Source: Klebsiella pneumoniae (GTDB taxonomy: Bacteria; Myxococcota_A; UBA796; SXON01). From it: a stretch of 64,000 nucleotides of DNA. Shown here piece after piece: positions 1-64,000 of this stretch. The notes under the pieces are model-generated. The model was not told the DNA's origin, did not search any database, and worked only from the letters and a program-made list of their open reading frames with translations. The stretch covers positions 1 to 64,000 of the forward strand of contig CAMAWH010000017.1 of the NCBI GenBank assembly GCA_945861635.1. The letters are read 5' to 3'. Positions within the stretch are counted from its first letter, which is position 1, and each line of letters opens with the position of its first letter. The translations under genes were made by a program, and so were the position numbers.

Positions 1-396
1 CCCGTCGCCGCGCTGCCGCCTGCGTCGCAGGCGCCCGCGGCCCCGGTCGCAGCGCCGGTCGCAGCGCCGGTCGCAGCGCCGGTCGCAGCGCCGGTCGCGG
101 CAACGGTCGCGCCTCCCCCTCCCCCGATCGCGCCAGTCCCCTCACCCACGCCAGAACCAGCGTCCGCGCCGTTCGGCTACTTCGCCGTGGATGGCGCCGT
201 CGAGAAAATTCGCCTCATCGGCGAGGGCGGCGTGTTCGCGCCCGGGCAGGTGCCCGCCGGCACCTACCGTGTGCGGGTGACATTTGCCGGACAGGAGGGC
301 TTCCACGCCGGTAACGTCACGATCGTCGCCGGGATTACGACACGTATGCGTTGCGATGCCGAGATGTCCCTCTGCGAGCTGGAGAGCACGCCATGA
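1..396 (+). CDS. C-terminal part of a PEGA-like domain protein (5' end outside window)
   Basis: The reading frame is open from the first base, so the gene begins upstream of the window. The visible part starts with a low-complexity Pro/Ala/Val linker built from repeated APVA units, followed by about 75 residues (FGYFAVDGAVEKIRL..., then VPAGTYRVRVTF and GNVTIVAGITT). A short beta-rich module with a 'PAGTYRV' turn is typical of PEGA domains, which in myxobacterial proteins often end a Ser/Thr kinase or a surface protein. No kinase or other N-terminal domain is visible here, so the whole-protein function is unknown. The stop TGA overlaps the ATG of the next gene (ATGA), so the two are probably co-translated. 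Confidence 0.7.
   Translation, partial: PVAALPPASQAPAAPVAAPVAAPVAAPVAAPVAATVAPPPPPIAPVPSPTPEPASAPFGYFAVDGAVEKIRLIGEGGVFAPGQVPAGTYRVRVTFAGQEGFHAGNVTIVAGITTRMRCDAEMSLCELESTP
43..102 (+). repeat. 12-bp tandem repeat inside the coding sequence
   Basis: Four perfect copies of a 12-mer (ccggtcgcagcg; 43-54, 55-66, 67-78, 79-90) are followed by a degenerate fifth copy. Each unit encodes Pro-Val-Ala-Ala, so changes in copy number would stay in frame and alter only the linker length. A similar but diverged Pro/Val/Ala repeat occurs in the HTH/AT-hook gene at 29.6 kb. Confidence 0.9.
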
Positions 397-866
397 TCCT
401 CCTTCTGACGGCATGCTTGTGGATCTCGAACAGCGACCACGAGGACCGAAAGGCGACGGCACCCAAGGACACGGACTCGTCCATCCTGCCGGACGACTCC
501 CTCTCCCGATCCGAATTCTGGCGGCAGTTTGCGGAGGCGTACTGCGAACTCGTGGACCGCTGTGCGGACGACAGTTCCGAAGACTCGGGAGATGGCCAGT
601 GGAGCATGTCGGAGTGCGTCGATTCCATCGAGGGCGGCGACCCCTCGACGAACGACTGCCAGTACGACGCGCGGGCGGCGGCCAAGTGCGTTACCGCATT
701 GAACGACGCCTCCTGCGCCGACTATCGCCACGGAGACGTCAACTTCAGCTGCTATCAGGAAGCCTTCAACTGCGAGGACGATGGGCACGACACGGCCGAC
801 ACGGGATGTCGCGCATCGAAAAGCCGGCAGCGCGCCGTTCGGCGGTGGACCGCGCGGCCCCGATAG
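393..866 (+). CDS. Small acidic, Cys-containing lipoprotein of unknown function
   Basis: The start at 393 (overlapping the previous stop as ATGA) gives 157 residues beginning MILLLTACLW, a very short signal peptide with the lipobox LTAC. An earlier in-frame ATG at 351 would place the lipobox after an unlikely hydrophilic leader. The mature part is acidic and has several spaced cysteines (YCELVDRC, ECVDS, DCQYD, KCVTAL, SCADY, SCYQ, NCEDD), suggesting a small disulfide-bonded domain outside the cytoplasm. The segment DDGHDTADTG resembles the Asp/Thr/Gly-rich tethers of other lipoproteins in this window. The C-terminus turns basic. I do not recognise a family. Outer membrane lipoprotein is the likely location. 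Confidence 0.65.
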   Translation: MILLLTACLWISNSDHEDRKATAPKDTDSSILPDDSLSRSEFWRQFAEAYCELVDRCADDSSEDSGDGQWSMSECVDSIEGGDPSTNDCQYDARAAAKCVTALNDASCADYRHGDVNFSCYQEAFNCEDDGHDTADTGCRASKSRQRAVRRWTARPR

Positions 867-894
867 GCGCCGGTCGCACGGGTTAGGGTCGCGC

Positions 895-1875
895 GTGCTC
901 CCCCCCTACGATCGCGGCATCTTCACGCTGAGCTTCGATTTCGAGCTGGTGTGGGGCTCCCGCGATCTGTTCGACGACCCCGCCCCCCTCCTTGCGATGG
1001 CCAGGGTCACCCGGAACCGCGTCTTCGACGCGCTGCTCCGCATGCTGGAACGCCACCGCGTCGTCGCAACCTGGGCAACGGTTGGCCACCTTTTTCTCGA
1101 TCGCGGGGAGAAGGAAGGGGGCACCCTCCACCCGGACGTCGTGCCTCCGCAACACCGGTGGCGTGCGGCTCCCTGGTTCGACGGCGTTCCGGAAGGGTCG
1201 GAGGCCGATCACCCGGAATTCTACGGTCGCAGCCTCGTACTGAAGCTGCGGGATGCCGGTCAGGAAGTGGGCAGCCACAGCTTCTCCCATCCGGTTTTTG
1301 GCGATCCGGGCTGCTCACGTGAGGCGGCCGACTCAGACCTGGCCCAGTGCGTGATGGAGGCGGCCGTTTTGGGCATCCCGCTGCGCTCGTTCGTGTTCCC
1401 GCGCAACGTGCCCGGACACGTCGACCTCCTGGCGCGGCACGGCTTTACCTGCTGGCGGGGGCCGGAGCCGGTGTGGTACCGACACGAGCGCGTGCCAACG
1501 CCTCTGAGTCGCCTTTTGCACCTCGCGGACGTCGCCCGTGCCGGTCGACCGCCGACGGTCTTGCCGTACAAGGACGAGCACGGATTGTGGGTGATTCCAG
1601 CATCTTCCTCGCTCCTACCGGTCGACGGTATCCGACGTTTTCTGCCCATTTCTCGCCGCGTCAAGCGCGCCATCCGCGGCATCGATCAGGCGGTTTCGGA
1701 CCGGCGGATCAGCCACCTCTACACCCATCCCATCAACCTCGCCAGTGACCCGGAAGGCATGCTCGCTGCGATGGAGGCCATCCTGGCTCACGCCGCCCGA
1801 CTCAGAGATGCCGGACGGTTGGAGATCCTGCCGATGGGGGAGATTGCGGTTCGGGCAGAAGGGCGATTGCTATAG
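895..1875 (+). CDS. Polysaccharide deacetylase (NodB-type, carbohydrate esterase 4)
   Basis: The protein begins with LPPYDRGIFTLSFDFELVWG, a typical first strand of the NodB fold carrying the metal/catalytic Asp (SFDFE). GQEVGSHSFSHPVF supplies the HxxxH metal site. The rest keeps the deacetylase pattern (LRSFVFPRN, then a C-terminal SHLYTHPINL). The GTG at 895 is chosen as start because the upstream residues of the open frame are Arg/Gly-rich and overlap the preceding gene. This gives 326 residues, without an evident signal peptide. Such enzymes remove N- or O-acetyl groups from polysaccharides. Here it neighbours a block of exopolysaccharide glycosyltransferases. Its 3' end overlaps the convergent formyltransferase gene by 6 bp. 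Confidence 0.85.
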   Translation: MLPPYDRGIFTLSFDFELVWGSRDLFDDPAPLLAMARVTRNRVFDALLRMLERHRVVATWATVGHLFLDRGEKEGGTLHPDVVPPQHRWRAAPWFDGVPEGSEADHPEFYGRSLVLKLRDAGQEVGSHSFSHPVFGDPGCSREAADSDLAQCVMEAAVLGIPLRSFVFPRNVPGHVDLLARHGFTCWRGPEPVWYRHERVPTPLSRLLHLADVARAGRPPTVLPYKDEHGLWVIPASSSLLPVDGIRRFLPISRRVKRAIRGIDQAVSDRRISHLYTHPINLASDPEGMLAAMEAILAHAARLRDAGRLEILPMGEIAVRAEGRLL

Positions 1876-2649
1876 AAGGGCGTGGCCGCGCTCCCGCAGC
1901 CTGCGGGCATCCGCTCGCTTGGGGAAGGAGAAGTACGATGCCGCACCTGCGTCCATCGCTTTTCCGATCACTGTCCCCGCCTTGATCTGCGCCACGCCCT
2001 CCAGAAGCGCCTGCACGCCCACCTGTTTGGACCGAATCATGACGTCGTGCAAGGAGTCCGTGGCGTGGAGCGCTACGGGCATTTGAAGCACGATATCGCC
2101 CGCGTCGAGCTTCTCCACCATGTAGTGCACCGTCACCCACGCCTCGGGCTCACCGTGCATCATCGTCCAGAAGTTCGGCATCATCCCCTGGTACCGCGGA
2201 AGGGGCGCGGAATGCAGGTTGATGCAGCCGTAGCGGGGAACGTCGAGGACCCGCTGCTTCAGGATTTGGCTCGCGGCGATGGAGACCAGGAGGTCCGGCC
2301 TCATCTCGTTTCGAATGACCTCCACAAACGCAGCAGCGTTGATCTTCGTCGGCTGGTAGATCGGCAGCCCGTGCCGCCTTGCCACATCCCGCGCTGAGCA
2401 CGGCCGTGTGAGGGGGGTGAGCTGATTCACCGTGTCGCATACCTTCGCGCCGGCGAACCGCCACAAGAGCCGCGAGAAGTCAACGGGGCCGAAGAACTCA
2501 TAGAGTCGCGTCGCATTTTTCCACCGGCCCTCATTGAACGCCGGCAAAATGATGATTCCGACGATTTCGTCCGTACATCCCTGGCAAAAATCCTCAATGG
2601 CGGCGGGCAGGTAGAACGGTTCCTCCTGGGTCACGAGCACGATCCTCAC
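1870..2649 (-). CDS. Formyltransferase-family protein (methionyl-tRNA formyltransferase-like fold)
   Basis: The protein has 259 residues. The core GCINLHSAPLPRYQGMMPNFW contains the Asn and His of the formyltransferase catalytic triad, and EKLDAGDI supplies the Asp. The N-terminus (RIVLVTQEEPFYLP) is the Rossmann-like N10-formyl-tetrahydrofolate binding start. It lacks the C-terminal tRNA-binding domain of Fmt. This length and its place as last gene of an exopolysaccharide operon fit sugar N-formyltransferases that act on amino-sugar nucleotides, but the substrate is inferred. Its ATG overlaps the stop of the upstream deacetylase pseudogene by 4 bp, so it was translationally coupled to it. 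Confidence 0.8.
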   Translation of the reverse strand: MRIVLVTQEEPFYLPAAIEDFCQGCTDEIVGIIILPAFNEGRWKNATRLYEFFGPVDFSRLLWRFAGAKVCDTVNQLTPLTRPCSARDVARRHGLPIYQPTKINAAAFVEVIRNEMRPDLLVSIAASQILKQRVLDVPRYGCINLHSAPLPRYQGMMPNFWTMMHGEPEAWVTVHYMVEKLDAGDIVLQMPVALHATDSLHDVMIRSKQVGVQALLEGVAQIKAGTVIGKAMDAGAASYFSFPKRADARRLRERGHALL

Positions 2650-3515
2650 GCGGCGCTCTCCAATTCGCGCGAGAACACGTCGCGCATCGGGCCGAACTGG
2701 AGGCCGCTCGTCAGGAGCGCCCGGAGCTTCGTGCCGGTGCCCGAAAGGTTGACGTAGTGGCGGAACTTCGAAAGCCGTGTGGCCCCGGGAACACGCGGCT
2801 GCTCGGGGTCAAACTCCCACGGATGGAGATAGACAACGGCGGGATGCCCCTCTCGATTGATGTGGCCGATTGCCCGCTCCGTCAGCCAACCGGGCAACAG
2901 GCGGAAGTAGCCGCCGCCCGCCACCGGAAGATTCTTCGACGCAATCCGCACTGTCGACACCGGGAACTCCCACAACCCCCCATCCAGCCGCTTTGCAAAG
3001 CGTCCGGCCTCCGGAATGCCGTACCGATCATGGCCCGCGAGCGGAAAGATGCTCGAATCGTAGCGAAATCCTGCGTCGCGGAGGACGTCGAGCGCCCACA
3101 ACGATTGCTTCGTGATGGAAAATGCCGGTGCGCGGTAGCCGATGGGCGTGGTCGGCGCAGAGGCCCCACCGCTTGCCAACGCGCGCGAGATCGCGTCCAG
3201 CGACCGAGTGAGGTCGTCCGCGAATTCCTTCGGTGTCTGGCGGTAGATGAGCTGATGATCCTAGCCGTGGGTGGCAAGTTCGTGGCCCGCCGCCACGATC
3301 TCGCGCACCAACTCGGGCTGGCGGTCCGCGACCCAGCCGAGCACGAAGAACGTGGCCTTCGTTCCCGTTTCGGCGAGAATGGAGATCACCCGCCGCGTGC
3401 TCCCGGCCACCCGACTCTCCTGCTTGTCCCAATCCTTGCGAGCAAAGATCTGTTCGAAGTTGTGAACCTGAAAGTGTTCCTCGACGTCCACGGTGAGTGC
3501 GTTCTGCAGGACCAT
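2646..3515 (-). pseudogene. Polysaccharide deacetylase (XrtA/PEP-CTERM locus type) broken by one amber codon
   Basis: Two open segments in the same frame (3515-3264 and 3260-2646) make one full-length deacetylase when read through a single TAG at 3263-3261. The first part has the family start NALTVDVEEHFQV and the metal Asp. It ends at HELATHG, then TAG, then DHQLIYRQTPKEFADDL. In this family the motif is HGYxH, so a Tyr TAC/TAT to TAG change is the simplest reading, and it falls between the two metal-binding histidines. The downstream half (GYRAPAFSITKQSLWALDVLRDAGFRYDSSIFP, HPWEFDPEQPR) is intact. There is no frameshift or other decay, and the 4-bp overlap with the formyltransferase remains. 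This is either a recent pseudogene, a sequencing error or a readthrough gene. Confidence 0.85.
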
Positions 3516-3519
3516 GCCG

Positions 3520-4965
3520 CTATGACCCCGGTCGTAGCAGGATCGTTTGCACGGTCTTGAGCAGAATCAGCAAATACAGCGCCGGACTCATTTCCTGCAC
3601 GGCGTACAGCTCATAACAAAGCTTCTCCGCGGAATCTTCGACCGTTGCGCCGTACCGATAGCGCACCTGTGCCCAGCCCGTCACGCCGGGGTTCACGGAG
3701 AACCGCAGGGCGTAGAATGGAATGCGCTCCTTCAGGTCGGTCACGAAGTGCTCGCGCTCCGGGCGCGGACCCACGATCGACATATCGCCGCGAAGAACGT
3801 TGTAGAACTGGGGGAGTTCGTCGATCCGCGAACGGCGGAGAAAACGCCCCAACCTCGTCACGCGCGGATCCCCGAGCCCCTGTGACCACACGGCGCCCGA
3901 CTCCGCCTCCGCGTCGTTGCGCATTGTGCGCAGCTTGATGATCTCGAACGGGCGTTCGTTTTTTCCAAGGCGCTCCTGCAAGAAGAACGCCGGCCCCTTG
4001 GATTCAAGCCGAATCGCGACGGCCGCGAGGCCGACGACCGGAAGTGTGATGATCGCGCCAACCAAAGCGATGAGGATGTCGGCAACCCGCTGAACGGCCG
4101 AAGAAAACCGGCTGTTTCCGACGAAAACCGGACCGAAGATCAGCCATGCATCCGACACGTGCAGCACCGGAAGTTTGCCGGTCAAACGCTTATAGAGCGT
4201 CGGCATATCCTCGATGTGCACGCCCCGCGCCTTGCACTCAAGCAGGCGCTTCGTGAGCTCTCCCGTCATGCTGCCGCGCAGCGCCACAATGATGAGATTC
4301 ACACCATGCTCACTCACAAGGCGGTTGAGGTCCGGAACATCGCCCAACACCGCGGGATCCCCCGGCGCCCCCGGAAGTCGGTCGTCGTCGGAATGGTCCG
4401 TGTACCGCCGGCGCCCGCCGGCCGGATGATCGATGAAGCCGACGACGCTGTAGTCCGCGGCGTATTCGGGATTGCTCAAGATCTCCCGAAGAATAAGCCT
4501 GCCCGCTTCACCCGCGCCGACCACCAGCGTCGTCTGTCGAGACGTCGGCCGCGGCGCGATGGAGCAGACCGAAACCCGCCACACGGTCAGCAGAACCGCC
4601 ATGCTCAGACTGGTGAGCAGCGCCAGCCCACGCCCCCACCACCCAAGCGGAAACGCCGCATACGCAAGCAGTTGGAGGGGCAGGGCCGCGATGACCGCGC
4701 ACCAGATTCGGATGATCTCGTGGCGACGGTGGAAGTCCAACGTCGAGTTGTAGGCGTCCGCCATGTACAAGACGATGAGCGTCGAGGAGATGAAGAAGAG
4801 CGACGCACCGGTGTATTGATCGACGATCGCCGCAACGGACTTGTGGCGATCACCAAATCCGAATCGAAGAGCGTGCCCCAGATAAATGGCGATCAACGCG
4901 ACGAGGATGTCACCCGCCACATAGTGGAACTGCCGGCGCTGGTAGGGAATGCCGAAGAATTTCAT
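3520..4965 (-). CDS. Polyprenyl glycosylphosphotransferase (exopolysaccharide initiating sugar transferase)
   Basis: A 481-residue membrane protein of the WcaJ/WbaP type. The N-terminal part has several membrane helices. A CoA-binding-like/Rossmann segment follows (TTLVVGAGEAGRLILREIL, about 145-165). One further membrane segment lies near 285, before the catalytic sugar-transferase domain with KLRTMRNDAE, RSRIDELPQFYNVLRGDMS, VGPRPERE and NPGVTGWAQV. It transfers a sugar-1-phosphate from a nucleotide sugar to undecaprenyl phosphate, the first step of exopolysaccharide repeat assembly at the inner membrane. It overlaps the upstream glycosyltransferase gene by 4 bp and lies 4 bp before the deacetylase pseudogene. 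The sugar specificity cannot be read from the sequence. Confidence 0.92.
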   Translation of the reverse strand: MKFFGIPYQRRQFHYVAGDILVALIAIYLGHALRFGFGDRHKSVAAIVDQYTGASLFFISSTLIVLYMADAYNSTLDFHRRHEIIRIWCAVIAALPLQLLAYAAFPLGWWGRGLALLTSLSMAVLLTVWRVSVCSIAPRPTSRQTTLVVGAGEAGRLILREILSNPEYAADYSVVGFIDHPAGGRRRYTDHSDDDRLPGAPGDPAVLGDVPDLNRLVSEHGVNLIIVALRGSMTGELTKRLLECKARGVHIEDMPTLYKRLTGKLPVLHVSDAWLIFGPVFVGNSRFSSAVQRVADILIALVGAIITLPVVGLAAVAIRLESKGPAFFLQERLGKNERPFEIIKLRTMRNDAEAESGAVWSQGLGDPRVTRLGRFLRRSRIDELPQFYNVLRGDMSIVGPRPEREHFVTDLKERIPFYALRFSVNPGVTGWAQVRYRYGATVEDSAEKLCYELYAVQEMSPALYLLILLKTVQTILLRPGS

Positions 4966-6086
4966 GCGGCATACTCCCGCGGCACGGGCCAGCGCTCGAT
5001 GACCGCAAGCTCGCGGTACACGGCCAGCGTGCCCGCGAGCATGTGATCGGCGGTGAAGTGGCTTTCATAGGAGCGACGTCCCGCATCGCCAAGCGCACGT
5101 CGTAGCGCGGGATCGCCGATCAAGCGGCCGAGGGCAACCCGAAGCTCCGATTCATCCCCACGAGGCACGAGGATTCCCGTCGTCCCGTGTACGACCGCCT
5201 CCTTGATGCCGCCAACGTTGGACGCCACGACGGGCAATCCCGCGCGCATGGCCTCCAAAATGGCGAGCGGAAAGCCCTCTTGCCGCGAGATCAGCGCACA
5301 CACGTGGGACGATGCGAGGAGGTTCGGCACGTCGCGCGAGACTCCCACAAAGTCTACGCGGTCGGCGAGATGCAGATCGCGTGCCGACGCCTCCAGAAGG
5401 GAGCGATCCGGGCCATCTCCGACGAGGCGCAGCCGGAACGGGGCATCGACGCCTGCCAGGGCCCGGAGCAACAGGTGGTGGTCCTTCGGCGCGGCCAGAC
5501 GGGCAACCATCGTGACCACCGGCGCGCCCCCAGCATCCGGCTTGGCGCGCGCCGCGTCATCGCATACGCCATTATGCACGATACGCACCTGCGGGGCGCG
5601 GGCCACGTGATAGCGCATCCCGACTTCACGGTCCGCCTCCGACACCACGATCAAACGGCGCGTCCATCGCCCCACGATCGCTTCCATGGGAATGGCCAAC
5701 GCCTTCGCGCGGAACGGCAGGCCATCCGAAAACGGCCAGGCGTGCGCCGTGTGGATGGCCGCGACGCGCTCCGCACGACCCGCAAGTCGTCCGAGTACGC
5801 CGGCTTTGGCGCTATGGGTATGCAGCAGATGGGGACGAACAGCAGTGATCAGCTTTCGGATACATCGGAACCCGAGGAGGTCCGCAAAAGGGGAAATGCT
5901 CCTCTGCAGCTCAGGAACGACATGCACCGGGATGCCAAGCAATCCCAACTCCTCACCTACGAAGCCGTCTTCTCCGACGGCGACATGAAATTCGACGTGG
6001 CCCCGAAGGCCGCGGACCAGGTCCACGACGTGCACCTGCGCACCGCCCGGCTCCGCGCGAGTAATGACAATAAGTACGCGGAGCAA
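4962..6086 (-). CDS. GT4 family glycosyltransferase
   Basis: The protein starts with LLRVLIVITRAEPGGAQVHV, a GT-B donor-fold opening with the GGAQ loop. Its C-terminal half has LISRQEGFPLAILEAMRAG, with the two Glu of the EX7E motif, then LPVVASNVGGIKE. It is likely a cytoplasmic retaining transferase that extends the lipid-linked repeat begun by the downstream sugar transferase. The TTG at 6086 is proposed as start because the family N-terminus begins there. The frame remains open to an ATG at 6194, but the extra 36 residues look unlike a protein start. GTG at 6116 is another option. The gene is first in the minus-strand exopolysaccharide operon (6086 to 1870). Confidence 0.85.
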   Translation of the reverse strand: MLRVLIVITRAEPGGAQVHVVDLVRGLRGHVEFHVAVGEDGFVGEELGLLGIPVHVVPELQRSISPFADLLGFRCIRKLITAVRPHLLHTHSAKAGVLGRLAGRAERVAAIHTAHAWPFSDGLPFRAKALAIPMEAIVGRWTRRLIVVSEADREVGMRYHVARAPQVRIVHNGVCDDAARAKPDAGGAPVVTMVARLAAPKDHHLLLRALAGVDAPFRLRLVGDGPDRSLLEASARDLHLADRVDFVGVSRDVPNLLASSHVCALISRQEGFPLAILEAMRAGLPVVASNVGGIKEAVVHGTTGILVPRGDESELRVALGRLIGDPALRRALGDAGRRSYESHFTADHMLAGTLAVYRELAVIERWPVPREYAA

Positions 6087-6309
6087 CTCCCCGCGGGCGG
6101 ACGCTGTACCGGCCACCGCTACCGCGGCCACGCAGGCTGGGTCGGAGCGACGGCTGACGTGGGCACGGTTCACTCCGGGCAGGGGGGCGGCCAAGGGATG
6201 CCCAGTATGCCCGAGGATGCGCGTTCCTGCGCGCCCCGCCGCGCGACCACGCGAAGCCAGCGGGCTATGGGGAGGCCATGGAACGGAGCACGCAGCGGGT
6301 CAACCTCGG

Positions 6310-8259
6310 ATGACGGCAACGGACCAGATTCGTGCCTGGAGGGCCGCCGCACCCAACTTCAGGAAGCGTCAACGCAAGAGCGTCGGACAGATTCGCTACG
6401 GCTGGAACCACCCGAAAACGCTCTGCTTCGTCTTCGGCTGCCAACGATCCGGCACGAAGATGTTGATGCGCATCCTCGAAAATAGCCCAGCGACGCGGAT
6501 CTACCATGAGAACAACGAACTCGCGTTCCACGACTTTCAACTGCGCTCCGACCGAACCGTCCGCTTGCTCACCACGACAAGCCCGGCGCCAAGCCAGATC
6601 TTCAAACCCATCTGTGACAGCCACCTTGCGGATCAATTGCTGGAACGATTCCCGGAGGCCAATGGACTGTGGATCTACCGCCATTACGACGACGTGGCGG
6701 GCTCGGCGTCGCAAAAGTGGGGGTCCCACCAGAGAGAAGTGATCGACGCCGTTGCCGCTGGCGATCTGGCGCGGTGGGGATGGCGCACCGAGCGGCTCTC
6801 GGACACCGTCCTCGCCGCCATCCGGCGTGTCCATCGCCCCGATCTGAGCGATCACGAAGGGGGCATGCTCTTCTGGTACATGCGCAATGCCTGCTTCTTC
6901 GAGCGGGGCGTCCACGCCCATCCGCGCATGGTGTTGAAGAACTACGAGGAGCTCGTTCGCGACCCGGCGCGTCATTTTCCGGAGGTGTTTGCCCACGTCG
7001 GCGCACCTTTTGAGAGCTCATTTATCGCGCGCGTGCACGCCGACTCGGTCGGCCGACGCGAGCCCCCCGTGGTCAGCGCGGAGATTCGCGCGCTGTGCGC
7101 GGAGCTGATGGCGCGGTTGGACGGCTGGGTGCGCGTCAAACCAACGCCGAGCTCGACACTCTCCCTCCCCTCGCCCGTGCTGATGTTGATCAACACGCTC
7201 GGCGTCGGGGGCGCGGAACGGCACGTTGTCACGATGGCGAATTGGCTGGCGGCGCGTGGTGTCGCTGTCACGGTAGCGGCAGAAGGGGGCGATCTGGTTG
7301 CTGAACTGCACGCGAGTACGCAATTTGTGGCCACGCCGCTACGGCGGGTGCGCGCCGATCTGCCGCTCGCGGCACGGCAGGTGCGCGCGATCCTGCGGGA
7401 CAGGCAGCCTGCGGTTATCGTCGCCAACTCGCTTGCGGTCACGTTGATCGCCCGCGTCGCGCAGCCGCGTGGGCGCGTGCCGATCGTCAACATCGCGCAC
7501 GGATGGCCCGATGATCGGTACCAACAGGTCGGGCCGCTCTTGCGCGTGGCCGACGTGGTGATCGCCGTGTCCCCGGAAGTGAAGGCCAAGTTGGTGGCCG
7601 GGGGACTCGATCCGAAACGTTGTGAGGTCGTCCTCAACGGCGTGGACTGCACACACCTTGGGCCCCGCGTCGGCGCCACCCGGCAGGCGGCACGGGAAGC
7701 CATGGGCGCCGGCCCCGAGGACATCCTCGTACTGAGCCTCGGAAGGCTCACCCCACAGAAAGCCCACCACCACATGATCGGCGTGGCAGCACGCTTGCGG
7801 AAGGAGCATCCGCTCCTGCGGTACGCCATCGTAGGCGAGGGCGCCCGAGCCCAGGAACTCCGCGATTTGATCACCGCGGCTGGCCTCACGGACGTCGTTC
7901 GCCTCCCCGGCCTGCGCGCAGACGGGCCGGACCTGTTGGGATCCGCCGACATCTACCTTTCCCCGTCGGATTGGGAAGGCATGCCGCTATCTACCATAGA
8001 AGCGATGGCGTCGGGGTTACCGACCGTCGCAACACGCACAGAGGGTGCCGGGTTGCTTCTCACCGAAGAATGTGGCTTCATCGTACCTATCGGAGATGTG
8101 GAAGGCATGGCGACACAGGTGGGTCGCCTGGCCGCCAACCCCGAACTCCGGGCGCGACTTGGGGCCGCCTCGCGCGAGCGGGCACTGGCCTCCTTTGGTC
8201 ACGACCGCATGGCCAAAGAGATTGCCGCGATTCTTGGCCGGGTCACGTCCGGACGGTGA
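6310..8259 (+). CDS. Sulfotransferase-GT4 glycosyltransferase fusion
   Basis: The single frame encodes two enzymes. Residues about 1-285 have LCFVFGCQRSGTKMLMRIL near residue 38, the PAPS 5'-phosphosulfate-binding loop of sulfotransferases, followed by the usual alpha/beta architecture (LKNYEELVRDPARHF). Residues about 290-649 form a GT4 glycosyltransferase: GVGGAERHVVTMANWL, VLSLGRLTPQK, then SDWEGMPLSTIEAMASGLP with EX7E. The ATG at 6310 (MTATDQIRAW) is chosen because upstream codons are low-complexity and overlap the divergent gene. Inferred role: a cytoplasmic bifunctional enzyme adding a sugar and a sulfate to the same exopolysaccharide. The 3' end overlaps the convergent GH2 gene by 17 bp. 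Confidence 0.88.
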   Translation: MTATDQIRAWRAAAPNFRKRQRKSVGQIRYGWNHPKTLCFVFGCQRSGTKMLMRILENSPATRIYHENNELAFHDFQLRSDRTVRLLTTTSPAPSQIFKPICDSHLADQLLERFPEANGLWIYRHYDDVAGSASQKWGSHQREVIDAVAAGDLARWGWRTERLSDTVLAAIRRVHRPDLSDHEGGMLFWYMRNACFFERGVHAHPRMVLKNYEELVRDPARHFPEVFAHVGAPFESSFIARVHADSVGRREPPVVSAEIRALCAELMARLDGWVRVKPTPSSTLSLPSPVLMLINTLGVGGAERHVVTMANWLAARGVAVTVAAEGGDLVAELHASTQFVATPLRRVRADLPLAARQVRAILRDRQPAVIVANSLAVTLIARVAQPRGRVPIVNIAHGWPDDRYQQVGPLLRVADVVIAVSPEVKAKLVAGGLDPKRCEVVLNGVDCTHLGPRVGATRQAAREAMGAGPEDILVLSLGRLTPQKAHHHMIGVAARLRKEHPLLRYAIVGEGARAQELRDLITAAGLTDVVRLPGLRADGPDLLGSADIYLSPSDWEGMPLSTIEAMASGLPTVATRTEGAGLLLTEECGFIVPIGDVEGMATQVGRLAANPELRARLGAASRERALASFGHDRMAKEIAAILGRVTSGR

Positions 8260-10777
8260 GAGTACCCTCCAGATTGATGGCTGTGATGTGCGCTTTGAAC
8301 GCTTTCGCCGCGGCGACCGGCCTGAAGCGAATCACGCGCACACGACTCGGCGATGCGTGGAAGTAGTTGTCATCGGGCGCGTAGCCCGGACTGGACAGCG
8401 AAATCGCCTGCACGAACGTGGTCGCGTGCAGGGAAACCATCACGTCCTCCCCGTCCAACTCGGCCGTGGCCGTCAGGTTGGCGGCGGGCTGAACCGGCAG
8501 GGTGTGTCCGAGCGGGAAGTAGGCATCTTCGTGGATCAGCCCGCCAGTTTCGCTGGACACCAGCCGGGCGACGACCACGTCGTGGCGCGGCGGGCCAAAA
8601 CGATAGGAACAGGTGAGGTCCGAGAACGTCGGGAAGAAGGAGTCCGCGGGAAACACGCAGCTTGCACGCGGGGACACGCGCACCGGAAGCCGGCCCTCCG
8701 CCACTATCGGCCGGCCCGACTTCCACAATTCAACCTCCAGGCTGGCATCGAGTGGCTCGCCAGTTTCGTTGACGATGGTCAGATCCAACCCGTCGAGCCC
8801 CTCATCCGTAATGAGCACGGCCCGCCGCGCCCACGCGCGCCTCAGATACCAGTACGCGGACTTGGGTCGGCCTGTGCTATCGAGTATGCCCCAGCCCGCG
8901 CCGGGGCGAAGATCCTTGAGGAACCACACCAAACCGCCGCCACAGCCGCTATCCGGCCGACGCCATTCGGCGAAGACCCGCAACATCAGTTCTCCGCTCA
9001 CCACGCGCGAAAGTGCGTAGTACCGCTCTAGATCGGTGCTCCGGAGCGTCACGGCGTCCGCACCGAACATCGTCGTAAGGTAATGATCACGAACGTCGTC
9101 GAAATCCCAGCCAGCTCCAGCATCTCGGGGCACCGCGGCCTTCCATACCGGGTGGTGCGGCGGGGGCGTGACGCCGCCGAGCATCCGCTCCATCGTCTCC
9201 GCGTCGGGAACGTTTGCGAGTCCCAAGCACTCGGGCGTAAATTTGACCCGTGCTCGCCGAACATCGGTGAGCGGGCGTCGGTACGCACCAACGCCGTAAT
9301 AGTGCGTCAGTCCGGCGGCCGTGTGAAAGGGAAGCAACCCCTCACACGGCGTGGAGGGGAAGTAGGGGATGCCGGGGTGGTGGCGCTCACACCACGCCGG
9401 GAGCGTGGTGCTGAAGAACGGTTGGATCCACTCTGCCTGCGGAATACCGACCATGGCGGCTTGCTGCTGGACCTCACTGCTACCACAGTAAACGGCAACG
9501 CACGCGCGTTTCTGGAGGCGATTCAGCTGGGCCGTGACCTCGGCCTCGACGTCACCCAGGAAGGCCGCATCTTCAAACGGGTAGTCCATGTTGGCGAACA
9601 TGAAGTCTTGCCAGACGAGGATCCCAAGCGTATCGCAGGTCCGATAGACGTCTTCTGCGGCGTAGGTCATGGTGCCGCCCACCCGGATCATGTTGACGCC
9701 GGCGGCCCGCGCCAGACGGAGGGTTTCGGTGCGTTGCTCCAGGCTTCCATCGAGCGCGCGAATGTCGTCCACCGTCCAGCAGGCTCCCCGACAAAACACC
9801 GGCACGCCGTTCACGAGCAGTTGCACATTGCCGTCGGCACGATCGACGCCGACGGAGCGGAAGCCGACGCGGCCGAAGTCAATCACGTGCTGCCGGCCGG
9901 GCAGTGCGAGCGTCACCGTGCACGCCTCAAGATGGGGTTCGCCATGGGTGTGGGGCCACCAAAGCGGCACGTCGGGGAGAAGGAAGGTACCGGCAAGAAG
10001 CGTGGCGCCATCGCGCTGTTCGAGGGTCAGCCGCAGCGAGAGTGTGCCGACGTTCACAGTGGCGGACGTCGGGGCCGGAGTGCCATCGGCGAACTCCGCA
10101 AAACAGCGGACCCGCGCAACGCCATCCACCGCGTCCGCAATCAGGTGCACCGACGATTCCTCGACAGCGGGTACGCGCTCGAGCGTAATCTCGCGCCAGG
10201 GACCGATCGGCGCCAATCTCGGGCTCCAACCCGGAATATGCCCGAGTAGCGAGGTGCGCACCCACCGCAGGTTCTGATGATCGAGGAGACCGGCCTTCCA
10301 GCGCGGGCGCGGCTGCTTCCGCGAAAGCTCTGCGCGCAACGAACGGAAGACAACCACGATCTCGTTTTCCCCAGGGCCGAGATCGATGTTCACGAGGTGC
10401 TCCCGGAACATGTTGCGGGATGTGAGGATCGACACGCCGTTCAGCCACACCTCCGCCAGCGTGGCGAGCCCCGCGAAGCGCAGTCGATAGCGCGCGGAAT
10501 CGGCGCCCACTTCCGCCGCAAACGTGCACCGGTACCACCAGTCCACGCTCTCCAAATCGTCGGGAGCGTCCAGCGTCGTCGTTAGGCTCGCGGCTACCGT
10601 TCCTGGCACCAGCGCCGGACGCCACGTCAGGTTCTTCCAGGGTAGATTGACCGGCGCAGGACACTGGCCCGGCGGGGTCGCGGCGAGCACCCATCCGTGG
10701 CTCAGATCGGCGGCGAGGTCAGCCAAAGCGGCGCACCAACTCGCCCGTGCCTTCCTGCCAAAGCGCGGCCATGCCAT
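8243..10777 (-). CDS. Glycoside hydrolase family 2 protein (beta-mannosidase-like)
   Basis: A GH2-type protein of up to 844 residues. The N-terminal jelly-roll sugar-binding domain is visible (WWYRCTF, RYRLRFAGLATLAEVWLNG, GENEIVVVF). An immunoglobulin-like domain follows, then the TIM barrel with NMIRVGGTMTYAAEDVYRTCDTLGILVWQDFMFAN and CVAVYCGSSEV, whose NEP/SSE acid-base position reads SSEV. There is no signal peptide, so a cytoplasmic enzyme is likely, unlike secreted mannosidases. The ATG at 10777 lies 59 bp inside the DUF1839 gene. A TTG at 10726, overlapping that gene's stop, is a reasonable alternative start. It is last in the carrier-protein operon, implying that the operon product carries a sugar. 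Confidence 0.85.
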   Translation of the reverse strand: MAWPRFGRKARASWCAALADLAADLSHGWVLAATPPGQCPAPVNLPWKNLTWRPALVPGTVAASLTTTLDAPDDLESVDWWYRCTFAAEVGADSARYRLRFAGLATLAEVWLNGVSILTSRNMFREHLVNIDLGPGENEIVVVFRSLRAELSRKQPRPRWKAGLLDHQNLRWVRTSLLGHIPGWSPRLAPIGPWREITLERVPAVEESSVHLIADAVDGVARVRCFAEFADGTPAPTSATVNVGTLSLRLTLEQRDGATLLAGTFLLPDVPLWWPHTHGEPHLEACTVTLALPGRQHVIDFGRVGFRSVGVDRADGNVQLLVNGVPVFCRGACWTVDDIRALDGSLEQRTETLRLARAAGVNMIRVGGTMTYAAEDVYRTCDTLGILVWQDFMFANMDYPFEDAAFLGDVEAEVTAQLNRLQKRACVAVYCGSSEVQQQAAMVGIPQAEWIQPFFSTTLPAWCERHHPGIPYFPSTPCEGLLPFHTAAGLTHYYGVGAYRRPLTDVRRARVKFTPECLGLANVPDAETMERMLGGVTPPPHHPVWKAAVPRDAGAGWDFDDVRDHYLTTMFGADAVTLRSTDLERYYALSRVVSGELMLRVFAEWRRPDSGCGGGLVWFLKDLRPGAGWGILDSTGRPKSAYWYLRRAWARRAVLITDEGLDGLDLTIVNETGEPLDASLEVELWKSGRPIVAEGRLPVRVSPRASCVFPADSFFPTFSDLTCSYRFGPPRHDVVVARLVSSETGGLIHEDAYFPLGHTLPVQPAANLTATAELDGEDVMVSLHATTFVQAISLSSPGYAPDDNYFHASPSRVRVIRFRPVAAAKAFKAHITAINLEGTLTVRT

Positions 10778-11693
10778 CCAACGGGGAGAGGTCCAACGGC
10801 CGTTTCCGCATCATCGAACGCGCGAGTTGGAATTGAAAGGCCTTCGTGGAGGTTGAGATTTGGTCGAACGCACCTGTTGCACGATCCAGATCGCCTACGC
10901 CCTGCTCCGAGAGCCACCGTAGGTACGTTCCGGCGAGCTCGAAGCACGCACCGTATTGGCGCAGCGTGGCAAACGAATACGCGTGGAACACCTCAATGTC
11001 GGCGCCCAACAACCAATCGACGTCCCGCTCAAACTTCGCCTTGAATGGGAGAAAGGGATTGACGGTGGGAATTCGGCGCACGTGTTTGCGAAGGATCGCC
11101 ACCGATCCTTCCACCAGCGCGCCGCCCCGGAGCGCTGCCGCGCGCGGCACTGCCTTCACGAACTCGATGTAGGGCGGCAGCATGCGGTCGTGCACCAGCC
11201 CTTCGACCTGGAAGACATCGAGGAAGTCCTGACCGCCGAGGTGGTGGTAGCCCTGATTGTGGAAGTACCCCATGTGGCATGCGGCACGATCGATCGCATT
11301 GACGGCAACAGTGGACTTGACGTGCGCCAACTTATACGCAGTGCCGACGGTGTCGGGCAGAAAGTACGAGTCCAATTCGACCAGGACCGGCCGCCCCGCC
11401 CCGACCTGCTCCTCGACATGCTCGACCAAGGGCCGCCATGGCGCCAACTCGTGGATCCCGAGGGCATAGAGTTCCAGCACATCGTCATGGGGAAACTTGA
11501 AGAACGTCCATTGATCCACGTCGAAGTCAATCGTGATTGTGAACGGCAGTGCGGCACGAGGCTCGAACCCCAAGCCGTGCAACAATTCGACGATGATGTC
11601 GGAGTAGCAGTTCGTCTCCGCCCATGTCCGATTTTCGCCGTGGATCATATGGCGCCGATAGGTGGCAGGATCGAGCGAAACAATCTGCGGCAT
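10719..11693 (-). CDS. DUF1839 family protein, possible carrier-protein-dependent acyltransferase
   Basis: A 324-residue protein matching DUF1839: RTWAETNCYSDIIVELLHGLG, FTITIDFDVDQWTFFKFP, VLVELDSYFLPDT, AYKLAHVKSTVAVNAID and GYFHNQGYHHL. DUF1839 is commonly found beside amino acid:[carrier protein] ligases, as here. The order of elements (an early conserved Cys, then a GRPVLVELD strand, a conserved His and a VAVN strand) recalls the papain-like N-terminal domain of BtrH, which moves an acyl group from a carrier protein to an aminoglycoside. This suggests it is the transferase that releases the aminoacyl group. That is inference from pattern, not an established function. It starts 6 bp after the ligase stop. 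Confidence 0.85.
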   Translation of the reverse strand: MPQIVSLDPATYRRHMIHGENRTWAETNCYSDIIVELLHGLGFEPRAALPFTITIDFDVDQWTFFKFPHDDVLELYALGIHELAPWRPLVEHVEEQVGAGRPVLVELDSYFLPDTVGTAYKLAHVKSTVAVNAIDRAACHMGYFHNQGYHHLGGQDFLDVFQVEGLVHDRMLPPYIEFVKAVPRAAALRGGALVEGSVAILRKHVRRIPTVNPFLPFKAKFERDVDWLLGADIEVFHAYSFATLRQYGACFELAGTYLRWLSEQGVGDLDRATGAFDQISTSTKAFQFQLARSMMRKRPLDLSPLDGMAALWQEGTGELVRRFG

Positions 11694-11699
11694 GCGCCC

Positions 11700-12629
11700 T
11701 CAGTGTCCGTCGAGATCGAGGGTTTCACGAACCGAAGCCGGCCACGCCTCGACGCGCAGACCGTGGGTCTTGAACAGTGCGAGCGCGATGCGCTCCAGGC
11801 CAAACCCGATACAGGCGGTGTGCGCCGGCTTCCCGTCGGGAGTGTGGATGTCGAACGCGTGTCCGAAATAATCGAGGTGATAGTTGCAGGAACTGATCGC
11901 GGTGGGGCGCTCCGTCGAACAGATCGGCACCACCAATTCGTACTTCAGCACCTGCTCGCGTTGGGTGGCCTTGGCAAGGCGCCCACCGCGACCGAAGAAG
12001 GGATCGTTCGCGACAACCGCTTGCACCGGCAATCCGACGGCTTCCAGCATCGCCTTCCCACGTTCGAGCCACGCATCTCGGTGAGCGAGCGCCTGATCCG
12101 CGGACCCGATGCGAACGTATTCTCGCTGGCGGAAGATCTGCATCCGGGCTGGATCATCCGACGGCTCATGGCGAAAGACCCACGAGATGAGGTCCACCGT
12201 CCGCCCGGCCTCGGAAACGGTACCGGTGGCCGTGGGGTACAGCGGGTAGCAGGCGGCCGGGATCAGCATCACGTCACTTGCGGCGAGATCGCGCGTCCAA
12301 TCTTCTCCCTCCGTAAACTTCCGCACCAGCTCCTTGTGCTCCGGCTCCCGGCCCATGAATGCGTGAACAGAACCCATCAAATCTGGGAAGTTATGAATAT
12401 GGTTGATGCGAGTGTAATGCGCGCGGTTGAAGATCGGCGGGAAGTGCATCACTTCCGGAGCAAGATGCCGCCCCATCCGCGTGACGTACCGTTCAAACTG
12501 CGCAATCACGCTCTCGAACGTACCGCTGCGCCCGAAAACGCCGCGTACGCCCGATGGAATGAGCAGGCCTGCGGCGGTGAGTTCGGCCAGATAGTCACGA
12601 TAGCTTTCGAAGTCATCGGTGCCGCACAT
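11700..12629 (-). CDS. Amino acid:[carrier protein] ligase (class II seryl-tRNA synthetase-like)
   Basis: A 309-residue protein with only the class II synthetase core and no tRNA-binding coiled coil. Motif 2 is FRHE (Arg153) and motif 3 GFGLERIALALF (Arg280). Cys127 (PAACYPLY), Glu170 (RQREYVRIG) and Cys248 (AISSCNYHLDYFG) fit the Cys/Glu/Cys zinc site described for the Bradyrhizobium enzymes, which activate glycine or alanine with ATP and load it on a carrier protein's phosphopantetheine. The ATG at 12629 is preferred over the more upstream ATG at 12713: a GAGAGG ribosome site precedes it, and the longer start would overlap the upstream gene by 80 bp. The carrier protein is two genes upstream. 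Confidence 0.9.
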   Translation of the reverse strand: MCGTDDFESYRDYLAELTAAGLLIPSGVRGVFGRSGTFESVIAQFERYVTRMGRHLAPEVMHFPPIFNRAHYTRINHIHNFPDLMGSVHAFMGREPEHKELVRKFTEGEDWTRDLAASDVMLIPAACYPLYPTATGTVSEAGRTVDLISWVFRHEPSDDPARMQIFRQREYVRIGSADQALAHRDAWLERGKAMLEAVGLPVQAVVANDPFFGRGGRLAKATQREQVLKYELVVPICSTERPTAISSCNYHLDYFGHAFDIHTPDGKPAHTACIGFGLERIALALFKTHGLRVEAWPASVRETLDLDGH

Positions 12630-12633
12630 CGGC

Positions 12634-13791
12634 CTACCTCTCCCGCAAGACGATCTGCATCGTGGAGCTTTGCCCGAGAATGCGGTCGTTATTGACCATG
12701 AGCGCCGCCCCATAGGCGTCCCGCAGTTGCCGGCCCAAGGAGTGGCTGGAATCGTTGCGGTAGCCAGAAATGCCGCAAATCAGCATCGCCCCGCTCACGA
12801 CGTCGATGATCAACTGCGAGGAGGTGACCTTCAGATTGTTCACCCGAATGGAAAACGGGAAATTCGAGGTGAACACCGCGTCATCGCCATCGTCGAGGAG
12901 CTGCTGGTATTCGCCGACCGTCGCGAGCACGCCCGCGCGCATCGAGAACAGGATGGTGTCCACCTCGGCGAGGCGGAGGGCTGAAGGCGGCAATGTACCT
13001 GGCGTCTTTCGTGCTTCGGCCCGCACGAACGCGCGCGCCTTGCTGACGGCGTCCGACGCGATGCCGAGCCACAGGGAACTCCATACGCTGTGCGAGAACG
13101 GATGCATCGTCTTTGCGTGGATGTCGGCGTACGGAACCGGGAGTATCTGCTCCGAGCGGCCCGTCGAATTCAGCCGAAAGCCGGCGCTGCACGTGCCACG
13201 GAAGCCCAGCGTATTCCAGTCCGACAGGGGCTCCAGTGTCGTGTCTTCCTTCTTCACAAGGACGTGCACCTGATCGCCCGGACCCGCATCCGGCGACTTC
13301 CTGCACGTGACGAGGATTGCGTCCGCAGCCACGCCGTACGAGATCACGGGCGCCTGCTTTTCCAGCGTGAACATGCCGTCGGTTACGATGACCGCCGTAC
13401 GACTCGTCCTCACGTCTCCGCCAATTCCCAGTTCCGTCGTGGCCGATGCCAGCAGGAATTGTTTCGCGACCAATTCGCGCGCGTAGGCCCGGAAATAGTC
13501 GGAGCCGAGCGCGTGATGGACGATGCAACCGATCTGAATTTGGTGCATTGCGAAAATCATGGCGGTTGAACCGCAATAGTGCGCGAGGGCTTCACAGATC
13601 CGCGTGAGATCCGTGATGCTCAACCCCATGCCGCCGTACGCCAAAGGGACGTAGCAGCTCAGCAATCGTTCCGCTTTCAACGCGTTGAATGCTTCAACGG
13701 GAAACCGCGCATCCCGATCGACGGCGTCGGCGTGCGGGGCAATGGACTCGCGCCCGATGGCGTGCACGCGCTCAAGAATCGACGGATTCAT
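12634..13791 (-). CDS. Acyl-CoA-dehydrogenase-family flavoprotein of the carrier-protein operon
   Basis: A 385-residue protein with the family layout: an N-terminal helical domain (FPVEAFNALKAERLLSCYVPLAYGGMGLS), a middle beta domain (ASATTELGIGGDVRTSRTAV, WNTLGFRGTCSAGF) and a C-terminal helical domain ending in CGISGYRNDSSHSLGRQLRDAYGA. The catalytic Glu of acyl-CoA dehydrogenases, normally in a YEGTS segment right after this point, is replaced by a segment reading LMVNNDRILGQSS. The chemistry may therefore be different, for instance amine oxidation of a carrier-bound aminoacyl group. It overlaps the carrier protein stop by 4 bp and lies 4 bp before the ligase start. The likely substrate is aminoacyl-carrier protein (inference). 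Confidence 0.87.
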   Translation of the reverse strand: MNPSILERVHAIGRESIAPHADAVDRDARFPVEAFNALKAERLLSCYVPLAYGGMGLSITDLTRICEALAHYCGSTAMIFAMHQIQIGCIVHHALGSDYFRAYARELVAKQFLLASATTELGIGGDVRTSRTAVIVTDGMFTLEKQAPVISYGVAADAILVTCRKSPDAGPGDQVHVLVKKEDTTLEPLSDWNTLGFRGTCSAGFRLNSTGRSEQILPVPYADIHAKTMHPFSHSVWSSLWLGIASDAVSKARAFVRAEARKTPGTLPPSALRLAEVDTILFSMRAGVLATVGEYQQLLDDGDDAVFTSNFPFSIRVNNLKVTSSQLIIDVVSGAMLICGISGYRNDSSHSLGRQLRDAYGAALMVNNDRILGQSSTMQIVLRER

Positions 13792-14033
13792 GCGGCGGCC
13801 TTGAGTTCCTGGATCGCTTCGGCGATGGATTGCAAGCTCTCGAACGTCTTTCGACCGAGCATGCGATCGGGGAATTCGACGTCAAAGGCGTCTTCCAACG
13901 CCAGCATCAAGTGAACGGTGGTCAGCGAGGAGAGGCCCGCCGCGTACAGATCGCTCGTCGGCGTGAGATCCGCCGCGCTTGCCGCCAACCGGCCGTGACG
14001 GACAACGATGTCGCGGATTTGATCGATGGGCAC
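13788..14033 (-). CDS. Acyl/aminoacyl carrier protein
   Basis: An 81-residue stand-alone carrier protein. The motif DLYAAGLSSLTTVHLML places the phosphopantetheine-accepting Ser at residue 36, with Ser35 in place of the usual Asp of the DSL motif. A TTG at 14045 would add four residues, but a GGAGG ribosome site lies inside that extension, five bases before the GTG at 14033, so GTG is chosen. The amino acid:[carrier protein] ligase downstream probably loads it. No phosphopantetheinyl transferase is in the window. It sits between the double hydrolase and the flavoprotein, overlapping the latter by 4 bp. Confidence 0.9.
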   Translation of the reverse strand: MPIDQIRDIVVRHGRLAASAADLTPTSDLYAAGLSSLTTVHLMLALEDAFDVEFPDRMLGRKTFESLQSIAEAIQELKAAA

Positions 14034-14056
14034 GGAAGCCTCCAAATGGTTTCAGT

Positions 14057-15829
14057 TCAACCGGCACCGAGGATCGGACTTTCGGTGCCAATAATCAACT
14101 CGATCACGCGGGAATGGGCCCACACGGGCCGAATCGTGTGGTCCACACCGCGAAGAATCGTCAGCTGCGGGCGGGTATCCGGCGTAACGTGTGCATCGAG
14201 ATACGCGATGCTGGGATCGCCCTCACTGGCGACAAGATGGAGGTGCGTGCCGCGCGCCATTACCGCCGCGAGCAGCGCGGCCACCGCATCGGGAGGGGGT
14301 TGCCCGGCCAACTGCGCCACCGTGGCCCGTACCGTCAACTGCGCCTTGCTCACGACGGCCCGCGCGAGCGCAACCGCGTCAATCCGCCCGGTCATCAGGC
14401 GGCGCCAGCGACGGGCGTCGAACAGCGAGCCGCGAATGTGACTTGTCATTCCGCTGGCCCGCGCATCGTCATTCCAGACCCACGCGAGTCCGTTGAACAG
14501 CAGGGCGCGGCGGACGTCGCGACGCGCGGACACCTGCGCCCCCATGAACGCGCCGGAGCAAAGCCCTACAACGTCGATGGCACCTGCCTCCTGCGCGCGT
14601 GCCCACTCCCACGCTACTAACGCATCGTCGATGGACGACTCGCTGTACATCGCCTCCAGATCGGCGTGGGGGATCGACGCCCCGTCGCTATCTCCCACGT
14701 CGCGCACGTCGAAGCGGAGGGAGGGGCGGCCGGCCGCAGCGAGGGCGCGTGCTGCCCGCGTCCACAAGCGATTGGGTCCACTACGCCGGATTCCGCCCGC
14801 GTTGAAGAACACGGTCCAAACCGCGCCCGGTGTTGCACCCCCCGGCGGCTCGCAGACAATCCCGCCGAGTTCGCCCGCACCGCCCCGCTCTACCCACGGC
14901 CGCTCCGTTACGCCGTCGGGAAGGAAGAGCGTTGGCTGTCCACCTGGAGCGGCGGTGTGAGCGGGGATGTCAGCGGGGCCGGCCGCGGTAGCCGGTGCGG
15001 AAGCGAACCACGCAGTAATCGTTTCTTCGACGCCCGGATCCAACTTTGCCTGGTAGGGGTTTTCGAGCAGATCCCCGAGCCCGGCCGCCGGAGAAACTCT
15101 CACCACGGCGCCACCGCCCGTCAGTACGTCGATGAGGGGAGCGGGCGATGCAGAACCTTCCCGTTCAAGGAGGAGTACCCGACGAATCGCCGTGGCGCCG
15201 GTCAGCTCCGCCACCAGCCCCGTACACACGTCCGCGGCGCGGGCGGCCGCCAGGTCTACGGCGACAAGCTGCTCCAGGGCCGCGACGGTAGCGGCGGAGT
15301 AGACGAATCCGCCTGCCTCGACACCTCCGGTCGGGAGCGCCACGCGATCGGCCGGGGGGTCTCCATACGCGCGCGCAGCCATCTTGTGAAACGCGCGCTC
15401 CTCCCGCAGGTACGCCTTGCCGCCCGCAGGGAGGGCCCAGAGCACGACGTCGTCACTTCCGCCCGCGGCGAGCGCGATCAACCCCCCGGCGCGTAGTCCG
15501 ATTGTGCCAACGCGCCGAAATCCGCGCGCGCGAAGGGACGCCGACGCGGCCTGAACCACGCCAACGCACCGGGCGACGACATCCCCCTCCTCTCCCGTTT
15601 GGGGCCCGTCTCCGAGCATCGGCCAATCGAGGCGCAGGACGACGTGCCCCGCCGAAGCCAGCGCGTCTGCCAAAACGCGCAGCGGCCGGTACGCGCACGT
15701 GTCTTCGTAGCCCATGGGGGGAAGCAACAGAATGGCCGTGGCCCGACCGCGCCCATCGCGGGGGCGGTGCTCCACGACGAAGGTTCCACCAAGGTAGTAG
15801 CGCGCCCGCGCTATCGATTTCGCCCCCAT
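14057..15829 (-). CDS. Double alpha/beta hydrolase (fusion resembling the two exosortase-A-associated hydrolases)
   Basis: The 590 residues hold two alpha/beta hydrolase domains. The first (about 20-275) has LLPPMGYEDTCAYRPL, LRLDWPMLGDG and a nucleophile elbow reading GLRAGG, with Arg where Ser is expected. The second (about 290-585) has FFNAGGIRRSGPNRLW, RFDVRDVGDSDG and the elbow GLCSGA, with Cys at the nucleophile position, then RGVDHTIRP with a candidate catalytic His. GLR and GLC elbows are what I recall for hydrolases 2 and 1 of exosortase-A exopolysaccharide loci, usually separate genes. The second domain may be a thioesterase or transferase for the carrier-bound product, the first a non-catalytic partner. 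The start directly abuts the upstream gene's stop. Confidence 0.8.
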   Translation of the reverse strand: MGAKSIARARYYLGGTFVVEHRPRDGRGRATAILLLPPMGYEDTCAYRPLRVLADALASAGHVVLRLDWPMLGDGPQTGEEGDVVARCVGVVQAASASLRARGFRRVGTIGLRAGGLIALAAGGSDDVVLWALPAGGKAYLREERAFHKMAARAYGDPPADRVALPTGGVEAGGFVYSAATVAALEQLVAVDLAAARAADVCTGLVAELTGATAIRRVLLLEREGSASPAPLIDVLTGGGAVVRVSPAAGLGDLLENPYQAKLDPGVEETITAWFASAPATAAGPADIPAHTAAPGGQPTLFLPDGVTERPWVERGGAGELGGIVCEPPGGATPGAVWTVFFNAGGIRRSGPNRLWTRAARALAAAGRPSLRFDVRDVGDSDGASIPHADLEAMYSESSIDDALVAWEWARAQEAGAIDVVGLCSGAFMGAQVSARRDVRRALLFNGLAWVWNDDARASGMTSHIRGSLFDARRWRRLMTGRIDAVALARAVVSKAQLTVRATVAQLAGQPPPDAVAALLAAVMARGTHLHLVASEGDPSIAYLDAHVTPDTRPQLTILRGVDHTIRPVWAHSRVIELIIGTESPILGAG

Positions 15830-17215
15830 CTATTGGCACGCCGAAACGTCAAAGCCGCCGGCCGCGAGCGAGGCGACCGAAAATGAATCTCCCGCCAGTA
15901 CGGGAACCAAATCAGCCTCCGGGATCGACGTGCCTTCGACGTCATTGATCGCACGAATAAACAGGTTGGCGAGGACGCCGTACCCGGTGTCGGAGAAATG
16001 CAGACCATCGAGCGAAACAAATCCGCCTACGACAGTGATTTCAACGTTGGTGCCCCCAACATCAATGCCATTCGCCGCAATATCCGCGACCTCCGTTCGC
16101 AAATCAACAACGTGGATATTCGGATACGGCGCCACGGCCTCGGCGAGCGCGATATTGTATTCCGTCGCCACCGCTGCGATGGCCTCCGCGGCCGCATCGC
16201 CATCTTCCGCGTTCATTTTTGCGCGGCGTTGTTGGGCGCCGCCGAGGACGGTTGGATCCGGTGCGTTGGCGAGAAATACTTCCGCGCCCGTTTCCGCCAA
16301 CATGGGAATCAGCACGGCCAAGCCAGCACGCAAGTCGGAAACGGGGGTGCCGTAGGTCGGCTCCAGTTGGTCGCCCGAAATCACCGTGGGAATGATATCA
16401 TTTCCGAGCAAATCGAAGCTCATGAGTATGCTTGGGGACGCGTTTACGGCCATTTGTGCCTGGGACACCGACGCCGCCTCACCCAAACGACCGTACGGTT
16501 CGTAGACGAGATGGGAAAGGAAGGATTGGCCAACATCCGATTTGGGGTACAAAAGGTCGTCGATGGTGCTGCCGCCCACCGCGAGATCGCGCGGAATCAT
16601 ATCCGGGTCCACCCGTCCGGGAAAAAATGCAAATGCGTTGGTCGCCGGGTCGTGGAGGTTGGCGATGACGTCCGCCGCGGCATCGGAAACAAAATCGGCG
16701 ATATCCGGAATCTCGCAGTTGGGTGGCGGTCCGATATCCGAGGGTGCCAACTGCGGAAACAAATCGGGGATCAAGATGGGCATGGAATAGTACGCCGCCG
16801 ACTGCCGCGCGATCACGGCGCCGGGAGAGACGAGCGCACCGTGATCCCAGGGAACGCCGGACTGCACCCCCTCGGTGAAGCTCGCACCGATCGCCACCAT
16901 GCGGTCAAACAATGGATCGAGCGGCGCGTCGTAGGTGTAGGCGGCCGGGGTGGTGACCGCGCGGTCCGTCGTCACGACGAGGTCCACGACGCCAGGGGCC
17001 TCCGCACCCTGAAGCGTCACGACAAGGTCCGCGCCGTCTACGCGGAGGTTGTAGGCGCGCACGCCACCGAGCGTCACGCCCGTCACCGCAGCCGCGTCCA
17101 CGCCCGTGATCCGCACATCGGTGTAGGCTGCGAGCGACCCGCGGTCGGGCGACATCGATACAACCGGCGTTTCCACCATGCCTTGGCACGCGATCAAGTG
17201 CACGATCAGGGCCAT
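15830..17215 (-). CDS. IPT/TIG plus SGNH/GDSL-hydrolase lipoprotein
   Basis: The 461-residue protein begins MALIVHLIACQG, a short signal with lipobox LIAC. Residues about 20-95 form an IPT/TIG-like beta sandwich (SPDRGSLAAYTDVRITGVDAA). The rest is SGNH-like: block I MVAIGASFTEG, block III with LLGNDI, and block V LDGLHFSDTGYG with the Asp-x-x-His pair. Enzymes of this fold add or remove acyl groups on polysaccharides or lipids. Being a probable outer-envelope lipoprotein, it may act on the exported product of the operon it opens. Its first base is 200 bp from the divergent operon, so this gene most likely carries the operon promoter. Confidence 0.8.
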   Translation of the reverse strand: MALIVHLIACQGMVETPVVSMSPDRGSLAAYTDVRITGVDAAAVTGVTLGGVRAYNLRVDGADLVVTLQGAEAPGVVDLVVTTDRAVTTPAAYTYDAPLDPLFDRMVAIGASFTEGVQSGVPWDHGALVSPGAVIARQSAAYYSMPILIPDLFPQLAPSDIGPPPNCEIPDIADFVSDAAADVIANLHDPATNAFAFFPGRVDPDMIPRDLAVGGSTIDDLLYPKSDVGQSFLSHLVYEPYGRLGEAASVSQAQMAVNASPSILMSFDLLGNDIIPTVISGDQLEPTYGTPVSDLRAGLAVLIPMLAETGAEVFLANAPDPTVLGGAQQRRAKMNAEDGDAAAEAIAAVATEYNIALAEAVAPYPNIHVVDLRTEVADIAANGIDVGGTNVEITVVGGFVSLDGLHFSDTGYGVLANLFIRAINDVEGTSIPEADLVPVLAGDSFSVASLAAGGFDVSACQ

Positions 17216-17250
17216 GCGAGCGCTCCCTTGCCACCTGATATCCGCCCATT

Positions 17251-17272
17251 GACACGGACCTCGGTCCGAGTC
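17251..17272. promoter_or_regulatory. 22-bp inverted repeat overlapping a TTGACA box (candidate operator)
   Basis: GACACGGACC/TC-centred/GGTCCGAGTC forms an inverted repeat with a 2-bp centre and one mismatch per arm, lying 36-57 bp upstream of the SGNH gene start in the divergent region. A TTGACA hexamer (17249-17254, plus strand) overlaps its left arm. No good -10 hexamer follows at the right distance, so the promoter assignment is weak, while the symmetry is clear. A dimeric regulator of the two divergent operons could bind here. Confidence 0.45.
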
Positions 17273-17323
17273 ACCATCCGCACGGAGATTTCCTCCTCAT
17301 GCGCACGACCTGAATCCACATGC

Positions 17324-17342
17324 CGTCCGGCGTGTCCGGACG
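17324..17342. promoter_or_regulatory. 19-bp inverted repeat (CGTCCGG arms) in the divergent region
   Basis: Perfect 7-bp arms (cgtccgg / ccggacg) are separated by 5 bp. It lies about 75 bp before the plus-strand flavoprotein gene. A run of nine C follows directly. It is either an operator or a hairpin in the 5' leader of the plus operon. Confidence 0.4.
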
Positions 17343-17385
17343 CCCCCCCCCATTCGGGGCGCGCGCGTACAGGTCCTGATCCGGC

Positions 17386-17402
17386 CGGGGCGACGTGCCC
17401 CG
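17386..17402 (+). promoter_or_regulatory. Hairpin just before the ribosome site of the plus-strand flavoprotein gene
   Basis: Perfect 6-bp arms (cggggc / gccccg) with a 5-base loop end immediately before the acggag ribosome site (17403-17408) and 12 bp before the ATG at 17415. In the mRNA this would be a GC-only stem next to the Shine-Dalgarno sequence, so it may tune translation initiation. Confidence 0.4.
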
Positions 17403-17414
17403 ACGGAGTTTTCC

Positions 17415-18530
17415 ATGTCCATCCTCGACCTGCTCGAACCCATCGCTGCCGGGCTGATTGCCGATTTCGCTGAATCCGTTGACCGGAATGCGGCGTTTCC
17501 GACCGAAAGCATCGCGGCGCTCGCGGCGGCCGGCCTGCTCGGCGTTGTCACCCCCGCGGAACACGGCGGATTGGGGCTCGGTTTCGACGTTGCCGCCCGC
17601 GTTGTGAACCGCCTCGCGCGGAGTTGTGGCACGACGGCAATGGTCACCTGTATGCACTACTCGGGCGCGGCCGTCCTCGCGAAATACGGTTCAGCGGCGG
17701 TCAATCAGGACGTCGCGGGCGGACGACATCTCTCGACGCTCGCGTTTTCAGAGGCGGGTTCGCGGAGCCATTTCTGGGCGCCGATGTCCACTGCCCGAGC
17801 CGAGGGCGATGCGATCGTGCTCGATGCGCAAAAAAGTTGGACGACGTCCGCCCGGGCGGCAACGGCCTACGTCTGGTCGAGTACACCCGTGACCGCCGAG
17901 GGCGCATCCACGATCTGGCTCGTGCCCGGCAACACCCCGGGAATCGACCGATCAGCGCCGTTCGACGGCCTGGGCCTGCGCGGAAACGAGTCGGCGCCCG
18001 TCCGCTCGGTTGCCGCGCGGATCCCGCTCGCGCATCGGCTGGGCCCGGATGGCGGTGGGTTCGACATCATGATGGGAACCGTCCTGCCACTTTTCAACCT
18101 CGCCAACGCAGGGTGCGCGATCGGGCTCGCGGAAGCGGCGACCGAACGCGCGTGTGCCCACGCCGTCGGCACCCGCCACGCGCATCTCGACACGGCGCTC
18201 CGCGACTTACCGACGATCCGGGCATACCTCGCTCGAATGCGGGTCAAGACGGACATGGCGCGCGCGCACTGGGAGGATGCGATGCACGCCGTCATGTCGG
18301 GGCGTGCCGACGCCCTGCTCCGGGTGCTGGAAGTGAAAGTCGCCGCAGGAGAAACGGCGGGTGAGGTGACGACGTTGGCGATGCGGGTGTGCGGCGGCGC
18401 GGCCTACCGGAAGGATATCGGCGTCGAACGCTACTTCCGTGACGCGCAGGCGATGGGCGTCATGGCGCCGACAAGCGACGTGTTGTACGAGTTCATCGGG
18501 AAGGCGATCACCGGAATGGAGCTGTTCTGA
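17415..18530 (+). CDS. Acyl-CoA-dehydrogenase-family flavoprotein (second, plus-strand operon)
   Basis: A 371-residue flavoprotein with the family layout: FPTESIAALAAAGLLGVVTPAEHGGLGLG, CGTTAMVTCMHYSG, LAFSEAGSRSHFWAPM (the flavin loop), and the C-terminal RVCGGAAYRKDIGVERYFRDAQAMGV. At the catalytic-base position, where dehydrogenases have an EGT segment, it reads MAPTSD, so the Glu is absent. Family members with this change include flavin monooxygenases of the DszC type. It is co-transcribed with a PhnD-like binding protein and a diiron protein, which suggests oxidation of a small sulfur-, phosphorus- or nitrogen-containing compound (inference). Its stop overlaps the next ATG by one base. 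Confidence 0.87.
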   Translation: MSILDLLEPIAAGLIADFAESVDRNAAFPTESIAALAAAGLLGVVTPAEHGGLGLGFDVAARVVNRLARSCGTTAMVTCMHYSGAAVLAKYGSAAVNQDVAGGRHLSTLAFSEAGSRSHFWAPMSTARAEGDAIVLDAQKSWTTSARAATAYVWSSTPVTAEGASTIWLVPGNTPGIDRSAPFDGLGLRGNESAPVRSVAARIPLAHRLGPDGGGFDIMMGTVLPLFNLANAGCAIGLAEAATERACAHAVGTRHAHLDTALRDLPTIRAYLARMRVKTDMARAHWEDAMHAVMSGRADALLRVLEVKVAAGETAGEVTTLAMRVCGGAAYRKDIGVERYFRDAQAMGVMAPTSDVLYEFIGKAITGMELF

Positions 18531-19381
18531 TGGCGCGGCCGTTTACCCTGGGGGCGGTGGCCTACGACCGAAAGGTCGTGGATATCTGGGAAGGCTTCAA
18601 GGGTTGGTTCGCCACTCGCGGATTCCTCTTCGACTACGTGCTCTATTCCAACTACGAACGCCAAGTGGAGGGGCACTTCCGCGGCGAGACGGACGCCGCG
18701 TGGAACTCGCCGTTGGCGTGGTTGCAAGCGGAGCGCATCGCGGCGGAGCGCGGGCACCGCGCTCGCGCCGTTGCGATGAGAGACAGCGACTGCGATCTGA
18801 CCAGCGTCATCCTCGTGCGGGCGGATTCGCCCTTACGAACGCTGGAAGATCTTCGGGGGAAGGGGGTTGCCGTCGGGGCGAGCGATTCCCCACAGGCAAC
18901 GCTGATCCCGCTGCACATGCTGCGCGCTGCGGGCGTTCACCCGGAAACGGAGTGTCGCATCGTTGTTCACGAGGTTCATCTTGGAAAACACGGTGATCAC
19001 GTCGGAGGCGAGCGGGACGCCGTGCGAACGCTCATGCGCGGCGAGGCAGACGCCGCCTGCGTCATCGATGGCAACCTGCTCGCCTTCACACGAGAAGGGG
19101 AAATCTCCGCAGGGAGCACGCGGGTACTGGCGCAGACTGCGCCCTACGACCACTGCAACGTCACGGTGCTCGACGACGCAAATGCCGCCACGGTGACGAC
19201 GTTTGCCCGCCTGCTGCTCGGGATGTCGTACGCCGACGAGACCGTTCGGCCGCTCCTCGATCTGGAGGGGCTGAAGGAATGGAGAACTGGACGAACGGCA
19301 GGCTACGCCCAACTCGCCGCCGCGTGCGATGCCACCGGGGTTATCGACGAATTCGTGACCCGTGTCGCTCGCGACGCTTGA
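18530..19381 (+). CDS. PhnD-like substrate-binding protein without signal peptide
   Basis: The 283 residues follow the two-lobed PhnD/transferrin-like fold: FTLGAVAYDRKVVDIWEGFKGWF at the N-terminus, DSDCDLTSVILVRADSPLRTLEDLRGKGVAVGASDSPQATL in the hinge region and EADAACVIDGNL. Transport-associated members have a signal peptide. This one begins directly with the first beta strand (MARPFTLGAV), and no ABC permease or ATPase is nearby, so a cytoplasmic role is likely: a sensor, carrier or enzyme partner. The start overlaps the flavoprotein stop (TGATG). The 3' end overlaps the next gene by 20 bp, indicating tight co-expression of all three. Confidence 0.75.
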   Translation: MARPFTLGAVAYDRKVVDIWEGFKGWFATRGFLFDYVLYSNYERQVEGHFRGETDAAWNSPLAWLQAERIAAERGHRARAVAMRDSDCDLTSVILVRADSPLRTLEDLRGKGVAVGASDSPQATLIPLHMLRAAGVHPETECRIVVHEVHLGKHGDHVGGERDAVRTLMRGEADAACVIDGNLLAFTREGEISAGSTRVLAQTAPYDHCNVTVLDDANAATVTTFARLLLGMSYADETVRPLLDLEGLKEWRTGRTAGYAQLAAACDATGVIDEFVTRVARDA

Positions 19382-20540
19382 GCTGGGGGCCGCCACCCTC
19401 GATCGGGGCGGGCATCTGCTCGTGAAGCGCGCGCTGGGCAGCCTGGCGGTGGGGGAGTCCATCGTCGTTCGTGGAACCGATCCGCACCTCAGCGTCCACC
19501 TCCGTGCGCTGGCGCGATCGTGGGGGCACGGCTTCGCGGAGGGAGATGGCATCACGCTCACGCGAGGGAGCGCGGGCGACGCCCGGTGGGTCGGCGCGAC
19601 GCGCTCGCAGGCGGAGGGGGGCGGTGTTGTCGATGCCCCCTCACCCCGATGGGGGCTTGCTCTCCGGGGCGCACTGGTCGAGGCCGGAACCCCCGAGTTC
19701 ACGTTCACACTCGCGACGAAAGGCCGAGTCTGGACGGACGACGCGGCCCGCGTCTACGCGCAGGCCGCCGCCGCCCAGTGGGACCCAGCGACCGCGATTG
19801 ACTGGGCCGACCCCTTTCTGCTTCCCGACGAAGTGGAGGACGCGGTCGTGCAAGTGATGACCTACCTCGTGGAAAACGAGGTCGCAGCACTGATCGTTCC
19901 GTCCCGATTTTGCGCGCAGGTGCATCCGCACTTCCGCGAAATCGTGCAGGTGCTCGCGATTCAGGCCGCGGACGAAGCCCGCCACATCGACGTCTTCGCC
20001 CGACGTGCGACGCTGCGGCGGGCGTACCCGGGAACCTCCTCCGCGGGCGGTCAGAGATCGCTGAAAACCCTGATCGACGAACCCGATTTCGCGCTCGCCA
20101 CATTTCTTCTTTCCGTGCTGGGCGAAGGATCGTTCCTCTCCCTGCTGTGGTTTCTCCAGAATTGGGCGCCCGACCCGGTCACGCGGCAGATTGCTCGGTT
20201 GACCGCGCAGGACGAAGCGCGCCACGTCGCGTTCGGAATCGCGCATCTCGCCCACCATATCGAGGTAGAACCAGAACTTCGTGGCCGACTCGCCGCCGCG
20301 ATCGAGTCCCGTCACGCCGCGCTCCGGGACACCGCCGGCCTGAACGACGACGTCTACGACGCGCTGGTACTGCTCGCGGCCGGAGGGTGGGAAGCGGCCG
20401 ATCTCGCGCGTGGGCACGATCGGGTCGTCGCGCTCATCGCGGAGATGGACGCGGGACGGCGCCTGCGTTTGGAACGGCTGGGTTTTCCGGCGGAGGCGGC
20501 GGTGGCGCTCTCCGCCCTGCATACGAGGAACTTCATGTAG
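19362..20540 (+). CDS. TusA-like / ferritin-like diiron fusion protein
   Basis: The 392-residue protein starts at GTG 19362. Residues about 8-75 resemble TusA/SirA sulfur carriers (LDRGGHLLVKRALGSLAVGESIVVRGTDP, then RSWGHGF...DGITLTRG), but the CPxP cysteine site is missing. From about 160 onward there is a four-helix diiron pattern: LVENEVAAL, DEARHIDVF, GEGSFLSLL and DEARHVAFG, giving Glu, ExxH, Glu, ExxH. That is the ligand set of ferritin-like oxygenases. Oxygen activation on a substrate supplied or sensed by the PhnD-like partner is a reasonable inference. Last gene of the three-gene operon. The next gene is convergent, 31 bp away. Confidence 0.75.
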   Translation: MSLATLELGAATLDRGGHLLVKRALGSLAVGESIVVRGTDPHLSVHLRALARSWGHGFAEGDGITLTRGSAGDARWVGATRSQAEGGGVVDAPSPRWGLALRGALVEAGTPEFTFTLATKGRVWTDDAARVYAQAAAAQWDPATAIDWADPFLLPDEVEDAVVQVMTYLVENEVAALIVPSRFCAQVHPHFREIVQVLAIQAADEARHIDVFARRATLRRAYPGTSSAGGQRSLKTLIDEPDFALATFLLSVLGEGSFLSLLWFLQNWAPDPVTRQIARLTAQDEARHVAFGIAHLAHHIEVEPELRGRLAAAIESRHAALRDTAGLNDDVYDALVLLAAGGWEAADLARGHDRVVALIAEMDAGRRLRLERLGFPAEAAVALSALHTRNFM

Positions 20541-20571
20541 GATGCAGAGAAAGCAGGCCGCGAAGCGGCCA

Positions 20572-21291
20572 CTATCCCCCACCCACGAGTTCATTCGCCC
20601 GACGCAGGCTCTCGGGCGTTCCCGCGTCACTCCACCAGCCACCCAAGGGCGCAGAGTGCATCTCTCCCATCGCCAGGTAGCGGGTATTTACCTCGCTGAT
20701 CTCGAGTTCCCCGCGCGGCGAAGGCACGAGCGACCGGATGATTTCGTACACCCGATGGTCGTAGAAATAGATGCCCGTGACCGCATGGCGCGAGGGCGGA
20801 ACGGCGGGCTTTTCGACGACGCCGACCAGGCGCCCGTCCGCAAACTGAGCCACGCCGAAGCGCGTTGGATCGGGCACCTCTTTCAATAGGACCATCGCCC
20901 CCTTTCCCGAGGCCTGCCATGCTGCGATGTGCGGGCCGAGCGGGTCCGAGAATACGTTGTCACCGAGTACGACCGCAACCCGGCCTGCACGCGCAAAATC
21001 CTCCGCCAACCCCAACGCTTCCGCGATTCCGCCGGCACGATCCTGCACCTTGTACGTGAATCGGCAGCCAAACTCCGCGCCGGAGCCGAGCTGGTTCACG
21101 ATGGCGCCGACATGGTGAACGCCAGTCACGACGAGGATGTCGGTAATTCCGGCCTCGCAAAGTCGTTCGATCGGGTAGTAGACCATCGGACGGTCCCCAA
21201 CCGGAAGGAGGTGCTTGTTGGTCGTTTTCGTGAGCGGGTGCAGGCGGCTGCCCGAACCGCCCGCGAGCACAACGCCGCGGATTTCGTCCAT
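20572..21291 (-). CDS. rmlA: Glucose-1-phosphate thymidylyltransferase (RmlA-type), short form
   Basis: The 239-residue nucleotidyltransferase has the signature GVVLAGGSGSRLHPLTKTTNKHLLPVGDRPMVYYPIE, then LGDNVF and FGVAQF...GVVEKP. It joins dTTP and glucose-1-phosphate to dTDP-glucose, the first step toward dTDP-rhamnose and other dTDP-deoxysugars. It is shorter than the common 290-residue RmlA, as the archaeal/short type that lacks the C-terminal allosteric extension. The dTDP-glucose dehydratase gene lies divergently 20 bp away, so their promoters must reach into each other's coding regions. Confidence 0.9.
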   Translation of the reverse strand: MDEIRGVVLAGGSGSRLHPLTKTTNKHLLPVGDRPMVYYPIERLCEAGITDILVVTGVHHVGAIVNQLGSGAEFGCRFTYKVQDRAGGIAEALGLAEDFARAGRVAVVLGDNVFSDPLGPHIAAWQASGKGAMVLLKEVPDPTRFGVAQFADGRLVGVVEKPAVPPSRHAVTGIYFYDHRVYEIIRSLVPSPRGELEISEVNTRYLAMGEMHSAPLGGWWSDAGTPESLRRANELVGGG

Positions 21292-21311
21292 GCTCGTGGC
21301 ATCGTAGCAGC

Positions 21312-22268
21312 ATGCGGCGAATTCTCGTCACCGGAGGCGTCGGCTTCCTCGGGTCCCACTTTGTCGAGCGCCACGGCCTCGCGTTTCCAGACGACCGCAT
21401 CGTCATTCTCGACGCGCTGACGTACGCGGCGTCTCGGCGAAATATCGTCGGAAGGAATGTTGTGCTCGTTGAGGGTGATGTGGCCGACGAAGACGATGTT
21501 TCAGCGGCATGGGATGCGTTGAATGGGCAGCCTGACGCGGTGGTCCACTTCGCGGCGGAATCACACGTGGATCGATCCATCACCGACGCAGCGCCGTTCT
21601 GGAGAACGAACGTCCTGGGGACACAACGGATCCTCGACGCGGGCCGCACGCGGGGCATGGGCCGGTTGATTCACGTCTCAACCGATGAAGTGTACGGTTC
21701 GCTTACGGACGAGGCGCAACCTTGCCCGGAGGGGGCCGCACTCGCACCATCCTCCCCGTACGCGGCGAGCAAGGCCGCGGCCGATGCACTCATTCACGCG
21801 GCGGTCACGTCGTGGTCGTGTCCAGCCATCGTCGTGAGGCCGACCAACAACTTCGGTGCTCGGCAGTACCCGGAAAAGCTGTTGCCCGTGCTGATTCTCG
21901 CCGCGCTCGACGGCAAACCGCTGCCGCTGTACGGAGACGGACTCCACCGGAGGGACTGGCTCGATGTCCGCGACACAGCCGATGCGCTTGAATGTGTCCT
22001 GGAACGTGGGAAGATCGGCAATGTCTACCACGTCTCCGCCGCGCAGGAACGTCGTAATCTCGACGTCGCACGGTTGGTTTGCCAGGTCGCCGGCGTGCCG
22101 ACCGGGCGCATCGTGTCGGTCCAGGACCGCGCTGGCCACGACCGCCGGTATGCGCTGGACGCGACGCGGTTGCGGGCGCTCGGCTGGGCGCCGCGGTACG
22201 CGCTCGAGGAGAGCATCGCCGCATTGATCCGGTGGTACGACGAAAATCGCTTGCACTGGGGGGATTGA
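21312..22268 (+). CDS. rmlB: dTDP-glucose 4,6-dehydratase
   Basis: The 318-residue short-chain dehydrogenase-fold enzyme starts RRILVTGGVGFLGSHFVERH (GxxGxxG NAD site). It has VDRSITDAAPFWRTNVLGTQ, STDEVYGSL and the YxxxK pair in PYAASKAAADALI. It turns dTDP-glucose into dTDP-4-keto-6-deoxyglucose. The later rhamnose genes (rmlC, rmlD) are not in the window, so the final deoxysugar is open. It presumably feeds the glycosyltransferases around it. Confidence 0.92.
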   Translation: MRRILVTGGVGFLGSHFVERHGLAFPDDRIVILDALTYAASRRNIVGRNVVLVEGDVADEDDVSAAWDALNGQPDAVVHFAAESHVDRSITDAAPFWRTNVLGTQRILDAGRTRGMGRLIHVSTDEVYGSLTDEAQPCPEGAALAPSSPYAASKAAADALIHAAVTSWSCPAIVVRPTNNFGARQYPEKLLPVLILAALDGKPLPLYGDGLHRRDWLDVRDTADALECVLERGKIGNVYHVSAAQERRNLDVARLVCQVAGVPTGRIVSVQDRAGHDRRYALDATRLRALGWAPRYALEESIAALIRWYDENRLHWGD

Positions 22269-22325
22269 CCGCCGGACGACGAGAAAAACGCCTCAACTTC
22301 GCGACGCGCCGACCGAACGGGCGGC

Positions 22326-24971
22326 ATGCAGTCTGCTGCGAGCGACGCGCGCGCCCCTCTGACGCCCCGAAGGCGGGTCGCGCTGTATACCATCGCCGTG
22401 TACATCAGCGTGTTGGCGTTCGCCTGGAGCGTACTTTCTACCGCATTTATTGACAGTTACGTGCGCCTTGAACGATCCGAGGCGGCGGGAAACGTCCTGT
22501 GGGCCGCCGACGCCGTGCGTTCACGCTTCGCCGCGTTCGACCAGGCGGCGTTGAGGTTGGCCGACTGGGACGCAACATCGAATTTCATGAAATCGCGCAA
22601 CGTGTCGTACCTCGCCGCGAACGCCGGCGAAGACACCATGGAGAACCTGCGCCTCAACGTTTTCGCGCTGATCGACAACGAACAAAATATCGTTTTCTCG
22701 CGGGTGTACGACCTGGAGAACCACACAACGCTGGAGCCGAACGCGAACTTTTTTCCGTCCGTGCTCCAGAATCGCATGCTGTTCGAACACTCCAGCGCAA
22801 CGGGTCAGACCTACGGCGTCATCGCAACCTCCTCGGGCCCCATGCTCGTTTCCGCGCGCGCCATCGTCGATAGTAAGGGCGAAGGCCCCATTCGCGGCAC
22901 GCTCCTCTTCGGGAGGAACCTGCAGGAGGAGATGCGCGACTTGAGCCGAACCGGCGTTGGGGTGCTGTCCGTTGCCGGCATCGACAGCGCGCGGGGCGAC
23001 GTTGTTGAAGCGCGGCGGGCGTTGTTGGCTGGCGAGGCGACGTCGGTCCGGCCGGTTAGCGAGCGGACGATCACCGCATACACCAGCCTGCGAGATGTTT
23101 ACGGCGAACCGGCTGCCATTCTCGCCGCGACGCGACCGCGGGCGATCTACGCCAAGGGGCGGTCCACGGCGTCCTGGTTGTTCGTGGCGGCCGCCGTTTT
23201 CGGAGGGTTCGCGGCGGCGATGATCGGATACCTGATCGACCGACTCGTCGCATCGCTGCTCGCCCGGCAGGCATCCGAGCGCGCGTACAGCGAATTCGTG
23301 GAGCGCAGTTCGGAAGGCATCATTCTCGCCAGCCTCCCCTCGTTGCGCATCCTGCAGGGAAACGCGGCGGTCGCGAAACTACTCGGAATTCCGCAGGACC
23401 AGTTCTACCGCGCGCGGCTCTACGACACCGTCCCGCTCCCCACGAACCGAATTCACGCCGCCGTGGCGGCGCTCGAACCGGGCGGTCGCACGATCCTCGG
23501 CGAAGTGAACCACACCCGCCCCGATGGCACGATCGTGGACCTCGAAATCGGCGCATCACACCTGACATGGGACGGAATCGACGTCGTCTGTATCGTCGCC
23601 CGGGACGTCACCGAACGGCGCCAGGAGGAGCAGCGGACGCGGTACATCGCGTACCACGATCCCGTGACCGGACTGCCAAACCGCACGCTGTTTCAGGATC
23701 ACCTCAAGCAAGCCCTGCATACCGCGAGTCGGACGGGCGGCATGCTCGGCGTAGGCTTCCTCGACCTCGACCAATTCAAGGAGGTCAATGACACGTTCGG
23801 CCACGACACCGCCGACCGCTTGCTCGTGGACGTTGCGCGTCGACTGCAGGCTGCGCTTCGCGATGGTGACATCGTTGCGCGCCAGGGCGGCGACGAATTC
23901 CTGCTCCTGCTGCCCTCCATTCGCACCACCGAAGACGCGACTACCCGCATCGAACGCGTACTTCAGTCCATCCGTGAACCGTTCGACCTCGATGGCCGGG
24001 AAATTCATATCAGCAGCAGCGTCGGCCTGGCGCTCTACCCGCACGACGGCGTAGACGCGACCACGCTGGTAAAAAACGCAGACATGGCCATGTACCAGGC
24101 GAAAGAGGCAGGCAGGGACAGCTGCCAGATCTTCGACGCACGCATGCAGGATCGTGCGTCACGCGTCATTGACCTCCGCAGCCGTTTGGCCCACGCGATT
24201 GAGCGCGAAGAGTTCCGCTTGCACTACCAACCGCAGGTGGACCTCCTCTCGGGGCAAGTTGTGGCGGTTGAGGCCCTGATCCGGTGGGAGTCTCCGGAGG
24301 GCCCCGTTGCACCCATGGACTTCATCCCGGTAGCCGAACAGACAGGTCTGATCGTGCCGATTGGTGAGTGGGTCCTGCAGACCGCGTGCCGACAGGCGCG
24401 GCAATGGCAGTTGGAGGGCCTACCGCCGGTCCGCATCGCCGTGAACATGTCCGCCCGGCAATTCGCGAAGGAAGGCATCCTTCAAACGGTGAGACGCGCA
24501 CTGGAAGATAACGATCTCGCACCCGTGTATCTTGAGCTGGAAATCACTGAAACACTTGCGATGCGGAATCCAGACGCAACTCGGCGCGTGTTGGACGAAA
24601 TCCGGCAGCTGGGCGTGACCGTCGCGCTGGACGATTTCGGCACCGGGTACTCCTCGCTCGGCTACCTTCGACAATTCCCCATCGATCGCCTGAAAATCGA
24701 CCGATCGTTCCTGATGGGCGCGAGTCAACACGGGGAGCACCGAGCGATCGTCGCGGCCATCATCGCGCTCTCCCACGCCCTGGGGCTCGAGGTCATCGCC
24801 GAAGGCGTGGAAATCGCGGAGCAGCTTGAACTATTGATTCGCGACGGGTGCGATGGCGCACAAGGGTACGGACTTTGTCGCCCGATCCCGGCCGAACAGT
24901 GCGGCGAGCTGCTCCGGGCAGAAACCCAGCTTCTGCAGCGCCTTCTCAAACATGATCGAAACGTGGCGTGA
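22326..24971 (+). CDS. CHASE4-PAS-GGDEF-EAL cyclic di-GMP protein
   Basis: An 881-residue inner-membrane signalling protein. A first membrane helix (about 20-42) is followed by a periplasmic CHASE4 domain (AADAVRSRFAAFDQAALRLADWDATSNFM), a second helix near 275-300, a PAS domain (AYSEFVERSSEGIILAS), then GGDEF and EAL domains. GGDEF is intact at 521-525, with an RxxD inhibitory site five residues before it (RDGD, 512-515). The EAL motif is at 649-651, with the later signature DDFGTGYSSL and LKIDRSF also complete. Both cyclase and phosphodiesterase activities are therefore possible. Cyclic di-GMP commonly controls exopolysaccharide production, which suits the neighbourhood. Confidence 0.93.
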   Translation: MQSAASDARAPLTPRRRVALYTIAVYISVLAFAWSVLSTAFIDSYVRLERSEAAGNVLWAADAVRSRFAAFDQAALRLADWDATSNFMKSRNVSYLAANAGEDTMENLRLNVFALIDNEQNIVFSRVYDLENHTTLEPNANFFPSVLQNRMLFEHSSATGQTYGVIATSSGPMLVSARAIVDSKGEGPIRGTLLFGRNLQEEMRDLSRTGVGVLSVAGIDSARGDVVEARRALLAGEATSVRPVSERTITAYTSLRDVYGEPAAILAATRPRAIYAKGRSTASWLFVAAAVFGGFAAAMIGYLIDRLVASLLARQASERAYSEFVERSSEGIILASLPSLRILQGNAAVAKLLGIPQDQFYRARLYDTVPLPTNRIHAAVAALEPGGRTILGEVNHTRPDGTIVDLEIGASHLTWDGIDVVCIVARDVTERRQEEQRTRYIAYHDPVTGLPNRTLFQDHLKQALHTASRTGGMLGVGFLDLDQFKEVNDTFGHDTADRLLVDVARRLQAALRDGDIVARQGGDEFLLLLPSIRTTEDATTRIERVLQSIREPFDLDGREIHISSSVGLALYPHDGVDATTLVKNADMAMYQAKEAGRDSCQIFDARMQDRASRVIDLRSRLAHAIEREEFRLHYQPQVDLLSGQVVAVEALIRWESPEGPVAPMDFIPVAEQTGLIVPIGEWVLQTACRQARQWQLEGLPPVRIAVNMSARQFAKEGILQTVRRALEDNDLAPVYLELEITETLAMRNPDATRRVLDEIRQLGVTVALDDFGTGYSSLGYLRQFPIDRLKIDRSFLMGASQHGEHRAIVAAIIALSHALGLEVIAEGVEIAEQLELLIRDGCDGAQGYGLCRPIPAEQCGELLRAETQLLQRLLKHDRNVA

Positions 24972-24993
24972 GCATGAACCGCGACCTCGACCG

Positions 24994-25359
24994 CTATTCC
25001 GGCGCCGCGTCGTCTACCCATGCGAGCAGCGTCGCGCGTTCGACGTCCGACGGGCTCGCGCCACCCCGCGGGGGCATGGATCCCGCAGAAGACGTGGCGG
25101 TGATCGCAATGAATTCGGCCATTGCTGCGGCGCCCCGAACTTCGCCCGTCGTCGCGTACACATCGAGCCGGAAGTAGTCCGGTGCGTCATCTACGGGCGT
25201 TTCACCATGGCAAGACACGCACCATTCGTCGAGAATGGGCCTGACCTCGACCGAGTAGGTCGGGTGCGCGGGCACCACGCCTGCGGTGTCCGCACCCGAC
25301 GAATCCCTCCCGGACCCCACACACGAGCCAACAATCCATGGCAAGACGGCAACCACCAT
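24994..25359 (-). CDS. Monoheme cytochrome c-like lipoprotein
   Basis: The chosen start (25359) gives 121 residues: MVVAVLPWIVGSCVGSG, a signal with lipobox IVGSC, then an Asp/Ser/Gly-rich tether. A longer frame to 25422 would overlap the divergent gene. YSVEVRPILDEWCVSCHG carries the CxxCH heme attachment site, and GSMPPRGG a candidate Met axial ligand, as in planctomycete-type cytochrome c domains. It probably sits in the periplasm anchored to a membrane as a small electron carrier. No oxidase or cytochrome maturation gene is nearby. It converges on the cyclic di-GMP gene. Confidence 0.75.
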   Translation of the reverse strand: MVVAVLPWIVGSCVGSGRDSSGADTAGVVPAHPTYSVEVRPILDEWCVSCHGETPVDDAPDYFRLDVYATTGEVRGAAAMAEFIAITATSSAGSMPPRGGASPSDVERATLLAWVDDAAPE

Positions 25360-25396
25360 CGACCCAAGATAGCCCCGACCCGGCGCGGGAGGCACA

Positions 25397-26620
25397 ATGC
25401 ATTCGTTGCCATTGAGACACATGGACCGCGTTGCCGGCTACGGCGGCCTGCATTCCGACACGGCGTCCCTGCGAAACGTGCTCGCCCGGCAAGGCGCCAT
25501 CGCGCCGCACACCGGAGAGACGTGGTCGGAGGCGATGCTGTTCGGCATGGGCGGCGGAACGGGGGCCGCGTATTTCGTGCTTCGGCTGCGCAATGGCCCA
25601 ACCCTCGCCCTTTCCCTGCGCCACCTCGGCGGCAATCAGTCGGACGCATTCCTCCGATCGATTTGCACCCGGCTCAACATCCGCGCCACGACCCGCGAAG
25701 ATCCAAACGAACACGCCGCCGAAAATGACCTGGTCGAGGCGGTTCTCGGCGGACAAGGGGTCCTGGCGTGGACAGATCGCGCGGCACTTCCCTACTATCG
25801 ACTTCCTTCCGAGATGATTCGCTGTTTTCCCCACGTAGTGGCGGTGACGGCGTTTGACGAAGACGCCGAGGAATTCGAAATCGATGACCGCGCCGCTGCG
25901 CCGGTTCACCTCGACGCTGGGCGTTTTCGCCTGGCGAGACACTCGATTACCAGCCTCCAACATCGATTCATGACCATCGAGGCACCGTCGTCCGTGGGAA
26001 ATCTGCGCGGCGCCGTCCTCGACGCGATTCGCGAGGGCGTCCGGGCGCAAACTCAGCCGCCGCTCCGCTGTTTCGGTACGGCGGGGCTGCACACGTGGTC
26101 CCGCATGTTGACGCGTCGAGAGGACCCCAAAGGGTGGCCGACGCTGTTCCCGCGGGGGCGCTCGCTGTTCCGCGCTCTGCGCGCCGTGTGCCACCACATC
26201 GAAACATCGGGTACAGGCGGCGGTGGATTTCGTCCATTGTATGGTGATTTTCTCATCGAGGCCAGCACGATCACCGGCATCGCCGACCTCGACGAGACGG
26301 CGCTGGGGTACCACGCGCTGGGCGACGCCTGGGCCGCGCTTGCCGACGCTGCCTTGCCGGATGCGTGCCCACGACTGGCCGAGGCAAAGCGGGCGTTGCG
26401 TAGGAAGTACGATGCGTTTGCGAGCAGCGGGGATGAAGCAGCCGGCATCGTCGCGGCGACGAGCACGCGATTGGCGGCAATCGAGTTGGAAATGGAGCTG
26501 GACTTTCCCCTCGACGAGCGTGCGACCACGGCGCTCCTCGGCGATCTCGCCGATCGGCTGGAGCGCATCGAGGACGCGGAGAAAGCTGCGCTGGCCGCGC
26601 TCGGCACCGTGGTCGGATAG
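25397..26620 (+). CDS. BtrH-like N-terminal domain / DUF4872 protein
   Basis: The 407 residues match the BtrH layout: GGLHSDTASLRNVLARQG, EAMLFGMGGGTGAAYF, then LGGNQSD and a C-terminal helical DUF4872-like region. In butirosin biosynthesis BtrH transfers an acyl group from a carrier protein to an aminoglycoside, using a papain-like fold. Here the position that usually reads HC in the first motif is HS, so the nucleophile may be Ser or the protein inactive. A GGGAGG ribosome site four bases before the ATG supports the start. It lies 5 kb from the carrier-protein system and could be its transferase, though this link is only proximity. Confidence 0.75.
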   Translation: MHSLPLRHMDRVAGYGGLHSDTASLRNVLARQGAIAPHTGETWSEAMLFGMGGGTGAAYFVLRLRNGPTLALSLRHLGGNQSDAFLRSICTRLNIRATTREDPNEHAAENDLVEAVLGGQGVLAWTDRAALPYYRLPSEMIRCFPHVVAVTAFDEDAEEFEIDDRAAAPVHLDAGRFRLARHSITSLQHRFMTIEAPSSVGNLRGAVLDAIREGVRAQTQPPLRCFGTAGLHTWSRMLTRREDPKGWPTLFPRGRSLFRALRAVCHHIETSGTGGGGFRPLYGDFLIEASTITGIADLDETALGYHALGDAWAALADAALPDACPRLAEAKRALRRKYDAFASSGDEAAGIVAATSTRLAAIELEMELDFPLDERATTALLGDLADRLERIEDAEKAALAALGTVVG

Positions 26621-26630
26621 ACCACCGGCG

Positions 26631-27005
26631 ATGCCCTATCTACTCGTTGCGGTCGGCAGCGCGATCGGCGGGGCCGCGCGTTTCGGCATTGCCGACGTGC
26701 TGTGGGGGTGGCGCGCCGAGGATCCATTCGCCTTCGGCACGTGGGTCGTGAACATTTTGGGCAGCTTCGTGGTGGCCTTCGTGAACACGGTGGCCATGCG
26801 CGAAGGCGCCCTCACGCCGGAGTGGCGCTTGTTTCTGGCCACGGGAATCTGTGGCGGATTCACGACATATTCAGCGTTCAACTGGCAGATTGGTGCGCTG
26901 TTGGAAGACCGGCCGTGGGCGGCCGGCGGATATGTCGCCGCCACCTTGCTGGGCGGTCTGGTCGCGTACGCAGCGGGCGTAGGCTGTGCGCGCGCATTGA
27001 CGTAA
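26631..27005 (+). CDS. crcB: Fluoride ion channel (CrcB/Fluc)
   Basis: A 124-residue membrane protein with four helices. It has the family signatures GSAIGGAARFGIADV at the N-terminus, GTWVVNILGSFVVAFVNT in helix 2 and ATGICGGFTTYSAFNWQ in helix 3 (the GGxTT(F/Y)S break). It exports fluoride as a dual-topology dimer in the inner membrane. The start 10 bp after the upstream stop and 9 bp spacing to the antiporter gene suggest a small operon. I see no fluoride riboswitch in the short gaps. Confidence 0.92.
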   Translation: MPYLLVAVGSAIGGAARFGIADVLWGWRAEDPFAFGTWVVNILGSFVVAFVNTVAMREGALTPEWRLFLATGICGGFTTYSAFNWQIGALLEDRPWAAGGYVAATLLGGLVAYAAGVGCARALT

Positions 27006-27014
27006 GATCGCGGC

Positions 27015-28994
27015 GTGAACCTCACCCACCCCATTGCGCTCCTGCTTGCCCAGATCGGGTGCATCCTGCTGGTTTCTCGCGTGGTCGGCGTAGGCTTCCG
27101 ATGGCTCGGCCAGCCGCTGGTCGTAGCGGAGATTGTCGCGGGGATCGCGCTCGGCCCCTCGCTCCTCGGTCTGTTTTTCCCGAACTTCTTCCATGGATTA
27201 TTCCCGGCCTCCGGGATGGCGGCGCTTTCCGGCGTGAGCCAGATCGGCCTGGTGCTATTCATGTTTCTCGTCGGGCTGGAGCTCAACCTCGACCTCGTAA
27301 AGGAGCGCGGCGGAATCGCGACGGCTGTGAGCTTATCCAGCATTGCACTTCCATTTTTGTTGGGTCTTGTTCTGGGCTATGCGATTTGGCCCATCCTCGC
27401 TCCGACCGGCGTTGCACTCGTTCCGTTCTCGCTTTTCATCGGCGCATCGATGAGTGTCACAGCCTTCCCCGTGCTCGCCCGAATTCTCGGGGAACGAAAC
27501 ATGCTCGACACGCGCATCGGTTCGCTGGCGCTGACATGCGCGGCGGTCAACGACGTCATCGCGTGGTGCCTCCTTGCGTTCGTCATCGCTGCGGTGAACG
27601 CGCACGGCGTGCAGGACGCGCTTCGGACGACGCTCCTGGCCGTCGCCTTCGTCGCGGTGATGTTGACGGTCGTCCGGCCGTTTCTCGCGCGCGTGGAGGC
27701 GCGATTCGGCACCCTGAAGGACCTCTCGCAAACGGCGGTCGCGGTCGTGTTCCTGCTGCTCCTGGGTAGCGCGCTCTTTGCGGAACAAATCGGGATCCAC
27801 GCCCTGTTCGGCGCGTTTCTCTTCGGGGCGGTGGTTCCGCGCGAAGGTCAAACGATTCGGGCGCTGACCGAGCGACTGGAAGATATTGTAATCGTCCTGC
27901 TCCTTCCCCTCTTTTTCGCGTTCACCGGGCTGAAAACGGAGATCGGCCTCCTCGACTCCCCGTCGATGTGGGGGTGGTGCGCGGCGATCACCGGGGTTGC
28001 AATGTTTGGAAAGCTTGCGGGCGCCGCAGTTCCCGCTCGACTCGCCGGCCTGACACTTCGAGAAAGCGCTGCGGTCGGCGTTCTAATGAACACGCGCGGG
28101 CTGATGGAGCTCGTCATCCTCACCATCGGACTGGAGCTTGGCGTCCTCACCCCTGCCCTGTTCGCGATGTTCGTCATCATGGCCGTGGCCACAACCTTCA
28201 TGACGACGCCGCTGATGCGAATGCTCTATCCCCCTAGGTTGATCCTGGAAGAACGGGCGGCGGCCGTGACGGCAAGCGAGTCGTGGGGCTTGGTGACGTG
28301 CGTCTCCCATCCCGACAGCGTCGCGGGCCTCGCTCGCGTTGCGACGGCCCTGCTCTCCCGCGCCGGCTCCCGCGGCTGGGCGTTGCGCCTGATCTCAATG
28401 GACGACGACGCGAGCCTGTTCCCGGGCGGGCCGGACCCCGATGAGGACGAAGATGAAGATCCGGCCCACAGCCTCGCCCGAATCGCCACCACCAGCGGCG
28501 TCGAAATGGAAGCTATTTTGCTGACATCGACGGATCGCACGGGCGACATCGTGCATATTGCGCGGCTGAAAAGCGCCGGTGCGATTCTGCTCGGCATTCA
28601 CCGGCCCCTCGTGGGGGAAGCACGACTCGGCGGTCCGCTGCTCGCAATCGCTTCGCGATCCACGGCCGATGTCGCCATGTTCCATGACAACGGCCTGCGA
28701 AACGTGCGTCGGGTGCTCCTGGCGCTCGGTGGCGCAAACGACGCTGGGGCGAAGCGGATCGCGGAGCGGATTGCGTTCAATAAAACGGTGGAGTTGGGCG
28801 TACTCGACGCCCGCCGAGACGCGCGGCGGGTGGACGCCCTGCTCGGAGCAGCACACGGCTACGACCTCGTCGTCGTCGGCGCGGGGGCGGAGTGGGAGCT
28901 CCCGATGAACCTGTTTGATCTCCGTGCCCCGCGGTTGCTGACCGAGCTGTCAACGTCGCTCTTGATCGTCCACGCCGGAACGGATGGAAATTGA
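27015..28994 (+). CDS. Kef-type cation/proton antiporter with cytoplasmic USP-like domain
   Basis: The 659-residue protein (GTG start) has about 12 N-terminal membrane helices of the CPA2 family, with GQPLVVAEIVAGIALGPSLLG, SVTAFPVLARILGE and CAAVNDVIAW, where Asn-Asp is the ion-binding pair. MNTRGLMELVILTIGLELG matches the late family motif. After residue about 410 comes a soluble part with an acidic stretch (PDPDEDEDEDP) and universal-stress-like segments. It probably exchanges K+ or Na+ for protons across the inner membrane. The soluble domain is a likely ligand-sensing regulator. Confidence 0.88.
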   Translation: MNLTHPIALLLAQIGCILLVSRVVGVGFRWLGQPLVVAEIVAGIALGPSLLGLFFPNFFHGLFPASGMAALSGVSQIGLVLFMFLVGLELNLDLVKERGGIATAVSLSSIALPFLLGLVLGYAIWPILAPTGVALVPFSLFIGASMSVTAFPVLARILGERNMLDTRIGSLALTCAAVNDVIAWCLLAFVIAAVNAHGVQDALRTTLLAVAFVAVMLTVVRPFLARVEARFGTLKDLSQTAVAVVFLLLLGSALFAEQIGIHALFGAFLFGAVVPREGQTIRALTERLEDIVIVLLLPLFFAFTGLKTEIGLLDSPSMWGWCAAITGVAMFGKLAGAAVPARLAGLTLRESAAVGVLMNTRGLMELVILTIGLELGVLTPALFAMFVIMAVATTFMTTPLMRMLYPPRLILEERAAAVTASESWGLVTCVSHPDSVAGLARVATALLSRAGSRGWALRLISMDDDASLFPGGPDPDEDEDEDPAHSLARIATTSGVEMEAILLTSTDRTGDIVHIARLKSAGAILLGIHRPLVGEARLGGPLLAIASRSTADVAMFHDNGLRNVRRVLLALGGANDAGAKRIAERIAFNKTVELGVLDARRDARRVDALLGAAHGYDLVVVGAGAEWELPMNLFDLRAPRLLTELSTSLLIVHAGTDGN

Positions 28995-29074
28995 CACACG
29001 GATGATGCGCGCGTGTTTGTCTGCGCGCCGATGCCAGTTAGAGCGCGCGGCACAACCAACCGAGGAATACGGAC

Positions 29075-29986
29075 ATGGCCGCTCGAAGAATCGATGACCT
29101 GGTGGGCACCTACCTGCCGCTCTTGGGTACGGTACCGGATCAGTACATCGCCGACAAAGCGGGTGTTTCCCGAAGTGTTATCGTGAACTACCGCAAGCGC
29201 CTCGGCATTGCCGCGTACGACGGCCATCGCACGGGCGTTCGCACGGTCGTTCCGGTCGTCGTCGCCCAAGTGAAGCGCGGGCCCGGGCGCCCCCGGAAGG
29301 ACGCGGCCCCGATCGTCGCGGCACGACCGGCGGCGCTCCCGCCGGTGAAGGTCACGCGGCTCGCAGCTGCGCCGTTCGTGCCGGTACCCACGGTTCCGGA
29401 AAAGTTGGACGGGCGGACACGCGCGGCGCGAATCGCGCGATCCGGTGGCAACGTGGCGGCGCCGCCTCCAGCCGCGGCCGCACAGGAAGAAGGCTTCCGT
29501 GGCCGCCGCAGCGCCATCGACCCGTTCATCAGCCTGCTCGGAAAGGTCTCGGATGTGGAGATCGCCCAGCGGGCGGGCGTGACCCCCGAAAACGTGCGCA
29601 CCTACCGGATGCGCCGAAACATCGGGGCCCCGGGGAAGTCGGAACCGGCACCGGTCGCGGCACCGGTCGCGGCGCCGGTCAGGGCCGTCGCGCCCGTCAA
29701 GGCGCCCGTCGTGGCGGTAAGGGCGGCCCCTGTGAAGGTAGCTCCGGCCCCGATACCGGCGCCAGTTGTCGTGAAGTCAGCACCGGCGGCAGCACCCGCC
29801 GCCGTGAGCACGACGGCAGCGCGCTCGGCGTTCGTCGTCGCCGTGGAAACGGCCCAGGGGCCGCGGTCCTACGCGCTCATTGCCGGGGACATCGCAGAGG
29901 CCGCGCGCCTTGCTGTACAAGGCGTTGCCGCGCGGCACAGGGATGGCGCGATCAAGTCGATCATGAAGGTTGCCGACCTGCTCTGA
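29075..29986 (+). CDS. Putative DNA-binding protein with two HTH-like modules and an AT-hook
   Basis: The 303-residue protein has two copies of a 45-residue HTH-like module: LVGTYLPLLGTVPDQYIADKAGVSRSVIVNYRKRLGI at about 7-47 and FISLLGKVSDVEIAQRAGVTPENVRTYRMRRNIG at about 150-187 (quoted only in outline). Between them lies KRGPGRPRKDA (about residues 67-77), a classic AT-hook (GRPRK). After the second module comes an Ala/Pro/Val/Lys-rich tail resembling histone H1 tails (VAAPVAAPV). The last 55 residues form a separate small domain. A GAGGAA ribosome site precedes the ATG. Likely a nucleoid-associated or regulatory protein binding AT-rich minor grooves. The targets are unknown. Confidence 0.75.
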   Translation: MAARRIDDLVGTYLPLLGTVPDQYIADKAGVSRSVIVNYRKRLGIAAYDGHRTGVRTVVPVVVAQVKRGPGRPRKDAAPIVAARPAALPPVKVTRLAAAPFVPVPTVPEKLDGRTRAARIARSGGNVAAPPPAAAAQEEGFRGRRSAIDPFISLLGKVSDVEIAQRAGVTPENVRTYRMRRNIGAPGKSEPAPVAAPVAAPVRAVAPVKAPVVAVRAAPVKVAPAPIPAPVVVKSAPAAAPAAVSTTAARSAFVVAVETAQGPRSYALIAGDIAEAARLAVQGVAARHRDGAIKSIMKVADLL

Positions 29987-30025
29987 GTGGGGGTTGACAC
30001 CGGCAAAGCAGGTGGCCCAGACCTT

Positions 30026-30289
30026 TCAACCGAACAGGCGCGTCCACTCCTGCAACAGGACGTCTCGCGCCTCCGGCCGCATGCTACTTTCGCCGGAGAA
30101 CAGCATCGCGGCGGCGGCGCGCCGCGCGTCCTGAAGGCTAACTGCGCGCGCGCCGGGAAGGTTCACAAACTCCCCCGTCAGCCGCTCAATGGCGCTGTCG
30201 TCGAGATGGCCCAGCTCGCGCAACATCTCCAGGAAGTCAGCGGCGGCCGGCTCCAGGTCGAGGTGCTCAGCGGAAGGGGGGTGCGCCAT
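30026..30289 (-). CDS. Small protein after dprA, Smg/DUF494-like
   Basis: An 87-residue, mostly helical acidic protein (LDLEPAAADFLEMLRELGHLDDSAIERL) whose start overlaps the dprA stop by one base. Smg (DUF494) often follows dprA in proteobacteria, and the FLxxLxxxGxLDxxxxExL pattern is compatible with its central part. It is only about half the length of Smg, so this is a tentative match. A function cannot be assigned. Confidence 0.5.
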   Translation of the reverse strand: MAHPPSAEHLDLEPAAADFLEMLRELGHLDDSAIERLTGEFVNLPGARAVSLQDARRAAAAMLFSGESSMRPEARDVLLQEWTRLFG

Positions 30290-31200
30290 CAGGGCTCCAG
30301 ACGGGTTGACGGGGCCGGTAACCGTCTTCCCCCACGCGTCAACTCGGATGGGATGCCAGCATCAAAGCGCGACGGCAGGCGCAGCCCTGCAGAATCGAGC
30401 ACGCATTGCGGCCCGAGCACAATTTGCGCGCCCTCCGCAATGAGTTCGAGGCAGCCAACCGAGGCCGGCGCGTCCAACGATCCGGGCACCGCCAGAACGT
30501 CCCGGCCGGCACGGAGCGCATGAGCGGCGGTAGTACGAGCGCCGCTGCGCTGCGCGGCCTCCACGACGACCACGGCCCGCGACAACCCAGCGATGATCCT
30601 GTTGCGAATAGGAAAAGTCGAAATCCCCGCCGGAGATCGGCCCGCGAATTCAGAGAGCACCAGCCCGCCAGCGGCGAGCAGGCGCGCGCGCATACTCGAC
30701 TGCCACGCCGGCATGCGCGCGCTCAGGCCCTGTCCGAGGACCGCAATCGTTCTTCCGCCGGCGGCGGCATGCGCCTCGGCATCGATGCCGCGCGCGAGGC
30801 CGGACACCACGACACCGTCCGCAGCGACGACGGCGGCGGCAATTCGGCGCGCCCACCCCCTGCCATACGGCGTGCACGCACGCGCGCCGACGACCGCGAC
30901 GCCCGGACGATCGAGCAGTTCCAGGTTCCCCTCCCAGGAAAGGGCCACTGGACCGAACGGAAGCCCACGCAAGGAGGCGGGCCACCGGGCGCTTCCCGCT
31001 GTCAACCAGCGCACCTGCCCATCGTCCTCGGCCTCGACCATCGCCAGCCTCGGCAGGATCCGCGCCGGAAGGCCCGCGGCAAGCCAAGCCGACGGATCGG
31101 CGCGCTCCGGCGAGCAACCCAGGCGTTCGAGGACCGGCCACAGATCCACCGACGCTGCGCAATTCCGCAGCGCCGACCACGGCGCAACCAATTCTTTCAT
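30289..31200 (-). CDS. dprA: DNA-processing protein DprA (natural transformation)
   Basis: The 303-residue protein has the DprA Rossmann core: VAVVGARACTPYGRGWARRIA (usual GSRxxxxYG), VVSGLARGIDAEAHAAA, IAVLGQGL and FPIRNRIIAGLSRAVVVVEA, then SGARTTAAHAL and VLAVPGSL. DprA binds incoming single-stranded DNA in the cytoplasm and loads RecA on it. The C-terminal winged-helix domain found in many homologues is absent or very short. The N-terminal 70 residues form the usual SAM-like extension. Followed by the Smg-like gene in a TGATG overlap. Confidence 0.93.
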   Translation of the reverse strand: MKELVAPWSALRNCAASVDLWPVLERLGCSPERADPSAWLAAGLPARILPRLAMVEAEDDGQVRWLTAGSARWPASLRGLPFGPVALSWEGNLELLDRPGVAVVGARACTPYGRGWARRIAAAVVAADGVVVSGLARGIDAEAHAAAGGRTIAVLGQGLSARMPAWQSSMRARLLAAGGLVLSEFAGRSPAGISTFPIRNRIIAGLSRAVVVVEAAQRSGARTTAAHALRAGRDVLAVPGSLDAPASVGCLELIAEGAQIVLGPQCVLDSAGLRLPSRFDAGIPSELTRGGRRLPAPSTRLEP

Positions 31201-31305
31201 GACCCGACTCCCGAGAGATGCTCAGAAGGGGCGACCGGGCCGGGCGGAACCTACGCACCTCACCGGCTTCGGCAAGCGCAGAGCCGCAAATCTTTCGCGC
31301 CGGGT

Positions 31306-32448
31306 CTACTCCGCGTTCGGCGTACCCACGAAGCGGACATCCTCTGAGAACTCGCGCGCCAGATCGGTGATGATTCCCGTCGACGCGCCCTCGTCGGCGC
31401 GGACCACGACGACCCTACCGATGACCCGCTCCGGCAGGAGTTTGTCCTCCTTCGACTCTACGCCAGCCAGTCCATCTCTGCGCTCGACGAGGTAGAGCGA
31501 CCGACCAACCTCAAGACCATCGTTGGTGCCGCGATCGAGGTAGATGGCTTCGCCTGTGCCCGCATAGGTCTGTTCGTGCGTGAGTCGGGCGAGCATCGTC
31601 GCTTCGATATTTCCCGACGGCGGCTCCACGTCAATCTGGTAGTCAACCGCCGCGACGTCGCCAACGAGGTCGCCACGCTCCATGTCGTAGTAGCTGTCGC
31701 GAATCTGGGCGGTAGCCATGCTGCCATCGACACGGAGGACCCGCGCAGTTGCGAGGACGCGGTACAAAAATCCAACGTTGCCAGCGGATCCGCGCAGCCG
31801 ACGCCCCTGCCGCCGGTAGATCGAGAAAAGCTGGCCGCACTCCAGCCCATCGTCATCGTTCATCTTGAGATACACGATCGCTGGCTCACCGAAGATGAGT
31901 CCGTTGATCTCGGCCCCGTACACCTTGCCCCGAATATTGAGATCAGCCTCCGCGGCCAAAACTCCAGCGGCGCGAACTCGGATATCGGTACGTTCTGTGT
32001 TGAACCGCGCCGGAAAGTCGCAGAGATTCTCGGCAACGGGGCGGGGTTGTTCCGGGGGCTGATACGGGGCCTCCTCCGGGGTCGGATCCTCCAAGCCCAC
32101 GCCGGGCGCGTCAAGCTGGGTGCCGAGTCGGAAGTAGATCCGATTTCCCGGGTAGATCCAGTGTGGATTCGTAATGTACTCGTTGTACGACCACAACTCC
32201 GGCCACTGCTGCGGGTCGCCAAGGAAACGTGTCGATACGTCCCATAGCGTGTCGCCGGCCTGAATTACGTAAAAGTCGGCGTTTGCGGACGATGCTTCGG
32301 TATTCGTCCCCTGACCGAGGTACGCACCGTCTTCCGCGTACGCGCTTGCCATCCACATGAGAGCGCCGACCAGCATCAATACTCCTGCGACGGGGCAAGG
32401 ATGCGGGATCTCGACGACGCTGTCAAGGCGCGGCCACCACCGAGGCAT
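31306..32448 (-). CDS. Secreted LysM-domain protein
   Basis: The protein carries an N-terminal signal (VAGVLMLVGALMWMASAYA, cleavage before EDG) and a LysM domain with FYVIQAGDTLWDVSTRFLGD, then QWPELWSYN...PHWIYPGNRIYF, so it should bind peptidoglycan in the periplasm. The remaining 280 residues are beta-rich with repeated ARVLRVDGSMATAQIRDS and IYLDRGTNDGLEVGRSLYLV elements, of unknown role. The ATG at 32448 gives a basic n-region (MPRWWPR) but overlaps the upstream SPOR gene by 26 bp. The ATG at 32376, with AGGAG five bases before it, is an equally plausible start. Such LysM proteins are common in Deltaproteobacteria beside dprA. Confidence 0.82.
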   Translation of the reverse strand: MPRWWPRLDSVVEIPHPCPVAGVLMLVGALMWMASAYAEDGAYLGQGTNTEASSANADFYVIQAGDTLWDVSTRFLGDPQQWPELWSYNEYITNPHWIYPGNRIYFRLGTQLDAPGVGLEDPTPEEAPYQPPEQPRPVAENLCDFPARFNTERTDIRVRAAGVLAAEADLNIRGKVYGAEINGLIFGEPAIVYLKMNDDDGLECGQLFSIYRRQGRRLRGSAGNVGFLYRVLATARVLRVDGSMATAQIRDSYYDMERGDLVGDVAAVDYQIDVEPPSGNIEATMLARLTHEQTYAGTGEAIYLDRGTNDGLEVGRSLYLVERRDGLAGVESKEDKLLPERVIGRVVVVRADEGASTGIITDLAREFSEDVRFVGTPNAE

Positions 32449-32944
32449 CTCCGGAGCCCGCCCTGCTTGCCACCTCGGAGCGCGCTGCATTCGCCGATTC
32501 TTCCGAGGAATAACCTCCAATTCGCACGCGCTGTAGCGCCTGTCCATCTACGATGGCTGCGACGCGATAGGCAGGGAGCTTGGCAGCCCGCAGCGTCTCG
32601 ACGAGACGTTGCGCGCGCGCGATGTCATCGCCTTCGGAAACCTGGATCGCGAAGCCCGACGTGGGCACTCCGTCCGACGAAGGGCCGAGCGCCGGGGAGA
32701 CCAGATCGCGCGGAAAGCCCAGCGACGCATCCCGGTGTTCATCGACTTTGGCGAGCAGGACTTCCAGATCGCCTGACCGCACCTCGTCCGGGACCAGCCC
32801 AGCCTGGACCGGGGAGGGTGCATCGGGCGCCTGCTGTCGGCCCACCTCGACGCCAATGAAGAATGTGAGCGCCGCCAGAGCCAGCGAAAGCACGCCAAGC
32901 GCGAACAGGTGACCGCGGGTCAGTGAGAGTTGGCGCTCCTTCAT
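32423..32944 (-). CDS. Membrane-anchored SPOR-domain protein
   Basis: The 173 residues consist of a short basic cytoplasmic start, one membrane helix (GHLFALGVLSLALAALTFFIG, about 11-31), a flexible Pro-rich periplasmic stretch and a C-terminal SPOR domain (GFAIQVSEGDDIARAQRLVETL... VRIGGYSSEESANAA). SPOR domains bind denuded glycan strands at division septa, so this is likely a divisome or envelope protein in the FtsN style. It overlaps the LysM gene downstream, consistent with joint action on the cell wall. Confidence 0.87.
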   Translation of the reverse strand: MKERQLSLTRGHLFALGVLSLALAALTFFIGVEVGRQQAPDAPSPVQAGLVPDEVRSGDLEVLLAKVDEHRDASLGFPRDLVSPALGPSSDGVPTSGFAIQVSEGDDIARAQRLVETLRAAKLPAYRVAAIVDGQALQRVRIGGYSSEESANAARSEVASRAGSGDASVVAAP

Positions 32945-32954
32945 GCGCTACATC

Positions 32955-32971
32955 GTAACAAATATTGTCAC
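32955..32971. promoter_or_regulatory. AT-rich 17-bp inverted repeat upstream of the SPOR gene
   Basis: GTAACAA-ata-TTGTCAC is a near-perfect palindrome (one mismatched pair) in the 28-bp gap between the DUF503 and SPOR genes. It is strikingly AT-rich for this genome. A minus-strand TTGACG (32976-32971) abuts it, which makes it a candidate operator/promoter for the SPOR-LysM pair, but I see no convincing -10 hexamer. Confidence 0.4.
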
Positions 32972-32972
32972 G

Positions 32973-33299
32973 TCAAGAGGTCTTCCACGGATCGATGCGT
33001 ACGAAAGCCTCTACAACCAGCGCGTCCACGCTACTCTCGACCTCCGCCTGAATCGAGTCGAGCCTCGATCGCAAGAGGCGCGAATCGTTGCCGACGGCGC
33101 ACACGGCCAAAACTGCCGCCTGTGCATCCTCGAGATGTCCAACCTCGCCAAACGCCACATGGTGGCGCGCCTGAAGGCGGTCCCTGAGCGCGAGCACGAC
33201 GCGCCGCCGATCTTTCAAGCTCCGATTGCCAGGCATCCGAAGAACGATGCGAAGCACGCCGACAAAAATCGCCTCATCGGGCGCAGGAAGGATGATCAT
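32973..33299 (-). CDS. DUF503 (YlxP-like) protein
   Basis: The 108-residue protein matches DUF503: VGVLRIVLRMPGNRSLKDRRRVVLALRDRLQARHHVAFGEV, followed by DAQAAVLAVCAVGNDSRLLRSRLDSI. It is a small alpha/beta protein regularly encoded next to infB and rbfA in ribosome-related operons. Its role is not firmly established. The start is immediately adjacent to the infB stop. rbfA and truB, which often follow, are absent here. Confidence 0.88.
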   Translation of the reverse strand: MIILPAPDEAIFVGVLRIVLRMPGNRSLKDRRRVVLALRDRLQARHHVAFGEVGHLEDAQAAVLAVCAVGNDSRLLRSRLDSIQAEVESSVDALVVEAFVRIDPWKTS

Positions 33300-36032
33300 C
33301 TACTCAACGCGCTTGACCTCAACTTGCACGAAGAGTTCGATGCGATCTCCAACGGTGATGGCCGAGTACCCATCCACCCCGATGCCGCATTCGAAGCCGC
33401 CAAGCACTTCCTTCACGTCTTCCTTGAAGCGCTTCAGGCCGGTGAGTTTTCCGGAGTGGAAGAGCTTGCCATCGCGAATGACATGGGCGGACGAGCCGCG
33501 CGCGACCCTGCCCTCCGTGACCATGCAGCCCGCAATCGGCCCGAACTTGGTGATGTTGAACACCGCGCGAACCTCGGCTTCGCCCACCTTCTGCTCCTCG
33601 TAAATCGTTGGCAGCAGGCCCAGAAGCCGCGACTTCACATCGTCGAGCACCTGATAGATGATGTCGAACCGCTTGATCTCCACGCCGTTCTGGTCACCGG
33701 CCAGGCGCGCCTTGGCGTCCGCCTTCACGTTGAACGCAACGATCAAGGCACCGTTTGCGGCAGCGAGATTGACGTCCGACTCGTTCACCGGACCAACCGC
33801 CGCATGGAGAATCTTGAGCTGTGCGCCGCCGACGGCGATCGCCTCCAACGAGCTGCGGAGGGCCTCCAACGATCCGCCCACGTCGGCCTTGAGCACCATG
33901 TGCAGGCGTTCATCGTCTTCACCGACTTTCTTGTACAGGTCGTCGATCGTCATCTTCTGACGTTGCCCCATGGCTCCGGCGCGTGCGGCGGTTGCGCGGT
34001 GCTCCGACAGGGTGCGCGCGTCCTTCTCGGATTCGACGACCACGAAGTCATCCCCCGCGGACGGGACCTCCTGCAGCCCGAAGATCTCGACCGGCGTGGA
34101 TGGGCCCGCTTCCTTGATTTTCCCCCCGCGATCGTCGGTCATTGCGCGTACCCGACCCCACGTGGTCCCGATGACGACCGTGTCTCCTTGGCGAAGGGTG
34201 CCCGTCTTGACGAGCAGCGACGCGACGGCGCCGCGCCCCGTCTCTACCCGCGATTCGATGACAACCCCCTCTGCATGCCGGTCCGGGTTGGCGCGGAGGT
34301 CCGCGACTTCCGCTACGATCAGCACATTATCGAGCAAATCGTCGATGCCCGTGCCCTTCAGTGCGGAGACGTCCACGAAAATATTATCGCCGCCGAATTC
34401 CTCACTTACGAGGCCGTGTTCCATCAGCGTGCGTCGGATGGCCTGCGGGTTCACCCCCGGCTTGTCACACTTGTTGACAGCGACGACGATGGGGACGTTT
34501 GCCGCTTTGGCGTGGTTGATCGCCTCAACCGTCTGCGGCATCACGCCGTCGTCCGCTGCGACGACGAGAATGACGATGTCCGTTGCCCGGGCGCCGCGGG
34601 CGCGCATGGCAGAAAACGCGGCGTGTCCCGGTGTGTCGATGAACGTGATGGCCCGGTCACCGCGGGTCACCTGATAAGCGCCGATGTGCTGGGTGATTCC
34701 ACCCGCTTCTCCAGCGGCAACCTTGGCCTTGCGGATTGCGTCGAGCAACGTTGTCTTGCCGTGGTCCACATGGCCCATGACCGTGATGACGGGCGGCCGA
34801 GGCGGAAGGGACTCGTCGACGCCCTGCGTCGTCTGGATCATGTGGGTGGCCTCATCGAACGCCACGTTCACAACCTCGTGGCCCAATTCGGACGCGAGGA
34901 TCGCGGCCGTCTCGAAGTCCACCGCCTGATTGACCGTGGCAGCCTGCCCGAGCGCCATCATCATCTTGATGAGCTCGGGAGCTTTGACGCCAAGTTCATG
35001 GGCCAGGTTGGCGACGGTCGTTTCACCGTCAACACGCACTTTGCGCTTGACCAAACTCTTCGGAACTGCAGATACCAACTTGCCTTTGCTCTGCTTGCGG
35101 CGATGGCGGCCTTCCCCGATGTCGGACATCAGGTGCTCACTGCGTCCACCGCGACGCGGGCCCTTGTTCTTGTTGCGAGCGTCTTCGGCAGCACCGGCGC
35201 CTTCCGGGCGCGGCGGGCCTACACGTCGATCCGCCGGGGCCGCATTCGGGCCCCAGCGCGCCCCTTGCGACGCTTGTTCGCGAGCGCGACGCTTGGCACC
35301 GGTGGGATCCGTCGGATCGTACCCAGCGGGCAGGGAGATGACCCCCTTTCCGAGGCCGGGCAGGATGGGCGAGTCCGGCAGGCGGCCGGGCTGCGACATC
35401 CGCGCCGACGGCATGGCCGGCAGGCGGGAGGCGCCCCCCGGACGGTCCACAATCACCGCGCGTTCACTCGTGGGCTCTGCACGCACCTCCGGCGGACGCA
35501 CGACCGGCGGAGCGTCCGGAGCGACTCCGGGCACCGAATCGACGGGGGCCACGACTTCGACGGCCGCAGCAGGGGCCTCGATCGTCGAAATGGAGGGCTC
35601 GGCGGCAACCGCAACCGCAACCTCCACCTCCGGCGTGCGGACCCCTTCTGGTGCGACCTCAACGAGCTCGACCACCTCTGCCGCCGCCACGGGCGCTACC
35701 GCCTCATTCGGCGTTGCCTCCGCAGGTTCCGGCCGAAGTTTGCTCAGCGAACTCGTCGGCGCCGCGAGCGGCCGACGCAACGCGGAGGGCGCTGGCGGCG
35801 CAATCGCCACCGGGGCAGGCGCGACCGGAAGGTGCTTCCGCAGGATGGTGCGCGTGGCGACGGGCGTGGGGGGGGGCGGCGGTTCCACGGCTCCGCGGCG
35901 GCGAACGACGGCGCCTGGGCGAGTTTCCGCGCCTTTCGGGGCGTCAGCGGGCTTGGCCTCGGACGGACGCGGCGGCTGCCGCGCCACGTTGCGTGTGCTT
36001 TCGAGGCGATCGAGGAGGTCTTTGGTCGACAT
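33300..36032 (-). CDS. infB: Translation initiation factor IF-2
   Basis: The 910-residue GTPase has a long Pro/Ala/Val/Glu-rich N-terminal extension (about residues 10-310), then the IF-2 N domain and the G domain: [17 protein letters not shown] (G1), [12 protein letters not shown] (G3), NKCDKPG (G4) and SALKGTG (G5). Domains II, III and C2 follow, ending in [17 protein letters not shown]. It positions initiator tRNA on the 30S subunit and promotes joining with the 50S. It belongs to the rimP-nusA-ylxR-infB-DUF503 operon. Confidence 0.97.
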
Positions 36033-36047
36033 TTACAACCTTTGCAA

Positions 36048-36064
36048 GCGGGCTGGAGGCCCGC
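36048..36064 (-). promoter_or_regulatory. Hairpin just upstream of the infB ribosome site
   Basis: In the minus-strand mRNA a perfect 6-bp GCGGGC/GCCCGC stem with a CUCCA loop ends about 15 bases before the infB ATG, followed by a weak AAGG ribosome site. The loop is complementary to Shine-Dalgarno sequences. It is the only clear structure in the 132-bp ylxR-infB gap, and could adjust infB translation. Confidence 0.35.
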
Positions 36065-36164
36065 GAAGTGCGCACGCGCCGCTCGAAGCGAAATCCACCG
36101 AGGCGATGAACCACGAGCGGCGACGACAAGGCCGGACGGAGCGCAGCCGCCCGGCGGCGGGCCC

Positions 36165-36764
36165 CTAACGCAATGCGACCATTCGCCGCAACTCCCTTAG
36201 TAGAGCGGTCGTTGCGGACGACTTCCGCAACGCGAGCACGGCACGCGGCCCTTTTCCGACGCGCGCACCCAACGCTTCACGGTCCAACGGCAACGAAAAA
36301 ATCGTGACAGTCGCTCCGGACGTCACGTCCGTTACGCTCCGCGGCGATGCGTCGCTCGCGCTGATGAACCCGATCGTGTTCGGATGGCGGGCCGCCTCGG
36401 TGACCGACTCTGCTCCGCCGATCACGGCGCCTGAGCGCGCCGCGAGCGACAAGAGATCAAGCACGGCGGCCAGATTCGCCGCTTGCACCCTGCCAAGGAG
36501 CCCAGACGGGTCCACGCGCGGCACATCGAGGGCTTGCGCGATCATTCCCGCCCGCGACTCCACGATCTCGATGGCTTCACGCGTCGGCGTGACCCACGCA
36601 CCGCGACCGGGAGCCTTTCCGCGGTAATCCACTTCAACCACCTCGTCTTCGCCGACGACCAACCGCACGAGTTCGTCCGGGTTCCCAGGTTCACGCGTCG
36701 CGATACACGTACGGACGGGGCCCGGGCGCGGCGCAGCCGCCGGCGCCCGTTTCTTCCTCTTCAA
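36165..36764 (-). CDS. YlxR (DUF448) - L7Ae-like fusion protein
   Basis: The 199-residue protein combines an N-terminal YlxR domain (RTCIATREPGNPDELVRLVV, YRGKAPGRGAWVTPTREAIE) with a C-terminal L7Ae-like part (LLSLAARSGAVIGGAESVTEAAR). In Firmicutes the two are separate genes (ylxR and ylxQ). Fused forms occur in many proteobacteria. Probably an RNA-binding protein connected to transcription and translation. The start codon is TTG (36764-36762), supported by GAGG five bases upstream and direct abutment to the nusA stop. Basic residues (MKRKKR) begin the protein. Confidence 0.88.
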   Translation of the reverse strand: MKRKKRAPAAAPRPGPVRTCIATREPGNPDELVRLVVGEDEVVEVDYRGKAPGRGAWVTPTREAIEIVESRAGMIAQALDVPRVDPSGLLGRVQAANLAAVLDLLSLAARSGAVIGGAESVTEAARHPNTIGFISASDASPRSVTDVTSGATVTIFSLPLDREALGARVGKGPRAVLALRKSSATTALLRELRRMVALR

Positions 36765-38066
36765 CTACACCTCGTCCGCACTCGGCGGAAGTTCCGCAGC
36801 GGCCTTTCGGCGCTCCGAATCCTCGAGAATGAGCGCCTCAAGCGCGCGCTCCGCCGACACGACGACCTGCTCTCCTTCTGCTTCCTCGATGCCGAGAATC
36901 CCAGCCACTTCGTAGGCTTCCGCATCGGCGACCTCACTGACCTTGCGAAATCCGTGCCGAATGAGCAGTTCCACGTGCTCGGCGTCGAGAACGTCGATGC
37001 GCGAAAGTTCCGCGCGCGCCTGATCGTTCATTTCTGTATGGCGGCTGTCGGAGAAAATATCGATTCGCCACCCGGTAAGTTGGGCAGCGAGGCGAACATT
37101 CTGGCCCTTGCGGCCAATCGCCTTGGAGAGCTGGTCGTCCGGAACGATCAACTCGACGCTGTGAGCATGTTCGTCGATGTACACGCGGCTGACCTGCGCG
37201 GGGGCGATGGCGTGGACAATGAACCGCGCCGGATCCGGGTGGTACGGAATGATGTCGATGGCTTCCCCTCGGAGTTCGCCCACGACCGCCTGTACGCGTG
37301 AACCTTTCATGCCGACGCACGCGCCGACGGGGTCCACGTCGTGGTCCACGGACGACACTGCAATCTTGGCCCGGAACCCGGGCTCGCGCGCGCACGCCTC
37401 GATCCGGACGATGCCTTCCGCGACTTCCGGAACTTCAAGCTCAAACAACTTCATCAAGAGTCCGGGATGCGTGCGCGACAGGATGACCTGTGGCGTCTTG
37501 GTTGCCCGGGTGATGTCCACCACGTACGCCTGAATGCGATCGCCCTGACGGTACGTCTCGGTCGGGACTTGTTCACGCTTCGGCAGGAGCGCCTCGGCGC
37601 GCCCAAGATCCACGATGATATTGCCTTTCTCAAACCGGCGAACGATGCCGGTGATGATCTCTCCCTTACGATCCTTGAACTCGGAGAACGTCATTTCGCG
37701 TTCCGCATCACGGATTTTTTGAATGATGACCTGTTTGGCGGTTTGCGCGGCGATGCGCCCCAGCTCCTCGACCGACAACTTGATGCCGAGCGAATCACCC
37801 ATTTCGCACTCCGGATCGAGCTTGCGAGCGTTTTCGAGGTTGATCTCGATGTCGTCGTCCTCGACTTCTTCGGAAACGGTCTTGAACTCGAAAAGTTCAA
37901 CTTCACCGAGTTCGTCGTTCCATTGCGCTTCGAGATCCTTCTGCATGCCGTATTTCTTTCGGGCTGCGGCCTCCATGGCCTGTTCCAGCACCTCGATGAG
38001 GGCGTCACGGGGGATGTTCTTTTCACGGGCGACCGCGTCGAGATCGCGGGAGAGAGGACTGTTCAT
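36765..38066 (-). CDS. nusA: Transcription termination/antitermination factor NusA
   Basis: The 433-residue protein has the NusA N-terminal RNA-polymerase-binding domain ([23 protein letters not shown]), an S1 domain ([27 protein letters not shown]), and KH1/KH2 domains ([45 protein letters not shown]). A single C-terminal helix-hairpin-helix-like region follows. It is shorter than the 495-residue E. coli protein, which has two C-terminal acidic repeats. It modulates pausing, intrinsic termination and antitermination. The ATG overlaps the rimP stop by 4 bp. Confidence 0.97.
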
Positions 38067-38584
38067 GGTGTTTCTCCTGTACCAAGGGGATGCAGGCCCT
38101 GACCGAGCCGCTGGAATTGATCGAGGGTCAAAACAAGGTGGGCGCGTTCGATTTCATCGAGCGAGAGCGTGCGTTCTTCGTCCGCTGTCCGCACGCGCAC
38201 GATTTCCCCGTCCATGCCGCAAAGGGTGCCCTTGACGCGCCGCCGCGCATCTGCACCGAAGGGCTTGATGCGGATTTGGCAGCCGGTAAAGCGGGCGAAA
38301 TCGTCGGGACGCTGAACCGGCCGCTCCATCCCAGGCGTGGAAAGCTCCAGATCGTACGCACCCTCGATCGGGTCTTCGACGTCCAGCACCGGACTCAACT
38401 GCCGCGACACCTTCGTGCATTCGTCGATGCCGACGCCACCGGGCCGATCGATGCTGACCCGGAGTGTTCGACGCCCGCCTTGGCCGCCGAGAAATTCTAC
38501 GGCTACCACCTCACAACCATTGCGCGCCGCCACCGGTTCGATGATGGCGCGCAGGCGTTGCAACAATGGGCGGGTGAGGATCAT
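38063..38584 (-). CDS. rimP: Ribosome maturation factor RimP
   Basis: The start at 38584 gives 173 residues beginning MILTRPLLQRLRAIIEPVAARNGCEVVAVEFLGG (outline), the normal RimP N-terminus. The frame continues to 38677, but the added residues run through a terminator-like hairpin and do not fit the family. The C-terminal SH3-like domain follows (VKGTLCGMDGEIVRVRTADEERTLSLDEIERAHLV). RimP assists 30S maturation. The ATG is only four bases from a U-tract that ends a strong hairpin, so expression could be controlled by attenuation. Confidence 0.93.
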   Translation of the reverse strand: MILTRPLLQRLRAIIEPVAARNGCEVVAVEFLGGQGGRRTLRVSIDRPGGVGIDECTKVSRQLSPVLDVEDPIEGAYDLELSTPGMERPVQRPDDFARFTGCQIRIKPFGADARRRVKGTLCGMDGEIVRVRTADEERTLSLDEIERAHLVLTLDQFQRLGQGLHPLGTGETP

Positions 38585-38588
38585 GATT

Positions 38589-38621
38589 CCAAAAACAAAA
38601 AGAGCGCCCCTAGGGACGCTC
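38589..38621 (-). terminator. Rho-independent terminator / possible attenuator in front of rimP
   Basis: On the minus strand the 20-base element GAGCGTCCCTAGGGGCGCTC folds into an almost perfect stem (38621-38602) followed directly by TTTTTGTTTTT (38601-38590), a textbook intrinsic terminator. It can end transcription from pal-cpoB, whose last stop is 91 bp upstream. Because the U-tract ends only about five bases before the rimP ATG, any rimP transcript from an upstream promoter must pass through it. Confidence 0.8.
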
Positions 38622-38648
38622 CTGCACGGGGAGGTTGGGTGAGCGCGC

Positions 38649-38677
38649 CCGATAGCCGGCCCAGGCAGGTGCGTCAA
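38649..38677 (-). promoter_or_regulatory. Putative sigma70-type promoter for the rimP operon
   Basis: Minus strand: TTGACG (38677-38672), a 17-bp spacer and TATCGG (38654-38649), in the gap between cpoB and rimP. The -35 box matches consensus at 5 of 6 positions, the -10 box is weaker. Transcription would start near 38642, about 20 bases before the hairpin, so the hairpin would lie in the rimP leader. Confidence 0.35.
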
Positions 38678-38711
38678 GCGCCCCGGGCGCGGCGTCTCCG
38701 TTCGCGAACCG

Positions 38712-39557
38712 TTACTTCCCGCATTTCACCTTTGCTTCCTTCGCGGCCTTCGACTTCGGGTACACCTTGCTGACGTCACAATAAAAGACCTTCGCCTTGT
38801 CCGGCGAACCGAGCGCATCGAAACACTCCCCCTGTCGCAGCATCGCCCAGGGCGCCCACGTCGAATCCTTGCCCTTATCGATTACATCTTGAAAGGCCGA
38901 CACCGCCGGTTTGAATTCCCCAGCGTTCTGCCACGACTCGGCGATGCGGTAGTACGCCTCCACCACCCGCTCGTGCTTTGCATTTTCTTTGATGAACCGC
39001 GCGGCGACGGCGCGCGCCGCGGCGGCGTTCCCGGCCTCCAGCTGTTCGGCGATCAGCGCGAAGTATTCGTCCGGCGTCGACGCCACGGGCGGATCCGGAT
39101 CCAGCGGCGGCAGCGCAGTGTTGACGGGAACGCTGCCCGTTCCTCCCAAATTTGTGGCGGTGTCCGCCGCGCCCAGCGGGGGCGGGGCGCGGAGGCCGAG
39201 TGACTTTTCGACGCCGCCGATGCGTGCCTCCAGATAGTTGATGCGCGCGTCGGCATCGGTCTGGAATCCGAGACCCGCCTCTTCAAAGGTGGAATAGTCG
39301 TGATGCAGGACGTCGAGTTCACCGCGCATCGACGCCACCTCTTGGCGGAGCTGCTCCATGGTCTCCATCTTGAGGATTTCCTCCTGTCCGCGCGCGTGCT
39401 GAACCTCTTCCAACTGTCCAAGTCTGCGGCTCACATCTTCCCCGACGGACTCCAACTCCCGGACGCGGCGATTGTGGTCGGCGAGCTCTCGCTCCAACGC
39501 GCCGGTCGCGGATTGACCCGTTCGATCGAGCACACACGCGAGCGCCCAGACGATCAC
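38712..39557 (-). CDS. cpoB: Tol-Pal system protein YbgF/CpoB-like lipoprotein
   Basis: The 281-residue protein starts MIVWALACVLDRTG, with the lipobox ALAC. A coiled coil follows (about 20-115: RELADHNRRVRELESVGEDVSRRLGQL in outline), then a Pro-rich linker and C-terminal TPR repeats (YFALIAEQLEAGNAAAARAVAARFIKEN, YYRIAESWQNAGEFKPAVSAFQDVI, WAMLRQGECFDALGSPDKAKVFYCDV). This is the CpoB/YbgF layout, linking cell wall synthesis with outer membrane constriction. It overlaps pal by 4 bp. tolQRAB are not in the window. Lipid anchoring in place of an ordinary signal is a difference from E. coli. Confidence 0.87.
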   Translation of the reverse strand: MIVWALACVLDRTGQSATGALERELADHNRRVRELESVGEDVSRRLGQLEEVQHARGQEEILKMETMEQLRQEVASMRGELDVLHHDYSTFEEAGLGFQTDADARINYLEARIGGVEKSLGLRAPPPLGAADTATNLGGTGSVPVNTALPPLDPDPPVASTPDEYFALIAEQLEAGNAAAARAVAARFIKENAKHERVVEAYYRIAESWQNAGEFKPAVSAFQDVIDKGKDSTWAPWAMLRQGECFDALGSPDKAKVFYCDVSKVYPKSKAAKEAKVKCGK

Positions 39558-40282
39558 ATGCCCTCCCGCGGGATGATCTCGACGCGCCGGTTCCTGGAGA
39601 AGGCAGCAGGGTCGCCGCCGGAATCCACCGGTCTCTCCTCACCATACGACACCGAGCGCATCCGCGCTGACGACACGCCCAGCCCCGCGAGGTAGCGCTG
39701 GACACTTTCCGCGCGTCGTTGTCCTAGCGCGATGTTGTACTCGGTTGTGCCTTGTTCGTCCGTGTGTCCCTCGACTCGGACCTCGACGCGCGAATCCTTC
39801 AGGCAGGAGGCGGCGCTTTCCAGCGTGGATCGGGTGTCCGGCGCCAGGACCGCGCTGTCGAAATCGAACCGGACGGTAACCGGCGAACAGCTCATCCCGA
39901 TGGACTCCGTCAACGTCAACCCCTTGCGCAACGTCGCCTTCCCGCCGTCCGGGTTGGCGACCGTGACGTCGTAGGTGCCCACCGGCAGCGCCGGCACGCG
40001 CACGGTCAGGGTTGCGTCGTCTTTGAATTCCGTCGGCACCGCCGTACCTGAGAGGTTCACCCGCGCCCCATCTTGAAAGGCGTTGCCGAAAACATCCGCA
40101 CGAAACTCATGATTGGCCGACGCGAATGCGGGGTCGATGCCCGCGACCTGCAGCTTTACGCTCGGCGACGGGAGACGCGTCGCGTTGGGATCAACGCGGT
40201 CGTCGTCTGGCGTTTTGCCGCATTTGTTCGCCATCAGCACCGGCAACAGCAGCACGGCAAACAGGGCGCGGCGGGGATTCAT
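39554..40282 (-). CDS. pal: Peptidoglycan-associated lipoprotein (Pal), with IPT/TIG insert
   Basis: The 242 residues begin MNPRRALFAVLLLPVLMANKC, a lipoprotein signal with an unusual ANKC lipobox. About residues 35-125 form an IPT/TIG-like domain (DVFGNAFQDGARVNLSG, GTYDVTVANPDGGKA) not present in standard Pal. The C-terminal OmpA-like domain has VRFDFDSAVLAPDTRSTL, VEGHTDEQGTTEYNIALGQRRA and SYGEERP, the peptidoglycan-binding site. It ties the outer membrane to the cell wall. First gene of the pal-cpoB pair. The ATG four codons upstream (40294) is an alternative start. Confidence 0.88.
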   Translation of the reverse strand: MNPRRALFAVLLLPVLMANKCGKTPDDDRVDPNATRLPSPSVKLQVAGIDPAFASANHEFRADVFGNAFQDGARVNLSGTAVPTEFKDDATLTVRVPALPVGTYDVTVANPDGGKATLRKGLTLTESIGMSCSPVTVRFDFDSAVLAPDTRSTLESAASCLKDSRVEVRVEGHTDEQGTTEYNIALGQRRAESVQRYLAGLGVSSARMRSVSYGEERPVDSGGDPAAFSRNRRVEIIPREGM

Positions 40283-40348
40283 TTGGCGCCCCACCTACGC
40301 GCTCCCCCGCACGCTGTCAACGGTTTCGGAACGTGGCATAACGGCGCG

Positions 40349-41509
40349 ATGAAGTGCGGCCGCCGAACCAACGTCGCGGCCGGGTTGGCGCTGGCCGGCT
40401 CGCTGAGTCTCGTCGTCATTGGCGACCCGAGGGCGCACGCGGCGGCGGCCGTCGCCGTGCTTCTCGCCTGGGGAGTGGGCGTGGTGGTGGCGCTTCGTGG
40501 CACGATCACGGATTCGCCCGGTGCGCCGCTCACCGCGGCCCTGGTTCGGCTGCCCCTCCTGTTTGTCGCTCCGACGCTCTCCGACGATGTGCACCGGTAC
40601 GTCTGGGAGGGTCAGGTGCTCGCCGAGGGAATGTCGCCGTTTGCACACGCGCCGAACGATCCACTCCTTACGACGATCCGGGACGCGAACTGGGCGCTGG
40701 TCAACCACCGGGAGGTGTCGTCGATCTATCCGCCCGCCGCCATGCTGCTGTTTCTCCTACTCTCCCCCGGCGGAGTTGTGGCGTGGCGCATCGCGATGGC
40801 CGCGGCCGACGTCGCCACGGCATGGGCGCTCGGCCGGCGGTCACCTCGCGCCGCGTGGACCTGGGCGCTCCTTCCTCTCCCCGCCATCGAATCCGCGGTC
40901 AGCGGGCATCTTGAGGGCGTCGGCGTGCTTTGCCTCGTGCTGGCGCTCGGAGGGAGCAATGCGGCGGCGTGGCTGGGAGCGATGGTGAAACTGCTGCCTG
41001 GCGTCCTCCTGTTACGGAGCGGCTGGCGGGGTTGGTTAGGCTGGGGCGGCGCAACTGCGCTCGCGCTCGCTGCATTCATCGGCCCGGGAATCGGCCGCGG
41101 AATGGGCACGTACGCGTCGAACTGGTCCTACAACGGAAGCATCTGGCCCGCTCTCACGCTGTTCCTCTCGCCCGATCTTGCACGTCTGGCCTGTGGGATC
41201 GGTGCGGCCTGCATCGTCATCGGGATCGTGTTCCGAACGACCGACCGCGGCAGGATCGCGCTCTGGACGACGGGCGCCTTCGTCTGCCTTTCGCCGACCG
41301 TACACCCGTGGTACGCACTATGGGCTTTAGCCGCCGGCCTTTGGACCGGGACGCGCGCGTGGACGCTGCTCGCCGTCACCCTGCCGCTCTCGTACATCGT
41401 GCTCGCCGGGTACGATGCGGAGGCGTCGGCATGGACCGAGCCCACGTGGACCCAATTCGTCATCTACCTGCCGTTCTACGGAATGTTGCTGGCCGACGCG
41501 AAACGTTGA
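40349..41509 (+). CDS. Polytopic GT-C mannosyltransferase-like protein (GT87/DUF2029-type)
   Basis: The 386-residue membrane protein has about ten hydrophobic segments and the motif LSDDVHRYVWEGQVLAEGMSPF near residue 77, with the acidic pair characteristic of polyprenyl-phosphate-sugar-dependent GT-C enzymes. HREVSSIYPPAAM is another shared element. It probably moves a sugar from a polyprenyl phosphate donor on the periplasmic side. The start at 40349 is preferred over the frame's upstream ATG at 40073, which overlaps the divergent pal gene. Confidence 0.78.
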   Translation: MKCGRRTNVAAGLALAGSLSLVVIGDPRAHAAAAVAVLLAWGVGVVVALRGTITDSPGAPLTAALVRLPLLFVAPTLSDDVHRYVWEGQVLAEGMSPFAHAPNDPLLTTIRDANWALVNHREVSSIYPPAAMLLFLLLSPGGVVAWRIAMAAADVATAWALGRRSPRAAWTWALLPLPAIESAVSGHLEGVGVLCLVLALGGSNAAAWLGAMVKLLPGVLLLRSGWRGWLGWGGATALALAAFIGPGIGRGMGTYASNWSYNGSIWPALTLFLSPDLARLACGIGAACIVIGIVFRTTDRGRIALWTTGAFVCLSPTVHPWYALWALAAGLWTGTRAWTLLAVTLPLSYIVLAGYDAEASAWTEPTWTQFVIYLPFYGMLLADAKR

Positions 41510-41551
41510 CCGCCGCCGGGACGCACCGCGCCAAATCCGATACGGAAACGC

Positions 41552-42607
41552 GTGGATCTTGCCGAGGCGATTGCTGCTTGTCCGCCGCCGCGTGGGCGCC
41601 GCGTCGCGATTGCCGTCCCCGACGGAACCCGACCCGTGGACGTAAGCGCGGCCATGCACGCTCTGCGCCCGTACATCGATGACGCCTTGGTCATCGTGGG
41701 TCTCGGATTGCATCGGCCGATGCGGGTGGAGGAGCTTCCAAACTGCGCCTTTCCGATCGTTCAGCACGACGCGGACGACTCGATTTCCACCCGCACCGTC
41801 GATGGACTCCAAGGGTCGATCTCGGCGCACCTCCGCGGTTGTAGCGTTGTTCTCGGGATCGGCATCGTGGAACTTCACCAATACGCTGGATTTTCCGGCG
41901 GACACAAGGCGGTTTCCGTTGGACTCGGCGGACGGGCCTTGATTGACGCGCTCCACCATCGCGACCGCGTGACGGCGCCAGGCGTCGAATTGGGGCGTAT
42001 CGACGGAAATCCGTTCCGGGAAGCGGTCGACAACCTTGGAGAAGCCGTGCCGTGCGCCTGGACGCTGCTCACGACAGGTCCGGCGTGGTTTGCGGGCGAA
42101 CCGCGGGCAACGCTCGCCGCCGCCGCCGCCACGCTCGACTGCTGGATCGCAGTCACCCAACGACACTCCGCGGCCATTCTCCGTGTTCCCGCCCGAAAAG
42201 CCGTAAACTTTTATCAAGCGAGTCGGGCCGCCACCTACCTCGCGCTCTCCCCTGCACCGCCCCTCCACGATGGCGCCACCCTCTACCTTGACGCGCCGTG
42301 CCCGGAGGGGCTAGGCGAAGGGTCCGGCGAACGCGCGTTTGCCGCCTTGCTCGCCGCAAGCCGACCACCATTCGACGAGCTTCTCAACGGACCGGCGCCG
42401 ACCGCCGGGGGCACGCAGCGGGCCATCATGCTTGCGCTTACGATGAAACGTTACCGCATCGTCGTATGTGGCGTGGCGGACGTCGGTCCCTTCCGACACG
42501 CTGGCATCGAAGCGACACAGCGAACGGCTGCCGAAATCGCTCCGACGGATTGCCTCGTCGTCGAGGACCCCTTCGGGCGCATTCCACGCCTCGTGACGAC
42601 TACTTAG
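41552..42607 (+). CDS. LarA-like (DUF2088) nickel-pincer racemase homologue
   Basis: The 351-residue protein (GTG start) matches the LarA family: AIAVPDGTRPVDVSAAM, GLGLHRPM (usual GTHRP), and HQYAGFSGGHKAVSVGLGG, where the Lys aligns with the residue that binds the nickel-pincer nucleotide covalently. LarA-type enzymes racemise or epimerise 2-hydroxyacids. Larger family members act on sugar acids and other hydroxyacids. It is shorter than LarA (about 420). The cofactor genes larB, larC and larE are not in this window. The neighbours are glycosyltransferases, so the substrate could be a sugar-acid derivative (inference). Confidence 0.8.
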   Translation: MDLAEAIAACPPPRGRRVAIAVPDGTRPVDVSAAMHALRPYIDDALVIVGLGLHRPMRVEELPNCAFPIVQHDADDSISTRTVDGLQGSISAHLRGCSVVLGIGIVELHQYAGFSGGHKAVSVGLGGRALIDALHHRDRVTAPGVELGRIDGNPFREAVDNLGEAVPCAWTLLTTGPAWFAGEPRATLAAAAATLDCWIAVTQRHSAAILRVPARKAVNFYQASRAATYLALSPAPPLHDGATLYLDAPCPEGLGEGSGERAFAALLAASRPPFDELLNGPAPTAGGTQRAIMLALTMKRYRIVVCGVADVGPFRHAGIEATQRTAAEIAPTDCLVVEDPFGRIPRLVTTT

Positions 42608-44051
42608 CCGCCAACGCCGATTGCGGCGCCGATTCGCGCGCGCGCCTGGCTGCGTACGCATCCAGCAGTCCCGCGCCTCCGACCCAACCAAATCCACAGC
42701 CGAAGAGGAGGAGGAACGGCACGGAACCCCAACGCTCCGGGGCCATCGTGAGCACAGCAGCCACCGCGCCGAGATGCCACGCCGCCAACGCCAGCTCGAA
42801 CGGCACCGTCGTCGCGCGCTGCGCTCGGTAACTGCCGACACCCGCTCCGCATTTCGGCGTGCGGATGAACGGCGTGCGAACGCCACGCCACGCCTCCAAA
42901 ACCGCGACCGTCTGGCTGACCGTGATGCCGATCGCAAGAATCAAGGCTAGCGGCACGCGGCGCCGCCGTCCGGGCGGCTGCCCGAGCGCGTAAAACAAGA
43001 CGTTTCCAGAGGTTGCGAGCACAAAGCCCGGAAGATCGACGAGCAGATGACGCGACCAACCGGAGGAGGGGCCGAACAGGACCACCGCCGGAAGTAGAAT
43101 CGCAAGCGCAAGCGCCAATAGCCACGAGAAGTTTGCGTGGAGATGAAACAACGCCTCGACCCTTGCGCGCGTCGGCGCGGACGCCTGCAGAATGCGTCCG
43201 CGGAGCTTTGCCGCCGTTTCCATCGAGCCTTTTGCCCACCGGCGCTGTTGACTGCGGAATCCGCCCAGCGAATCGGGCAGCTCCGCTGGCACGACGTGAT
43301 CGACGCGGTACACGAATCGCCAACCCGCGAGTTGTGCGCGGTATGAAAGATCGAGATCCTCGGTGAGCGTGTCGTGTTGCCAGCCGCCAGCCGCCACAAT
43401 CGCCTCGCGCCGCCAGATTCCCGCCGTCCCGTTGAAATTGAACCACGCGCCGCCACGATTTCGGGCGACATGCTCGATCACAAAGTGGCCATCGAGCAGG
43501 ACGGCCTGCGCGCGCGTCAACGCGCTCGCGTCGGCGTTGAGGTGGGTCCACCGGGCCTGAACCATGCCAACGCCGGGGTCCGTAAAGTGCGGAACCAACG
43601 CTCGCAGGAAATCTGGCTGGGGAACGAAATCCGCATCGAAAATAGCGACGAAGCTTCCGCGAGCCGTCGCAAGGCCAGCGGCGAGCGCACCCGCCTTGTA
43701 GCCCGTCCGGTCGGCGCGATGGAGCACCCGGGCGTCGATGCCGCGGGCGCGGGCGCGCTGTAGCGAAGCGGACGCGCACCGCGCGGTGTCGTCGGTTGAA
43801 TCGTCCAGAAGTTGGATTTCGAAGCGATCGGCGGGCCAGTCGAAAGCAGCGACCGCATCGATGAGCCGACCCACAACATCACGCTCGTTGAACACCGGGA
43901 GTTGAACCGTGATGAACGGGAGCATCGTCGGCAGCGGTGGCACGACGGGCGTTCGATCTCGTGTCCACGCCCACACCAAGGCGAGCGCAAACCGATGCGC
44001 TCCGTAGAGGGAGAGGATGAACACGAGAGCGGCGTAGGTAGCGATCAGCAC
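42600..44051 (-). CDS. Processive GT2 glycosyltransferase (glucomannan/cellulose synthase-like)
   Basis: The 483-residue membrane enzyme has an N-terminal helix, a GT2 catalytic domain with LPFITVQLPVFNERDVVGRLID, LDDSTDDTA, AIFDADFVPQPDFL (DxD), TLTEDLDLSYR (TED) and QQRRWAKGSMETA (QxxRW), then four C-terminal membrane helices. The set D, DxD, TED, QxxRW marks processive polysaccharide synthases that polymerise and export beta-linked glucan or mannan. No PilZ domain is visible. It converges with the LarA-like gene (8-bp overlap). Confidence 0.9.
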   Translation of the reverse strand: MLIATYAALVFILSLYGAHRFALALVWAWTRDRTPVVPPLPTMLPFITVQLPVFNERDVVGRLIDAVAAFDWPADRFEIQLLDDSTDDTARCASASLQRARARGIDARVLHRADRTGYKAGALAAGLATARGSFVAIFDADFVPQPDFLRALVPHFTDPGVGMVQARWTHLNADASALTRAQAVLLDGHFVIEHVARNRGGAWFNFNGTAGIWRREAIVAAGGWQHDTLTEDLDLSYRAQLAGWRFVYRVDHVVPAELPDSLGGFRSQQRRWAKGSMETAAKLRGRILQASAPTRARVEALFHLHANFSWLLALALAILLPAVVLFGPSSGWSRHLLVDLPGFVLATSGNVLFYALGQPPGRRRRVPLALILAIGITVSQTVAVLEAWRGVRTPFIRTPKCGAGVGSYRAQRATTVPFELALAAWHLGAVAAVLTMAPERWGSVPFLLLFGCGFGWVGGAGLLDAYAARRARESAPQSALAAK

Positions 44052-44108
44052 GGCAAACCGCGGCGCGTCTAGCCGAAATCCGCGGATTCCGCCAGACCGC
44101 CCCGCGAA

Positions 44109-45155
44109 CTATGGAGTGGTGATCTGCATGTAGGCCATCCGCGAGATCCAATGAACGGCGCGATCAAGTCCGCCCTCGGTGGCCACATCGATGATGCCAT
44201 CGAGGTTGGTGTCTTCCCCATAGATCGCGGTGTCCATCGACACGATGGCTGCCGACACTTTGACGTCCGCCGTCGACTCCGCCGCCGAATTCGCCGCGAC
44301 TGCCGCCTTCGACCACGCGTCGTGCGCCCAAAGATACACGATGTCGAGCCCGTCGTAGCCATCGTCAATGTAGTCCCGAATGGGAGTCCCGGGCGGAATC
44401 GCCACAGCGACCGCCTGAAGGTCGGCATCGACAAGGCCGACCAGGCCACCGTCGTGTTGGCTATTTTCCCCTCGGATGGCAATGAAATCCGAGATTGCTG
44501 AAACCGTTCCGTCGTCATTGAGATCCGCCGCCGGCTCCTGCAGACCGTTCGCGATGGACTCGGCCGCGGCCTGCAGGTCCGGGAGCGAGGGCGAATCGTC
44601 GACGAGCGCCTTTGCCGAGCCCGATAGCGTTTCGATCTCCGACTCCATCGTCCGAAGCGACCCCTGCCCATCCGGCGTGTCCGGCGATGCAATGAGAAGA
44701 CGCTGGATGACGGAGTAAACGGTGGGATCCACGTCACCCTGCCACAACAGTTCGCCGGTGCCGATCTCATCGTCTTCCGAGGCCCACGCCTCAAAGTGAT
44801 TGTACCCACCGATGATTGCGTTGGCGCCGATGTCAGAGGAGAAATCAACCGTGTCGCCGTTCACTACGATTTCGCCAACCGACTCCGCGTCAGCACCGTC
44901 TTTTGAAACCCAGCCGTAGTATCCCTCTCCCTCGCGCGCGGGCATGCACCGATTCAGCTGCAGACGGAACAAGGAGTTATCCTCGCTACCATCAGCAAAG
45001 AAGGCGGTTCCGCTGCCTGCGGCACGCCACTCTTCCCCCGAGCCGCCGCCGGAAGCGGTATCATCCCCGTTGCCGTCCTTCGCACCGTCCGCCGCGTCTC
45101 CGGTCGAGGTGCAGCCCCAGATGAGAGTCATGCCCAGCGCGCACCCAAGTCGCAT
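44109..45155 (-). CDS. Lipoprotein of unknown function with Asp-rich calcium-type loops
   Basis: The 348 residues (start 45155, MRLGCALGMTLIWGCTSTG; lipobox LIWGC) continue with an Asp/Gly/Ser-rich tether (DAADGAKDGNGDDTASGGG). The body is acidic, with helical middle parts. DLNDDGTVSAISDF and DTNLDGIIDVA look like EF-hand/dockerin-type calcium loops. I recognise no enzyme family. Probably outer-membrane anchored. An upstream Met at 45167 adds four residues and is a less likely start. Confidence 0.7.
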   Translation of the reverse strand: MRLGCALGMTLIWGCTSTGDAADGAKDGNGDDTASGGGSGEEWRAAGSGTAFFADGSEDNSLFRLQLNRCMPAREGEGYYGWVSKDGADAESVGEIVVNGDTVDFSSDIGANAIIGGYNHFEAWASEDDEIGTGELLWQGDVDPTVYSVIQRLLIASPDTPDGQGSLRTMESEIETLSGSAKALVDDSPSLPDLQAAAESIANGLQEPAADLNDDGTVSAISDFIAIRGENSQHDGGLVGLVDADLQAVAVAIPPGTPIRDYIDDGYDGLDIVYLWAHDAWSKAAVAANSAAESTADVKVSAAIVSMDTAIYGEDTNLDGIIDVATEGGLDRAVHWISRMAYMQITTP

Positions 45156-45222
45156 CGAAGCCTCCACGCCGGAGTGTAGCCCGACACCCGCGGGTTCGGC
45201 GCGGTCTGACGACTTGCTTCGG

Positions 45223-46104
45223 ATGGTCCTGTACTACGACATCTTCCGTCATCCGCTGCGTGACGTTGAGTTGGAGCGCCTGACCGGCGGCGATGTCTCG
45301 GGCGGCCTTCGCACGCTTGTCGCGTCCGGAAAAATCGACCACATGGATGGCTACGTGGTCCGGCCGGGACGGCGCGATCAGATTCCGGCGCGCGTGGAAA
45401 GAACCGCCGCGGCGGAGCGGCGTTGGCCCGCTGCCCGTCGCGCGGCGCGGCTCCTCGCGAGCGCGCCGTGGGTTCGCGGCGTGATGGTCACCGGGGGGCT
45501 CTCCAAACAGAGCGCGTCGCCGGATGGCGACATTGATTTCCTGGTACTCGTCGAAGCGGGCCGGGTCTGGAGCGCAAAATCGCTCCTGCAGGGCGTTCGG
45601 CGGACGTTGCCGCCGCCGATTCGGGAGTGCTTTTGCACAAACTATTTGCTGGATGAGCGGCATCTTCTGCTCGATCAACGGAACATGTTCACGGCCATGG
45701 AACTCGCAACCGCCGTCCCCCTGCACAACGCGGCACTGTGCGGCGCATTCCTCGACGCCAACGCATGGGCGAGCGCGTTCGTGCCGGGCATCGCGTTCAA
45801 CCGGGCACGCGCGCTGGCGGCACCTACGTTTCCCGCCAATCCTGTCGCGCGGGCGGTGGAACGCCTACTTGGACCGCGGGTAGAGGCCGCGTCGATGACC
45901 GCCTGGGACCGGTATTGGAACACCAAATATGACTGGCTCCCAGCAGAAGTGCGCCGGCAGCGATTCAAACGGCGTCCCGAGATCTCAACGAATCACCTGC
46001 ATGATTTTCAACAATACGTACTCGACGAATATCGTCAGCGTTGCGACGCGGCGGGCGTTGCGGTCGTCGACGTCGGCCGCATGGAAAAAGCTTCTTGCGC
46101 GTAG
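45223..46104 (+). CDS. Nucleotidyltransferase-fold protein
   Basis: The 293 residues contain VRGVMVTGGLSKQSASPDGDIDFLVLV (outline) near residue 85, matching the GS...DxD signature of polymerase-beta-like nucleotidyltransferases, with the GS read as GLS. The N-terminal LYYDIFRHPLRDVELERL resembles a winged-helix-like adaptor seen in the same family beside polysaccharide genes. The reaction and substrate are unknown. The ATG at 45223 is chosen. A TTG at 45214 is close by, and the frame extends further upstream over the divergent lipoprotein gene. Its 3' end overlaps the GT4 gene by 10 bp. Confidence 0.7.
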   Translation: MVLYYDIFRHPLRDVELERLTGGDVSGGLRTLVASGKIDHMDGYVVRPGRRDQIPARVERTAAAERRWPAARRAARLLASAPWVRGVMVTGGLSKQSASPDGDIDFLVLVEAGRVWSAKSLLQGVRRTLPPPIRECFCTNYLLDERHLLLDQRNMFTAMELATAVPLHNAALCGAFLDANAWASAFVPGIAFNRARALAAPTFPANPVARAVERLLGPRVEAASMTAWDRYWNTKYDWLPAEVRRQRFKRRPEISTNHLHDFQQYVLDEYRQRCDAAGVAVVDVGRMEKASCA

Positions 46105-47222
46105 CCTTTGTCGGTCTGCGGAGCCCGTGGGGGGTCGAGGGGGGCGTGGAGGCGTCGATCGCGGAGATCGCCCCGAGACTGGCGTCCGCTGGGGTCGATG
46201 TCACAGTGTACTGCCGGGGTCGCTACAACCCGCATGGCAACTGCGTACGAGATGGTGTTCGCCTCGTTGACGCACCGACGGTCTACAGTCGCAGCGCAGA
46301 AGCATTCGTGCACACCGCGCTTGTCGCTCCCCGTGCAGCCCTGCATCACGATATCGTGCATCTGCACGCGTGCGGTCCTGCTTTGTTCTCCGCACTCCCG
46401 CGCGCGTTCGGATGCAAAAGCGTCGTCACCATCCACGGGAAGGATTGGGAGCGCGAGAAGTGGGGCGGCGTGGCCCGGAGGGTGCTGCGCGCGGGCGGTT
46501 GGATGGCGGCGAACGCGCCCGACGAGGTCATCGCCGTATCGCAGTCCCTTGCCGACGACGTTCGCGCGCTCGGACCGGTACCGGTGACGTACATACCCAA
46601 CGGCACTGCCACGCATGAACCCGTCGCATGGGACGGAAGCATTTTCCCCATGCTCCGCCCGCACCGGTACATGCTGTTCGTGGGACGCTTGGTCCCGGAA
46701 AAAGGCCTCGACCAGTTGATGCGTGCCGTCGCAAGCGCCAAGATAACGACGCCAGTCGTCATCACGGGCGGCAGCAGCTACACGCCGGCGTACGTTTCGC
46801 GGTTGCATCGCGAGGCACCGCCTGGCGTGATTTTCACCGGGCCTCGGTTCGGCCTGGAAAAGCGGATGTTGCTCTCGCATGCACGCGCTTTTGTATTCCC
46901 CAGTCGCGTCGAGGGGCTGCCATTGGCGCTGCTGGAGGCGCTCGCGGCCGGGCTGCCCGTCCTCGCGAGCGATATCGCACCCAATCAAGAAGTTCTCGGC
47001 GGACTTCCCGGATGGCGCCTGCCCGCCGGCGACACGGCAGCGTGGACGCGGGCCTTGTCCGAAGTTGATGCCGCGGACCCCGCGTTCCTCCGAGCGCTGG
47101 GCGCGCCGGGTGTCCATCGCGTTCGCGAGCAATTCGGGTGGGAGGGGATCGCGCGGCGCACGCTGGACGTCTACCAGCGCGCCCTCGGCATGCGCGCGAT
47201 GAACGCCGAAGCGTGTGCATGA
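46095..47222 (+). CDS. GT4 family glycosyltransferase
   Basis: The protein begins FLRVAFVGLRSPWGVEGGVEASI (outline), a GT-B opening with a GGVE loop, and has YMLFVGRLVPEKGLDQLM, then PSRVEGLPLALLEALAAGLPVLASD with the EX7E pair. The TTG at 46095 lies at the start of the first strand, with GGAAAAAG upstream, and overlaps the previous gene. The frame is open to 46041, but that extension is Arg-rich. A retaining transferase acting with the neighbouring O-antigen-ligase-like protein is likely. Confidence 0.85.
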   Translation: MRVAFVGLRSPWGVEGGVEASIAEIAPRLASAGVDVTVYCRGRYNPHGNCVRDGVRLVDAPTVYSRSAEAFVHTALVAPRAALHHDIVHLHACGPALFSALPRAFGCKSVVTIHGKDWEREKWGGVARRVLRAGGWMAANAPDEVIAVSQSLADDVRALGPVPVTYIPNGTATHEPVAWDGSIFPMLRPHRYMLFVGRLVPEKGLDQLMRAVASAKITTPVVITGGSSYTPAYVSRLHREAPPGVIFTGPRFGLEKRMLLSHARAFVFPSRVEGLPLALLEALAAGLPVLASDIAPNQEVLGGLPGWRLPAGDTAAWTRALSEVDAADPAFLRALGAPGVHRVREQFGWEGIARRTLDVYQRALGMRAMNAEACA

Positions 47223-48208
47223 ACCTTTTGATTTTCGCCTCCCTGCCGATGTCCACGGCCGCGCAGGAGATCGTGATGGCGTTCGCTTGCGCGAACGCGC
47301 TTCGCTTGCGAAACCTACGCGCGGCGCCGTGGTTGCCGGCGGCTGGGGCGCTCGCGGTGGTGTGGGTGCTCTCGGCGCTCGCAAGCGGCAACGCGCGGGA
47401 GGGGTTGGGGCACGCATGGCAGCTGGCGCCGCTCGTTGCCGTAGCCGCGCACCGGGGAGGAGAAATGGTCGAGCGCATCGGCCTTCTCGCGGCGTCGTTC
47501 GCGGCGATTTGGGCCGGATGTCAGTGGGCGGCGGGCGGAATCGGCCATGCCGCTTTTCCTCAGCACCTGACCCTTGCCTACGCGCTGTTGCCCCCGCTCG
47601 GCGTGGCGGCGGCGCGCGGCCGCTGGGCAACCGTCTGCATCCTCCTCACGGGCATCGCCGCGACGCGTTCCGACGGCGCCATCCTCGCCACACTCGCGAC
47701 GCTGGCGGTGGCGCGCTTCGGCCGGCCAACGCTGATTCTCGGCGGGGCGGCGCTTGCGACGGTAGCGCTGCTCCCCCTGCTCGCCAACGCCGATGAACTG
47801 CGACAGCGCTCGGTGCTGTGGACCGGCGGCCTGTCGCTGCTGGACGCGCGAGGTGTCGGCGCGGGCGCGTACGGTGCGGCCAGCGCCGGGGCGTATGACA
47901 ACTTGTCCCCTGGTTTCTACTTCCCGAACCACGCACACGACGCCGCGATTCAGCTCCTGGCGGTGCTCGGGCCCGCGGGTCTGGTCGCCGCGGCGGCCTT
48001 CGTTGCCGTCGTTTTCCGAACCGCTGCGTCCGCGGCGAGCGCCGGGCTCGTCGGCATCCTCGTCGGCGGGCTCACCCAGGACACGTGGGGCGATCTGGAG
48101 GTCATCCGCGCCGCGCTGGCGTGGCTTGCGCTCATCGGGAGCCGTGCCCGGAATTCAGGGGCGAGCGATTTGGGAACTCTTCGGCCCGCCGAGGGTCCGA
48201 TTTGTTGA
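47219..48208 (+). CDS. O-antigen ligase/polymerase-like membrane protein
   Basis: The 329-residue hydrophobic protein has about ten membrane segments. FYFPNHAHDAAIQLLAVLGPAGL in the C-terminal part resembles the HxHN...L...GxxG loop of Wzy_C/WaaL proteins, here with HAHD. Such proteins polymerise or ligate lipid-linked glycans in the periplasm. It is shorter than typical WaaL (about 400). The start ATG overlaps the GT4 stop as ATGA. The next gene begins on its stop codon, giving a chain of overlapped genes from 45223 to 49113. Confidence 0.7.
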   Translation: MNLLIFASLPMSTAAQEIVMAFACANALRLRNLRAAPWLPAAGALAVVWVLSALASGNAREGLGHAWQLAPLVAVAAHRGGEMVERIGLLAASFAAIWAGCQWAAGGIGHAAFPQHLTLAYALLPPLGVAAARGRWATVCILLTGIAATRSDGAILATLATLAVARFGRPTLILGGAALATVALLPLLANADELRQRSVLWTGGLSLLDARGVGAGAYGAASAGAYDNLSPGFYFPNHAHDAAIQLLAVLGPAGLVAAAAFVAVVFRTAASAASAGLVGILVGGLTQDTWGDLEVIRAALAWLALIGSRARNSGASDLGTLRPAEGPIC

Positions 48209-49113
48209 TGCTCGCACTCCTCGCGTCCGTCGCTCTCGCTGGACCCGTCGAAGACGCCATCGTCCTGCGTCGAAGCGGTGATATTGCTGGAGCGCGCAAT
48301 CTCCTTGTGACCATGGAGCCGCTCGTGACCGACGGCGAGCGCGGGTGGTACCTCTACCAAAGAGGCATTTGCGAAGAGCTCGACAACAAACCCGACCTCG
48401 CCGAGGGCCTGTATCGTCAGGCAATCCATACCGGCGGCGATAGTGTAGTGGACGCCCACTTCCGACTCGCTCTTGTGCTTGAGGACCAGCACCGAGAAGC
48501 GGAGGCGCTCCGCGAGATCGTGCGTCTCGACCGCGTCAAAGGCATGGAAGAACGTGACGAGATCACAATAGCACTCCAACGTGGAATCACCGAGGTGCAT
48601 ACCCGCCACCCGCGCCGCGGGATTCGCCGCATTTCCCGCGCGCTGGCGGTGGTCGACGGCGGCGACTCGCATGCCTACATGCGGGCAAAGGCCCGAGCAA
48701 CGCTGGTTGAGGTGCTGCTCGCCGACGCGGGCCGACTCGATCTCGACGGGCCCGAGCGGCGCGTTGTGCGTCACCTCACCCGCCGGGCGCAGGCCATCAA
48801 AGCGGCCGAGGCGCAGATCATTGCCCTTGCAGGCCTGGAAGAGCCTGAATGGATCCTCGCCAGCCTCGTTGTGCTGGGGGACGCCTATCTGTCGCTTGGA
48901 GAGGCGGTCGCCGCATCGCCGGCCCCCGCCCGCCTCGACGCGGCGAGCGCAGGAATTTATCGAACGGAAGTGGCAAAAAAGGCTGAAAATGCAAAAACAA
49001 AGGCGTACCACGCGTGGGATTCTGGAATCGCGCTTGCGACGCGACTCGCCTACGAGAGCCCACGGGTCGCCACTCTCAAGGGCCGGCGCGCATCCCTGGG
49101 GGGCGCGCGTTGA
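48208..49113 (+). CDS. Exported TPR-like protein of unknown function
   Basis: The 301 residues begin with a short signal (MLALLASVALAGPV, cleavage likely after ALA), followed by helical repeats resembling TPRs (AIVLRRSGDIAGARNLLVTM, GWYLYQRGICEELDNKPDLAEGLYRQAI, DAHFRLALVLEDQHREAEALREI). The C-terminal half is also helical and basic. Located in the periplasm, it may scaffold the glycan machinery encoded just upstream. No family is recognised beyond the TPR pattern. The ATG shares its first base with the preceding stop. Confidence 0.7.
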   Translation: MLALLASVALAGPVEDAIVLRRSGDIAGARNLLVTMEPLVTDGERGWYLYQRGICEELDNKPDLAEGLYRQAIHTGGDSVVDAHFRLALVLEDQHREAEALREIVRLDRVKGMEERDEITIALQRGITEVHTRHPRRGIRRISRALAVVDGGDSHAYMRAKARATLVEVLLADAGRLDLDGPERRVVRHLTRRAQAIKAAEAQIIALAGLEEPEWILASLVVLGDAYLSLGEAVAASPAPARLDAASAGIYRTEVAKKAENAKTKAYHAWDSGIALATRLAYESPRVATLKGRRASLGGAR

Positions 49114-49134
49114 GTTGGACGGTTACCGGAGCGG

Positions 49135-49575
49135 ATGCTCGCACTTCTACTACTCGCGTGTACGCAGGCCGAGGATTCCGGAACCGCCGAGGAGAAACGG
49201 ACCGCCTCCGACCAAGCGGCGACCGTTGTCGGGGCCGTGATCAACCAATGCGAAAAGAAACTCGAGCTGCAGATCGGATTCGACGTCTCCGTGCCACGCG
49301 TCGATGCGGAGTTGACCACGGGCAGTGGGGAGCACGAAATCCATCCCGTCCCCTTCGCAGGAATGGACGAAGATACTGGAAAGATCTTCATCTATGAAGC
49401 GAAGCTGGAGTTGGGCGCCGCCGATCCCGTGATGGGGGAAAGCACGCGGTTCGTGTGCGCCGACGGCGCCGGTGCCGGGTTTCGCGCGTACGATGACGAC
49501 GGAGCGGTCATGGCGTGCTCATTCGGGCAGTTCGTCGCCGAATTTCTGGACGCTACCGGCTGCCCGGAAGCCTAG
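49135..49575 (+). CDS. Small lipoprotein of unknown function
   Basis: The 146 residues begin MLALLLLACTQAEDSGTAEE, with lipobox LLAC. The mature part is beta-rich, with three further Cys (NQCEKK, RFVCADG, MACSFG) and a last GCPEA. The first residues are nearly the same as those of the preceding gene (MLALLASVALA), but the bodies are unrelated. Function unknown. Followed by a strong hairpin between it and ftsZ. Confidence 0.68.
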   Translation: MLALLLLACTQAEDSGTAEEKRTASDQAATVVGAVINQCEKKLELQIGFDVSVPRVDAELTTGSGEHEIHPVPFAGMDEDTGKIFIYEAKLELGAADPVMGESTRFVCADGAGAGFRAYDDDGAVMACSFGQFVAEFLDATGCPEA

Positions 49576-49600
49576 TCCGGTGCCGAGACCGGCGCCGGAC
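49575..49600. terminator. 11-bp GC hairpin between convergent genes, probable bidirectional terminator
   Basis: The arms gtccggtgccg and cggcgccggac pair along 11 positions (one G-U) around a 4-base loop, starting on the last base of the lipoprotein stop codon and ending 14 bp before the ftsZ stop. No T-run follows on either strand, so termination efficiency is uncertain. The position between two converging genes supports the role. Confidence 0.55.
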
Positions 49601-49614
49601 CAGGAATCTACTCC

Positions 49615-50742
49615 TCAGTCGCGACCACGAAAGAACGTGGGAATGTCGTAGTCGTCCGTCCGAATCGTGTCGAAACCGCTTGCCGCACCGCCGCCGCGGC
49701 CGCCCGACATGTTTCCGTTCACAACGCGCTGCAGCTTGACTTCCGCGGGCGGATTGTTGCGTCCGCCGCCGGGCGCCGACCCGCGGGCTTCCTGAAATCC
49801 AGTTGCAACCACGGTAACCCGCACCTCATCTCCCATCGACTCATCGGTGACGAGGCCGAAAATCACATTCTCGTCCTCCGCCGTCTCCTCCGCCACCATC
49901 TGCGCCGCCTCACTCACCTCGTACAAGGTGAGTGAGGAAGAACCCGTGAAGTTCAGGAGAACGCTCGTGGCGCCGGAGATCGACAGGTCATCAAGCAGCG
50001 GCGAGGAAATCGCCTGTTGGGCCGCATCCACCGCGCGGTGCGCGCCGCGCCCCTTGCCGACGCCCATGAGCGCACGGCCCTTGTTCGCCATGATCGTGCG
50101 CACATCGGCGAAATCGACGTTGATGACGCCGAGCCCGGAAATGAGGTCGGAAATCCCTTTCACCGCCTGCAGCAGCACGTCGTCCGCCATGCCGAACGCC
50201 TCCTGCATGGTGGTTCGGTCGGACGCCGTCGCAAGGAGGCGTTGGTTGGGAACAGTGATCAGCGTGTCAACGTGCAGCATCATGGCCTCTATGCCTTCTT
50301 CGGCCTGACGCCGCCGGCGGCGTCCTTCGAACGCGAACGGGCGGGTGACAACGCCGACGGTGAGCGCACCCAACTCGCGGGCCACCTCACACACGACAGG
50401 CGCCGCGCCCGTGCCCGTGCCGCCGCCCATACCGGCGGTCACGAAAACCATGTCTGCCCCTGCAATGAGCTCGGCCACACGGTCACGATCTTCCAATGCG
50501 GCCTCACGCCCAACCTCCGGATCGGCGCCGGCGCCGAGGCCCTTCGTGAGTTGCGCGCCAAGTTGGAAACGACGCGGCGCCAACGACCGTTTCAGGTCCT
50601 GAGCGTCGGTGTTCACCGCGACGAATTCGACGTTGATGAGGCCCGCGCGGACCATGTTGTTGACGGCATTGCCGCCGCCGCCACCGACGCCGATGACTTT
50701 GATGCGTGCGCCGATCAGTTCATTTTCTACGATATCAATCAT
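49615..50742 (-). CDS. ftsZ: Cell division GTPase FtsZ
   Basis: The 375-residue protein has the tubulin-like signatures [33 protein letters not shown] (the GGGTGTG loop), and the conserved C-terminal peptide [12 protein letters not shown]. It polymerises into the division ring. A GAGG ribosome site lies five bases before the ATG. It is the last gene of the dcw cluster and directly follows ftsQ. ftsA, normally between them, is absent. Confidence 0.97.
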
Positions 50743-50759
50743 GGCAACCTCGGGGGGGA

Positions 50760-50780
50760 TTCCTGCATGCCTGTCAGGAA
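50760..50780 (-). promoter_or_regulatory. Inverted repeat in the ftsQ-ftsZ gap
   Basis: Perfect 6-bp arms (ttcctg / caggaa) flank 9 bases, 18 bp upstream of the ftsZ ATG in the 81-bp gap. It could be an operator or a leader hairpin for ftsZ. The rest of the gap is G/C-run-rich and shows no clear promoter. Confidence 0.35.
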
Positions 50781-50823
50781 ATGGGATGGTAGGACGGGGG
50801 GTGGGAAAATCAGGCGGGAAAGG

Positions 50824-51537
50824 TCAAAGTGGCGTGACCACGGCGAGCTGAAGGGAGCCCAGGTCGACGCGGTGAGGGCGGGAAAGGTCCAATCCACGGG
50901 CATGGAGGGAATCGAGGCGAGCGAGCATCTCTGCGTCGCGAAATCCGAGTAGAACCTCGCCCCCATTTCGAAGGCCGAGCGTATAACCCGCACGGGCGTC
51001 GAAGTGCACGTTGGAAATATCGCTTTCCGAAAGTCCGCCACGACCCGCTGCCGCTGAAATCAACGTGAGCCCATCCTGCACGATACGGCGGGCCAGCGCG
51101 GGCTGGGCATCGGCGAACGTCGGATCGATTCCGGTCAGGAAAGGATGGTCCAGCTCCCCCATGGTTGCGCGAGTGAACGGCACGCCGTTCGAATCGACGA
51201 GGAAAAGATCAATCCCAAGCTGGAGGATCGCGGTTGCTTCCCGCTCCTCGACTCGAATCACCACCGTGTCAGGAAAAGTGCGACGTGCCTCGGCACGTCG
51301 AATCCACGGGTGACGCTCAACGCCACGAACCGCGGCGTCGAGGTCCAATGAAACCAGCGGATCTCCGCTCGGCAGGTCGGCAAGGTGGCGAATCTCCGCC
51401 TCGCCCGCCCTGGAATTGCCGACGATGCGCACGACGCGATATCGGAGCAGGTCGGACGCCAGCATCACCCACGCAACACCCCCGAGCATGCCGAGGGTGG
51501 CAAACGTGACGGCAATGGAGCGAAGAGGGAAACGCAT
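50824..51537 (-). CDS. ftsQ: Cell division protein FtsQ (POTRA domain)
   Basis: The 237 residues have an N-terminal membrane helix (SIAVTFATLGMLGGVAWVML), a POTRA domain (LLRYRVVRIVGNSRAGEAEIRHLADLPSGDPLVSLDLDA in outline) and the FtsQ beta domain (HPWIRRAEARRTFPDTVVIRVEEREATAIL, FLVDSNGVPF). It links early and late divisome parts in the periplasm. It is 63 bp after ddl, with a promoter-like sequence in that gap, and 81 bp before ftsZ. Confidence 0.92.
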   Translation of the reverse strand: MRFPLRSIAVTFATLGMLGGVAWVMLASDLLRYRVVRIVGNSRAGEAEIRHLADLPSGDPLVSLDLDAAVRGVERHPWIRRAEARRTFPDTVVIRVEEREATAILQLGIDLFLVDSNGVPFTRATMGELDHPFLTGIDPTFADAQPALARRIVQDGLTLISAAAGRGGLSESDISNVHFDARAGYTLGLRNGGEVLLGFRDAEMLARLDSLHARGLDLSRPHRVDLGSLQLAVVTPL

Positions 51538-51557
51538 GGGGCAAGCGGGGTGCTACG

Positions 51558-51586
51558 GTTGTACCGAAGGTCAACGCTCTTGACAA
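51558..51586 (-). promoter_or_regulatory. Putative promoter for ftsQ-ftsZ
   Basis: Minus strand: TTGTCA (51586-51581), 17 bp, TACAAC (51563-51558). The -35 matches 5 of 6 and the -10 matches 4 of 6 consensus bases. The -35 box lies inside an inverted repeat (CTCTTG/CAAGAG arms, 51577-51594). It lies within the 63-bp ddl-ftsQ gap, after a chain of overlapping genes, and would let ftsQ-ftsZ be expressed apart from the wall genes. Confidence 0.45.
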
Positions 51587-51600
51587 GCCAAGAGTGAAAT

Positions 51601-52524
51601 TTATTTTCCGAAGTCCGGCACGTGACAGCGAGCGCCCAGCAGCAAGCGCTCAACCAGATCGGCGAAACTCATCCCGACCTCTCCGGCAGCCATGGGTGAA
51701 AGCGACGTTTCCGTCATTCCCGGTAGGGTGTTGATCTCAAGGAACCAGGGCGTGCCGTCGGCGTCCACGATGAAATCGGCGCGGGCGACACCGCCGAGTC
51801 CAAGCGTTCGATAGGCGGTGACCGCAGCGGCCTGCGCGAGCGCCGCGGTGCGCGGCGCAATCGGTGCCGGAACGACGTACTTCGTCTTGCCCTTTGTATA
51901 CTTCGCTTCGAAGTCAAACAGCCCGCTTTCCGGAACGATCGCAACCACGGGCAACGCAGTGCCCTCGAGCACCGCAACCGTGATTTCCTCACCGGCGATG
52001 AATTCCTCCAGCAAAACCTCCTCGGCGAACTCGAGGCAATACACGAGCGCGGCCTCCAACTCCGCGGCGTCGAGACATTTTCGGATGCCCAGCGTCGAGC
52101 CGCCTTCCGGCGTTTTCGCCATTGCCGGGAATCGCAGGTCGGCCGGAAATGCGTCGCCCCGGCGCCACACCCGGTCGGCGGGCATTTGCACGATCGAACC
52201 CCGCAACATGCGCTTGGTTGCGATCTTGTCCATCGCGATAGCGCTCCCACGGACACCGGATCCGGTGTAGGGCACCCGCAATACCTCGCAGAGGCCCTGC
52301 ACGCAGCCGTCCTCACCGAGGGGGCCGTGCAGCGCCAGCCACGCATGCGTCACGTTCGCCGAACGGATTTTTTCCGCGAGATCGCGTCCGACGTCAATGT
52401 CGACGACATTCCAGCCGCGGGAGCGGAGCGCACCCGAAACCGCGGCGCCCGACTTCAACGATATAGGGCGCTCCGGAGAAATACCGCCCATTAGAACACC
52501 AATTACTGCCGCTGACTTGTCCAT
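51601..52524 (-). CDS. ddl: D-alanine--D-alanine ligase
   Basis: The 307-residue ATP-grasp enzyme starts MDKSAAVIGVLMGGISPERPISLKSG (outline). It has LHGPLGEDGCVQG, GVRGSAIAMDKIATKRML, EGGSTLGIRK, EEFIAGEEITVAVL and FLEINTLPGMTETSL, matching the family motifs. It makes the D-Ala-D-Ala dipeptide used by MurF. The start at 52524 is far downstream of the open frame's first ATG (52806), which would overlap murB by 280 bp. It lies one base after murB. Confidence 0.95.
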   Translation of the reverse strand: MDKSAAVIGVLMGGISPERPISLKSGAAVSGALRSRGWNVVDIDVGRDLAEKIRSANVTHAWLALHGPLGEDGCVQGLCEVLRVPYTGSGVRGSAIAMDKIATKRMLRGSIVQMPADRVWRRGDAFPADLRFPAMAKTPEGGSTLGIRKCLDAAELEAALVYCLEFAEEVLLEEFIAGEEITVAVLEGTALPVVAIVPESGLFDFEAKYTKGKTKYVVPAPIAPRTAALAQAAAVTAYRTLGLGGVARADFIVDADGTPWFLEINTLPGMTETSLSPMAAGEVGMSFADLVERLLLGARCHVPDFGK

Positions 52525-52525
52525 C

Positions 52526-53266
52526 TCACAACCTCCCGCCCCGCCCCGGGGCCGCCAATCGTTCTTCCAACTCCACGCCAGTGGCGGTGCGCACGCGCTC
52601 GCGAACGGCCGCCACCAAAAGCCGCAGATCCCGCGGCGTGGCCTCCCCACGATTGAGGAGGACCGCGGCGTCGTCCTCTGCAAGCGCCGCGCCATGCAGC
52701 CGGACCGCACCCAGCCGGCCCAGCAACTCGCGCAGCGAAACGCCGCGACGCCTCGGCTCGCGAAACGCCATTCCAGCACGAGGAACAATGACCTTCGCGT
52801 CTGCACGTAGGACTGCGCTCACGACGAGCGCCTTGGGATCGACCGTCGCATCCGCAGTCTCCTCGAAGCCACGCCCCTTGAACCGCCGCACACGCACAAT
52901 TGCCGGCGCGATCCAGCCGTCCTCAAGCCCGTCGGCCAGGGTACCGGGCGCCCTGCGAAACACCGAAAACCCATCCCGGAGACCGAGAAGCGCCAGCGGG
53001 GTGGACGCTCCAATGTGGACTCCGTCCGCGCTCCCGTGCAAAAACTCGAACCCGGAACCCAATCGAAGCGCCAATCCGGTGAGCCCTCCCTCCGGCGGCA
53101 GGCTATCGGAAAATGGCGGAATGGGGCGGATAATGACCTTGTCAGACCGCGCGGCGCGAACCGCCGCGACCAATTCAACCTCATCACGCACCTCCACCCA
53201 ACGCTCAAACGTACCCGGGCACGCGCGCAGCGGAAGGTGATGTGCAATCGGCTCTTCCTCACGCAA
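52526..53266 (-). CDS. murB: Degenerate MurB-like protein (UDP-N-acetylenolpyruvoylglucosamine reductase fold)
   Basis: The position between murC and ddl and the C-terminal LLNRGEATPRDLRLLVAAVRERV, then TGVELEERL, identify a MurB homologue. It has only 246 residues against about 300. The FAD-phosphate loop GGGSN is replaced by RPIPPFSDS. The IPGTVGGAL loop is reduced to APGTLADGLEDG. The YRxS segment with the catalytic Arg is missing, and the proton-donating Ser region (VSxxHANF) reads LAEDDAAVLL. The FAD site and catalysis are probably lost. The frame is intact and tightly coupled (8-bp overlap with murC), which argues for a maintained non-enzymatic role. Confidence 0.78.
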   Translation of the reverse strand: MREEEPIAHHLPLRACPGTFERWVEVRDEVELVAAVRAARSDKVIIRPIPPFSDSLPPEGGLTGLALRLGSGFEFLHGSADGVHIGASTPLALLGLRDGFSVFRRAPGTLADGLEDGWIAPAIVRVRRFKGRGFEETADATVDPKALVVSAVLRADAKVIVPRAGMAFREPRRRGVSLRELLGRLGAVRLHGAALAEDDAAVLLNRGEATPRDLRLLVAAVRERVRTATGVELEERLAAPGRGGRL

Positions 53267-54632
53267 TCCGGTCTCCCAACGGCTGACAGATCCGGTTCAC
53301 ATCGCCTGCGCCGAGCGTGATGACAACATCTCCCGCACGCACCGAGCCGGCCAAGTGATCGATCGCCGCATCGAGGCTGGAAGCGGCGAATACGCTGCGA
53401 TGGCCGTGCTCGACGAGTCCTTGCACGAGGGCCTCCTGCGTGGCGCCCGGAATTGGCGATTCCCCCGCGGCATAGATCGGACAGACGACCACATGGGCGG
53501 CACGATTGAACGAACGACAGAATTCCTGCAACAAATCGTGGACGCGCGAGTAGCGATGCGGTTGGAACACTGCGACGATCCGGCGCCCCTCGTAGCCCTC
53601 CGCCGCCGCATCCAGCGTGGCCTGAATCTCGACGGGATGGTGACCGTAATCGTCGATAATTAAAACGCCGCCCCTGTCGGCGCGCTCCGAAAATCGCCGA
53701 TCGACGCCACCGAACTCGAAAAGTCCGCGCTGAACATCCGCAAAGGGAATGTCGAGTTCCATGCTGACCGCCGTTGCCGCGAGCGCGTTGAGCACGTTGT
53801 GTCGGCCCGGAATGGCAAGCCGCAGGTCCCCCAGCGCGTCGTCTCCCTTCCACACGCGGAACTCAAGAAATCGCCCGTCGGCCCGGATGCGGTCAGCACG
53901 GTACTCGGCCTGAGTAGCCAGCCCATACGTCAGGTACCGACGGCGTAATCGGGGAAGGATCCGCTGGACGACGGGATGATCCAGACAGACGACCGAAAAT
54001 CCATAGAACGGAACCTTGTTGGCAAAATGGACGAAGGCATCCACCAGGCGCTCGAACTCCCCCCAATGCTCCATATGCTCGGGATCGATATTGGTTACCA
54101 CCGCAACGGTTGGATCGAGCATGAGAAAGGAGCCGTCGGATTCGTCCGCCTCCGCTACGAGGTAGTCACCCTGACCGAGGCGGGCGCTGGATCCGAAATG
54201 ATCCAACCGACCGCCGATGACGACCGTCGGGTCAAGCCCGCAGGCGTGGAGACACTTCGCGACCATCGATGTGGTCGTCGTTTTTCCGTGTGTCCCTGCA
54301 ATGCCGACGCCGTACTTCATTCGCATCAACTCGGCGAGCATCTCCGCGCGAGGGATGACGGGAACCTTGTTCGCCAACGCCGCCAGGATCTCGGGGTTGT
54401 CGTCGCGAATTGCCGTCGATTTTACGACGACGTCGGCACCCGCGACGTTTTCGGCCCGGTGACCGATCTCGATGGAGCCACCCAGGGTGCGCAACCGCGC
54501 TACCGCAGCGCCTTCCTTGGCGTCGGACCCCGTGACCGCGAATTGCATGTTGAGCAGCACCTCCGCGATGCCGCTCATTCCGCTTCCGCCAATGCCAACA
54601 AAATGCACGCGGCGTACCTTTCCCCGAAACAT
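53259..54632 (-). CDS. murC: UDP-N-acetylmuramate--L-alanine ligase
   Basis: The 457-residue Mur ligase begins MFRGKVRRVHFVGIGGSGMSG (outline), the MurC Rossmann signature. It has GIAGTHGKTTTTSMVAKCL (ATP P-loop), EADESDGSFL, NIDPEHMEHWG, and DDYGHHPVEI and FQPHRYSR at the C-terminal domain. It adds the first L-Ala to UDP-MurNAc. The ATG at 54632 shares one base with the ftsW stop (TGATG). The longer frame upstream runs antisense-like through ftsW and is not coding. murG, normally between ftsW and murC, is absent. Confidence 0.96.
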   Translation of the reverse strand: MFRGKVRRVHFVGIGGSGMSGIAEVLLNMQFAVTGSDAKEGAAVARLRTLGGSIEIGHRAENVAGADVVVKSTAIRDDNPEILAALANKVPVIPRAEMLAELMRMKYGVGIAGTHGKTTTTSMVAKCLHACGLDPTVVIGGRLDHFGSSARLGQGDYLVAEADESDGSFLMLDPTVAVVTNIDPEHMEHWGEFERLVDAFVHFANKVPFYGFSVVCLDHPVVQRILPRLRRRYLTYGLATQAEYRADRIRADGRFLEFRVWKGDDALGDLRLAIPGRHNVLNALAATAVSMELDIPFADVQRGLFEFGGVDRRFSERADRGGVLIIDDYGHHPVEIQATLDAAAEGYEGRRIVAVFQPHRYSRVHDLLQEFCRSFNRAAHVVVCPIYAAGESPIPGATQEALVQGLVEHGHRSVFAASSLDAAIDHLAGSVRAGDVVITLGAGDVNRICQPLGDRIA

Positions 54633-55783
54633 CACGCGGTCACCCCGGTAATGGTCGGAATCATGGCGGGCGCGCCCTTCGCGCCCTTCTCCGCCGCTTC
54701 CTCTGTCGCTGCGGAAACGGAGAGCAGAATTCCGACCGCCGCCAGGTTCACCATCATGGCACTCGCCCCATAGCTCATGAATGGAAGCACCAATCCCTTC
54801 GGAGGAACCACGCTCATCACCACGCCCAGATTCAGGCATGCCTGCCCTACGATCATCACCGTGAACGTGCCCGCGAGGAGACCTCCGAACAGATCGGGCG
54901 CTCGGCGCGCGATGGAAAATCCACGCCATGCAAACAATCCGAACAACAGGAGAAGGAGGATCACGCCCCACAGGCCGAGTTCCTCGCCGATGACTGCAGC
55001 AATGAAGTCATTATGCGGTTCCGGGAGATAAAGCAGCTTCGCCTTTCCCAAGCCGAGACCCTGACCACCCAGGCCACCGTGATTGAGCGCCAACAGCGAC
55101 TGGCAGACCTGGTACCCCGGACCCGAGCAATCCGCGAACGGGTCCATGAAGCTCGTGATCCGGGCGCGGCGGTACGGTTCAGCGAGCATGACCACCGCGA
55201 GAAGCGCCGCGCCACCGCCGACAACGGAGAGAATCCAACTCCAACGCAGTCCGGCGAGAAAAAGCATCACGCAGGAAAGAACGCAGATGATCGCCGTCGA
55301 TCCGAAGTCCGGTTGGAGGATGATGCAGCCAAGCGGCAGCGCGAGACCGACGGCCGCCGGCAGGAGCACGTTTCGCACGTCGTGAATTGCGCCCCGATTC
55401 CGATCCAACCATGTGGCAAAGCAAATGAGCACGACCAACTTCGCGAGTTCGGCCGGTTGAAAATTCATTCCAGCGATATGAAACCACCGCTGCGCGCCGT
55501 TTGCGGCATGGCCCAAGCCGGGTACCCAAACCGCCACCAACGCGGCCAACGCCGCCCCGTACAAGGATGGTGCGAGCTTGATCAATCGCCGATAGGGCGT
55601 CGAGGCCCCGACCAGCAGGCACGTCAGGCCCAGCGCAACCGCCAGGCCCTGACGCTCGACATAATGGTAGGGATTGTTGCTCTCCTCGGCGGCGAGGAAT
55701 CCCGATGCTGAGTAGACCATGACCATCCCGAATGCGACGAGGACACAGGTGACGAAGATCAGGGGGATGTCGAACTTTTTCAT
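54632..55783 (-). CDS. ftsW: FtsW, SEDS-family peptidoglycan glycosyltransferase
   Basis: A 383-residue membrane protein with about ten helices. Family motifs are GMVMVYSASGF at the N-terminus, GLGHAANGAQRWFHIAGMNFQPAELAKL (outline) in the middle, LALNHGGLGGQGLGLGKAKLLYLPEPHNDFI (outline) in the large loop, and LPFMSYGASAMM at the end, typical for SEDS proteins. It polymerises lipid II at the septum together with FtsI. ATGA overlap with murD upstream, TGATG with murC downstream. Confidence 0.95.
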   Translation of the reverse strand: MKKFDIPLIFVTCVLVAFGMVMVYSASGFLAAEESNNPYHYVERQGLAVALGLTCLLVGASTPYRRLIKLAPSLYGAALAALVAVWVPGLGHAANGAQRWFHIAGMNFQPAELAKLVVLICFATWLDRNRGAIHDVRNVLLPAAVGLALPLGCIILQPDFGSTAIICVLSCVMLFLAGLRWSWILSVVGGGAALLAVVMLAEPYRRARITSFMDPFADCSGPGYQVCQSLLALNHGGLGGQGLGLGKAKLLYLPEPHNDFIAAVIGEELGLWGVILLLLLFGLFAWRGFSIARRAPDLFGGLLAGTFTVMIVGQACLNLGVVMSVVPPKGLVLPFMSYGASAMMVNLAAVGILLSVSAATEEAAEKGAKGAPAMIPTITGVTA

Positions 55784-57072
55784 GGGGATCTGCCCTCCGC
55801 GAGCGCTTGAAAGACTCTGCCGCGATGCTCAAAATTATCAAATTCGTCGAAGGACGCGCACGCGGGGGAAAGCACGACAGCGTCCCCAGGCTTGGCGACC
55901 GCCACGGCCGCCGCTACCGCGTCGGCCATGTGCGGGAAGACAGAGGCGGGTACATCCGCGAGCGCGAGGGCATCGCGGATAGCCGGACCGTCCTCTCCGA
56001 AACATAGAACGGCTCGCGCCCCTCGCAACGATTCGCTCATCGCCTCGTACCCCGCGCCCGCCTTCCCCCGCCCGCCAAGCAGCGCAACGAAGGGACGGTC
56101 CAGTCCAGAGTAAGCCGCCAACGCGGCGTCTACGTTCGTTGCCTTCGAGTCGTCAATCCAGGTGATGCCGTCAAGCGTCGCAACCGGTTGCATACGGTGC
56201 GGGAGACCGACGAGCGTGTCCAGCCGCAGGTCACGACGCCACAGCCCGGCGCTCACGGCCAGAAGTGCGGCGGCGGCGACATTTTCGCGATTGTGCATTC
56301 CGGGCAGGAGAAATCCCGCCAGCGAGACTGCGCCCGGGTCATGCACACCATCGAGAATCAGCGAATCACCAACGATTCGCACGCCTGGACTGTCACCGAG
56401 AAAGCAGCGGCGCCCGGGTTGAGCGTTCGCCAACCGAATCAGGCGTGGATCGCGCGCGGGGACAATCGCGCTATCCGTTGGACCCATTCTGGCGAACATC
56501 CGACATTTGTGCGCACCGTAATTTTCGAGCGAGCCGTGGCGCTCCAAATGATCGGGGGTCAGGTTGAGAATCGCCGCCGCCCGAGGATGGAAATCGCCCG
56601 GAAACTCCATTTGGTACGATGACACCTCGACCACCACTACATCCCACTCTCCGCCGATCGCGGTGGACAGGGGAACACCGATATTGCCGCCGATGAACGT
56701 ACGCAGGCCCGCCGCGGTACAAAGTTGGCCGAGAAGGTGGGTAGTAGTGCTTTTACCGTTGGTTCCGCTCACCGCGAGGATGGGCGCGGTCAACTGCGTG
56801 GACGCCCATGCGAGCTCACCGACCACGGCCACACCCGCATCGGCGGCCGCAACGAGATCCGGGTGTGCGGCCGCAACACCAGGGCTCACGACCACCAGAT
56901 CGGCACCCCCAATCTCGACACGGGGCGAGACGCCGTACCGGGCGGAGGCACCCTCCACGGTGGCCGCCGATTCACGCTGGTCAACACAAACAACCTGCTC
57001 TCCCAAGCGCACGAGCGCCTGGGCGGCAGCGACGCCGGACCGCGCCATTCCGTACACTACAACCTGACTCAT
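55780..57072 (-). CDS. murD: UDP-N-acetylmuramoylalanine--D-glutamate ligase
   Basis: The 430-residue Mur ligase starts MSQVVVYGMARSGVAAAQALV and has ILAVSGTNGKSTTTHLLGQL (P-loop), LNLTPDHLERHGSLENYGAHKCR (outline), WIDDSKATNVDAALAA and LLGGRGKAGAGY. It adds D-Glu to UDP-MurNAc-L-Ala. The ATG at 57072 overlaps the mraY stop by 4 bp. The further 28 upstream residues of the open frame are not conserved. Confidence 0.95.
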   Translation of the reverse strand: MSQVVVYGMARSGVAAAQALVRLGEQVVCVDQRESAATVEGASARYGVSPRVEIGGADLVVVSPGVAAAHPDLVAAADAGVAVVGELAWASTQLTAPILAVSGTNGKSTTTHLLGQLCTAAGLRTFIGGNIGVPLSTAIGGEWDVVVVEVSSYQMEFPGDFHPRAAAILNLTPDHLERHGSLENYGAHKCRMFARMGPTDSAIVPARDPRLIRLANAQPGRRCFLGDSPGVRIVGDSLILDGVHDPGAVSLAGFLLPGMHNRENVAAAALLAVSAGLWRRDLRLDTLVGLPHRMQPVATLDGITWIDDSKATNVDAALAAYSGLDRPFVALLGGRGKAGAGYEAMSESLRGARAVLCFGEDGPAIRDALALADVPASVFPHMADAVAAAVAVAKPGDAVVLSPACASFDEFDNFEHRGRVFQALAEGRSP

Positions 57073-58172
57073 CGCAATTTCAGCGTCGAGAGCGCGACCA
57101 GTGCGAGCAGTACGGAAATAATCCAGAATCGGACAATAATTTTGGGTTCGCCCCATCCTTCCTGCTCGAAATGGTGATGAATAGGCGCCATCTTGAACAC
57201 GCGCTTGCCCGTCCGTTTAAACACGACGACCTGGATCATCACGGACAGCGCCTCCATCACAAAAACGCCACCAACCAACGCCAACAAGATTTCGTGCTTC
57301 GTCAGAATCGCCATTGCCGCAAGGCTGCCGCCAATCGCAAGCGAACCGACATCGCCCATGAAGATCTGCGCTGGAAAGGCATTGTACCACAGGAATCCCA
57401 GCCCCATGCCCACGATGCCGAGCGCGAGGATTGCCATTTCGCCGGCACCGTCCACGTGGGGAATATTGAGATATTGTGAAAACTCGGTGTGCCCCGCAAC
57501 ATACGCCAGGACCGCAAACGTGCCCGCGCTGGTAATCGTGCACCCAATGGCGAGCCCATCGAGTCCATCGGTCAGGTTCACGGCGTTGGAGGCGCCGACG
57601 CAGATGAAAACACCGAAAAGAACGTACAGCCACCCAAGCGAGGTCGGCGCGCCCGGCCACAGCGCTTCGAAATTGATCGCCGCGTGCTTGTAGAATGGAA
57701 TGTGGAGCGTCGCGTCCGTCAGGCCCGTCACGTAAGCGGTCCCCAGCACACCGATGGCGATCAACGTCTGGAAAACCAATTTCCACCGGCCGGGCAGTCC
57801 GGCGCTTGACCGCTCGATAACTTTCTTCCAATCATCAATAAATCCGATCGCGCCGTACCCGAGCGTGATCGCCATGACCATCCAGACGCGCGGCTCGTCC
57901 AAACGGGCCCACAGGAGCGCGGTGACAAGCAGTCCGCCCAGCATGACGACGCCGCCCATTGTCGGCGTTCCCACCTTATTTTCCAAATGCTCACGCGGAC
58001 CCTCCGCACGGATGGTCTGCTCCATCTTTTTTCGACGCATCCACCCGATGAACGCCGGGTATGCTGCGTAGCAGAGGATCAGCGCCGTCACCATCGCACA
58101 TGCAGAGCGAAACGTGATGTACCGGAAGACGTTGAACGGGCCGCCCAGCGGAATCAACAGGTGGTAAAGCAT
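57069..58172 (-). CDS. mraY: Phospho-N-acetylmuramoyl-pentapeptide transferase MraY
   Basis: The 367-residue, ten-helix membrane enzyme has the family motifs ENKVGTPTMGGVVML, GFIDDWKKVI (DDxxK), NAVNLTDGLDGLAIG, GDVGSLAIGGSLAAMAI and MAPIHHHFEQEGWGEPKII. It makes lipid I from UDP-MurNAc-pentapeptide and undecaprenyl phosphate. It shares one base with the murF stop. Confidence 0.97.
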   Translation of the reverse strand: MLYHLLIPLGGPFNVFRYITFRSACAMVTALILCYAAYPAFIGWMRRKKMEQTIRAEGPREHLENKVGTPTMGGVVMLGGLLVTALLWARLDEPRVWMVMAITLGYGAIGFIDDWKKVIERSSAGLPGRWKLVFQTLIAIGVLGTAYVTGLTDATLHIPFYKHAAINFEALWPGAPTSLGWLYVLFGVFICVGASNAVNLTDGLDGLAIGCTITSAGTFAVLAYVAGHTEFSQYLNIPHVDGAGEMAILALGIVGMGLGFLWYNAFPAQIFMGDVGSLAIGGSLAAMAILTKHEILLALVGGVFVMEALSVMIQVVVFKRTGKRVFKMAPIHHHFEQEGWGEPKIIVRFWIISVLLALVALSTLKLR

Positions 58173-59503
58173 CAGTTCCCCTTTTCCTGCAGTTTCTCGA
58201 GCACTCGCTCCATCCGTGACCCTCGACTGCCCTTGACAAGAATCGAGTCTCCGGCGCGGGACGCGAGCCCAGCAGACAACGCCTCAATGTCGGGAAACAC
58301 CTCCGTGCCGGGCCCCGCTGCGGCGGCCATTCGGGGTCCAACAACGAGCACGCGATCGATACCGAGCGAGGCGGCCAGCGCAAGCACATCGGAATGTGCG
58401 CGTGCCTCGCTGCTGCCCAACTCAAGCATATCGCCCAGCACTGCAATTTTCCGGCCGGGCAAGCTGGCCAATGTGCGGAGCGCCGCTGCCATGCTGATCG
58501 GGTTGGCGTTGTATGCATCGTCCAGAACGATCGCGCCCCCCAGGCGTACCACACGGTTTCTCATCCCTTCCGGCTGAAACTTCGCCAGCGCGGGGCCGAG
58601 CAAATCGAGGGGTACATGAAGCGCATAGGCGACGGCGACTGCGGCGGCGGCATTGATGGCGAGGTGCGGCCCCGGCACATCCAGCGTCGCAAGGACCGTG
58701 CCGATGGGCGTTTCGATGCGCAAACGCGTCTGCAGTCGTTCGGAATCCACGCTGACGTCGGTCAACCGAATCGCGCAGTCTGCGGACGTGCCGTACGCCA
58801 CGATTCGGACGCCTTCGGGCGTCGGCATCGCGGCAATACATGGATCGTCCATATTCACGCACAGCACGTCGCCCGCTTGGGCGCCGTCGAACAACTCCTG
58901 CTTGGCGAACCCGACCCCGGCGAGGCTCCCGCACCCCTCGACATGCGCCTCGCCAACGTTCGTAATCAGTCGCACGGAGGGACGGGAAATCTGCTGGAGT
59001 AGTGCAATCTCGCCGAGATGGTTCATGCCGAGCTCGAGAACGACGACGTCAGCGTCAGGGGGCGTTGCAACCAGTGTGAGCGGTAAACCGACGTGATTGT
59101 TGAGATTTCCCTCCGTGTGGTGCACGCGCCCCAGCGAGCGCAAAACATCGACCACCATCACCCGCGTGGACGTTTTGCCGGCGCTGCCCGTTATCGCCAC
59201 GACGGGGCCGGAGAAGGCTCCTCGCGCGCAACGCGCAAGATCTTGAAGCGCGGTGAGCGTGTCCTGAACCCGCACCAATCCTCGGGTCCATCCTGCCGGC
59301 GCATCGGTGACGACGACCCCGGCGCAGCCCGAGGCCTCCGCCACCCCGAGAAAATCGTGGCCGTCGAATCGGTCTCCTTTCAACGCGATAAACCACGTTC
59401 CGGCCCCTACGCGGCGGCTGTCCGTCGTCAGTGCCCCGGCAGGTCCTTCGCAAAGCAGCACGCCACGCGTGGCCCGCGCAATGGCTCGGCCATCGAAAAT
59501 CAT
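58172..59503 (-). CDS. murF: UDP-N-acetylmuramoyl-tripeptide--D-alanyl-D-alanine ligase
   Basis: The 443-residue Mur ligase contains LTTDSRRVGAGTWFIALKGDRFDGHDF, typical of the MurE/MurF N-domain (outline), then VVAITGSAGKTSTRVMV (P-loop), TEGNLNNHVGLPLTLV (specific for MurF) and LDDAYNANPISMAAALRTL. It adds D-Ala-D-Ala made by Ddl. ATG overlaps the murE stop by 4 bp. Confidence 0.96.
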   Translation of the reverse strand: MIFDGRAIARATRGVLLCEGPAGALTTDSRRVGAGTWFIALKGDRFDGHDFLGVAEASGCAGVVVTDAPAGWTRGLVRVQDTLTALQDLARCARGAFSGPVVAITGSAGKTSTRVMVVDVLRSLGRVHHTEGNLNNHVGLPLTLVATPPDADVVVLELGMNHLGEIALLQQISRPSVRLITNVGEAHVEGCGSLAGVGFAKQELFDGAQAGDVLCVNMDDPCIAAMPTPEGVRIVAYGTSADCAIRLTDVSVDSERLQTRLRIETPIGTVLATLDVPGPHLAINAAAAVAVAYALHVPLDLLGPALAKFQPEGMRNRVVRLGGAIVLDDAYNANPISMAAALRTLASLPGRKIAVLGDMLELGSSEARAHSDVLALAASLGIDRVLVVGPRMAAAAGPGTEVFPDIEALSAGLASRAGDSILVKGSRGSRMERVLEKLQEKGN

Positions 59504-60924
59504 GCCGCCGCCAACGCCGCCGCGGCGACGGAGCGATCATCAAATGGAATTTTCTGGCCCGCGATTTCCTGCGTGGTCTCATGGCCCTTGCCGGCAATGA
59601 GCACGATGTCTCCTGATCGGGCCAGGGCGATCGCGCGCTCGACGGCCCGAGCGCGGTCCAACTCGACGACGTGGGGCGCGTCGCCGATGCCCGGCAAAAT
59701 ATCGTTCACAATGGCGACGGGATCCTCCCCGCGCGGGTTGTCCGACGTGACGATCGAGAGGTCGCTTCCAGTGGCACAGGCCCTACCCATGAGGGCCCGC
59801 TTTCCGCGGTCCCGGTCACCGCCACATCCGAAAACGGTGATAATTCTTCCCGATCCCAGCGTTCGGAGCGTCGCCAGCACGCGCGCCAGTGCGTCGTCGG
59901 TGTGCGCATAGTCCACGAGCACGGTGAATCCGCGCGTGTTGGGAACCGGCTCCAGCCGGCCCGGTACGCAACGCAACGTGGCCATTCCCTCCGCGCAGGC
60001 GTCTAAAGGAACACCCGCCGCCAATGCCGCTCCCAGGGCGCCGAGCGCGTTCTCGACCGAGTGCGCACCGAGGAGCTGGATTCGCCCATCGAACGCTCCT
60101 TCGGGGGTGCGAAATCGCGCCGTCGCACCCGCCGCCGAGAGGTGCGTGTTTTCAGCGTCGACATCCGATCCGCTGAACCACCAGATTGGCCGATTTGTCG
60201 GCGCCATCCTCGCGGATGCCGGGTCGCGCGCGTTCAATACCGCCGTCCCGGCGAGACACTCGTGAAAAAGCCTCGCCTTGGCCGCCGCGTACGCGTCCAT
60301 GGTCCCATGATAATCCAGGTGATCCCTAGTTAGATTTGTAAAAACAGCGGAACGGAACGGAATCGCATCACAACGGTGGGCCGCGAGGCCGATGGAGGAC
60401 GTCTCCATCGCCACGAGCCGGCACCCGGCATCGCGCATTTCAGCCAGAAGTTCCTGAATGACCGGCGCGGAAGGCGTCGTGTGGGTCGATGGCCGGGCCA
60501 CGCCGTCGATGAAATGCCCGGTGGTGCCGATGACCCCCACCTTCCAGCCCGCCGCTCTCGCCATCGCCTCAATCAAATAGGTCGTGCTGGTCTTGCCGTT
60601 CGTGCCGGTCACGGCCACAACGGCCATCGCCGCACCCGGGTCACCGAGCCGGCGCGCGGCAAGAATCGGCAGCGCCGATCGCGTGTCGTCGACGGTTACA
60701 ACCGCGACCCCGGCGGGGGCCTCGACCGCACGTTCAACGACGACGGCGGCCGCGTGCTTCAGCGTTGGCACACGATCGTGGCCATCGACGTGTGCGCCGT
60801 GAATCGCGACGAAAACATCCCCCTCCTGCACCTCATCATCGCGATCCGTCACCCGTCCCGCGCGCACGTCGGCCCCGGACATACGCGCAGCGGTCAGCGG
60901 AAGGAGGAGGTGGGAGAGGAGCAT
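59500..60924 (-). CDS. murE: UDP-MurNAc-L-Ala-D-Glu--meso-diaminopimelate ligase
   Basis: The 474-residue Mur ligase begins MLLSHLLLPLTAARMSGADV, then GDVFVAIHGAHVDGHD, VAVTGTNGKTSTTYLIEAM (P-loop), METSSIGLAAHR and FTNLTRDHLDYHGTMDAY. The signature DNPRGEDP has the Arg associated with meso-diaminopimelate addition in place of lysine. ATG 60924 fits the family N-terminus. It has no clear ribosome site: the upstream sequence is a C/T-rich strand just after a large inverted repeat. The open frame continues to 61149 through that element but is Pro-rich and not conserved. Confidence 0.95.
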   Translation of the reverse strand: MLLSHLLLPLTAARMSGADVRAGRVTDRDDEVQEGDVFVAIHGAHVDGHDRVPTLKHAAAVVVERAVEAPAGVAVVTVDDTRSALPILAARRLGDPGAAMAVVAVTGTNGKTSTTYLIEAMARAAGWKVGVIGTTGHFIDGVARPSTHTTPSAPVIQELLAEMRDAGCRLVAMETSSIGLAAHRCDAIPFRSAVFTNLTRDHLDYHGTMDAYAAAKARLFHECLAGTAVLNARDPASARMAPTNRPIWWFSGSDVDAENTHLSAAGATARFRTPEGAFDGRIQLLGAHSVENALGALGAALAAGVPLDACAEGMATLRCVPGRLEPVPNTRGFTVLVDYAHTDDALARVLATLRTLGSGRIITVFGCGGDRDRGKRALMGRACATGSDLSIVTSDNPRGEDPVAIVNDILPGIGDAPHVVELDRARAVERAIALARSGDIVLIAGKGHETTQEIAGQKIPFDDRSVAAAALAAA

Positions 60925-60943
60925 GGCGGGAGGGCAGGAGGGA

Positions 60944-61147
60944 GTCTTCAGGATGGGCGTGCCCAGCAGGGTGCAGAGGAAGTTCGACTGCGGAGCGACG
61001 GGACGTTGGGGTAGGGTGCGGGGCGGCGGTGGCGGCCCCAGGGGGGGGTGGACACACCCTTGGGTAGGAGGCCTTAAAAGTCCAATCGTGCGGGCCGGCG
61101 GAGAACCGGCCCTCGGGCTCCGCGTGTGGCGCGCCCATCCTGAAGAC
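60944..61147. repeat. 204-bp element with 20-bp terminal inverted repeats between ftsI and murE
   Basis: Bases 60944-60963 (starting gtcttcaggatgggcg) and 61128-61147 (ending cgcccatcctgaagac) are reverse complements over 20 positions with one mismatch. The 164 bases between hold further inverted repeats: a 7-bp stem at 61092-61112 (gggccgg/ccggccc) and gggtg/caccc around 61047-61060, plus G/C homopolymer runs. In the minus-strand mRNA it would fold into a long closing stem ending 20 bases before the murE ATG. It is either a structured leader RNA or a remnant of a miniature inverted-repeat element. No target duplication is evident. Confidence 0.75.
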
Positions 61148-61173
61148 ATACGGAGATGAAAAAGAAGGAAGAA

Positions 61174-63300
61174 TCAGTTGAAGCGAAGCGTCACCCGCTC
61201 GCCTGGGCCCACGTGGACCCCCGCGACGGGATCTTGCGAAACCAGGCGGCCAGCGCCTTCAAGAACGAGCTCGATGCCCGACGATTGCAACGCAGCAACG
61301 GCGCTTCGCATCGACCGGCCGCCGAGATCCGGCAGGATCCAGCCCCCGGATCCGTCGGCTCGGACCTCGATTGGAGCACGTGGCTCCGACAACACAAGCG
61401 TCGGCTTGGGTTTGTGTACGGATGGGGGTGGCGCGGGTGCGCCCTCCACCACAACGGCCGGTGCGTCCGGCACATCTTCCGGCGGAACGGACAAATAGCG
61501 CATCGTGAACTCGCCGATCTCCGCGAAGACAGGAGCGGCCACGATCCCCCCGTATTTGGACCCAATGGTAGGGGTGTCCACCATCACCGCGACAGCGATC
61601 TCCGGCCGGCCAGCCGGCAGAAAACCGACGAACGATGAAACACGTTTTGTCGGGCTATAAATACCATTTTCTACCTTCTGCGCGGTTCCCGTCTTCCCTG
61701 CCACCCGGTATCCCTCCACGCGGGCCCGCGTTCCCGTGCCGCCCTCCTCCGTCACGGTTTCCATCATGCTCACGATAGCGGAGGCCGTATCGGGGGAGAT
61801 CACCCGCCGGTCTACCCTCGCTTCCCGCGCGACCTCGACCTCTCCGTAGCGATCCAGCACGGCATCCACGATCCGCGGCATCATCCGCTCGCCGCCATTT
61901 GCGATGGTGGCAACGGCTGAAACCAACTGAATGGGAGACGCCGTTACGCCCTGGCCAAACGACGTGGTCGCCAATTCGATGGGGCGAATGGTGTCCGGCC
62001 GCCGGATCGACCCGGCAACCTCGCCGGGCAGGGAGAGGCCGGTCGCGCGCGCAAATCCGAAATTCTTCAGGTACGCAATCGTCCGATCCGCGCCCAACAT
62101 GAATCCAAGTTTGGCGGCACCGATATTCGACGAATATTTGATCACGTCCGTTACCGAAATAACTCCTTTAGGGTGATCATCCTTGATGATTCGGCCACTG
62201 ACCGTCCAATGGCCGACCTCGCAGTCAACCATTGTTTCCGGTGTTACCAGCCCCTCTTCCAGAGCCGCCGCCGCAATGAATGGCTTAAAAACCGAGCCAG
62301 GTTCGATTTGGTCCATCGCCGGGCGATTCTTGAACAATTCCTGCTGCACGCGCGATGCGCCGTCGTTCGGATTTCCGCCCGGCCGCGTCGCCATCGCCAG
62401 GATGGACCCCGTACGCACGTCCATGACGACGGCCATCGCCGCCTCCGGCATGCTGCTGATCATCACCTTGTCGAGGGCGCTTTCCGCGGCATGCTGAATG
62501 GCGGCGTCGATGGTCAGTCGGACCGAGTGGCCGGACCGTGCCAGCCGGGTCTCATCGACGCCCGCCTCCACGGAGCGTCCCTTCCGATCCATGCCCTGCA
62601 TGATTCGATAGGTGTCGCCTGCCAATTCTTTCTCAAGGAGTTTTTCGATCCCGGCGGCCCCGGCGTCCGTGGAGTCCGTGTACCCAAGCAAAGGGGCCGC
62701 CATGTCGCGCCCCGGGTACATGCGTACCGCCTCCTCCCGCTTGAACAACCACGGCGCTTCCTTCCGATGTTCACGACGTGTAAGCTCCCGAACGTCGGCA
62801 ACAAGCGCGTCGACCGCAACCGGTTCCAGCGAGTCCCCGAGCTTGAGCTCCACCAACTTGCGACCATCGGGGCGCACCGCAAACCGATCGCGAATCCAAC
62901 GCTCGGACTTGCCGCTCGCCGCCGACAGCCGGCCGATGTACACATCGAGGTCGCCCTCCCGCGCGGTGCTAGGGTTGGCGTACAACGTGGGAAGATCGAC
63001 AGTCGAGGCGAGCAGCCGCCCCTTGGCGTCAACGATCGACCCACGCCGCCCGTGCATTTCGACGGTGCGGTCGTAGAGATCCTGCCCCGCCGCCGCGAGC
63101 CGGGAATCCGGCCACAGCATGAGCTGTCCCGCGCGCGCCCCCAGAAACACCAGAAAAAACAGGATGCCGCCGAGGACGAGCTTCGACCGAAGTCGGCTCT
63201 CCATCACCAAAGCCTGCTCCTCCGCCGGCCCGCGACGGCGCTCGGGGGGCAGACGAAGACGCGCGTGCGCCTTCCGGGTGCGGGGCGACGACGCCTTCAC
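61174..63300 (-). CDS. ftsI: Penicillin-binding protein FtsI-like transpeptidase with PASTA domain
   Basis: The 708-residue protein has an N-terminal membrane helix (SKLVLGGILFFLVFLGARAG, about 39-58), a pedestal domain starting RRGSIVDAKGRLLA, and a transpeptidase domain with S336xxK (GSVFKP), SSN at 390-392 and KTGTA at about 528. A C-terminal PASTA domain follows (LPDLGGRSMRSAVAALQSSGIELVL...GPGERVTLRF). It crosslinks septal peptidoglycan with FtsW. The PASTA domain, common in Firmicutes and some deltaproteobacteria, is absent from E. coli FtsI. ATG overlaps the ftsL stop by 4 bp. Confidence 0.95.
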   Translation of the reverse strand: MKASSPRTRKAHARLRLPPERRRGPAEEQALVMESRLRSKLVLGGILFFLVFLGARAGQLMLWPDSRLAAAGQDLYDRTVEMHGRRGSIVDAKGRLLASTVDLPTLYANPSTAREGDLDVYIGRLSAASGKSERWIRDRFAVRPDGRKLVELKLGDSLEPVAVDALVADVRELTRREHRKEAPWLFKREEAVRMYPGRDMAAPLLGYTDSTDAGAAGIEKLLEKELAGDTYRIMQGMDRKGRSVEAGVDETRLARSGHSVRLTIDAAIQHAAESALDKVMISSMPEAAMAVVMDVRTGSILAMATRPGGNPNDGASRVQQELFKNRPAMDQIEPGSVFKPFIAAAALEEGLVTPETMVDCEVGHWTVSGRIIKDDHPKGVISVTDVIKYSSNIGAAKLGFMLGADRTIAYLKNFGFARATGLSLPGEVAGSIRRPDTIRPIELATTSFGQGVTASPIQLVSAVATIANGGERMMPRIVDAVLDRYGEVEVAREARVDRRVISPDTASAIVSMMETVTEEGGTGTRARVEGYRVAGKTGTAQKVENGIYSPTKRVSSFVGFLPAGRPEIAVAVMVDTPTIGSKYGGIVAAPVFAEIGEFTMRYLSVPPEDVPDAPAVVVEGAPAPPPSVHKPKPTLVLSEPRAPIEVRADGSGGWILPDLGGRSMRSAVAALQSSGIELVLEGAGRLVSQDPVAGVHVGPGERVTLRFN

Positions 63301-63647
63301 CGAACGGCGTCCATCGCAAACGTTTCCACGGGTGCCTTCAGGCCGAGCCCGCCGGCCGCCGCGCCGACCCGATTGGGCTCACGCAGCATCGTCTGCTCGA
63401 GGATGAGCCGGTCGTGCGTGACCTGCGCACGCGCGAGCGACGACCGGGTTGTGTCCAGCGCAACCGCCGCCTCTCGAACGCCCATTCGCGCCCACAGGTA
63501 GAGCGAGAGCGCCGACGTGAAGAAGATCGTGAACATCAGAAAGCGGATGAGGACCCGGACCTCAGGCAAGGATGCAACTCCGATCGGCGCAACCAGCATG
63601 TCCCGCACGCGGGACCGGCGATCAACAATGCCTGCGGTCGAGTTCAT
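63297..63647 (-). CDS. ftsL: FtsL-like septum protein
   Basis: The 116-residue single-span protein has a short cytoplasmic start, a membrane helix (about 31-53: VLIRFLMFTIFFTSALSLYLW) and a coiled-coil-like periplasmic part with regularly spaced hydrophobic residues (AAVALDTTRSSLARAQVTHDRLILEQTML in outline), then PNRVGAAAGGLGLKAP. Sequence conservation in FtsL is low. The call rests on topology, size and place between rsmH and ftsI. Overlaps rsmH by 4 bp. Confidence 0.85.
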   Translation of the reverse strand: MNSTAGIVDRRSRVRDMLVAPIGVASLPEVRVLIRFLMFTIFFTSALSLYLWARMGVREAAVALDTTRSSLARAQVTHDRLILEQTMLREPNRVGAAAGGLGLKAPVETFAMDAVR

Positions 63648-64000
63648 GGCAGCCTCTCGATGGCGCGGACGCGAGCGGAGCGTGCGCGAGGGTTGGGGTC
63701 GGATTCGCCCTTGCGGGCACGTCGTTCAACGAGACGAAACTGTGGACGTTCAAGGGGGTGACCGTACAGGTCGGTGGCCCCCCCGACGCCGGCGAGCCGG
63801 CGAAACGCGGTCTTGACGGGGGCGTCTTCGAGCGAGTGAAAAGCGATCACGACGAATCTCCCATGCGGCGCGAGCAGGGCAGGAATCCCCGCGAGTGCTT
63901 GGTCAAGCTCATCGAGTTCCCCGTTGACCAGAATGCGCAGCGCCTGGAACGTCCTCGTTGCCGGATGAATTCTCCCTTCCGCGCGCACAACCCTTGCGAT
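63644..64000 (-). CDS. rsmH: 16S rRNA (cytosine1402-N4)-methyltransferase RsmH, C-terminal part (5' end outside window)
   Basis: The frame is open to the window edge, so only the last 118 residues are seen: RIHPATRTFQALRILVNGELDELDQAL (outline), then GRFVVIAFHSLEDAPVKTAFRRL and a basic tail with PRARSARVRAIERL. These match the C-terminus of RsmH (MraW), the usual first enzyme of the dcw cluster after mraZ. The gene continues beyond base 64000. Confidence 0.95.
   Translation of the reverse strand: MARVVRAEGRIHPATRTFQALRILVNGELDELDQALAGIPALLAPHGRFVVIAFHSLEDAPVKTAFRRLAGVGGATDLYGHPLERPQFRLVERRARKGESDPNPRARSARVRAIERLP

Follow-up and report, generated by a model that had tools for sequence, protein, structure and literature searches.

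What do the tRNA-synthetase relatives that charge carrier proteins contribute to the cell? The question dates from 2010, and a review of 2022 (PMC9437257) still described their role as unknown. The window analysed here, a stretch of DNA of 64,000 nucleotides, contains such a ligase within a set of seven close-set genes on the minus strand (8243-17215) that encode an SGNH hydrolase, a double hydrolase, a carrier protein (CP), a flavoprotein, the ligase, a DUF1839 protein and a GH2 glycosidase. The features that bear on its function are as follows:

3520..8259, polysaccharide genes: a sugar-phosphate transferase (minus strand), a GT4 glycosyltransferase (minus strand) and a sulfotransferase-GT4 fusion (plus strand)
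8243..10777, minus strand, GH2 glycosidase of the beta-mannosidase type (PF22666, Glyco_hydro_2_N2, 79.5 bits; Ser434-Glu435, nucleophile Glu516)
10719..11693, minus strand, DUF1839 protein (PF08893, 385 bits), a putative papain-like Cys transferase (Cys29, Ser127/Thr128, His145)
11700..12713, minus strand, Bll0957-type amino acid:[carrier protein] ligase (PRK07080, 433 bits; likely start 12629)
12634..13791, minus strand, flavoprotein of the acyl-CoA-dehydrogenase (ACAD) fold, catalytic Glu absent at both usual positions (Ser233, Val366)
13788..14045, minus strand, CP with phosphopantetheine Ser40 (PRK07081, 103 bits; start probably GTG 14033)
14057..15829, minus strand, fused alpha/beta hydrolase of 590 aa, its N-terminal half similar to exosortase-A-associated hydrolase 2 and its C-terminal half to hydrolase 1
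15830..17215, minus strand, SGNH/GDSL hydrolase, a putative lipoprotein (Lipase_GDSL)

Coordinates and family signatures bear out the seven-gene array and the family labels of the initial annotation. The SGNH and double-hydrolase genes abut (0 bp); the double hydrolase and the CP are 11 bp apart, or 23 bp if the CP is the 81-aa protein starting at GTG 14033, which is preceded by GGAGG and is probably the start; the CP and flavoprotein genes overlap by 4 bp; ligase and DUF1839 are separated by 6 bp; and DUF1839 overlaps GH2 by 59 bp. The 80-bp overlap listed between flavoprotein and ligase is probably a start-codon artefact, because homologues start around residue 29 and an ATG at 12629 stands behind GGGAGAGG; with 12629 as the probable true start, the two genes would be separated by 4 bp.

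Comparison with other genomes indicates which of these genes belong together. A scan of 84,980 species genomes returned at least 579 confirmed ligase loci, and the best 80 of these in named genomes were examined. Among these best 80, CP, flavoprotein, ligase and DUF1839 occur together in 78, in conserved order, as the proposal of a repeated linkage between the ligase, DUF1839 and their partners had anticipated; GH2 is also present in 72, the double-hydrolase gene in 65 and all six genes in 64, several of the incomplete loci stopping at contig edges. The SGNH gene, which had been counted as a member of the system, occurs in none of the 80; the conserved unit therefore consists of six genes, and the SGNH gene, although co-directional in the window, was rejected as a part of it and is regarded as a local passenger. 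The SBP and AurF-like neighbours were also rejected as parts, since these, like the Rv1680-like gene that lies with the AurF-like gene across a divergent promoter in the window, are found in no related locus. A FadE16-like neighbour was rejected because the matches to the FadE16 marker are the cassette's own flavoprotein.

The six-gene cassette is real, portable and spread across many phyla: the best 80 of the at least 579 loci include Proteobacteria, Myxococcales/Myxococcota-type bacteria, Planctomycetes, Verrucomicrobia, Acidobacteria, Chloroflexi, Gemmatimonadetes and Abditibacteriaceae. Across 284 genomes of the window's phylum, the ligase is found above cut-off in 13, DUF1839 in 12 and both in 11 (hypergeometric p = 5e-17), and since the order is conserved as well, the association is not a matter of chance. 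In the 13 DUF1839-bearing regions of this phylum, the ligase is again accompanied by CP, flavoprotein, DUF1839 and GH2, with order and strand mostly retained; some of these regions are truncated by contig ends, and one (L024) has no ligase. On plasmids of Azospirillum, Rhizobium rhizoryzae, Mycetohabitans, Caballeronia and Shinella, the cassette forms a stand-alone island in which the gene order is unchanged and GH2 follows DUF1839 immediately. The ligase was not found on any of the viral contigs searched.

Rhizobium binae has the first four cassette genes only, and two loci (L110, L111) lack GH2. Another locus (L057) has no DUF1839; its CP, flavoprotein and ligase genes are oriented divergently from a nonribosomal peptide synthetase (NRPS) that comprises condensation, adenylation, PCP and thioesterase domains and could be another amide former acting on the same charged carrier. 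In L099 and L128, CP and ligase are kept, with or without the hydrolase, and flavoprotein and DUF1839 are missing; in L058, only a vestige of the flavoprotein is left between CP and ligase, and the short contig shows no DUF1839. Flavoprotein and DUF1839 are thus absent together in these last few cases.

The ligase exceeds the cut-off of its curated model (357 bits) and matches the crystallised amino acid:CP ligase 1 of Bradyrhizobium (Bll0957; PDB 3mey, 4h2w) at E 1e-73; the two belong to the same curated family, although their sequences have clearly diverged. Cys155, Glu183 and Cys301, the catalytic zinc ligands by comparison with Bll0957, are all present in the window ligase and conserved in 65 of 65 sequences. 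The CP likewise scores above its cut-off (72 bits), carries the phosphopantetheine Ser40 in 81 of 81 sequences and matches the CP of Bll0957-type complexes (4h2w_C). These signatures support the prediction of an intact carrier-loading enzyme with a linked CP. In five loci, a holo-ACP synthase is encoded no more than 10 kb from the ligase.

The flavoprotein has the fold of acyl-CoA dehydrogenases according to both Pfam and a fold search. At the positions of the catalytic base in MCAD and IVD, assigned by aligning it with these enzymes by hand, it has Val or Ile (77/77) and Ser, Ala or Thr (78/78), respectively; because the catalytic Glu is absent at both, an ordinary desaturase appears unlikely. 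The nitrososynthase DnmZ is its second-best solved relative by sequence, and the fold search places dehydrogenases and DszC-type monooxygenases equally near; taken together, the comparisons favour neither a dehydrogenase nor a nitrososynthase or class D flavin monooxygenase such as DnmZ, KijD3 or DszC. In the azaserine (AzsP/AzsQ/AzsF) and triacsin (Tri22) pathways, an acyl-CoA-dehydrogenase homologue likewise acts on a CP-bound glycine-like group (PMC10445470), but those pathways differ in activation chemistry and have a hydrazine substrate.

The next question is where the carrier-bound group would go. DUF1839 has been described as a papain-like protein of cysteine-hydrolase fold with a C-(T/S)-H triad, for which a part in glycan processing was guessed from genomic context (PMC10318531). 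The window protein scores far above the Pfam cut-off of 22.5 bits; Cys29 and His145 are found in 79 of 79 sequences, and Ser/Thr127 and Thr128 are also present. No PDB sequence matches it at E 1 in a phmmer search. An AlphaFold2 model built from 50 sequences (pLDDT 92.9, pTM 0.91), compared with the PDB, matches AziU3/U2, CtaG and CcbD along nearly the entire chain (best 17 matches: TM 0.55-0.62, E 9e-7 to 6e-4) and nothing else below E 0.05; the fold match is distant, with 8-15% identity and an rmsd of about 6 A. CtaG, which acts in closthioamide biosynthesis, is a carrier-dependent amide former. By spacing, its Cys11, His128 and Asp144 (from PDB titles) would correspond to Cys29, Ser127/Thr128 and His145 of DUF1839: the Cys is kept, Ser/Thr takes the place of the CtaG His, and His145 takes that of the acid, so that the order Cys-His-acid is not found. 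Because the last two residues of the triad are swapped, DUF1839 is not classed as a member of the CcbD/CtaG type. The model nevertheless suggests that it probably works like a carrier-protein-dependent amide synthase of that type; given the distance of the fold match and the swapped residues, it could also be a hydrolase or thioesterase.

Among the closest known systems is the lincosamide synthetase CcbC/CcbZ-CP/CcbD, in which CP-tethered proline passes to the catalytic Cys of CcbD and from there to the amine of a thiooctose (PMC12945683). Like the cassette, this system combines a stand-alone activating enzyme, a discrete CP and a Cys-dependent amide synthase of similar fold; unlike the cassette, it activates the amino acid with an adenylation domain rather than a tRNA-synthetase paralogue, carries out its condensation without a step by a flavoprotein, GH2 or hydrolase, and has a different order of triad residues from DUF1839. 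In butirosin biosynthesis (BtrI/BtrJ/BtrH), too, a papain-like enzyme delivers a CP-bound acyl group to an amino sugar (PMC10318531), but DUF1839 gives no Pfam match to BtrH_N.

The two remaining members of the cassette are hydrolytic by family. GH2 keeps both catalytic Glu residues (Glu435 in 66/67, Glu516 in 67/67), and Ser434 (65/67) stands where solved beta-mannosidases have Asn, so that their Asn-Glu acid/base motif is absent. The C-terminal half of the double hydrolase retains Cys424 (60/61) and His564 (59/59), and the nucleophile elbow of its N-terminal half has no Ser; against exosortase-A-associated hydrolases 1 and 2 the window protein scores 58 and 51 bits and its relatives up to 129 and 115 bits, below the cut-offs of 168 and 203. 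No evident signal peptide was found in the GH2 and hydrolase proteins examined.

From the observed gene content, conservation, active-site residues and folds, we infer each reaction, the amino acid and the acceptor, and on balance we favour the view that the six genes constitute a self-contained pathway that turns a carrier-bound amino acid into an amide. As the first step, the ligase would activate a small amino acid with ATP (glycine or alanine, if it resembles the relatives that have been characterised) and load it onto the phosphopantetheine of the CP; the flavoprotein would oxidize the CP-bound aminoacyl group, N- or C-oxygenation or C-N oxidation being likelier than ordinary alpha,beta-desaturation; DUF1839 would take the acyl group onto Cys29 and pass it, in the manner of CcbD, to an amine, most likely that of an amino sugar or small glycoside; and GH2 and the double hydrolase would act in the cytoplasm on that glycoside or on mis-charged carrier. 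The holo-ACP synthase genes near some ligases and the L057 arrangement, with its alternative amide former, speak for this pathway; the loci that lack GH2 (L110, L111) or retain little more than CP and ligase (L099, L128), and the want of a glycosyltransferase in the cassette, speak against it. More tentatively, at a little under even chances, the product may belong to an unknown class of amides made in many phyla, in which an oxidized glycyl or alanyl group, loaded by a retired tRNA synthetase, is joined to an amino sugar by a swapped-triad relative of the lincosamide synthetase. A cassette spread across many phyla, and through hundreds of genomes at the least, ought to make something that can be defined, and the link between DUF1839 and CcbD proposes a precise, directly testable reaction for it.

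The likeliest of the rival readings, which we consider plausible and still rather less probable than its contrary, is that the cassette yields a small metabolite that diffuses freely, a pseudo-glycoside bearing an aminoacyl group, on the lines of the lincosamides or mycothiol, and trimmed by GH2 and the hydrolase in the cytoplasm. This accords with the portability of a stand-alone cassette that has no fixed glycan neighbours, with the natural-product enzymes that are the nearest folds to DUF1839, with the NRPS variant and with the lack of evident signal peptides; yet no transporter, resistance gene, sugar-nucleotide enzyme or glycosyltransferase is conserved with the cassette in the related loci, and its occurrence in ordinary soil bacteria would fit primary metabolism equally.

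The initial annotation instead placed the cassette beside an exopolysaccharide block, implying that DUF1839 attaches the amino acid to an amino sugar of the adjacent polysaccharide before export. The sugar-phosphate transferase, GT4 and sulfotransferase-GT4 genes do adjoin the cassette in the window, but only in some of its relatives, and the resemblance of the double hydrolase to exosortase-A-associated hydrolases would suit an exported polysaccharide. Polysaccharide markers occur in 24 of 61 full loci, leaving 37 without any. Compared with 38 control regions about 45 kb or more distant on the same contigs, a first marker set is enriched at cassette loci (14/38 versus 3/38, p = 0.002), but three of its markers were drawn from sequence flanking the cassette, and the rhizobial loci cannot be counted as independent of one another. 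Markers derived from the window give 9/38 versus 3/38 (p = 0.057) and, with the window's own group left out, 6/35 versus 3/38 (p = 0.20). Because unbiased markers give no significant enrichment beyond the window's group, the data do not support a constant association with exopolysaccharide genes, and the block was rejected as an obligate partner; its supposed role as a general partner does not hold up. As the plasmid copies also stand alone, decoration of an exported polysaccharide is unlikely.

Least probable is a catabolic or shunt pathway in which GH2 and the hydrolase release a glycoside-bound substrate, the carrier steps oxidize glycine or alanine and DUF1839 is a thioesterase, for although hydrolases and dehydrogenase-fold enzymes are common in catabolism and DUF1839 has a cysteine-hydrolase fold (PMC10318531), spending ATP on loading through a dedicated ligase would ill suit a degradative route, the closest folds to DUF1839 are synthases, and no conserved uptake system accompanies the cassette.

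The favoured amide-forming pathway thus retains the core of the route originally proposed, namely a linked loading ligase, CP, flavoprotein and transferase-like DUF1839 with an amide-synthase fold, and drops the SGNH enzyme and the exopolysaccharide link. Transfer by DUF1839 to a sugar acceptor gains from the fold shared with CcbD, which acylates an amino sugar, whereas an exported glycan as the target is conjectural. Aminoacylation of a glycan was also put forward as a new role for these ligases, but it had been predicted before: Iyer et al. 2010 (PMC2922099) proposed ligation of an amino acid to a cell-surface amino sugar for the Agrobacterium Atu2574 neighbourhood, with the uncharacterised ORF Atu2574 forming the amide and a redox enzyme modifying the aminoacyl group. 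That neighbourhood of a SerRS paralogue has the same CP, redox enzyme, conserved uncharacterised ORF, glycosidase and proposed logic; their account of it mentions neither the fused hydrolase nor the swapped triad, the fold shared with CcbD and CtaG, the flavoprotein's lack of a base or the spread across phyla. No later experimental assignment of the cassette was found in the open literature, subscription papers lying mostly outside the search. New here are the link between DUF1839 and the CcbD/CtaG fold, the missing base of the flavoprotein, the breadth of distribution and the finding that the cassette does not depend on exopolysaccharide genes. For a Bradyrhizobium phaR mutant at 0.5% oxygen, a fold change of 3.0 is given for Bll0957 and Bll0958 (PMC10888616).

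In some relatives the six-gene cassette is varied or incomplete:

L057, 8784-15551: carrier protein-flavoprotein-ligase set without DUF1839, adjoining a divergent C-A-PCP-TE NRPS
L124, 7601-8306: holo-ACP synthase-like gene adjoining the carrier protein gene, which lies on the opposite strand
L058, 2944-3156: short flavoprotein remnant flanked by carrier protein and ligase

The NRPS neighbour at L057 could provide another outlet for the charged carrier in place of DUF1839. Holo-ACP synthase-like genes are found within 10 kb of the ligase at five loci (L124, L114, L116, L117 and L138). Cupriavidus metallidurans CH34 possesses an extra DUF1839 copy (L052, 16819-17670, minus strand), adjoining the ligase and faced by an intact copy, that has Arg at the position of the predicted catalytic Cys29 and is probably degenerate. 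At L024, the flavoprotein-to-DUF1839 interval (11796-11859) contains no ligase, and none was found elsewhere in the same genome.

Three further features of the window lie outside the cassette:

6064-8259, plus strand: sulfotransferase-like domain fused to a GT4 glycosyltransferase, convergent with GH2
17415-20540, plus strand, divergent from the cassette side: trio coding for a dehydrogenase that resembles Rv1679 (FadE16), a substrate-binding protein that resembles Rv1680, and an AurF/R2-like di-iron protein
25397-26620, plus strand: second papain-like candidate, with BtrH_N and DUF4872 domains

The sulfotransferase-GT4 fusion also adjoins GH2 in several relatives (L019, L021, L027, L074). The three trio genes are translationally coupled, and the pairing of dehydrogenase with substrate-binding protein is reminiscent of the mycobacterial Rv1679-Rv1680 genes. 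The second papain-like candidate is located approximately 8 kb past the SGNH gene.

Follow-up and report, generated by a model that had tools for sequence, protein, structure and literature searches.

The window, the whole stretch of 64,000 nucleotides analysed here, encodes on its minus strand a 324-residue protein with an ATG start, which matches Pfam family PF08893 (DUF1839) over residues 9-317 (E 3.6e-115; 385 bits, above the curated cut-off of 22.5). The plus-strand frame over the same interval, 10719-11693, is interrupted by an internal stop. The gene lies within a run of same-strand genes, and the coordinates of these genes and of a BtrH-type gene further along are collected in Table 1.

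Table 1. Features in the window that bear on the DUF1839 gene
Feature	Position	Strand	Evidence or remark
GH2 beta-mannosidase-like enzyme, immediately downstream of DUF1839	8243..10777	minus	5n6u E 2.5e-49
DUF1839 (PF08893), proposed carrier-protein-dependent aminoacyltransferase	10719..11693	minus	ORF, Pfam, alignment, predicted structure
Amino acid--[acyl-carrier-protein] ligase	11700..12713	minus	NF005479 E 4.9e-130; homologue of Bll0957
Acyl-CoA-dehydrogenase-like flavoenzyme, proposed modifier of carrier-bound aminoacyl group	12634..13791	minus	
Carrier protein	13788..14045	minus	PF00550; NF005480 E 5.7e-30
Fused alpha/beta hydrolases	14057..15829	minus	similar to exosortase-A-system hydrolases 1 and 2; scores under the model cut-offs
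GDSL-like lipase, upstream end of same-strand run	15830..17215	minus	found in 1/81 loci
BtrH_N/DUF4872 gene	25397..26620	plus	PF14399 E 1.6e-16, PF16169 E 1.5e-24

A conserved cassette and two proposed activating enzymes

Carrier protein, flavoenzyme, amino acid:carrier ligase, DUF1839, GH2 glycosidase and hydrolase form a cassette whose order is fixed across many bacterial phyla. Among the 62 of 81 loci with at least 4 kb of upstream sequence, the carrier and the flavoenzyme are present in all 62 and the ligase in 53, while GH2 lies directly downstream of DUF1839 in each of the 75 loci with at least 1 kb there, and an alpha/beta hydrolase gene is found in 48 of 48 loci with sufficient flanking sequence. 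In a phylum sample of 377 genomes DUF1839 occurs in 20 and a ligase over the cut-off in 21; both are present in 19, where the two genes are always adjacent (19/19). The phosphopantetheine serine of the carrier is conserved in 73/73 sequences, as are Glu435 (71/74) and Glu516 (74/74) of the GH2 enzyme. The ligase of the window scores 433 bits (NF005479 cut-off, 357) and is related to Bll0957 (3mey/4h2w) with E of about 1e-73; its true start is probably downstream of the annotated one, because the NF005479 match begins at residue 36. It thus belongs to the same family as the enzyme of the SerRS-like amino acid:carrier protein ligase pathway (Bll0957; Atu2574 locus), and the ligase neighbours described in a 2010 note, namely a carrier, a redox enzyme, a conserved ORF and a glycosidase, match the cassette (PMC2922099). 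Matches to FadE16 in 77 loci overlap the family of the cassette's own flavoenzyme. The GDSL gene at 15830-17215 and the genes at 17415-20540 were considered as further members and rejected; the GDSL-like lipase is left out because it is found at a single locus, and homologues of the GDSL, SBP-like and AurF-like genes are absent from the other 80 loci.

The ligase gene is missing from the cassette in 14 loci. A stand-alone NRPS-type adenylation enzyme (at least 51% identity) is encoded in 12 of the 14 genomes with a ligase-less cassette, compared with 0 of 64 ligase-bearing ones; it was not found in the remaining two, G063 and G066, the former having a weak ligase homologue (E 8.9e-47). The only DUF1839 genome of the phylum sample without a ligase, G198, contains the adenylation enzyme at 57% identity, and in 14 comparison genomes the best match to it was no better than E 4e-77. 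The pathway therefore seems to require that the carrier be charged with an activated amino acid, whatever its source. Exclusivity of the adenylation enzyme to the DUF1839 pathway was rejected, as G290 and G309 have the enzyme without DUF1839; at E < 1e-160 it is present in 3 of the 377 phylum genomes, two of which lack DUF1839. FkbH-type genes, found near 7 of the 81 loci, could load a non-amino acyl group; they are no clean replacement for the ligase, because two of these loci (L067 and L069) also have it.

Predicted fold and putative active site of DUF1839

The structure of DUF1839 was predicted with high confidence (pLDDT 95.4, pTM 0.92) and comprises a papain-like domain followed by a helical C-terminal domain. 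Cys29 opens the first long helix of the model, residues 29-40, as expected of a member of the papain-like superfamily. The closest structural matches are CcbD (7yn1_B; Z-score of 19.3 and rmsd of 3.5 over 289 of the 324 residues), AziU3 (8gs1_D; Z 18.3, 280 aligned residues) and CtaG (9qvs; Z 17.6, 273 aligned residues), after which scores drop to Z 7.8. All 18 chains retrieved by Foldseek at E <= 0.001 are CcbD, AziU2-U3 or CtaG, the best being AziU3/U2 structures (E 3e-7). The papain-type fold anticipated in the first-pass annotation is therefore what the prediction displays, with full-length matches to carrier-protein-dependent enzymes; a 2023 survey had already assigned this fold to DUF1839 (PMC10318531). 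A profile of DUF1839 gave no match at E <= 10 among the sequences of solved structures, so that no residue-level alignment with CcbD could be drawn up.

The motifs are present as, and in the order, originally described: N28-C29-Y30-S31-D32, G100RPVLVELD108 (residues 103-108 of which form a strand in the model), His124 within AYKLAHVKS, V129AVN and G142YFHN146. In an alignment of 78 rows (the window and 77 of the 80 fetched loci; lowest identity to the window, 46%), Asn28, Cys29, Asp108 and His145 are invariant, position 128 is Thr in 76 rows and Ser in 2, and His124 is kept in 77, the exception having Asn. The motif order is thus a family property rather than chance, and the cysteine of NCYSD, whose conservation had been proposed as decisive for the acyltransferase idea, is found in every row. 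Three further plasmid-borne members from Rhizobium, Azospirillum and Caballeronia (40-46% identity) all retain Cys29, Thr/Ser128 and His145. The C-terminal helix 284-298 is basic, with K284 in 76, R292 in 77 and R296 in 71 of the 78 rows and a basic residue at 298.

Cys29, Thr128 and His145 are the proposed active-site residues, and a published model likewise points to the order Cys29-Thr128-His145 (PMC10318531). The histidine of AYKLAHVKS, originally taken as catalytic, is probably not so, His145 being the more likely candidate. Counted along the sequence, which is not a measure of geometry, the residue equivalent to the catalytic histidine and the third member of the triad are separated by 16 positions in CtaG (128 to 144, from entry titles) and in a BtrH-type protein (L117), and by 17 for Thr128 and His145; at the positions 16-17 after His124, 140 and 141, no Asp, Asn or Glu is conserved. 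CtaG entry titles list the variants C11A, H128A and D144N, a Cys-His-Asp set, whose sites 128 and 144 would appear to match Thr128 and His145 of DUF1839. His124 is also nearly invariant, which makes this assignment of the triad provisional.

DUF1839 had been likened to BtrH, an acyl carrier protein:aminoglycoside acyltransferase (PMC10318531). Both have a papain-like N-terminal part and a further C-terminal region, but the placement of the histidine is apparently opposite. Membership of the BtrH family was not seen: DUF1839 matches neither PF14399 nor PF16169 at E <= 0.1, PF08893 being the only family found, and profile-profile comparison with hhalign gave a probability of 4.6%, aligning only the GRPVLVELDS..LPD-like stretch. 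The BtrH_N gene invoked as a neighbour does exist, 13.7-14.7 kb from DUF1839, and lends no support to its role. It encodes HSDT where canonical relatives (L117-L119) have HCES, the catalytic Cys being replaced by Ser; HMMs of the BtrH type, built from 11 (A3) and 3 (A4) sequences, match this gene alone among the ORFs of the 81 loci, and its product has no match at E 10 among sequences of solved structures. The gene is judged unrelated to the cassette.

Proposed function and alternative explanations

DUF1839 is probably the acyl-transferring, or condensing, enzyme in a carrier-protein pathway, working like the lincosamide condensing enzymes CcbD and LmbD. It resembles these in its predicted two-domain fold over the full length, its proposed cysteine nucleophile, a proposed donor in the form of a carrier-tethered amino acid and basic residues clustered in the C-terminal helices. 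Arg312-324 of CcbD contact its carrier, and the enzyme reportedly links carrier-tethered proline to an amino sugar through an amide bond, via an acyl-Cys (PMC12945683); by analogy, K284, R292, R296 and the basic residue at 298 may correspond to the CcbD arginine patch. DUF1839 differs in that it has no detectable sequence similarity to these enzymes, that loading of its donor would fall to an aaRS-like ligase or a stand-alone adenylation enzyme, and that its triad order is apparently Cys-Thr-His, in contrast with Cys-His-Glu. In the proposed pathway the activating enzyme (the aaRS-like ligase here, the adenylation enzyme in other lineages) would charge the phosphopantetheine arm of the small carrier with an amino acid, which the flavoenzyme may oxidise there. 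The aminoacyl group would then move onto Cys29 in a ping-pong reaction through a presumed acyl-enzyme, with His145, held by Thr128, as general base in a triad whose histidine and partner positions are swapped, and be handed on; the likeliest acceptor is the amine of a sugar-containing intermediate of the envelope, which would yield an amide. Of the carrier-dependent acyltransferase initially suggested, there thus stand the papain-like fold, the invariant cysteine and a gene locked to carrier and ligase, whereas BtrH membership, the BtrH neighbour and, probably, His124 do not.

Papain-like enzymes are for the most part hydrolases, and DUF1839 has been guessed to process cell-wall glycans in an acyl-CoA-dependent manner (PMC10318531), so that a thioesterase, amidase or peptidase that frees the carrier-bound group or trims a glycan-peptide, with no transferase activity, has to be weighed, the more so as GH2 and alpha/beta hydrolases share the cassette. 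We consider this unlikely: the best two-domain matches are carrier-dependent biosynthetic enzymes (Z 16-19), whereas proteases score just Z 6-7.5 and align along the N-terminal part, ATP-driven loading of an amino acid merely for hydrolysis would be futile, and every locus with enough flank already has a separate hydrolase gene.

AziU3 of azinomycin biosynthesis works with a second subunit and makes an aziridine. The fold therefore does not fix the chemistry of DUF1839, which, like CtaG of closthioamide biosynthesis, AziU3/U2 match over the full length. Carrier-bound chemistry other than acyl transfer would suit the rank of AziU3/U2, first by Foldseek and second family by Z-score, but the invariant Cys-Thr/Ser-His set suits covalent acyl catalysis, making such a role quite improbable. 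Slightly less probable still is a role without catalysis, as a partner of the carrier protein or a chaperone of the ligase or flavoenzyme; DUF1839 always adjoins the carrier and flavoenzyme genes and has the conserved basic helix, yet the invariance of Cys29 and His145, extending to the plasmid-borne members, would be unexpected for a scaffold.

The wider reading that DUF1839 is a CcbD-type, papain-fold condensing transferase with swapped histidine and partner, within a fixed six-gene pathway that attaches an amino acid to an envelope sugar, is put forward tentatively, as a proposition with somewhat less than even prospects. The loci concerned are labelled with nine bacterial phyla and include rhizobial nif plasmids, and the aaRS-derived ligase and the NRPS-type adenylation enzyme would have replaced one another as activator on at least five occasions, the rest of the cassette remaining unchanged. 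Parts of this are in print: the 2010 note predicted amide bond formation for an ORF beside this ligase (Atu2574, putatively DUF1839; PMC2922099), and the papain fold dates from 2023. The CcbD-type structural match, the cassette statistics and the activator swap are new here; the consulted portion of the 2010 note mentions neither the fold of DUF1839 nor replacement by an adenylation enzyme, and in the openly licensed literature searched, where the name DUF1839 occurs in a single paper, no study treating it as a transferase was found.

A 2022 review describes the attachment of amino acids to carrier proteins by aaRS-like ligases as being of unknown biological role (PMC9437257). Should DUF1839 act next in the pathway, the release step becomes directly testable and the cassette provides a gene list for the product search. 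The exchange of ligase and adenylation enzyme would be a clear example of a single pathway in which unrelated enzymes for amino acid activation can stand in for each other.

Predicted fold and proposed active site of the DUF1839 protein

PF08893 (DUF1839) matches the protein over its full length (E 3.6e-115), and it contains every sequence element on which the first-pass annotation had founded its proposal of a BtrH-like, papain-fold aminoacyltransferase. The structure was modelled with AlphaFold2 on a 78-row alignment, comprising the window protein and 77 of the best 80 of 249 relatives from a genome scan (the near-duplicates L013, L020 and L022 were omitted), with a pLDDT of 95.4 and a pTM of 0.92. 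Foldseek retrieved 18 PDB chains at E <= 0.001, each from a CcbD, AziU2-U3 or CtaG entry. VIA-align 2 scored CcbD (7yn1_B; Z 19.3, rmsd of 3.5 over 289 aligned residues), AziU3 (8gs1_D; Z 18.3) and CtaG (9qvs; Z 17.6), after which the rows drop to Z 7.8. Papain-type proteases align at Z of about 6-7.5, and over the N-terminal part only; the full-length likeness is to CcbD, AziU3 and CtaG. The DUF1839 profile found no match among solved-structure sequences at E 10, and the resemblance to CcbD is one of structure only, as seen in the predicted model.

Genes of the window discussed in the text
Feature	Position	Strand	Details
DUF1839 gene	10719-11693	minus	ATG start; 324 aa
Amino acid--[acyl-carrier-protein] ligase	upstream of DUF1839	same as DUF1839	NF005479, E 4.9e-130
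Acyl-CoA-dehydrogenase-like flavoenzyme	upstream of DUF1839	same as DUF1839	
Carrier protein	upstream of DUF1839	same as DUF1839	85 aa; PF00550
Double alpha/beta hydrolase	upstream of DUF1839	same as DUF1839	
GH2 beta-mannosidase-like protein	directly downstream of DUF1839		closest solved chain 5n6u, E 2.5e-49
Glycosyltransferase and sugar-transferase genes	3520-8259		wider window
Sulfotransferase-like part, then GT4 glycosyltransferase	6064-8259	plus	single ORF; possible natural fusion
Rv1679/FadE16-like acyl-CoA dehydrogenase; Rv1680-like substrate-binding-protein-like; weakly AurF-like diiron protein	17415-20540	plus	three genes; run resembles a mycobacterial gene pair
BtrH_N/DUF4872 protein	25397-26620	plus	catalytic Cys replaced by Ser

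Cys29, the cysteine of the NCYSD element expected to be conserved across DUF1839, is invariant in the 78 rows, as are Asn28, Asp32, Asp108 and His145; position 128 is Thr in 76 and Ser in two, and His124 is present in 77. In the model Cys29 begins the first long helix (29-40), and Thr128 and His145 lie on strands 126-135 and 140-145. A 2023 survey counts DUF1839 as a newly recognised papain-like family whose triad is C(T/S)H, the His being swapped with Thr or Ser (PMC10318531), which fits the observed conservation. The spacing agrees with the swapped triad as well: Thr128 to His145 is 17, beside a His-to-Asp spacing of 16 in CtaG (H128 and D144, from entry titles) and in the BtrH-type protein L117 (from sequence), though His124 is nearly invariant too. 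The C-terminal helix carries K284 (76/78), R292 (77/78) and R296 (71/78, with Lys in five), and its position 298 is basic in 77/78. By analogy, this basic patch may be the counterpart of Arg312, 316 and 324, which CcbD is described as using for carrier binding (PMC12945683).

The BtrH-family gene of the window encodes the BtrH_N/DUF4872 protein listed in the table. Among seven relatives in the same order (L121-L127), the column of the catalytic residue lacks Cys in six and retains it in L123, and these proteins are possibly a non-catalytic or re-purposed BtrH subgroup.

Conservation of the cassette

Gene content was counted at 81 loci, the window and the best 80 of 249 relatives, scored where the contig was long enough. 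Carrier protein and flavoenzyme were each present at 62 of 62 scorable loci, the ligase at 53 of 62, the alpha/beta hydrolase at 48 of 48 and GH2 directly downstream of DUF1839 at 75 of 75. Carrier Ser40 (73/73) and GH2 Glu435 (71/74) and Glu516 (74/74) look catalytic from their conservation. Record titles name nine phyla, although metagenome bins make up many of the records and at least one label looks wrong: L025 is titled a Klebsiella pneumoniae MAG, its DUF1839 clusters with uncultured proteobacteria, and the species label is probably mistaken. Among 377 genomes drawn separately from the window's phylum, DUF1839 occurred in 20, the ligase exceeded the cut-off in 21 and both occurred in 19 (Fisher p 9e-29, relatedness ignored), the gap between the two matches being below 100 bases in all 19.

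Additional genes adjoin some cassettes. A Kangiellaceae contig (L080) carries a second carrier-protein and flavoenzyme pair. FkbH-type proteins lie nearby at seven gammaproteobacterial loci (L035, L053, L064, L067, L069, L072 and L077; TIGR01686 E 1.6e-68 in L064), with a second exosortase-type hydrolase gene beside the FkbH-type gene in L053, L064, L072 and L077; L053 includes an exosortase A gene.

Exchange of the amino acid activator

The window ligase is homologous to Bll0957 (PDB 3mey/4h2w; E about 1e-73). No ligase was seen at 14 of the 80 fetched loci, five of which (L027, L028, L030, L032 and L033) are cut, or nearly cut, by a contig end. Whole-genome searches found no ligase in 13 of the 14 corresponding genomes, with four control genomes positive; the other, G063, carries a single weak homologue (E 8.9e-47) on a different contig. 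The carrier gene of one such locus, L086, is immediately preceded by the gene of a stand-alone amino acid adenylation enzyme (TIGR01733, E 7.7e-108). Of the 14 ligase-less genomes, all but G063 and G066 (12 genomes) encode a protein with 51% identity or more to this enzyme (E < 1e-160), as against none of 64 ligase-bearing genomes (14 + 50 searched; L022 and L091 left out; Fisher p 2e-12, relatedness ignored). The L080 adenylation enzyme is only 37% identical to this type.

The pocket-region strings PLYFDNS and NMYGPTEITVDC are common to all 14 adenylation enzyme sequences. In the 11 of 14 where the end motif could be located, the protein terminates 4-9 residues beyond it and therefore has no attached carrier domain. 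The exchange predicted that G198, the sole genome of the phylum sample with DUF1839 but no ligase, would contain an L086-type enzyme; one was found at 57% identity, the best match in 14 comparison genomes being no better than E 4e-77. The enzyme is not exclusive to DUF1839 genomes, since two of its three carriers among the 377 lack DUF1839. On a quick DUF1839 tree (76 rows scored, two unclear rows omitted) the activator label switches seven times, and well-supported branches force at least five of the switches.

Proposed reaction and biological setting

In 2010 a note added in proof predicted, for the conserved ORF next to the SerRS-like ligase (the ORF Atu2574), amide-bond formation to a sugar derivative of the cell surface through its amino group, and for the redox enzyme modification of the aminoacyl group (PMC2922099). 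The 2023 papain-like assignment, as far as that source is accessible, draws no link to the ligase-carrier pathway (PMC10318531). The present finding therefore joins two published predictions. To these it adds a full-length fold of CcbD type, counts of the cassette genes and the replacement by an adenylation enzyme, none of which was found in print among openly licensed papers.

Published work describes CcbD as a ping-pong enzyme with a Cys-His-Glu triad that depends on a carrier and forms amides, coupling proline on the carrier with an amino sugar (PMC12945683). In the proposed DUF1839 reaction, the activator would first load an amino acid to give aminoacyl-carrier protein, flavin oxidation could optionally follow, and Cys29 would then transfer the aminoacyl group to an acceptor. 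Given the fixed GH2 and hydrolase partners, the polysaccharide genes close by and the precedent of CcbD, the acceptor might be the amine of a sugar intermediate, a weak guess to which we give slightly less than even chances.

The same gene order is found on named plasmids of Azospirillum oryzae, Rhizobium gallicum and R. acidisoli (beside nifN/nifX), Caballeronia grimmiae and Mycetohabitans rhizoxinica; for R. acidisoli the gene table of PLSDB, itself incomplete, has no GH2 entry. Plasmid-borne members (Azospirillum 46%, Rhizobium 42% and Caballeronia 40% identity) all keep Cys29, His124, Thr128 and His145. L169, L170 and further plasmid matches place the cassette in bacteria associated with fungi (Mycetohabitans) and with insects (Caballeronia). 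In rhizobia of bean nodules (plasmids L168 and L171) it comes after nifN/nifX/fdxB and an annotated repressor gene of exopolysaccharide production, a location hinting at a symbiotic role.

Follow-up and report, generated by a model that had tools for sequence, protein, structure and literature searches.

What occupies the one large gap of a dcw operon, and which of the two genes beside it does it serve? Gene order and tight coupling in the dcw cluster rank among the most conserved features of bacterial genomes, and in the window studied here (the whole 64-kb stretch of DNA that was analysed) the only large gap of the operon, 249 nt between ftsI and murE, is occupied by an inverted repeat (Table 1). 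Both the gap and its 20-bp repeats had been described in the initial annotation; the gap coordinates agree, and a repeat search recovered the arms in the same place, 164 nt apart and complementary at 19 of 20 positions (95%). No second pair of separate arms lying at most 900 nt apart, both at least 20 nt long and more than 85% complementary, was found in the window. The remark that murE has no visible ribosome site was likewise borne out, no Shine-Dalgarno motif being found before the window's murE.

The murE frame is open upstream as far as an ATG at 61149 (549-aa ORF), and a murE start upstream of the element had been raised at the outset as a possible alternative. The relatives contradict such an N-terminal extension of MurE: stops in the gap close the murE frame in many of them, the core lengths represent all three frames, and none of these is free of stops in every relative. 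At the level of RNA, 231 nt of the minus strand have a predicted fold of -101.6 kcal/mol, compared with -75.9 +/- 4.6 for shuffled sequences (z -5.6; 0/200 as good), and the antisense strand of the element has a lower predicted folding energy than the sense strand. Read 5' to 3' in the RNA, the order of parts is the 5' linker (UCUUUYYCAYCY), P1, P2 (GCGG/CCGC), the P3 hairpin, the variable P4/P5 branch, P2', P1', a C-rich tract and the murE AUG.

Table 1. Features of the ftsI-murE junction in window coordinates, listed in the direction of transcription.
Feature	Position	Strand	Basis or remark
ftsI	61174..63300	(-)	PBP3 type, PASTA-like C-terminal region; ORF and tblastn relatives
ftsI stop codon	61174-61176	(-)	
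5' linker, pyrimidine-rich, G-poor, TTCTTCCTTCTTTTTCATCTCCGTAT	61148..61173	(-)	C.39, T.41, G.08 across 21 relatives
Motif UCUUUYYCAYCY just past the ftsI stop, here TCTTTTTCATCT	61154..61165	(-)	Motif discovery, 47 gaps
P1 5' arm, closing stem	61128..61147	(-)	Inverted repeat
P2 5' strand GCGGAG	61118..61123	(-)	Helix with 88% of cells paired
P3 hairpin	61092..61112	(-)	8/8 pairs with changes on both sides
P3 loop UCUCC	61100-61104	(-)	One base off the UCCCC pentaloop of most relatives
P4/P5 branch, of varying length and sequence	60996..61091	(-)	RNAalifold; weaker support, helices 5-9 with 63-83% of cells paired
P2 3' strand CTCCGC, then AG	60990..60995	(-)	Near-invariant CCGC columns in alignment
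P1 3' arm	60944..60963	(-)	Inverted repeat; covariation
3' linker, C-rich tract without Shine-Dalgarno before murE, TCCCTCCTGCCCTCCCGCC	60925..60943	(-)	C.66, G.10 across 21 relatives
murE	59500..60924	(-)	ATG 60922-60924; start position kept among relatives

For comparison, murE and its upstream region were collected from the same family (f1) and from the order; the locus could be read in 21 f1 genomes. A large ftsI-murE gap of about 210-370 nt is present in all 21, and these gaps share a pyrimidine-rich start, an arm (e.g. GTCTTCCGGGTGGG) and, at the end, that arm's own complement (e.g. CCCACCCGGAAGAC). Arm sequences vary among genera, the 21 genomes having 17 different sequences for the 5' arm and 18 for the 3' arm, while each arm remains complementary to its own partner.

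The 21 cores were aligned with MAFFT, blind to structure, and folded with RNAalifold, and 100 null alignments preserving tree, substitution count and gaps served as reference. The consensus fold reaches -105 kcal/mol against -29.6 +/- 4.9 for the null alignments (minimum -42.4; z -15.5), and 85.6% of cells are paired under the structure, compared with 72.9% in shuffles and 42-48% when it is slid by 1-3 columns. Both sides have changed in 33 of the 48 pairs, with 120 double-change cells against 39 in shuffles. Own P1 arms pair at 14.3/15 versus 11.2 for swapped arms (0/20000 permutations as good), and the outer eight pairs of P1 are 100% paired in the 21 genomes, seven of them having changed on both sides. 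Under a strict tree-based per-pair covariation test no single pair was significant (best E 0.06), because only 21 sequences were available, and aggregate tests were therefore used. By these tests folding and covariation of the gap, which had been proposed as checks on the element, are both supported: the sequence evolves fast and the structure is retained.

The strand of the functional RNA can be read from the wobble pairs. In the sense-strand reading the outer 14 pairs of P1 contain 19 G-U against 1 A-C, and P2 and P3 lean the same way. The opposite asymmetry would be expected of an antisense RNA, and the functional RNA is therefore that of the ftsI/murE strand. An RNA from the antisense strand, which has the lower folding energy and would display GGGGA loops resembling CsrA sites, is ruled out by this asymmetry. 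The element is thus almost certainly a conserved structured sense-strand RNA, and its best reading is as a previously undescribed element and a candidate new class of intercistronic regulatory RNA.

We examined the distribution of the element with covariance models. The source genome (5.6 Mb, uncultivated) holds one copy, and a model built from all 21 elements gave one match per genome, confined to f1 among 63 genomes of the order (barring one marginal match, E 0.09) and among 188 sampled genomes of the phylum. As matches to the 21 sequences used for training are not independent, these results arise partly by construction, and a second model was hence built from genus g3 alone. This model found the exact place in g1 (the source genome, E 1.3e-9), g4 (1e-9), g6 (6e-8 and 4e-6) and g2 (2e-5), with no match elsewhere below E 0.03; at E <= 1 it missed g5 and some members of g2 and g6, which makes it a partial test. 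Its weak matches in L187 (f6), L178 (f3) and L188 (f4) fall in the ftsI-murE gap and on the sense strand. A search of relatives at the DNA level returned short matches only, including one within the G007 murE leader. The search for further copies of the repeat thus yielded one per genome, always at the same junction, and the element is inherited vertically. A miniature mobile element, the second reading offered initially, would account for the terminal inverted repeat itself, but a single copy at a fixed ftsI-murE position in all genomes searched, with terminal arms that differ among relatives through compensating changes rather than being conserved, leaves that reading a negligible probability.

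The host order comprises little-studied lake bacteria, and the sample names of four family members look lake-like; the next named relatives by MurE are mixed and include several Myxococcales MAGs. On MurE similarity and genome size, the source genome is provisionally placed in Myxococcota. Long ftsI-murE gaps (167-733 nt) occur among members of each of the order's six families. Outside the order, ten sampled genomes mostly overlap murE and ftsI (ATGA/GTGA) or separate them by no more than about 20 nt, the exception being one genome with a gap of about 150 nt whose stability is not unusual. The gap is small or absent in two genomes of the order, L151 and L184, and the element can therefore be lost. 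The gap sequences of the other five families are not globally alignable to the f1 element. All the families probably inherited the element from a single ancestor. The gaps of f5 (L024, L025, L026, L185) and f4 (L144, L183) are 570-733 nt long with very stable predicted folds, and their additional hairpins past the closing domain possibly form part of a large multi-domain RNA. In one genome (G035:C273 10810-11134) the MurE match is split into residues 1-99 and 96-475, the pieces lying about 320 nt apart, which suggests an insertion or an assembly fault inside murE. In the rrn leaders of the order (L164-L172) boxA is strongly conserved: it is mostly GGTCTTTGAAAA, lies 66-187 nt ahead of 16S and is present in every leader except that of L168.

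What the families have in common is a loop. In most f1 genomes the P3 loop is UCCCC although all stem pairs vary, and the window's own loop, UCUCC, departs from this consensus. A UCCCC pentaloop hairpin occurs in 25 of 47 gaps and in all six families, against a mean of 0.63 and a maximum of 3 in shuffles; the next commonest pentaloop has 4 occurrences. The wider class of C-rich loops is present in 37 of the 47 gaps, compared with 6.2 in shuffles. The stems that carry UCCCC differ among families, as in GCUAUC-UCCCC-GAUAGC (f6), GGUGCC-UCCCC-GGUACC (f5), GGGUGG-UCCCC-CCACCC (f4), CCCGAC-UCCCC-GUCGGG (f3) and CGGCA-UCCCC-UGUCG (f2). The P4/P5 branch of relatives often has a second C-rich loop, and L011 and L030 hold two UCCCC pentaloops in one element. 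Among 414 hairpins with at least 7 pairs and a 5-nt loop in 384 kb of the source genome, none has a UCCCC loop. A pseudoknot between the UCCCC loop and a GGGG in P4 was considered and rejected, those Gs being paired locally and absent from some genomes. The pattern also speaks against a classical metabolite riboswitch: junction nucleotides are not strictly conserved, and the near-invariant columns are mostly stems or the C loop.

The linkers on either side of P1 are also distinctive. UCUUU lies within the first 50 nt in 23 of 35 gaps, against 3.9 in shuffles, and the unpaired core across the 21 relatives is 56% C and 7% G. In all 21 family members murE lacks a Shine-Dalgarno sequence, whereas by a rough gene caller 14 of 27 predicted genes in the window with a gap above 25 nt do have one, and the upstream regions of other window genes contain C and G equally (.33 and.32). 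No intrinsic terminator (GC hairpin and U run) was found between 60800 and 61300, and no promoter within the window's element.

Evidence as to which gene the element serves comes from three f3 genomes, G036, G048 and G050 (L148, L149, L150), in which murE is detached from ftsI. All three detached leaders retain the C-rich tract without Shine-Dalgarno, and that of G048 has, downstream of a promoter-like site, the hairpin GCGAC-UCCCC-GUCGC; the leaders of G036 and G050 showed no UCCCC pentaloop. As a detached murE keeps these signals, they travel with murE, and for this reason we call the element a murE leader and not a 3' element of ftsI, an assignment that depends mainly on one genome (G048). 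Several f3 gaps (L177, L181, L189, L029, L030) contain promoter-like sites near murE, e.g. TTGAAT-18-TAGAAT and TTGATG-17-TAAGAT, and in f3 murE may have acquired a promoter of its own; no such sites were seen in f1 gaps.

Comparison with known systems yielded resemblances rather than matches. The Rfam 15 covariance models gave no match at E <= 5 in 60700-61400, and in 14 related loci only two chance-level matches, both inside murE and none in the gap. A literature search, with small coverage of subscription papers, found no structured RNA at ftsI-murE. The sX13 RNA of Xanthomonas, a GC-rich bacterium without a consensus ribosome-binding site, has three stems whose apical loops are C-rich (4C/5C) and act on G-rich motifs near starts (PMC3771888). 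The element resembles sX13, RNAIII and the Rsa RNAs of S. aureus, and LhrC of Listeria in showing C-rich loops on compact hairpins; those are stand-alone transcripts, whereas here the domain is closed, lies inside an operon and has a fixed UCCCC pentaloop, with no Rfam match to them. UpsM, a structured RNA of Rhodobacter sphaeroides that comes from the 5' leader of the dcw operon, is likewise long, untranslated and family-restricted (PMC5089854). It differs in its position ahead of mraZ and in ending at an intrinsic terminator; the present element is found within the operon, before murE, and has no terminator. The mraW RNA motif, too, sits in a peptidoglycan operon. It is a candidate structured RNA of Actinomycetales (RF01746; PMC2864571). 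Unlike that motif, which lies upstream of mraW in another phylum, the element precedes murE, and there is no covariance-model match. The antitermination RNAs EAR, put and nut are structured and belong to long operons, lying within or ahead of them (EAR is located between epsB and epsC); the likeness in boxA is limited to UCUUU, again without an Rfam match.

Taken together, sequence comparison suggests that the structured RNA is probably a leader for murE and the mur genes that follow, which would uncouple murE from ftsI and be read via its C-rich loop or loops. That it functions in control and is not a jumping gene is very probable, and on balance we expect it to act in cis on murE. The closing stem P1 would bring the two single-stranded linkers together and hold a multibranched domain, of which P3, the first hairpin, would present the UCCCC-type loop. 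In this order the element replaces the 4-nt overlap of stop and start codons through which murE is coupled to ftsI in other parts of the phylum. Regulation, the direction of its effect and the partner are what we infer: the element may uncouple murE translation, transcript processing or both from ftsI and may set the output of a murE start that lacks a Shine-Dalgarno sequence and is preceded by a C tract, and a trans partner, either a C-binding protein (KH/S1-type) or a G-rich RNA, could recognise the UCCCC loop. The regulatory leader of the initial annotation therefore survives in kind, as a conserved folded sense-strand RNA directly upstream of a murE without Shine-Dalgarno, but not in its proposed occlusion of the start: 19 nt separate P1 from the ATG, and they form a C-rich, G-poor tract that is unpaired in predicted folds.

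Among other explanations, which we rank in the order trans-acting processed RNA, elongation control and mRNA stability, all behind a cis-acting leader, it is rather unlikely that the domain is cut from the operon transcript, with P1 as an RNase III/E boundary, to become a UTR-derived RNA whose C-rich loops pair with G-rich ribosome-binding sites elsewhere. The UCCCC pentaloops, at times two per element, would suit such a role, C-rich loops acting on G-rich motifs near starts have a precedent in sX13 (PMC3771888), and UpsM shows that dcw operons can yield RNAs of this kind (PMC5089854); against this, the loop of the window's own copy is UCUCC, synteny keeps the element next to murE, in G048 it accompanies a detached murE, and no promoter or terminator of its own was seen in f1. 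An element tuning transcriptional readthrough into the mur genes, either by loading Nus factors on a boxA-like UCUUU and hairpins or by providing a Rho site in C-rich, G-poor strands, strikes us as improbable. UCUUUYYCA does lie directly past the ftsI stop (e.g. CGCTCTTTTTCA in L144), the linkers are C-rich and G-poor and a long essential operon follows, but the rrn boxA of the same order shares only the UCUUU core with it, the linker motif is weak in several genomes, and Rho sites are normally unstructured where this gap is highly structured.

Intercistronic hairpins are known for roles in mRNA processing and stability, and P1 could be a ribonuclease site, with hairpins protecting the mur part of the transcript so that ftsI and mur levels differ. 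A long perfect stem exactly at the boundary of two gene groups, with structure kept while sequence evolves fast, would fit such an element; we hold it the least probable of these three, as it leaves a fixed UCCCC loop amid freely changing stems unexplained. A more novel reading, that of a new kind of translation-entry RNA in bacteria, is that the closed structured domain with its fixed UCCCC loop, the C-rich tract and the AUG without Shine-Dalgarno together recruit ribosomes, or a dedicated RNA-binding protein, so that murE starts independently of ftsI. We regard this form of translation entry as speculative and rather unlikely; if true, it would have arisen a single time in the order, replacing stop-start coupling, and division and cell-wall precursor synthesis would be balanced chiefly through it.

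How division and precursor enzymes are balanced when both are made from one operon is a long-standing question, for which the UCCCC loop and P1 offer a short and testable handle. An RNA that replaces ftsI-murE coupling across most of an order, retaining its fold and a single loop sequence although nearly all its other letters have changed, points to control at the RNA level where the division proteins meet the precursor enzymes.
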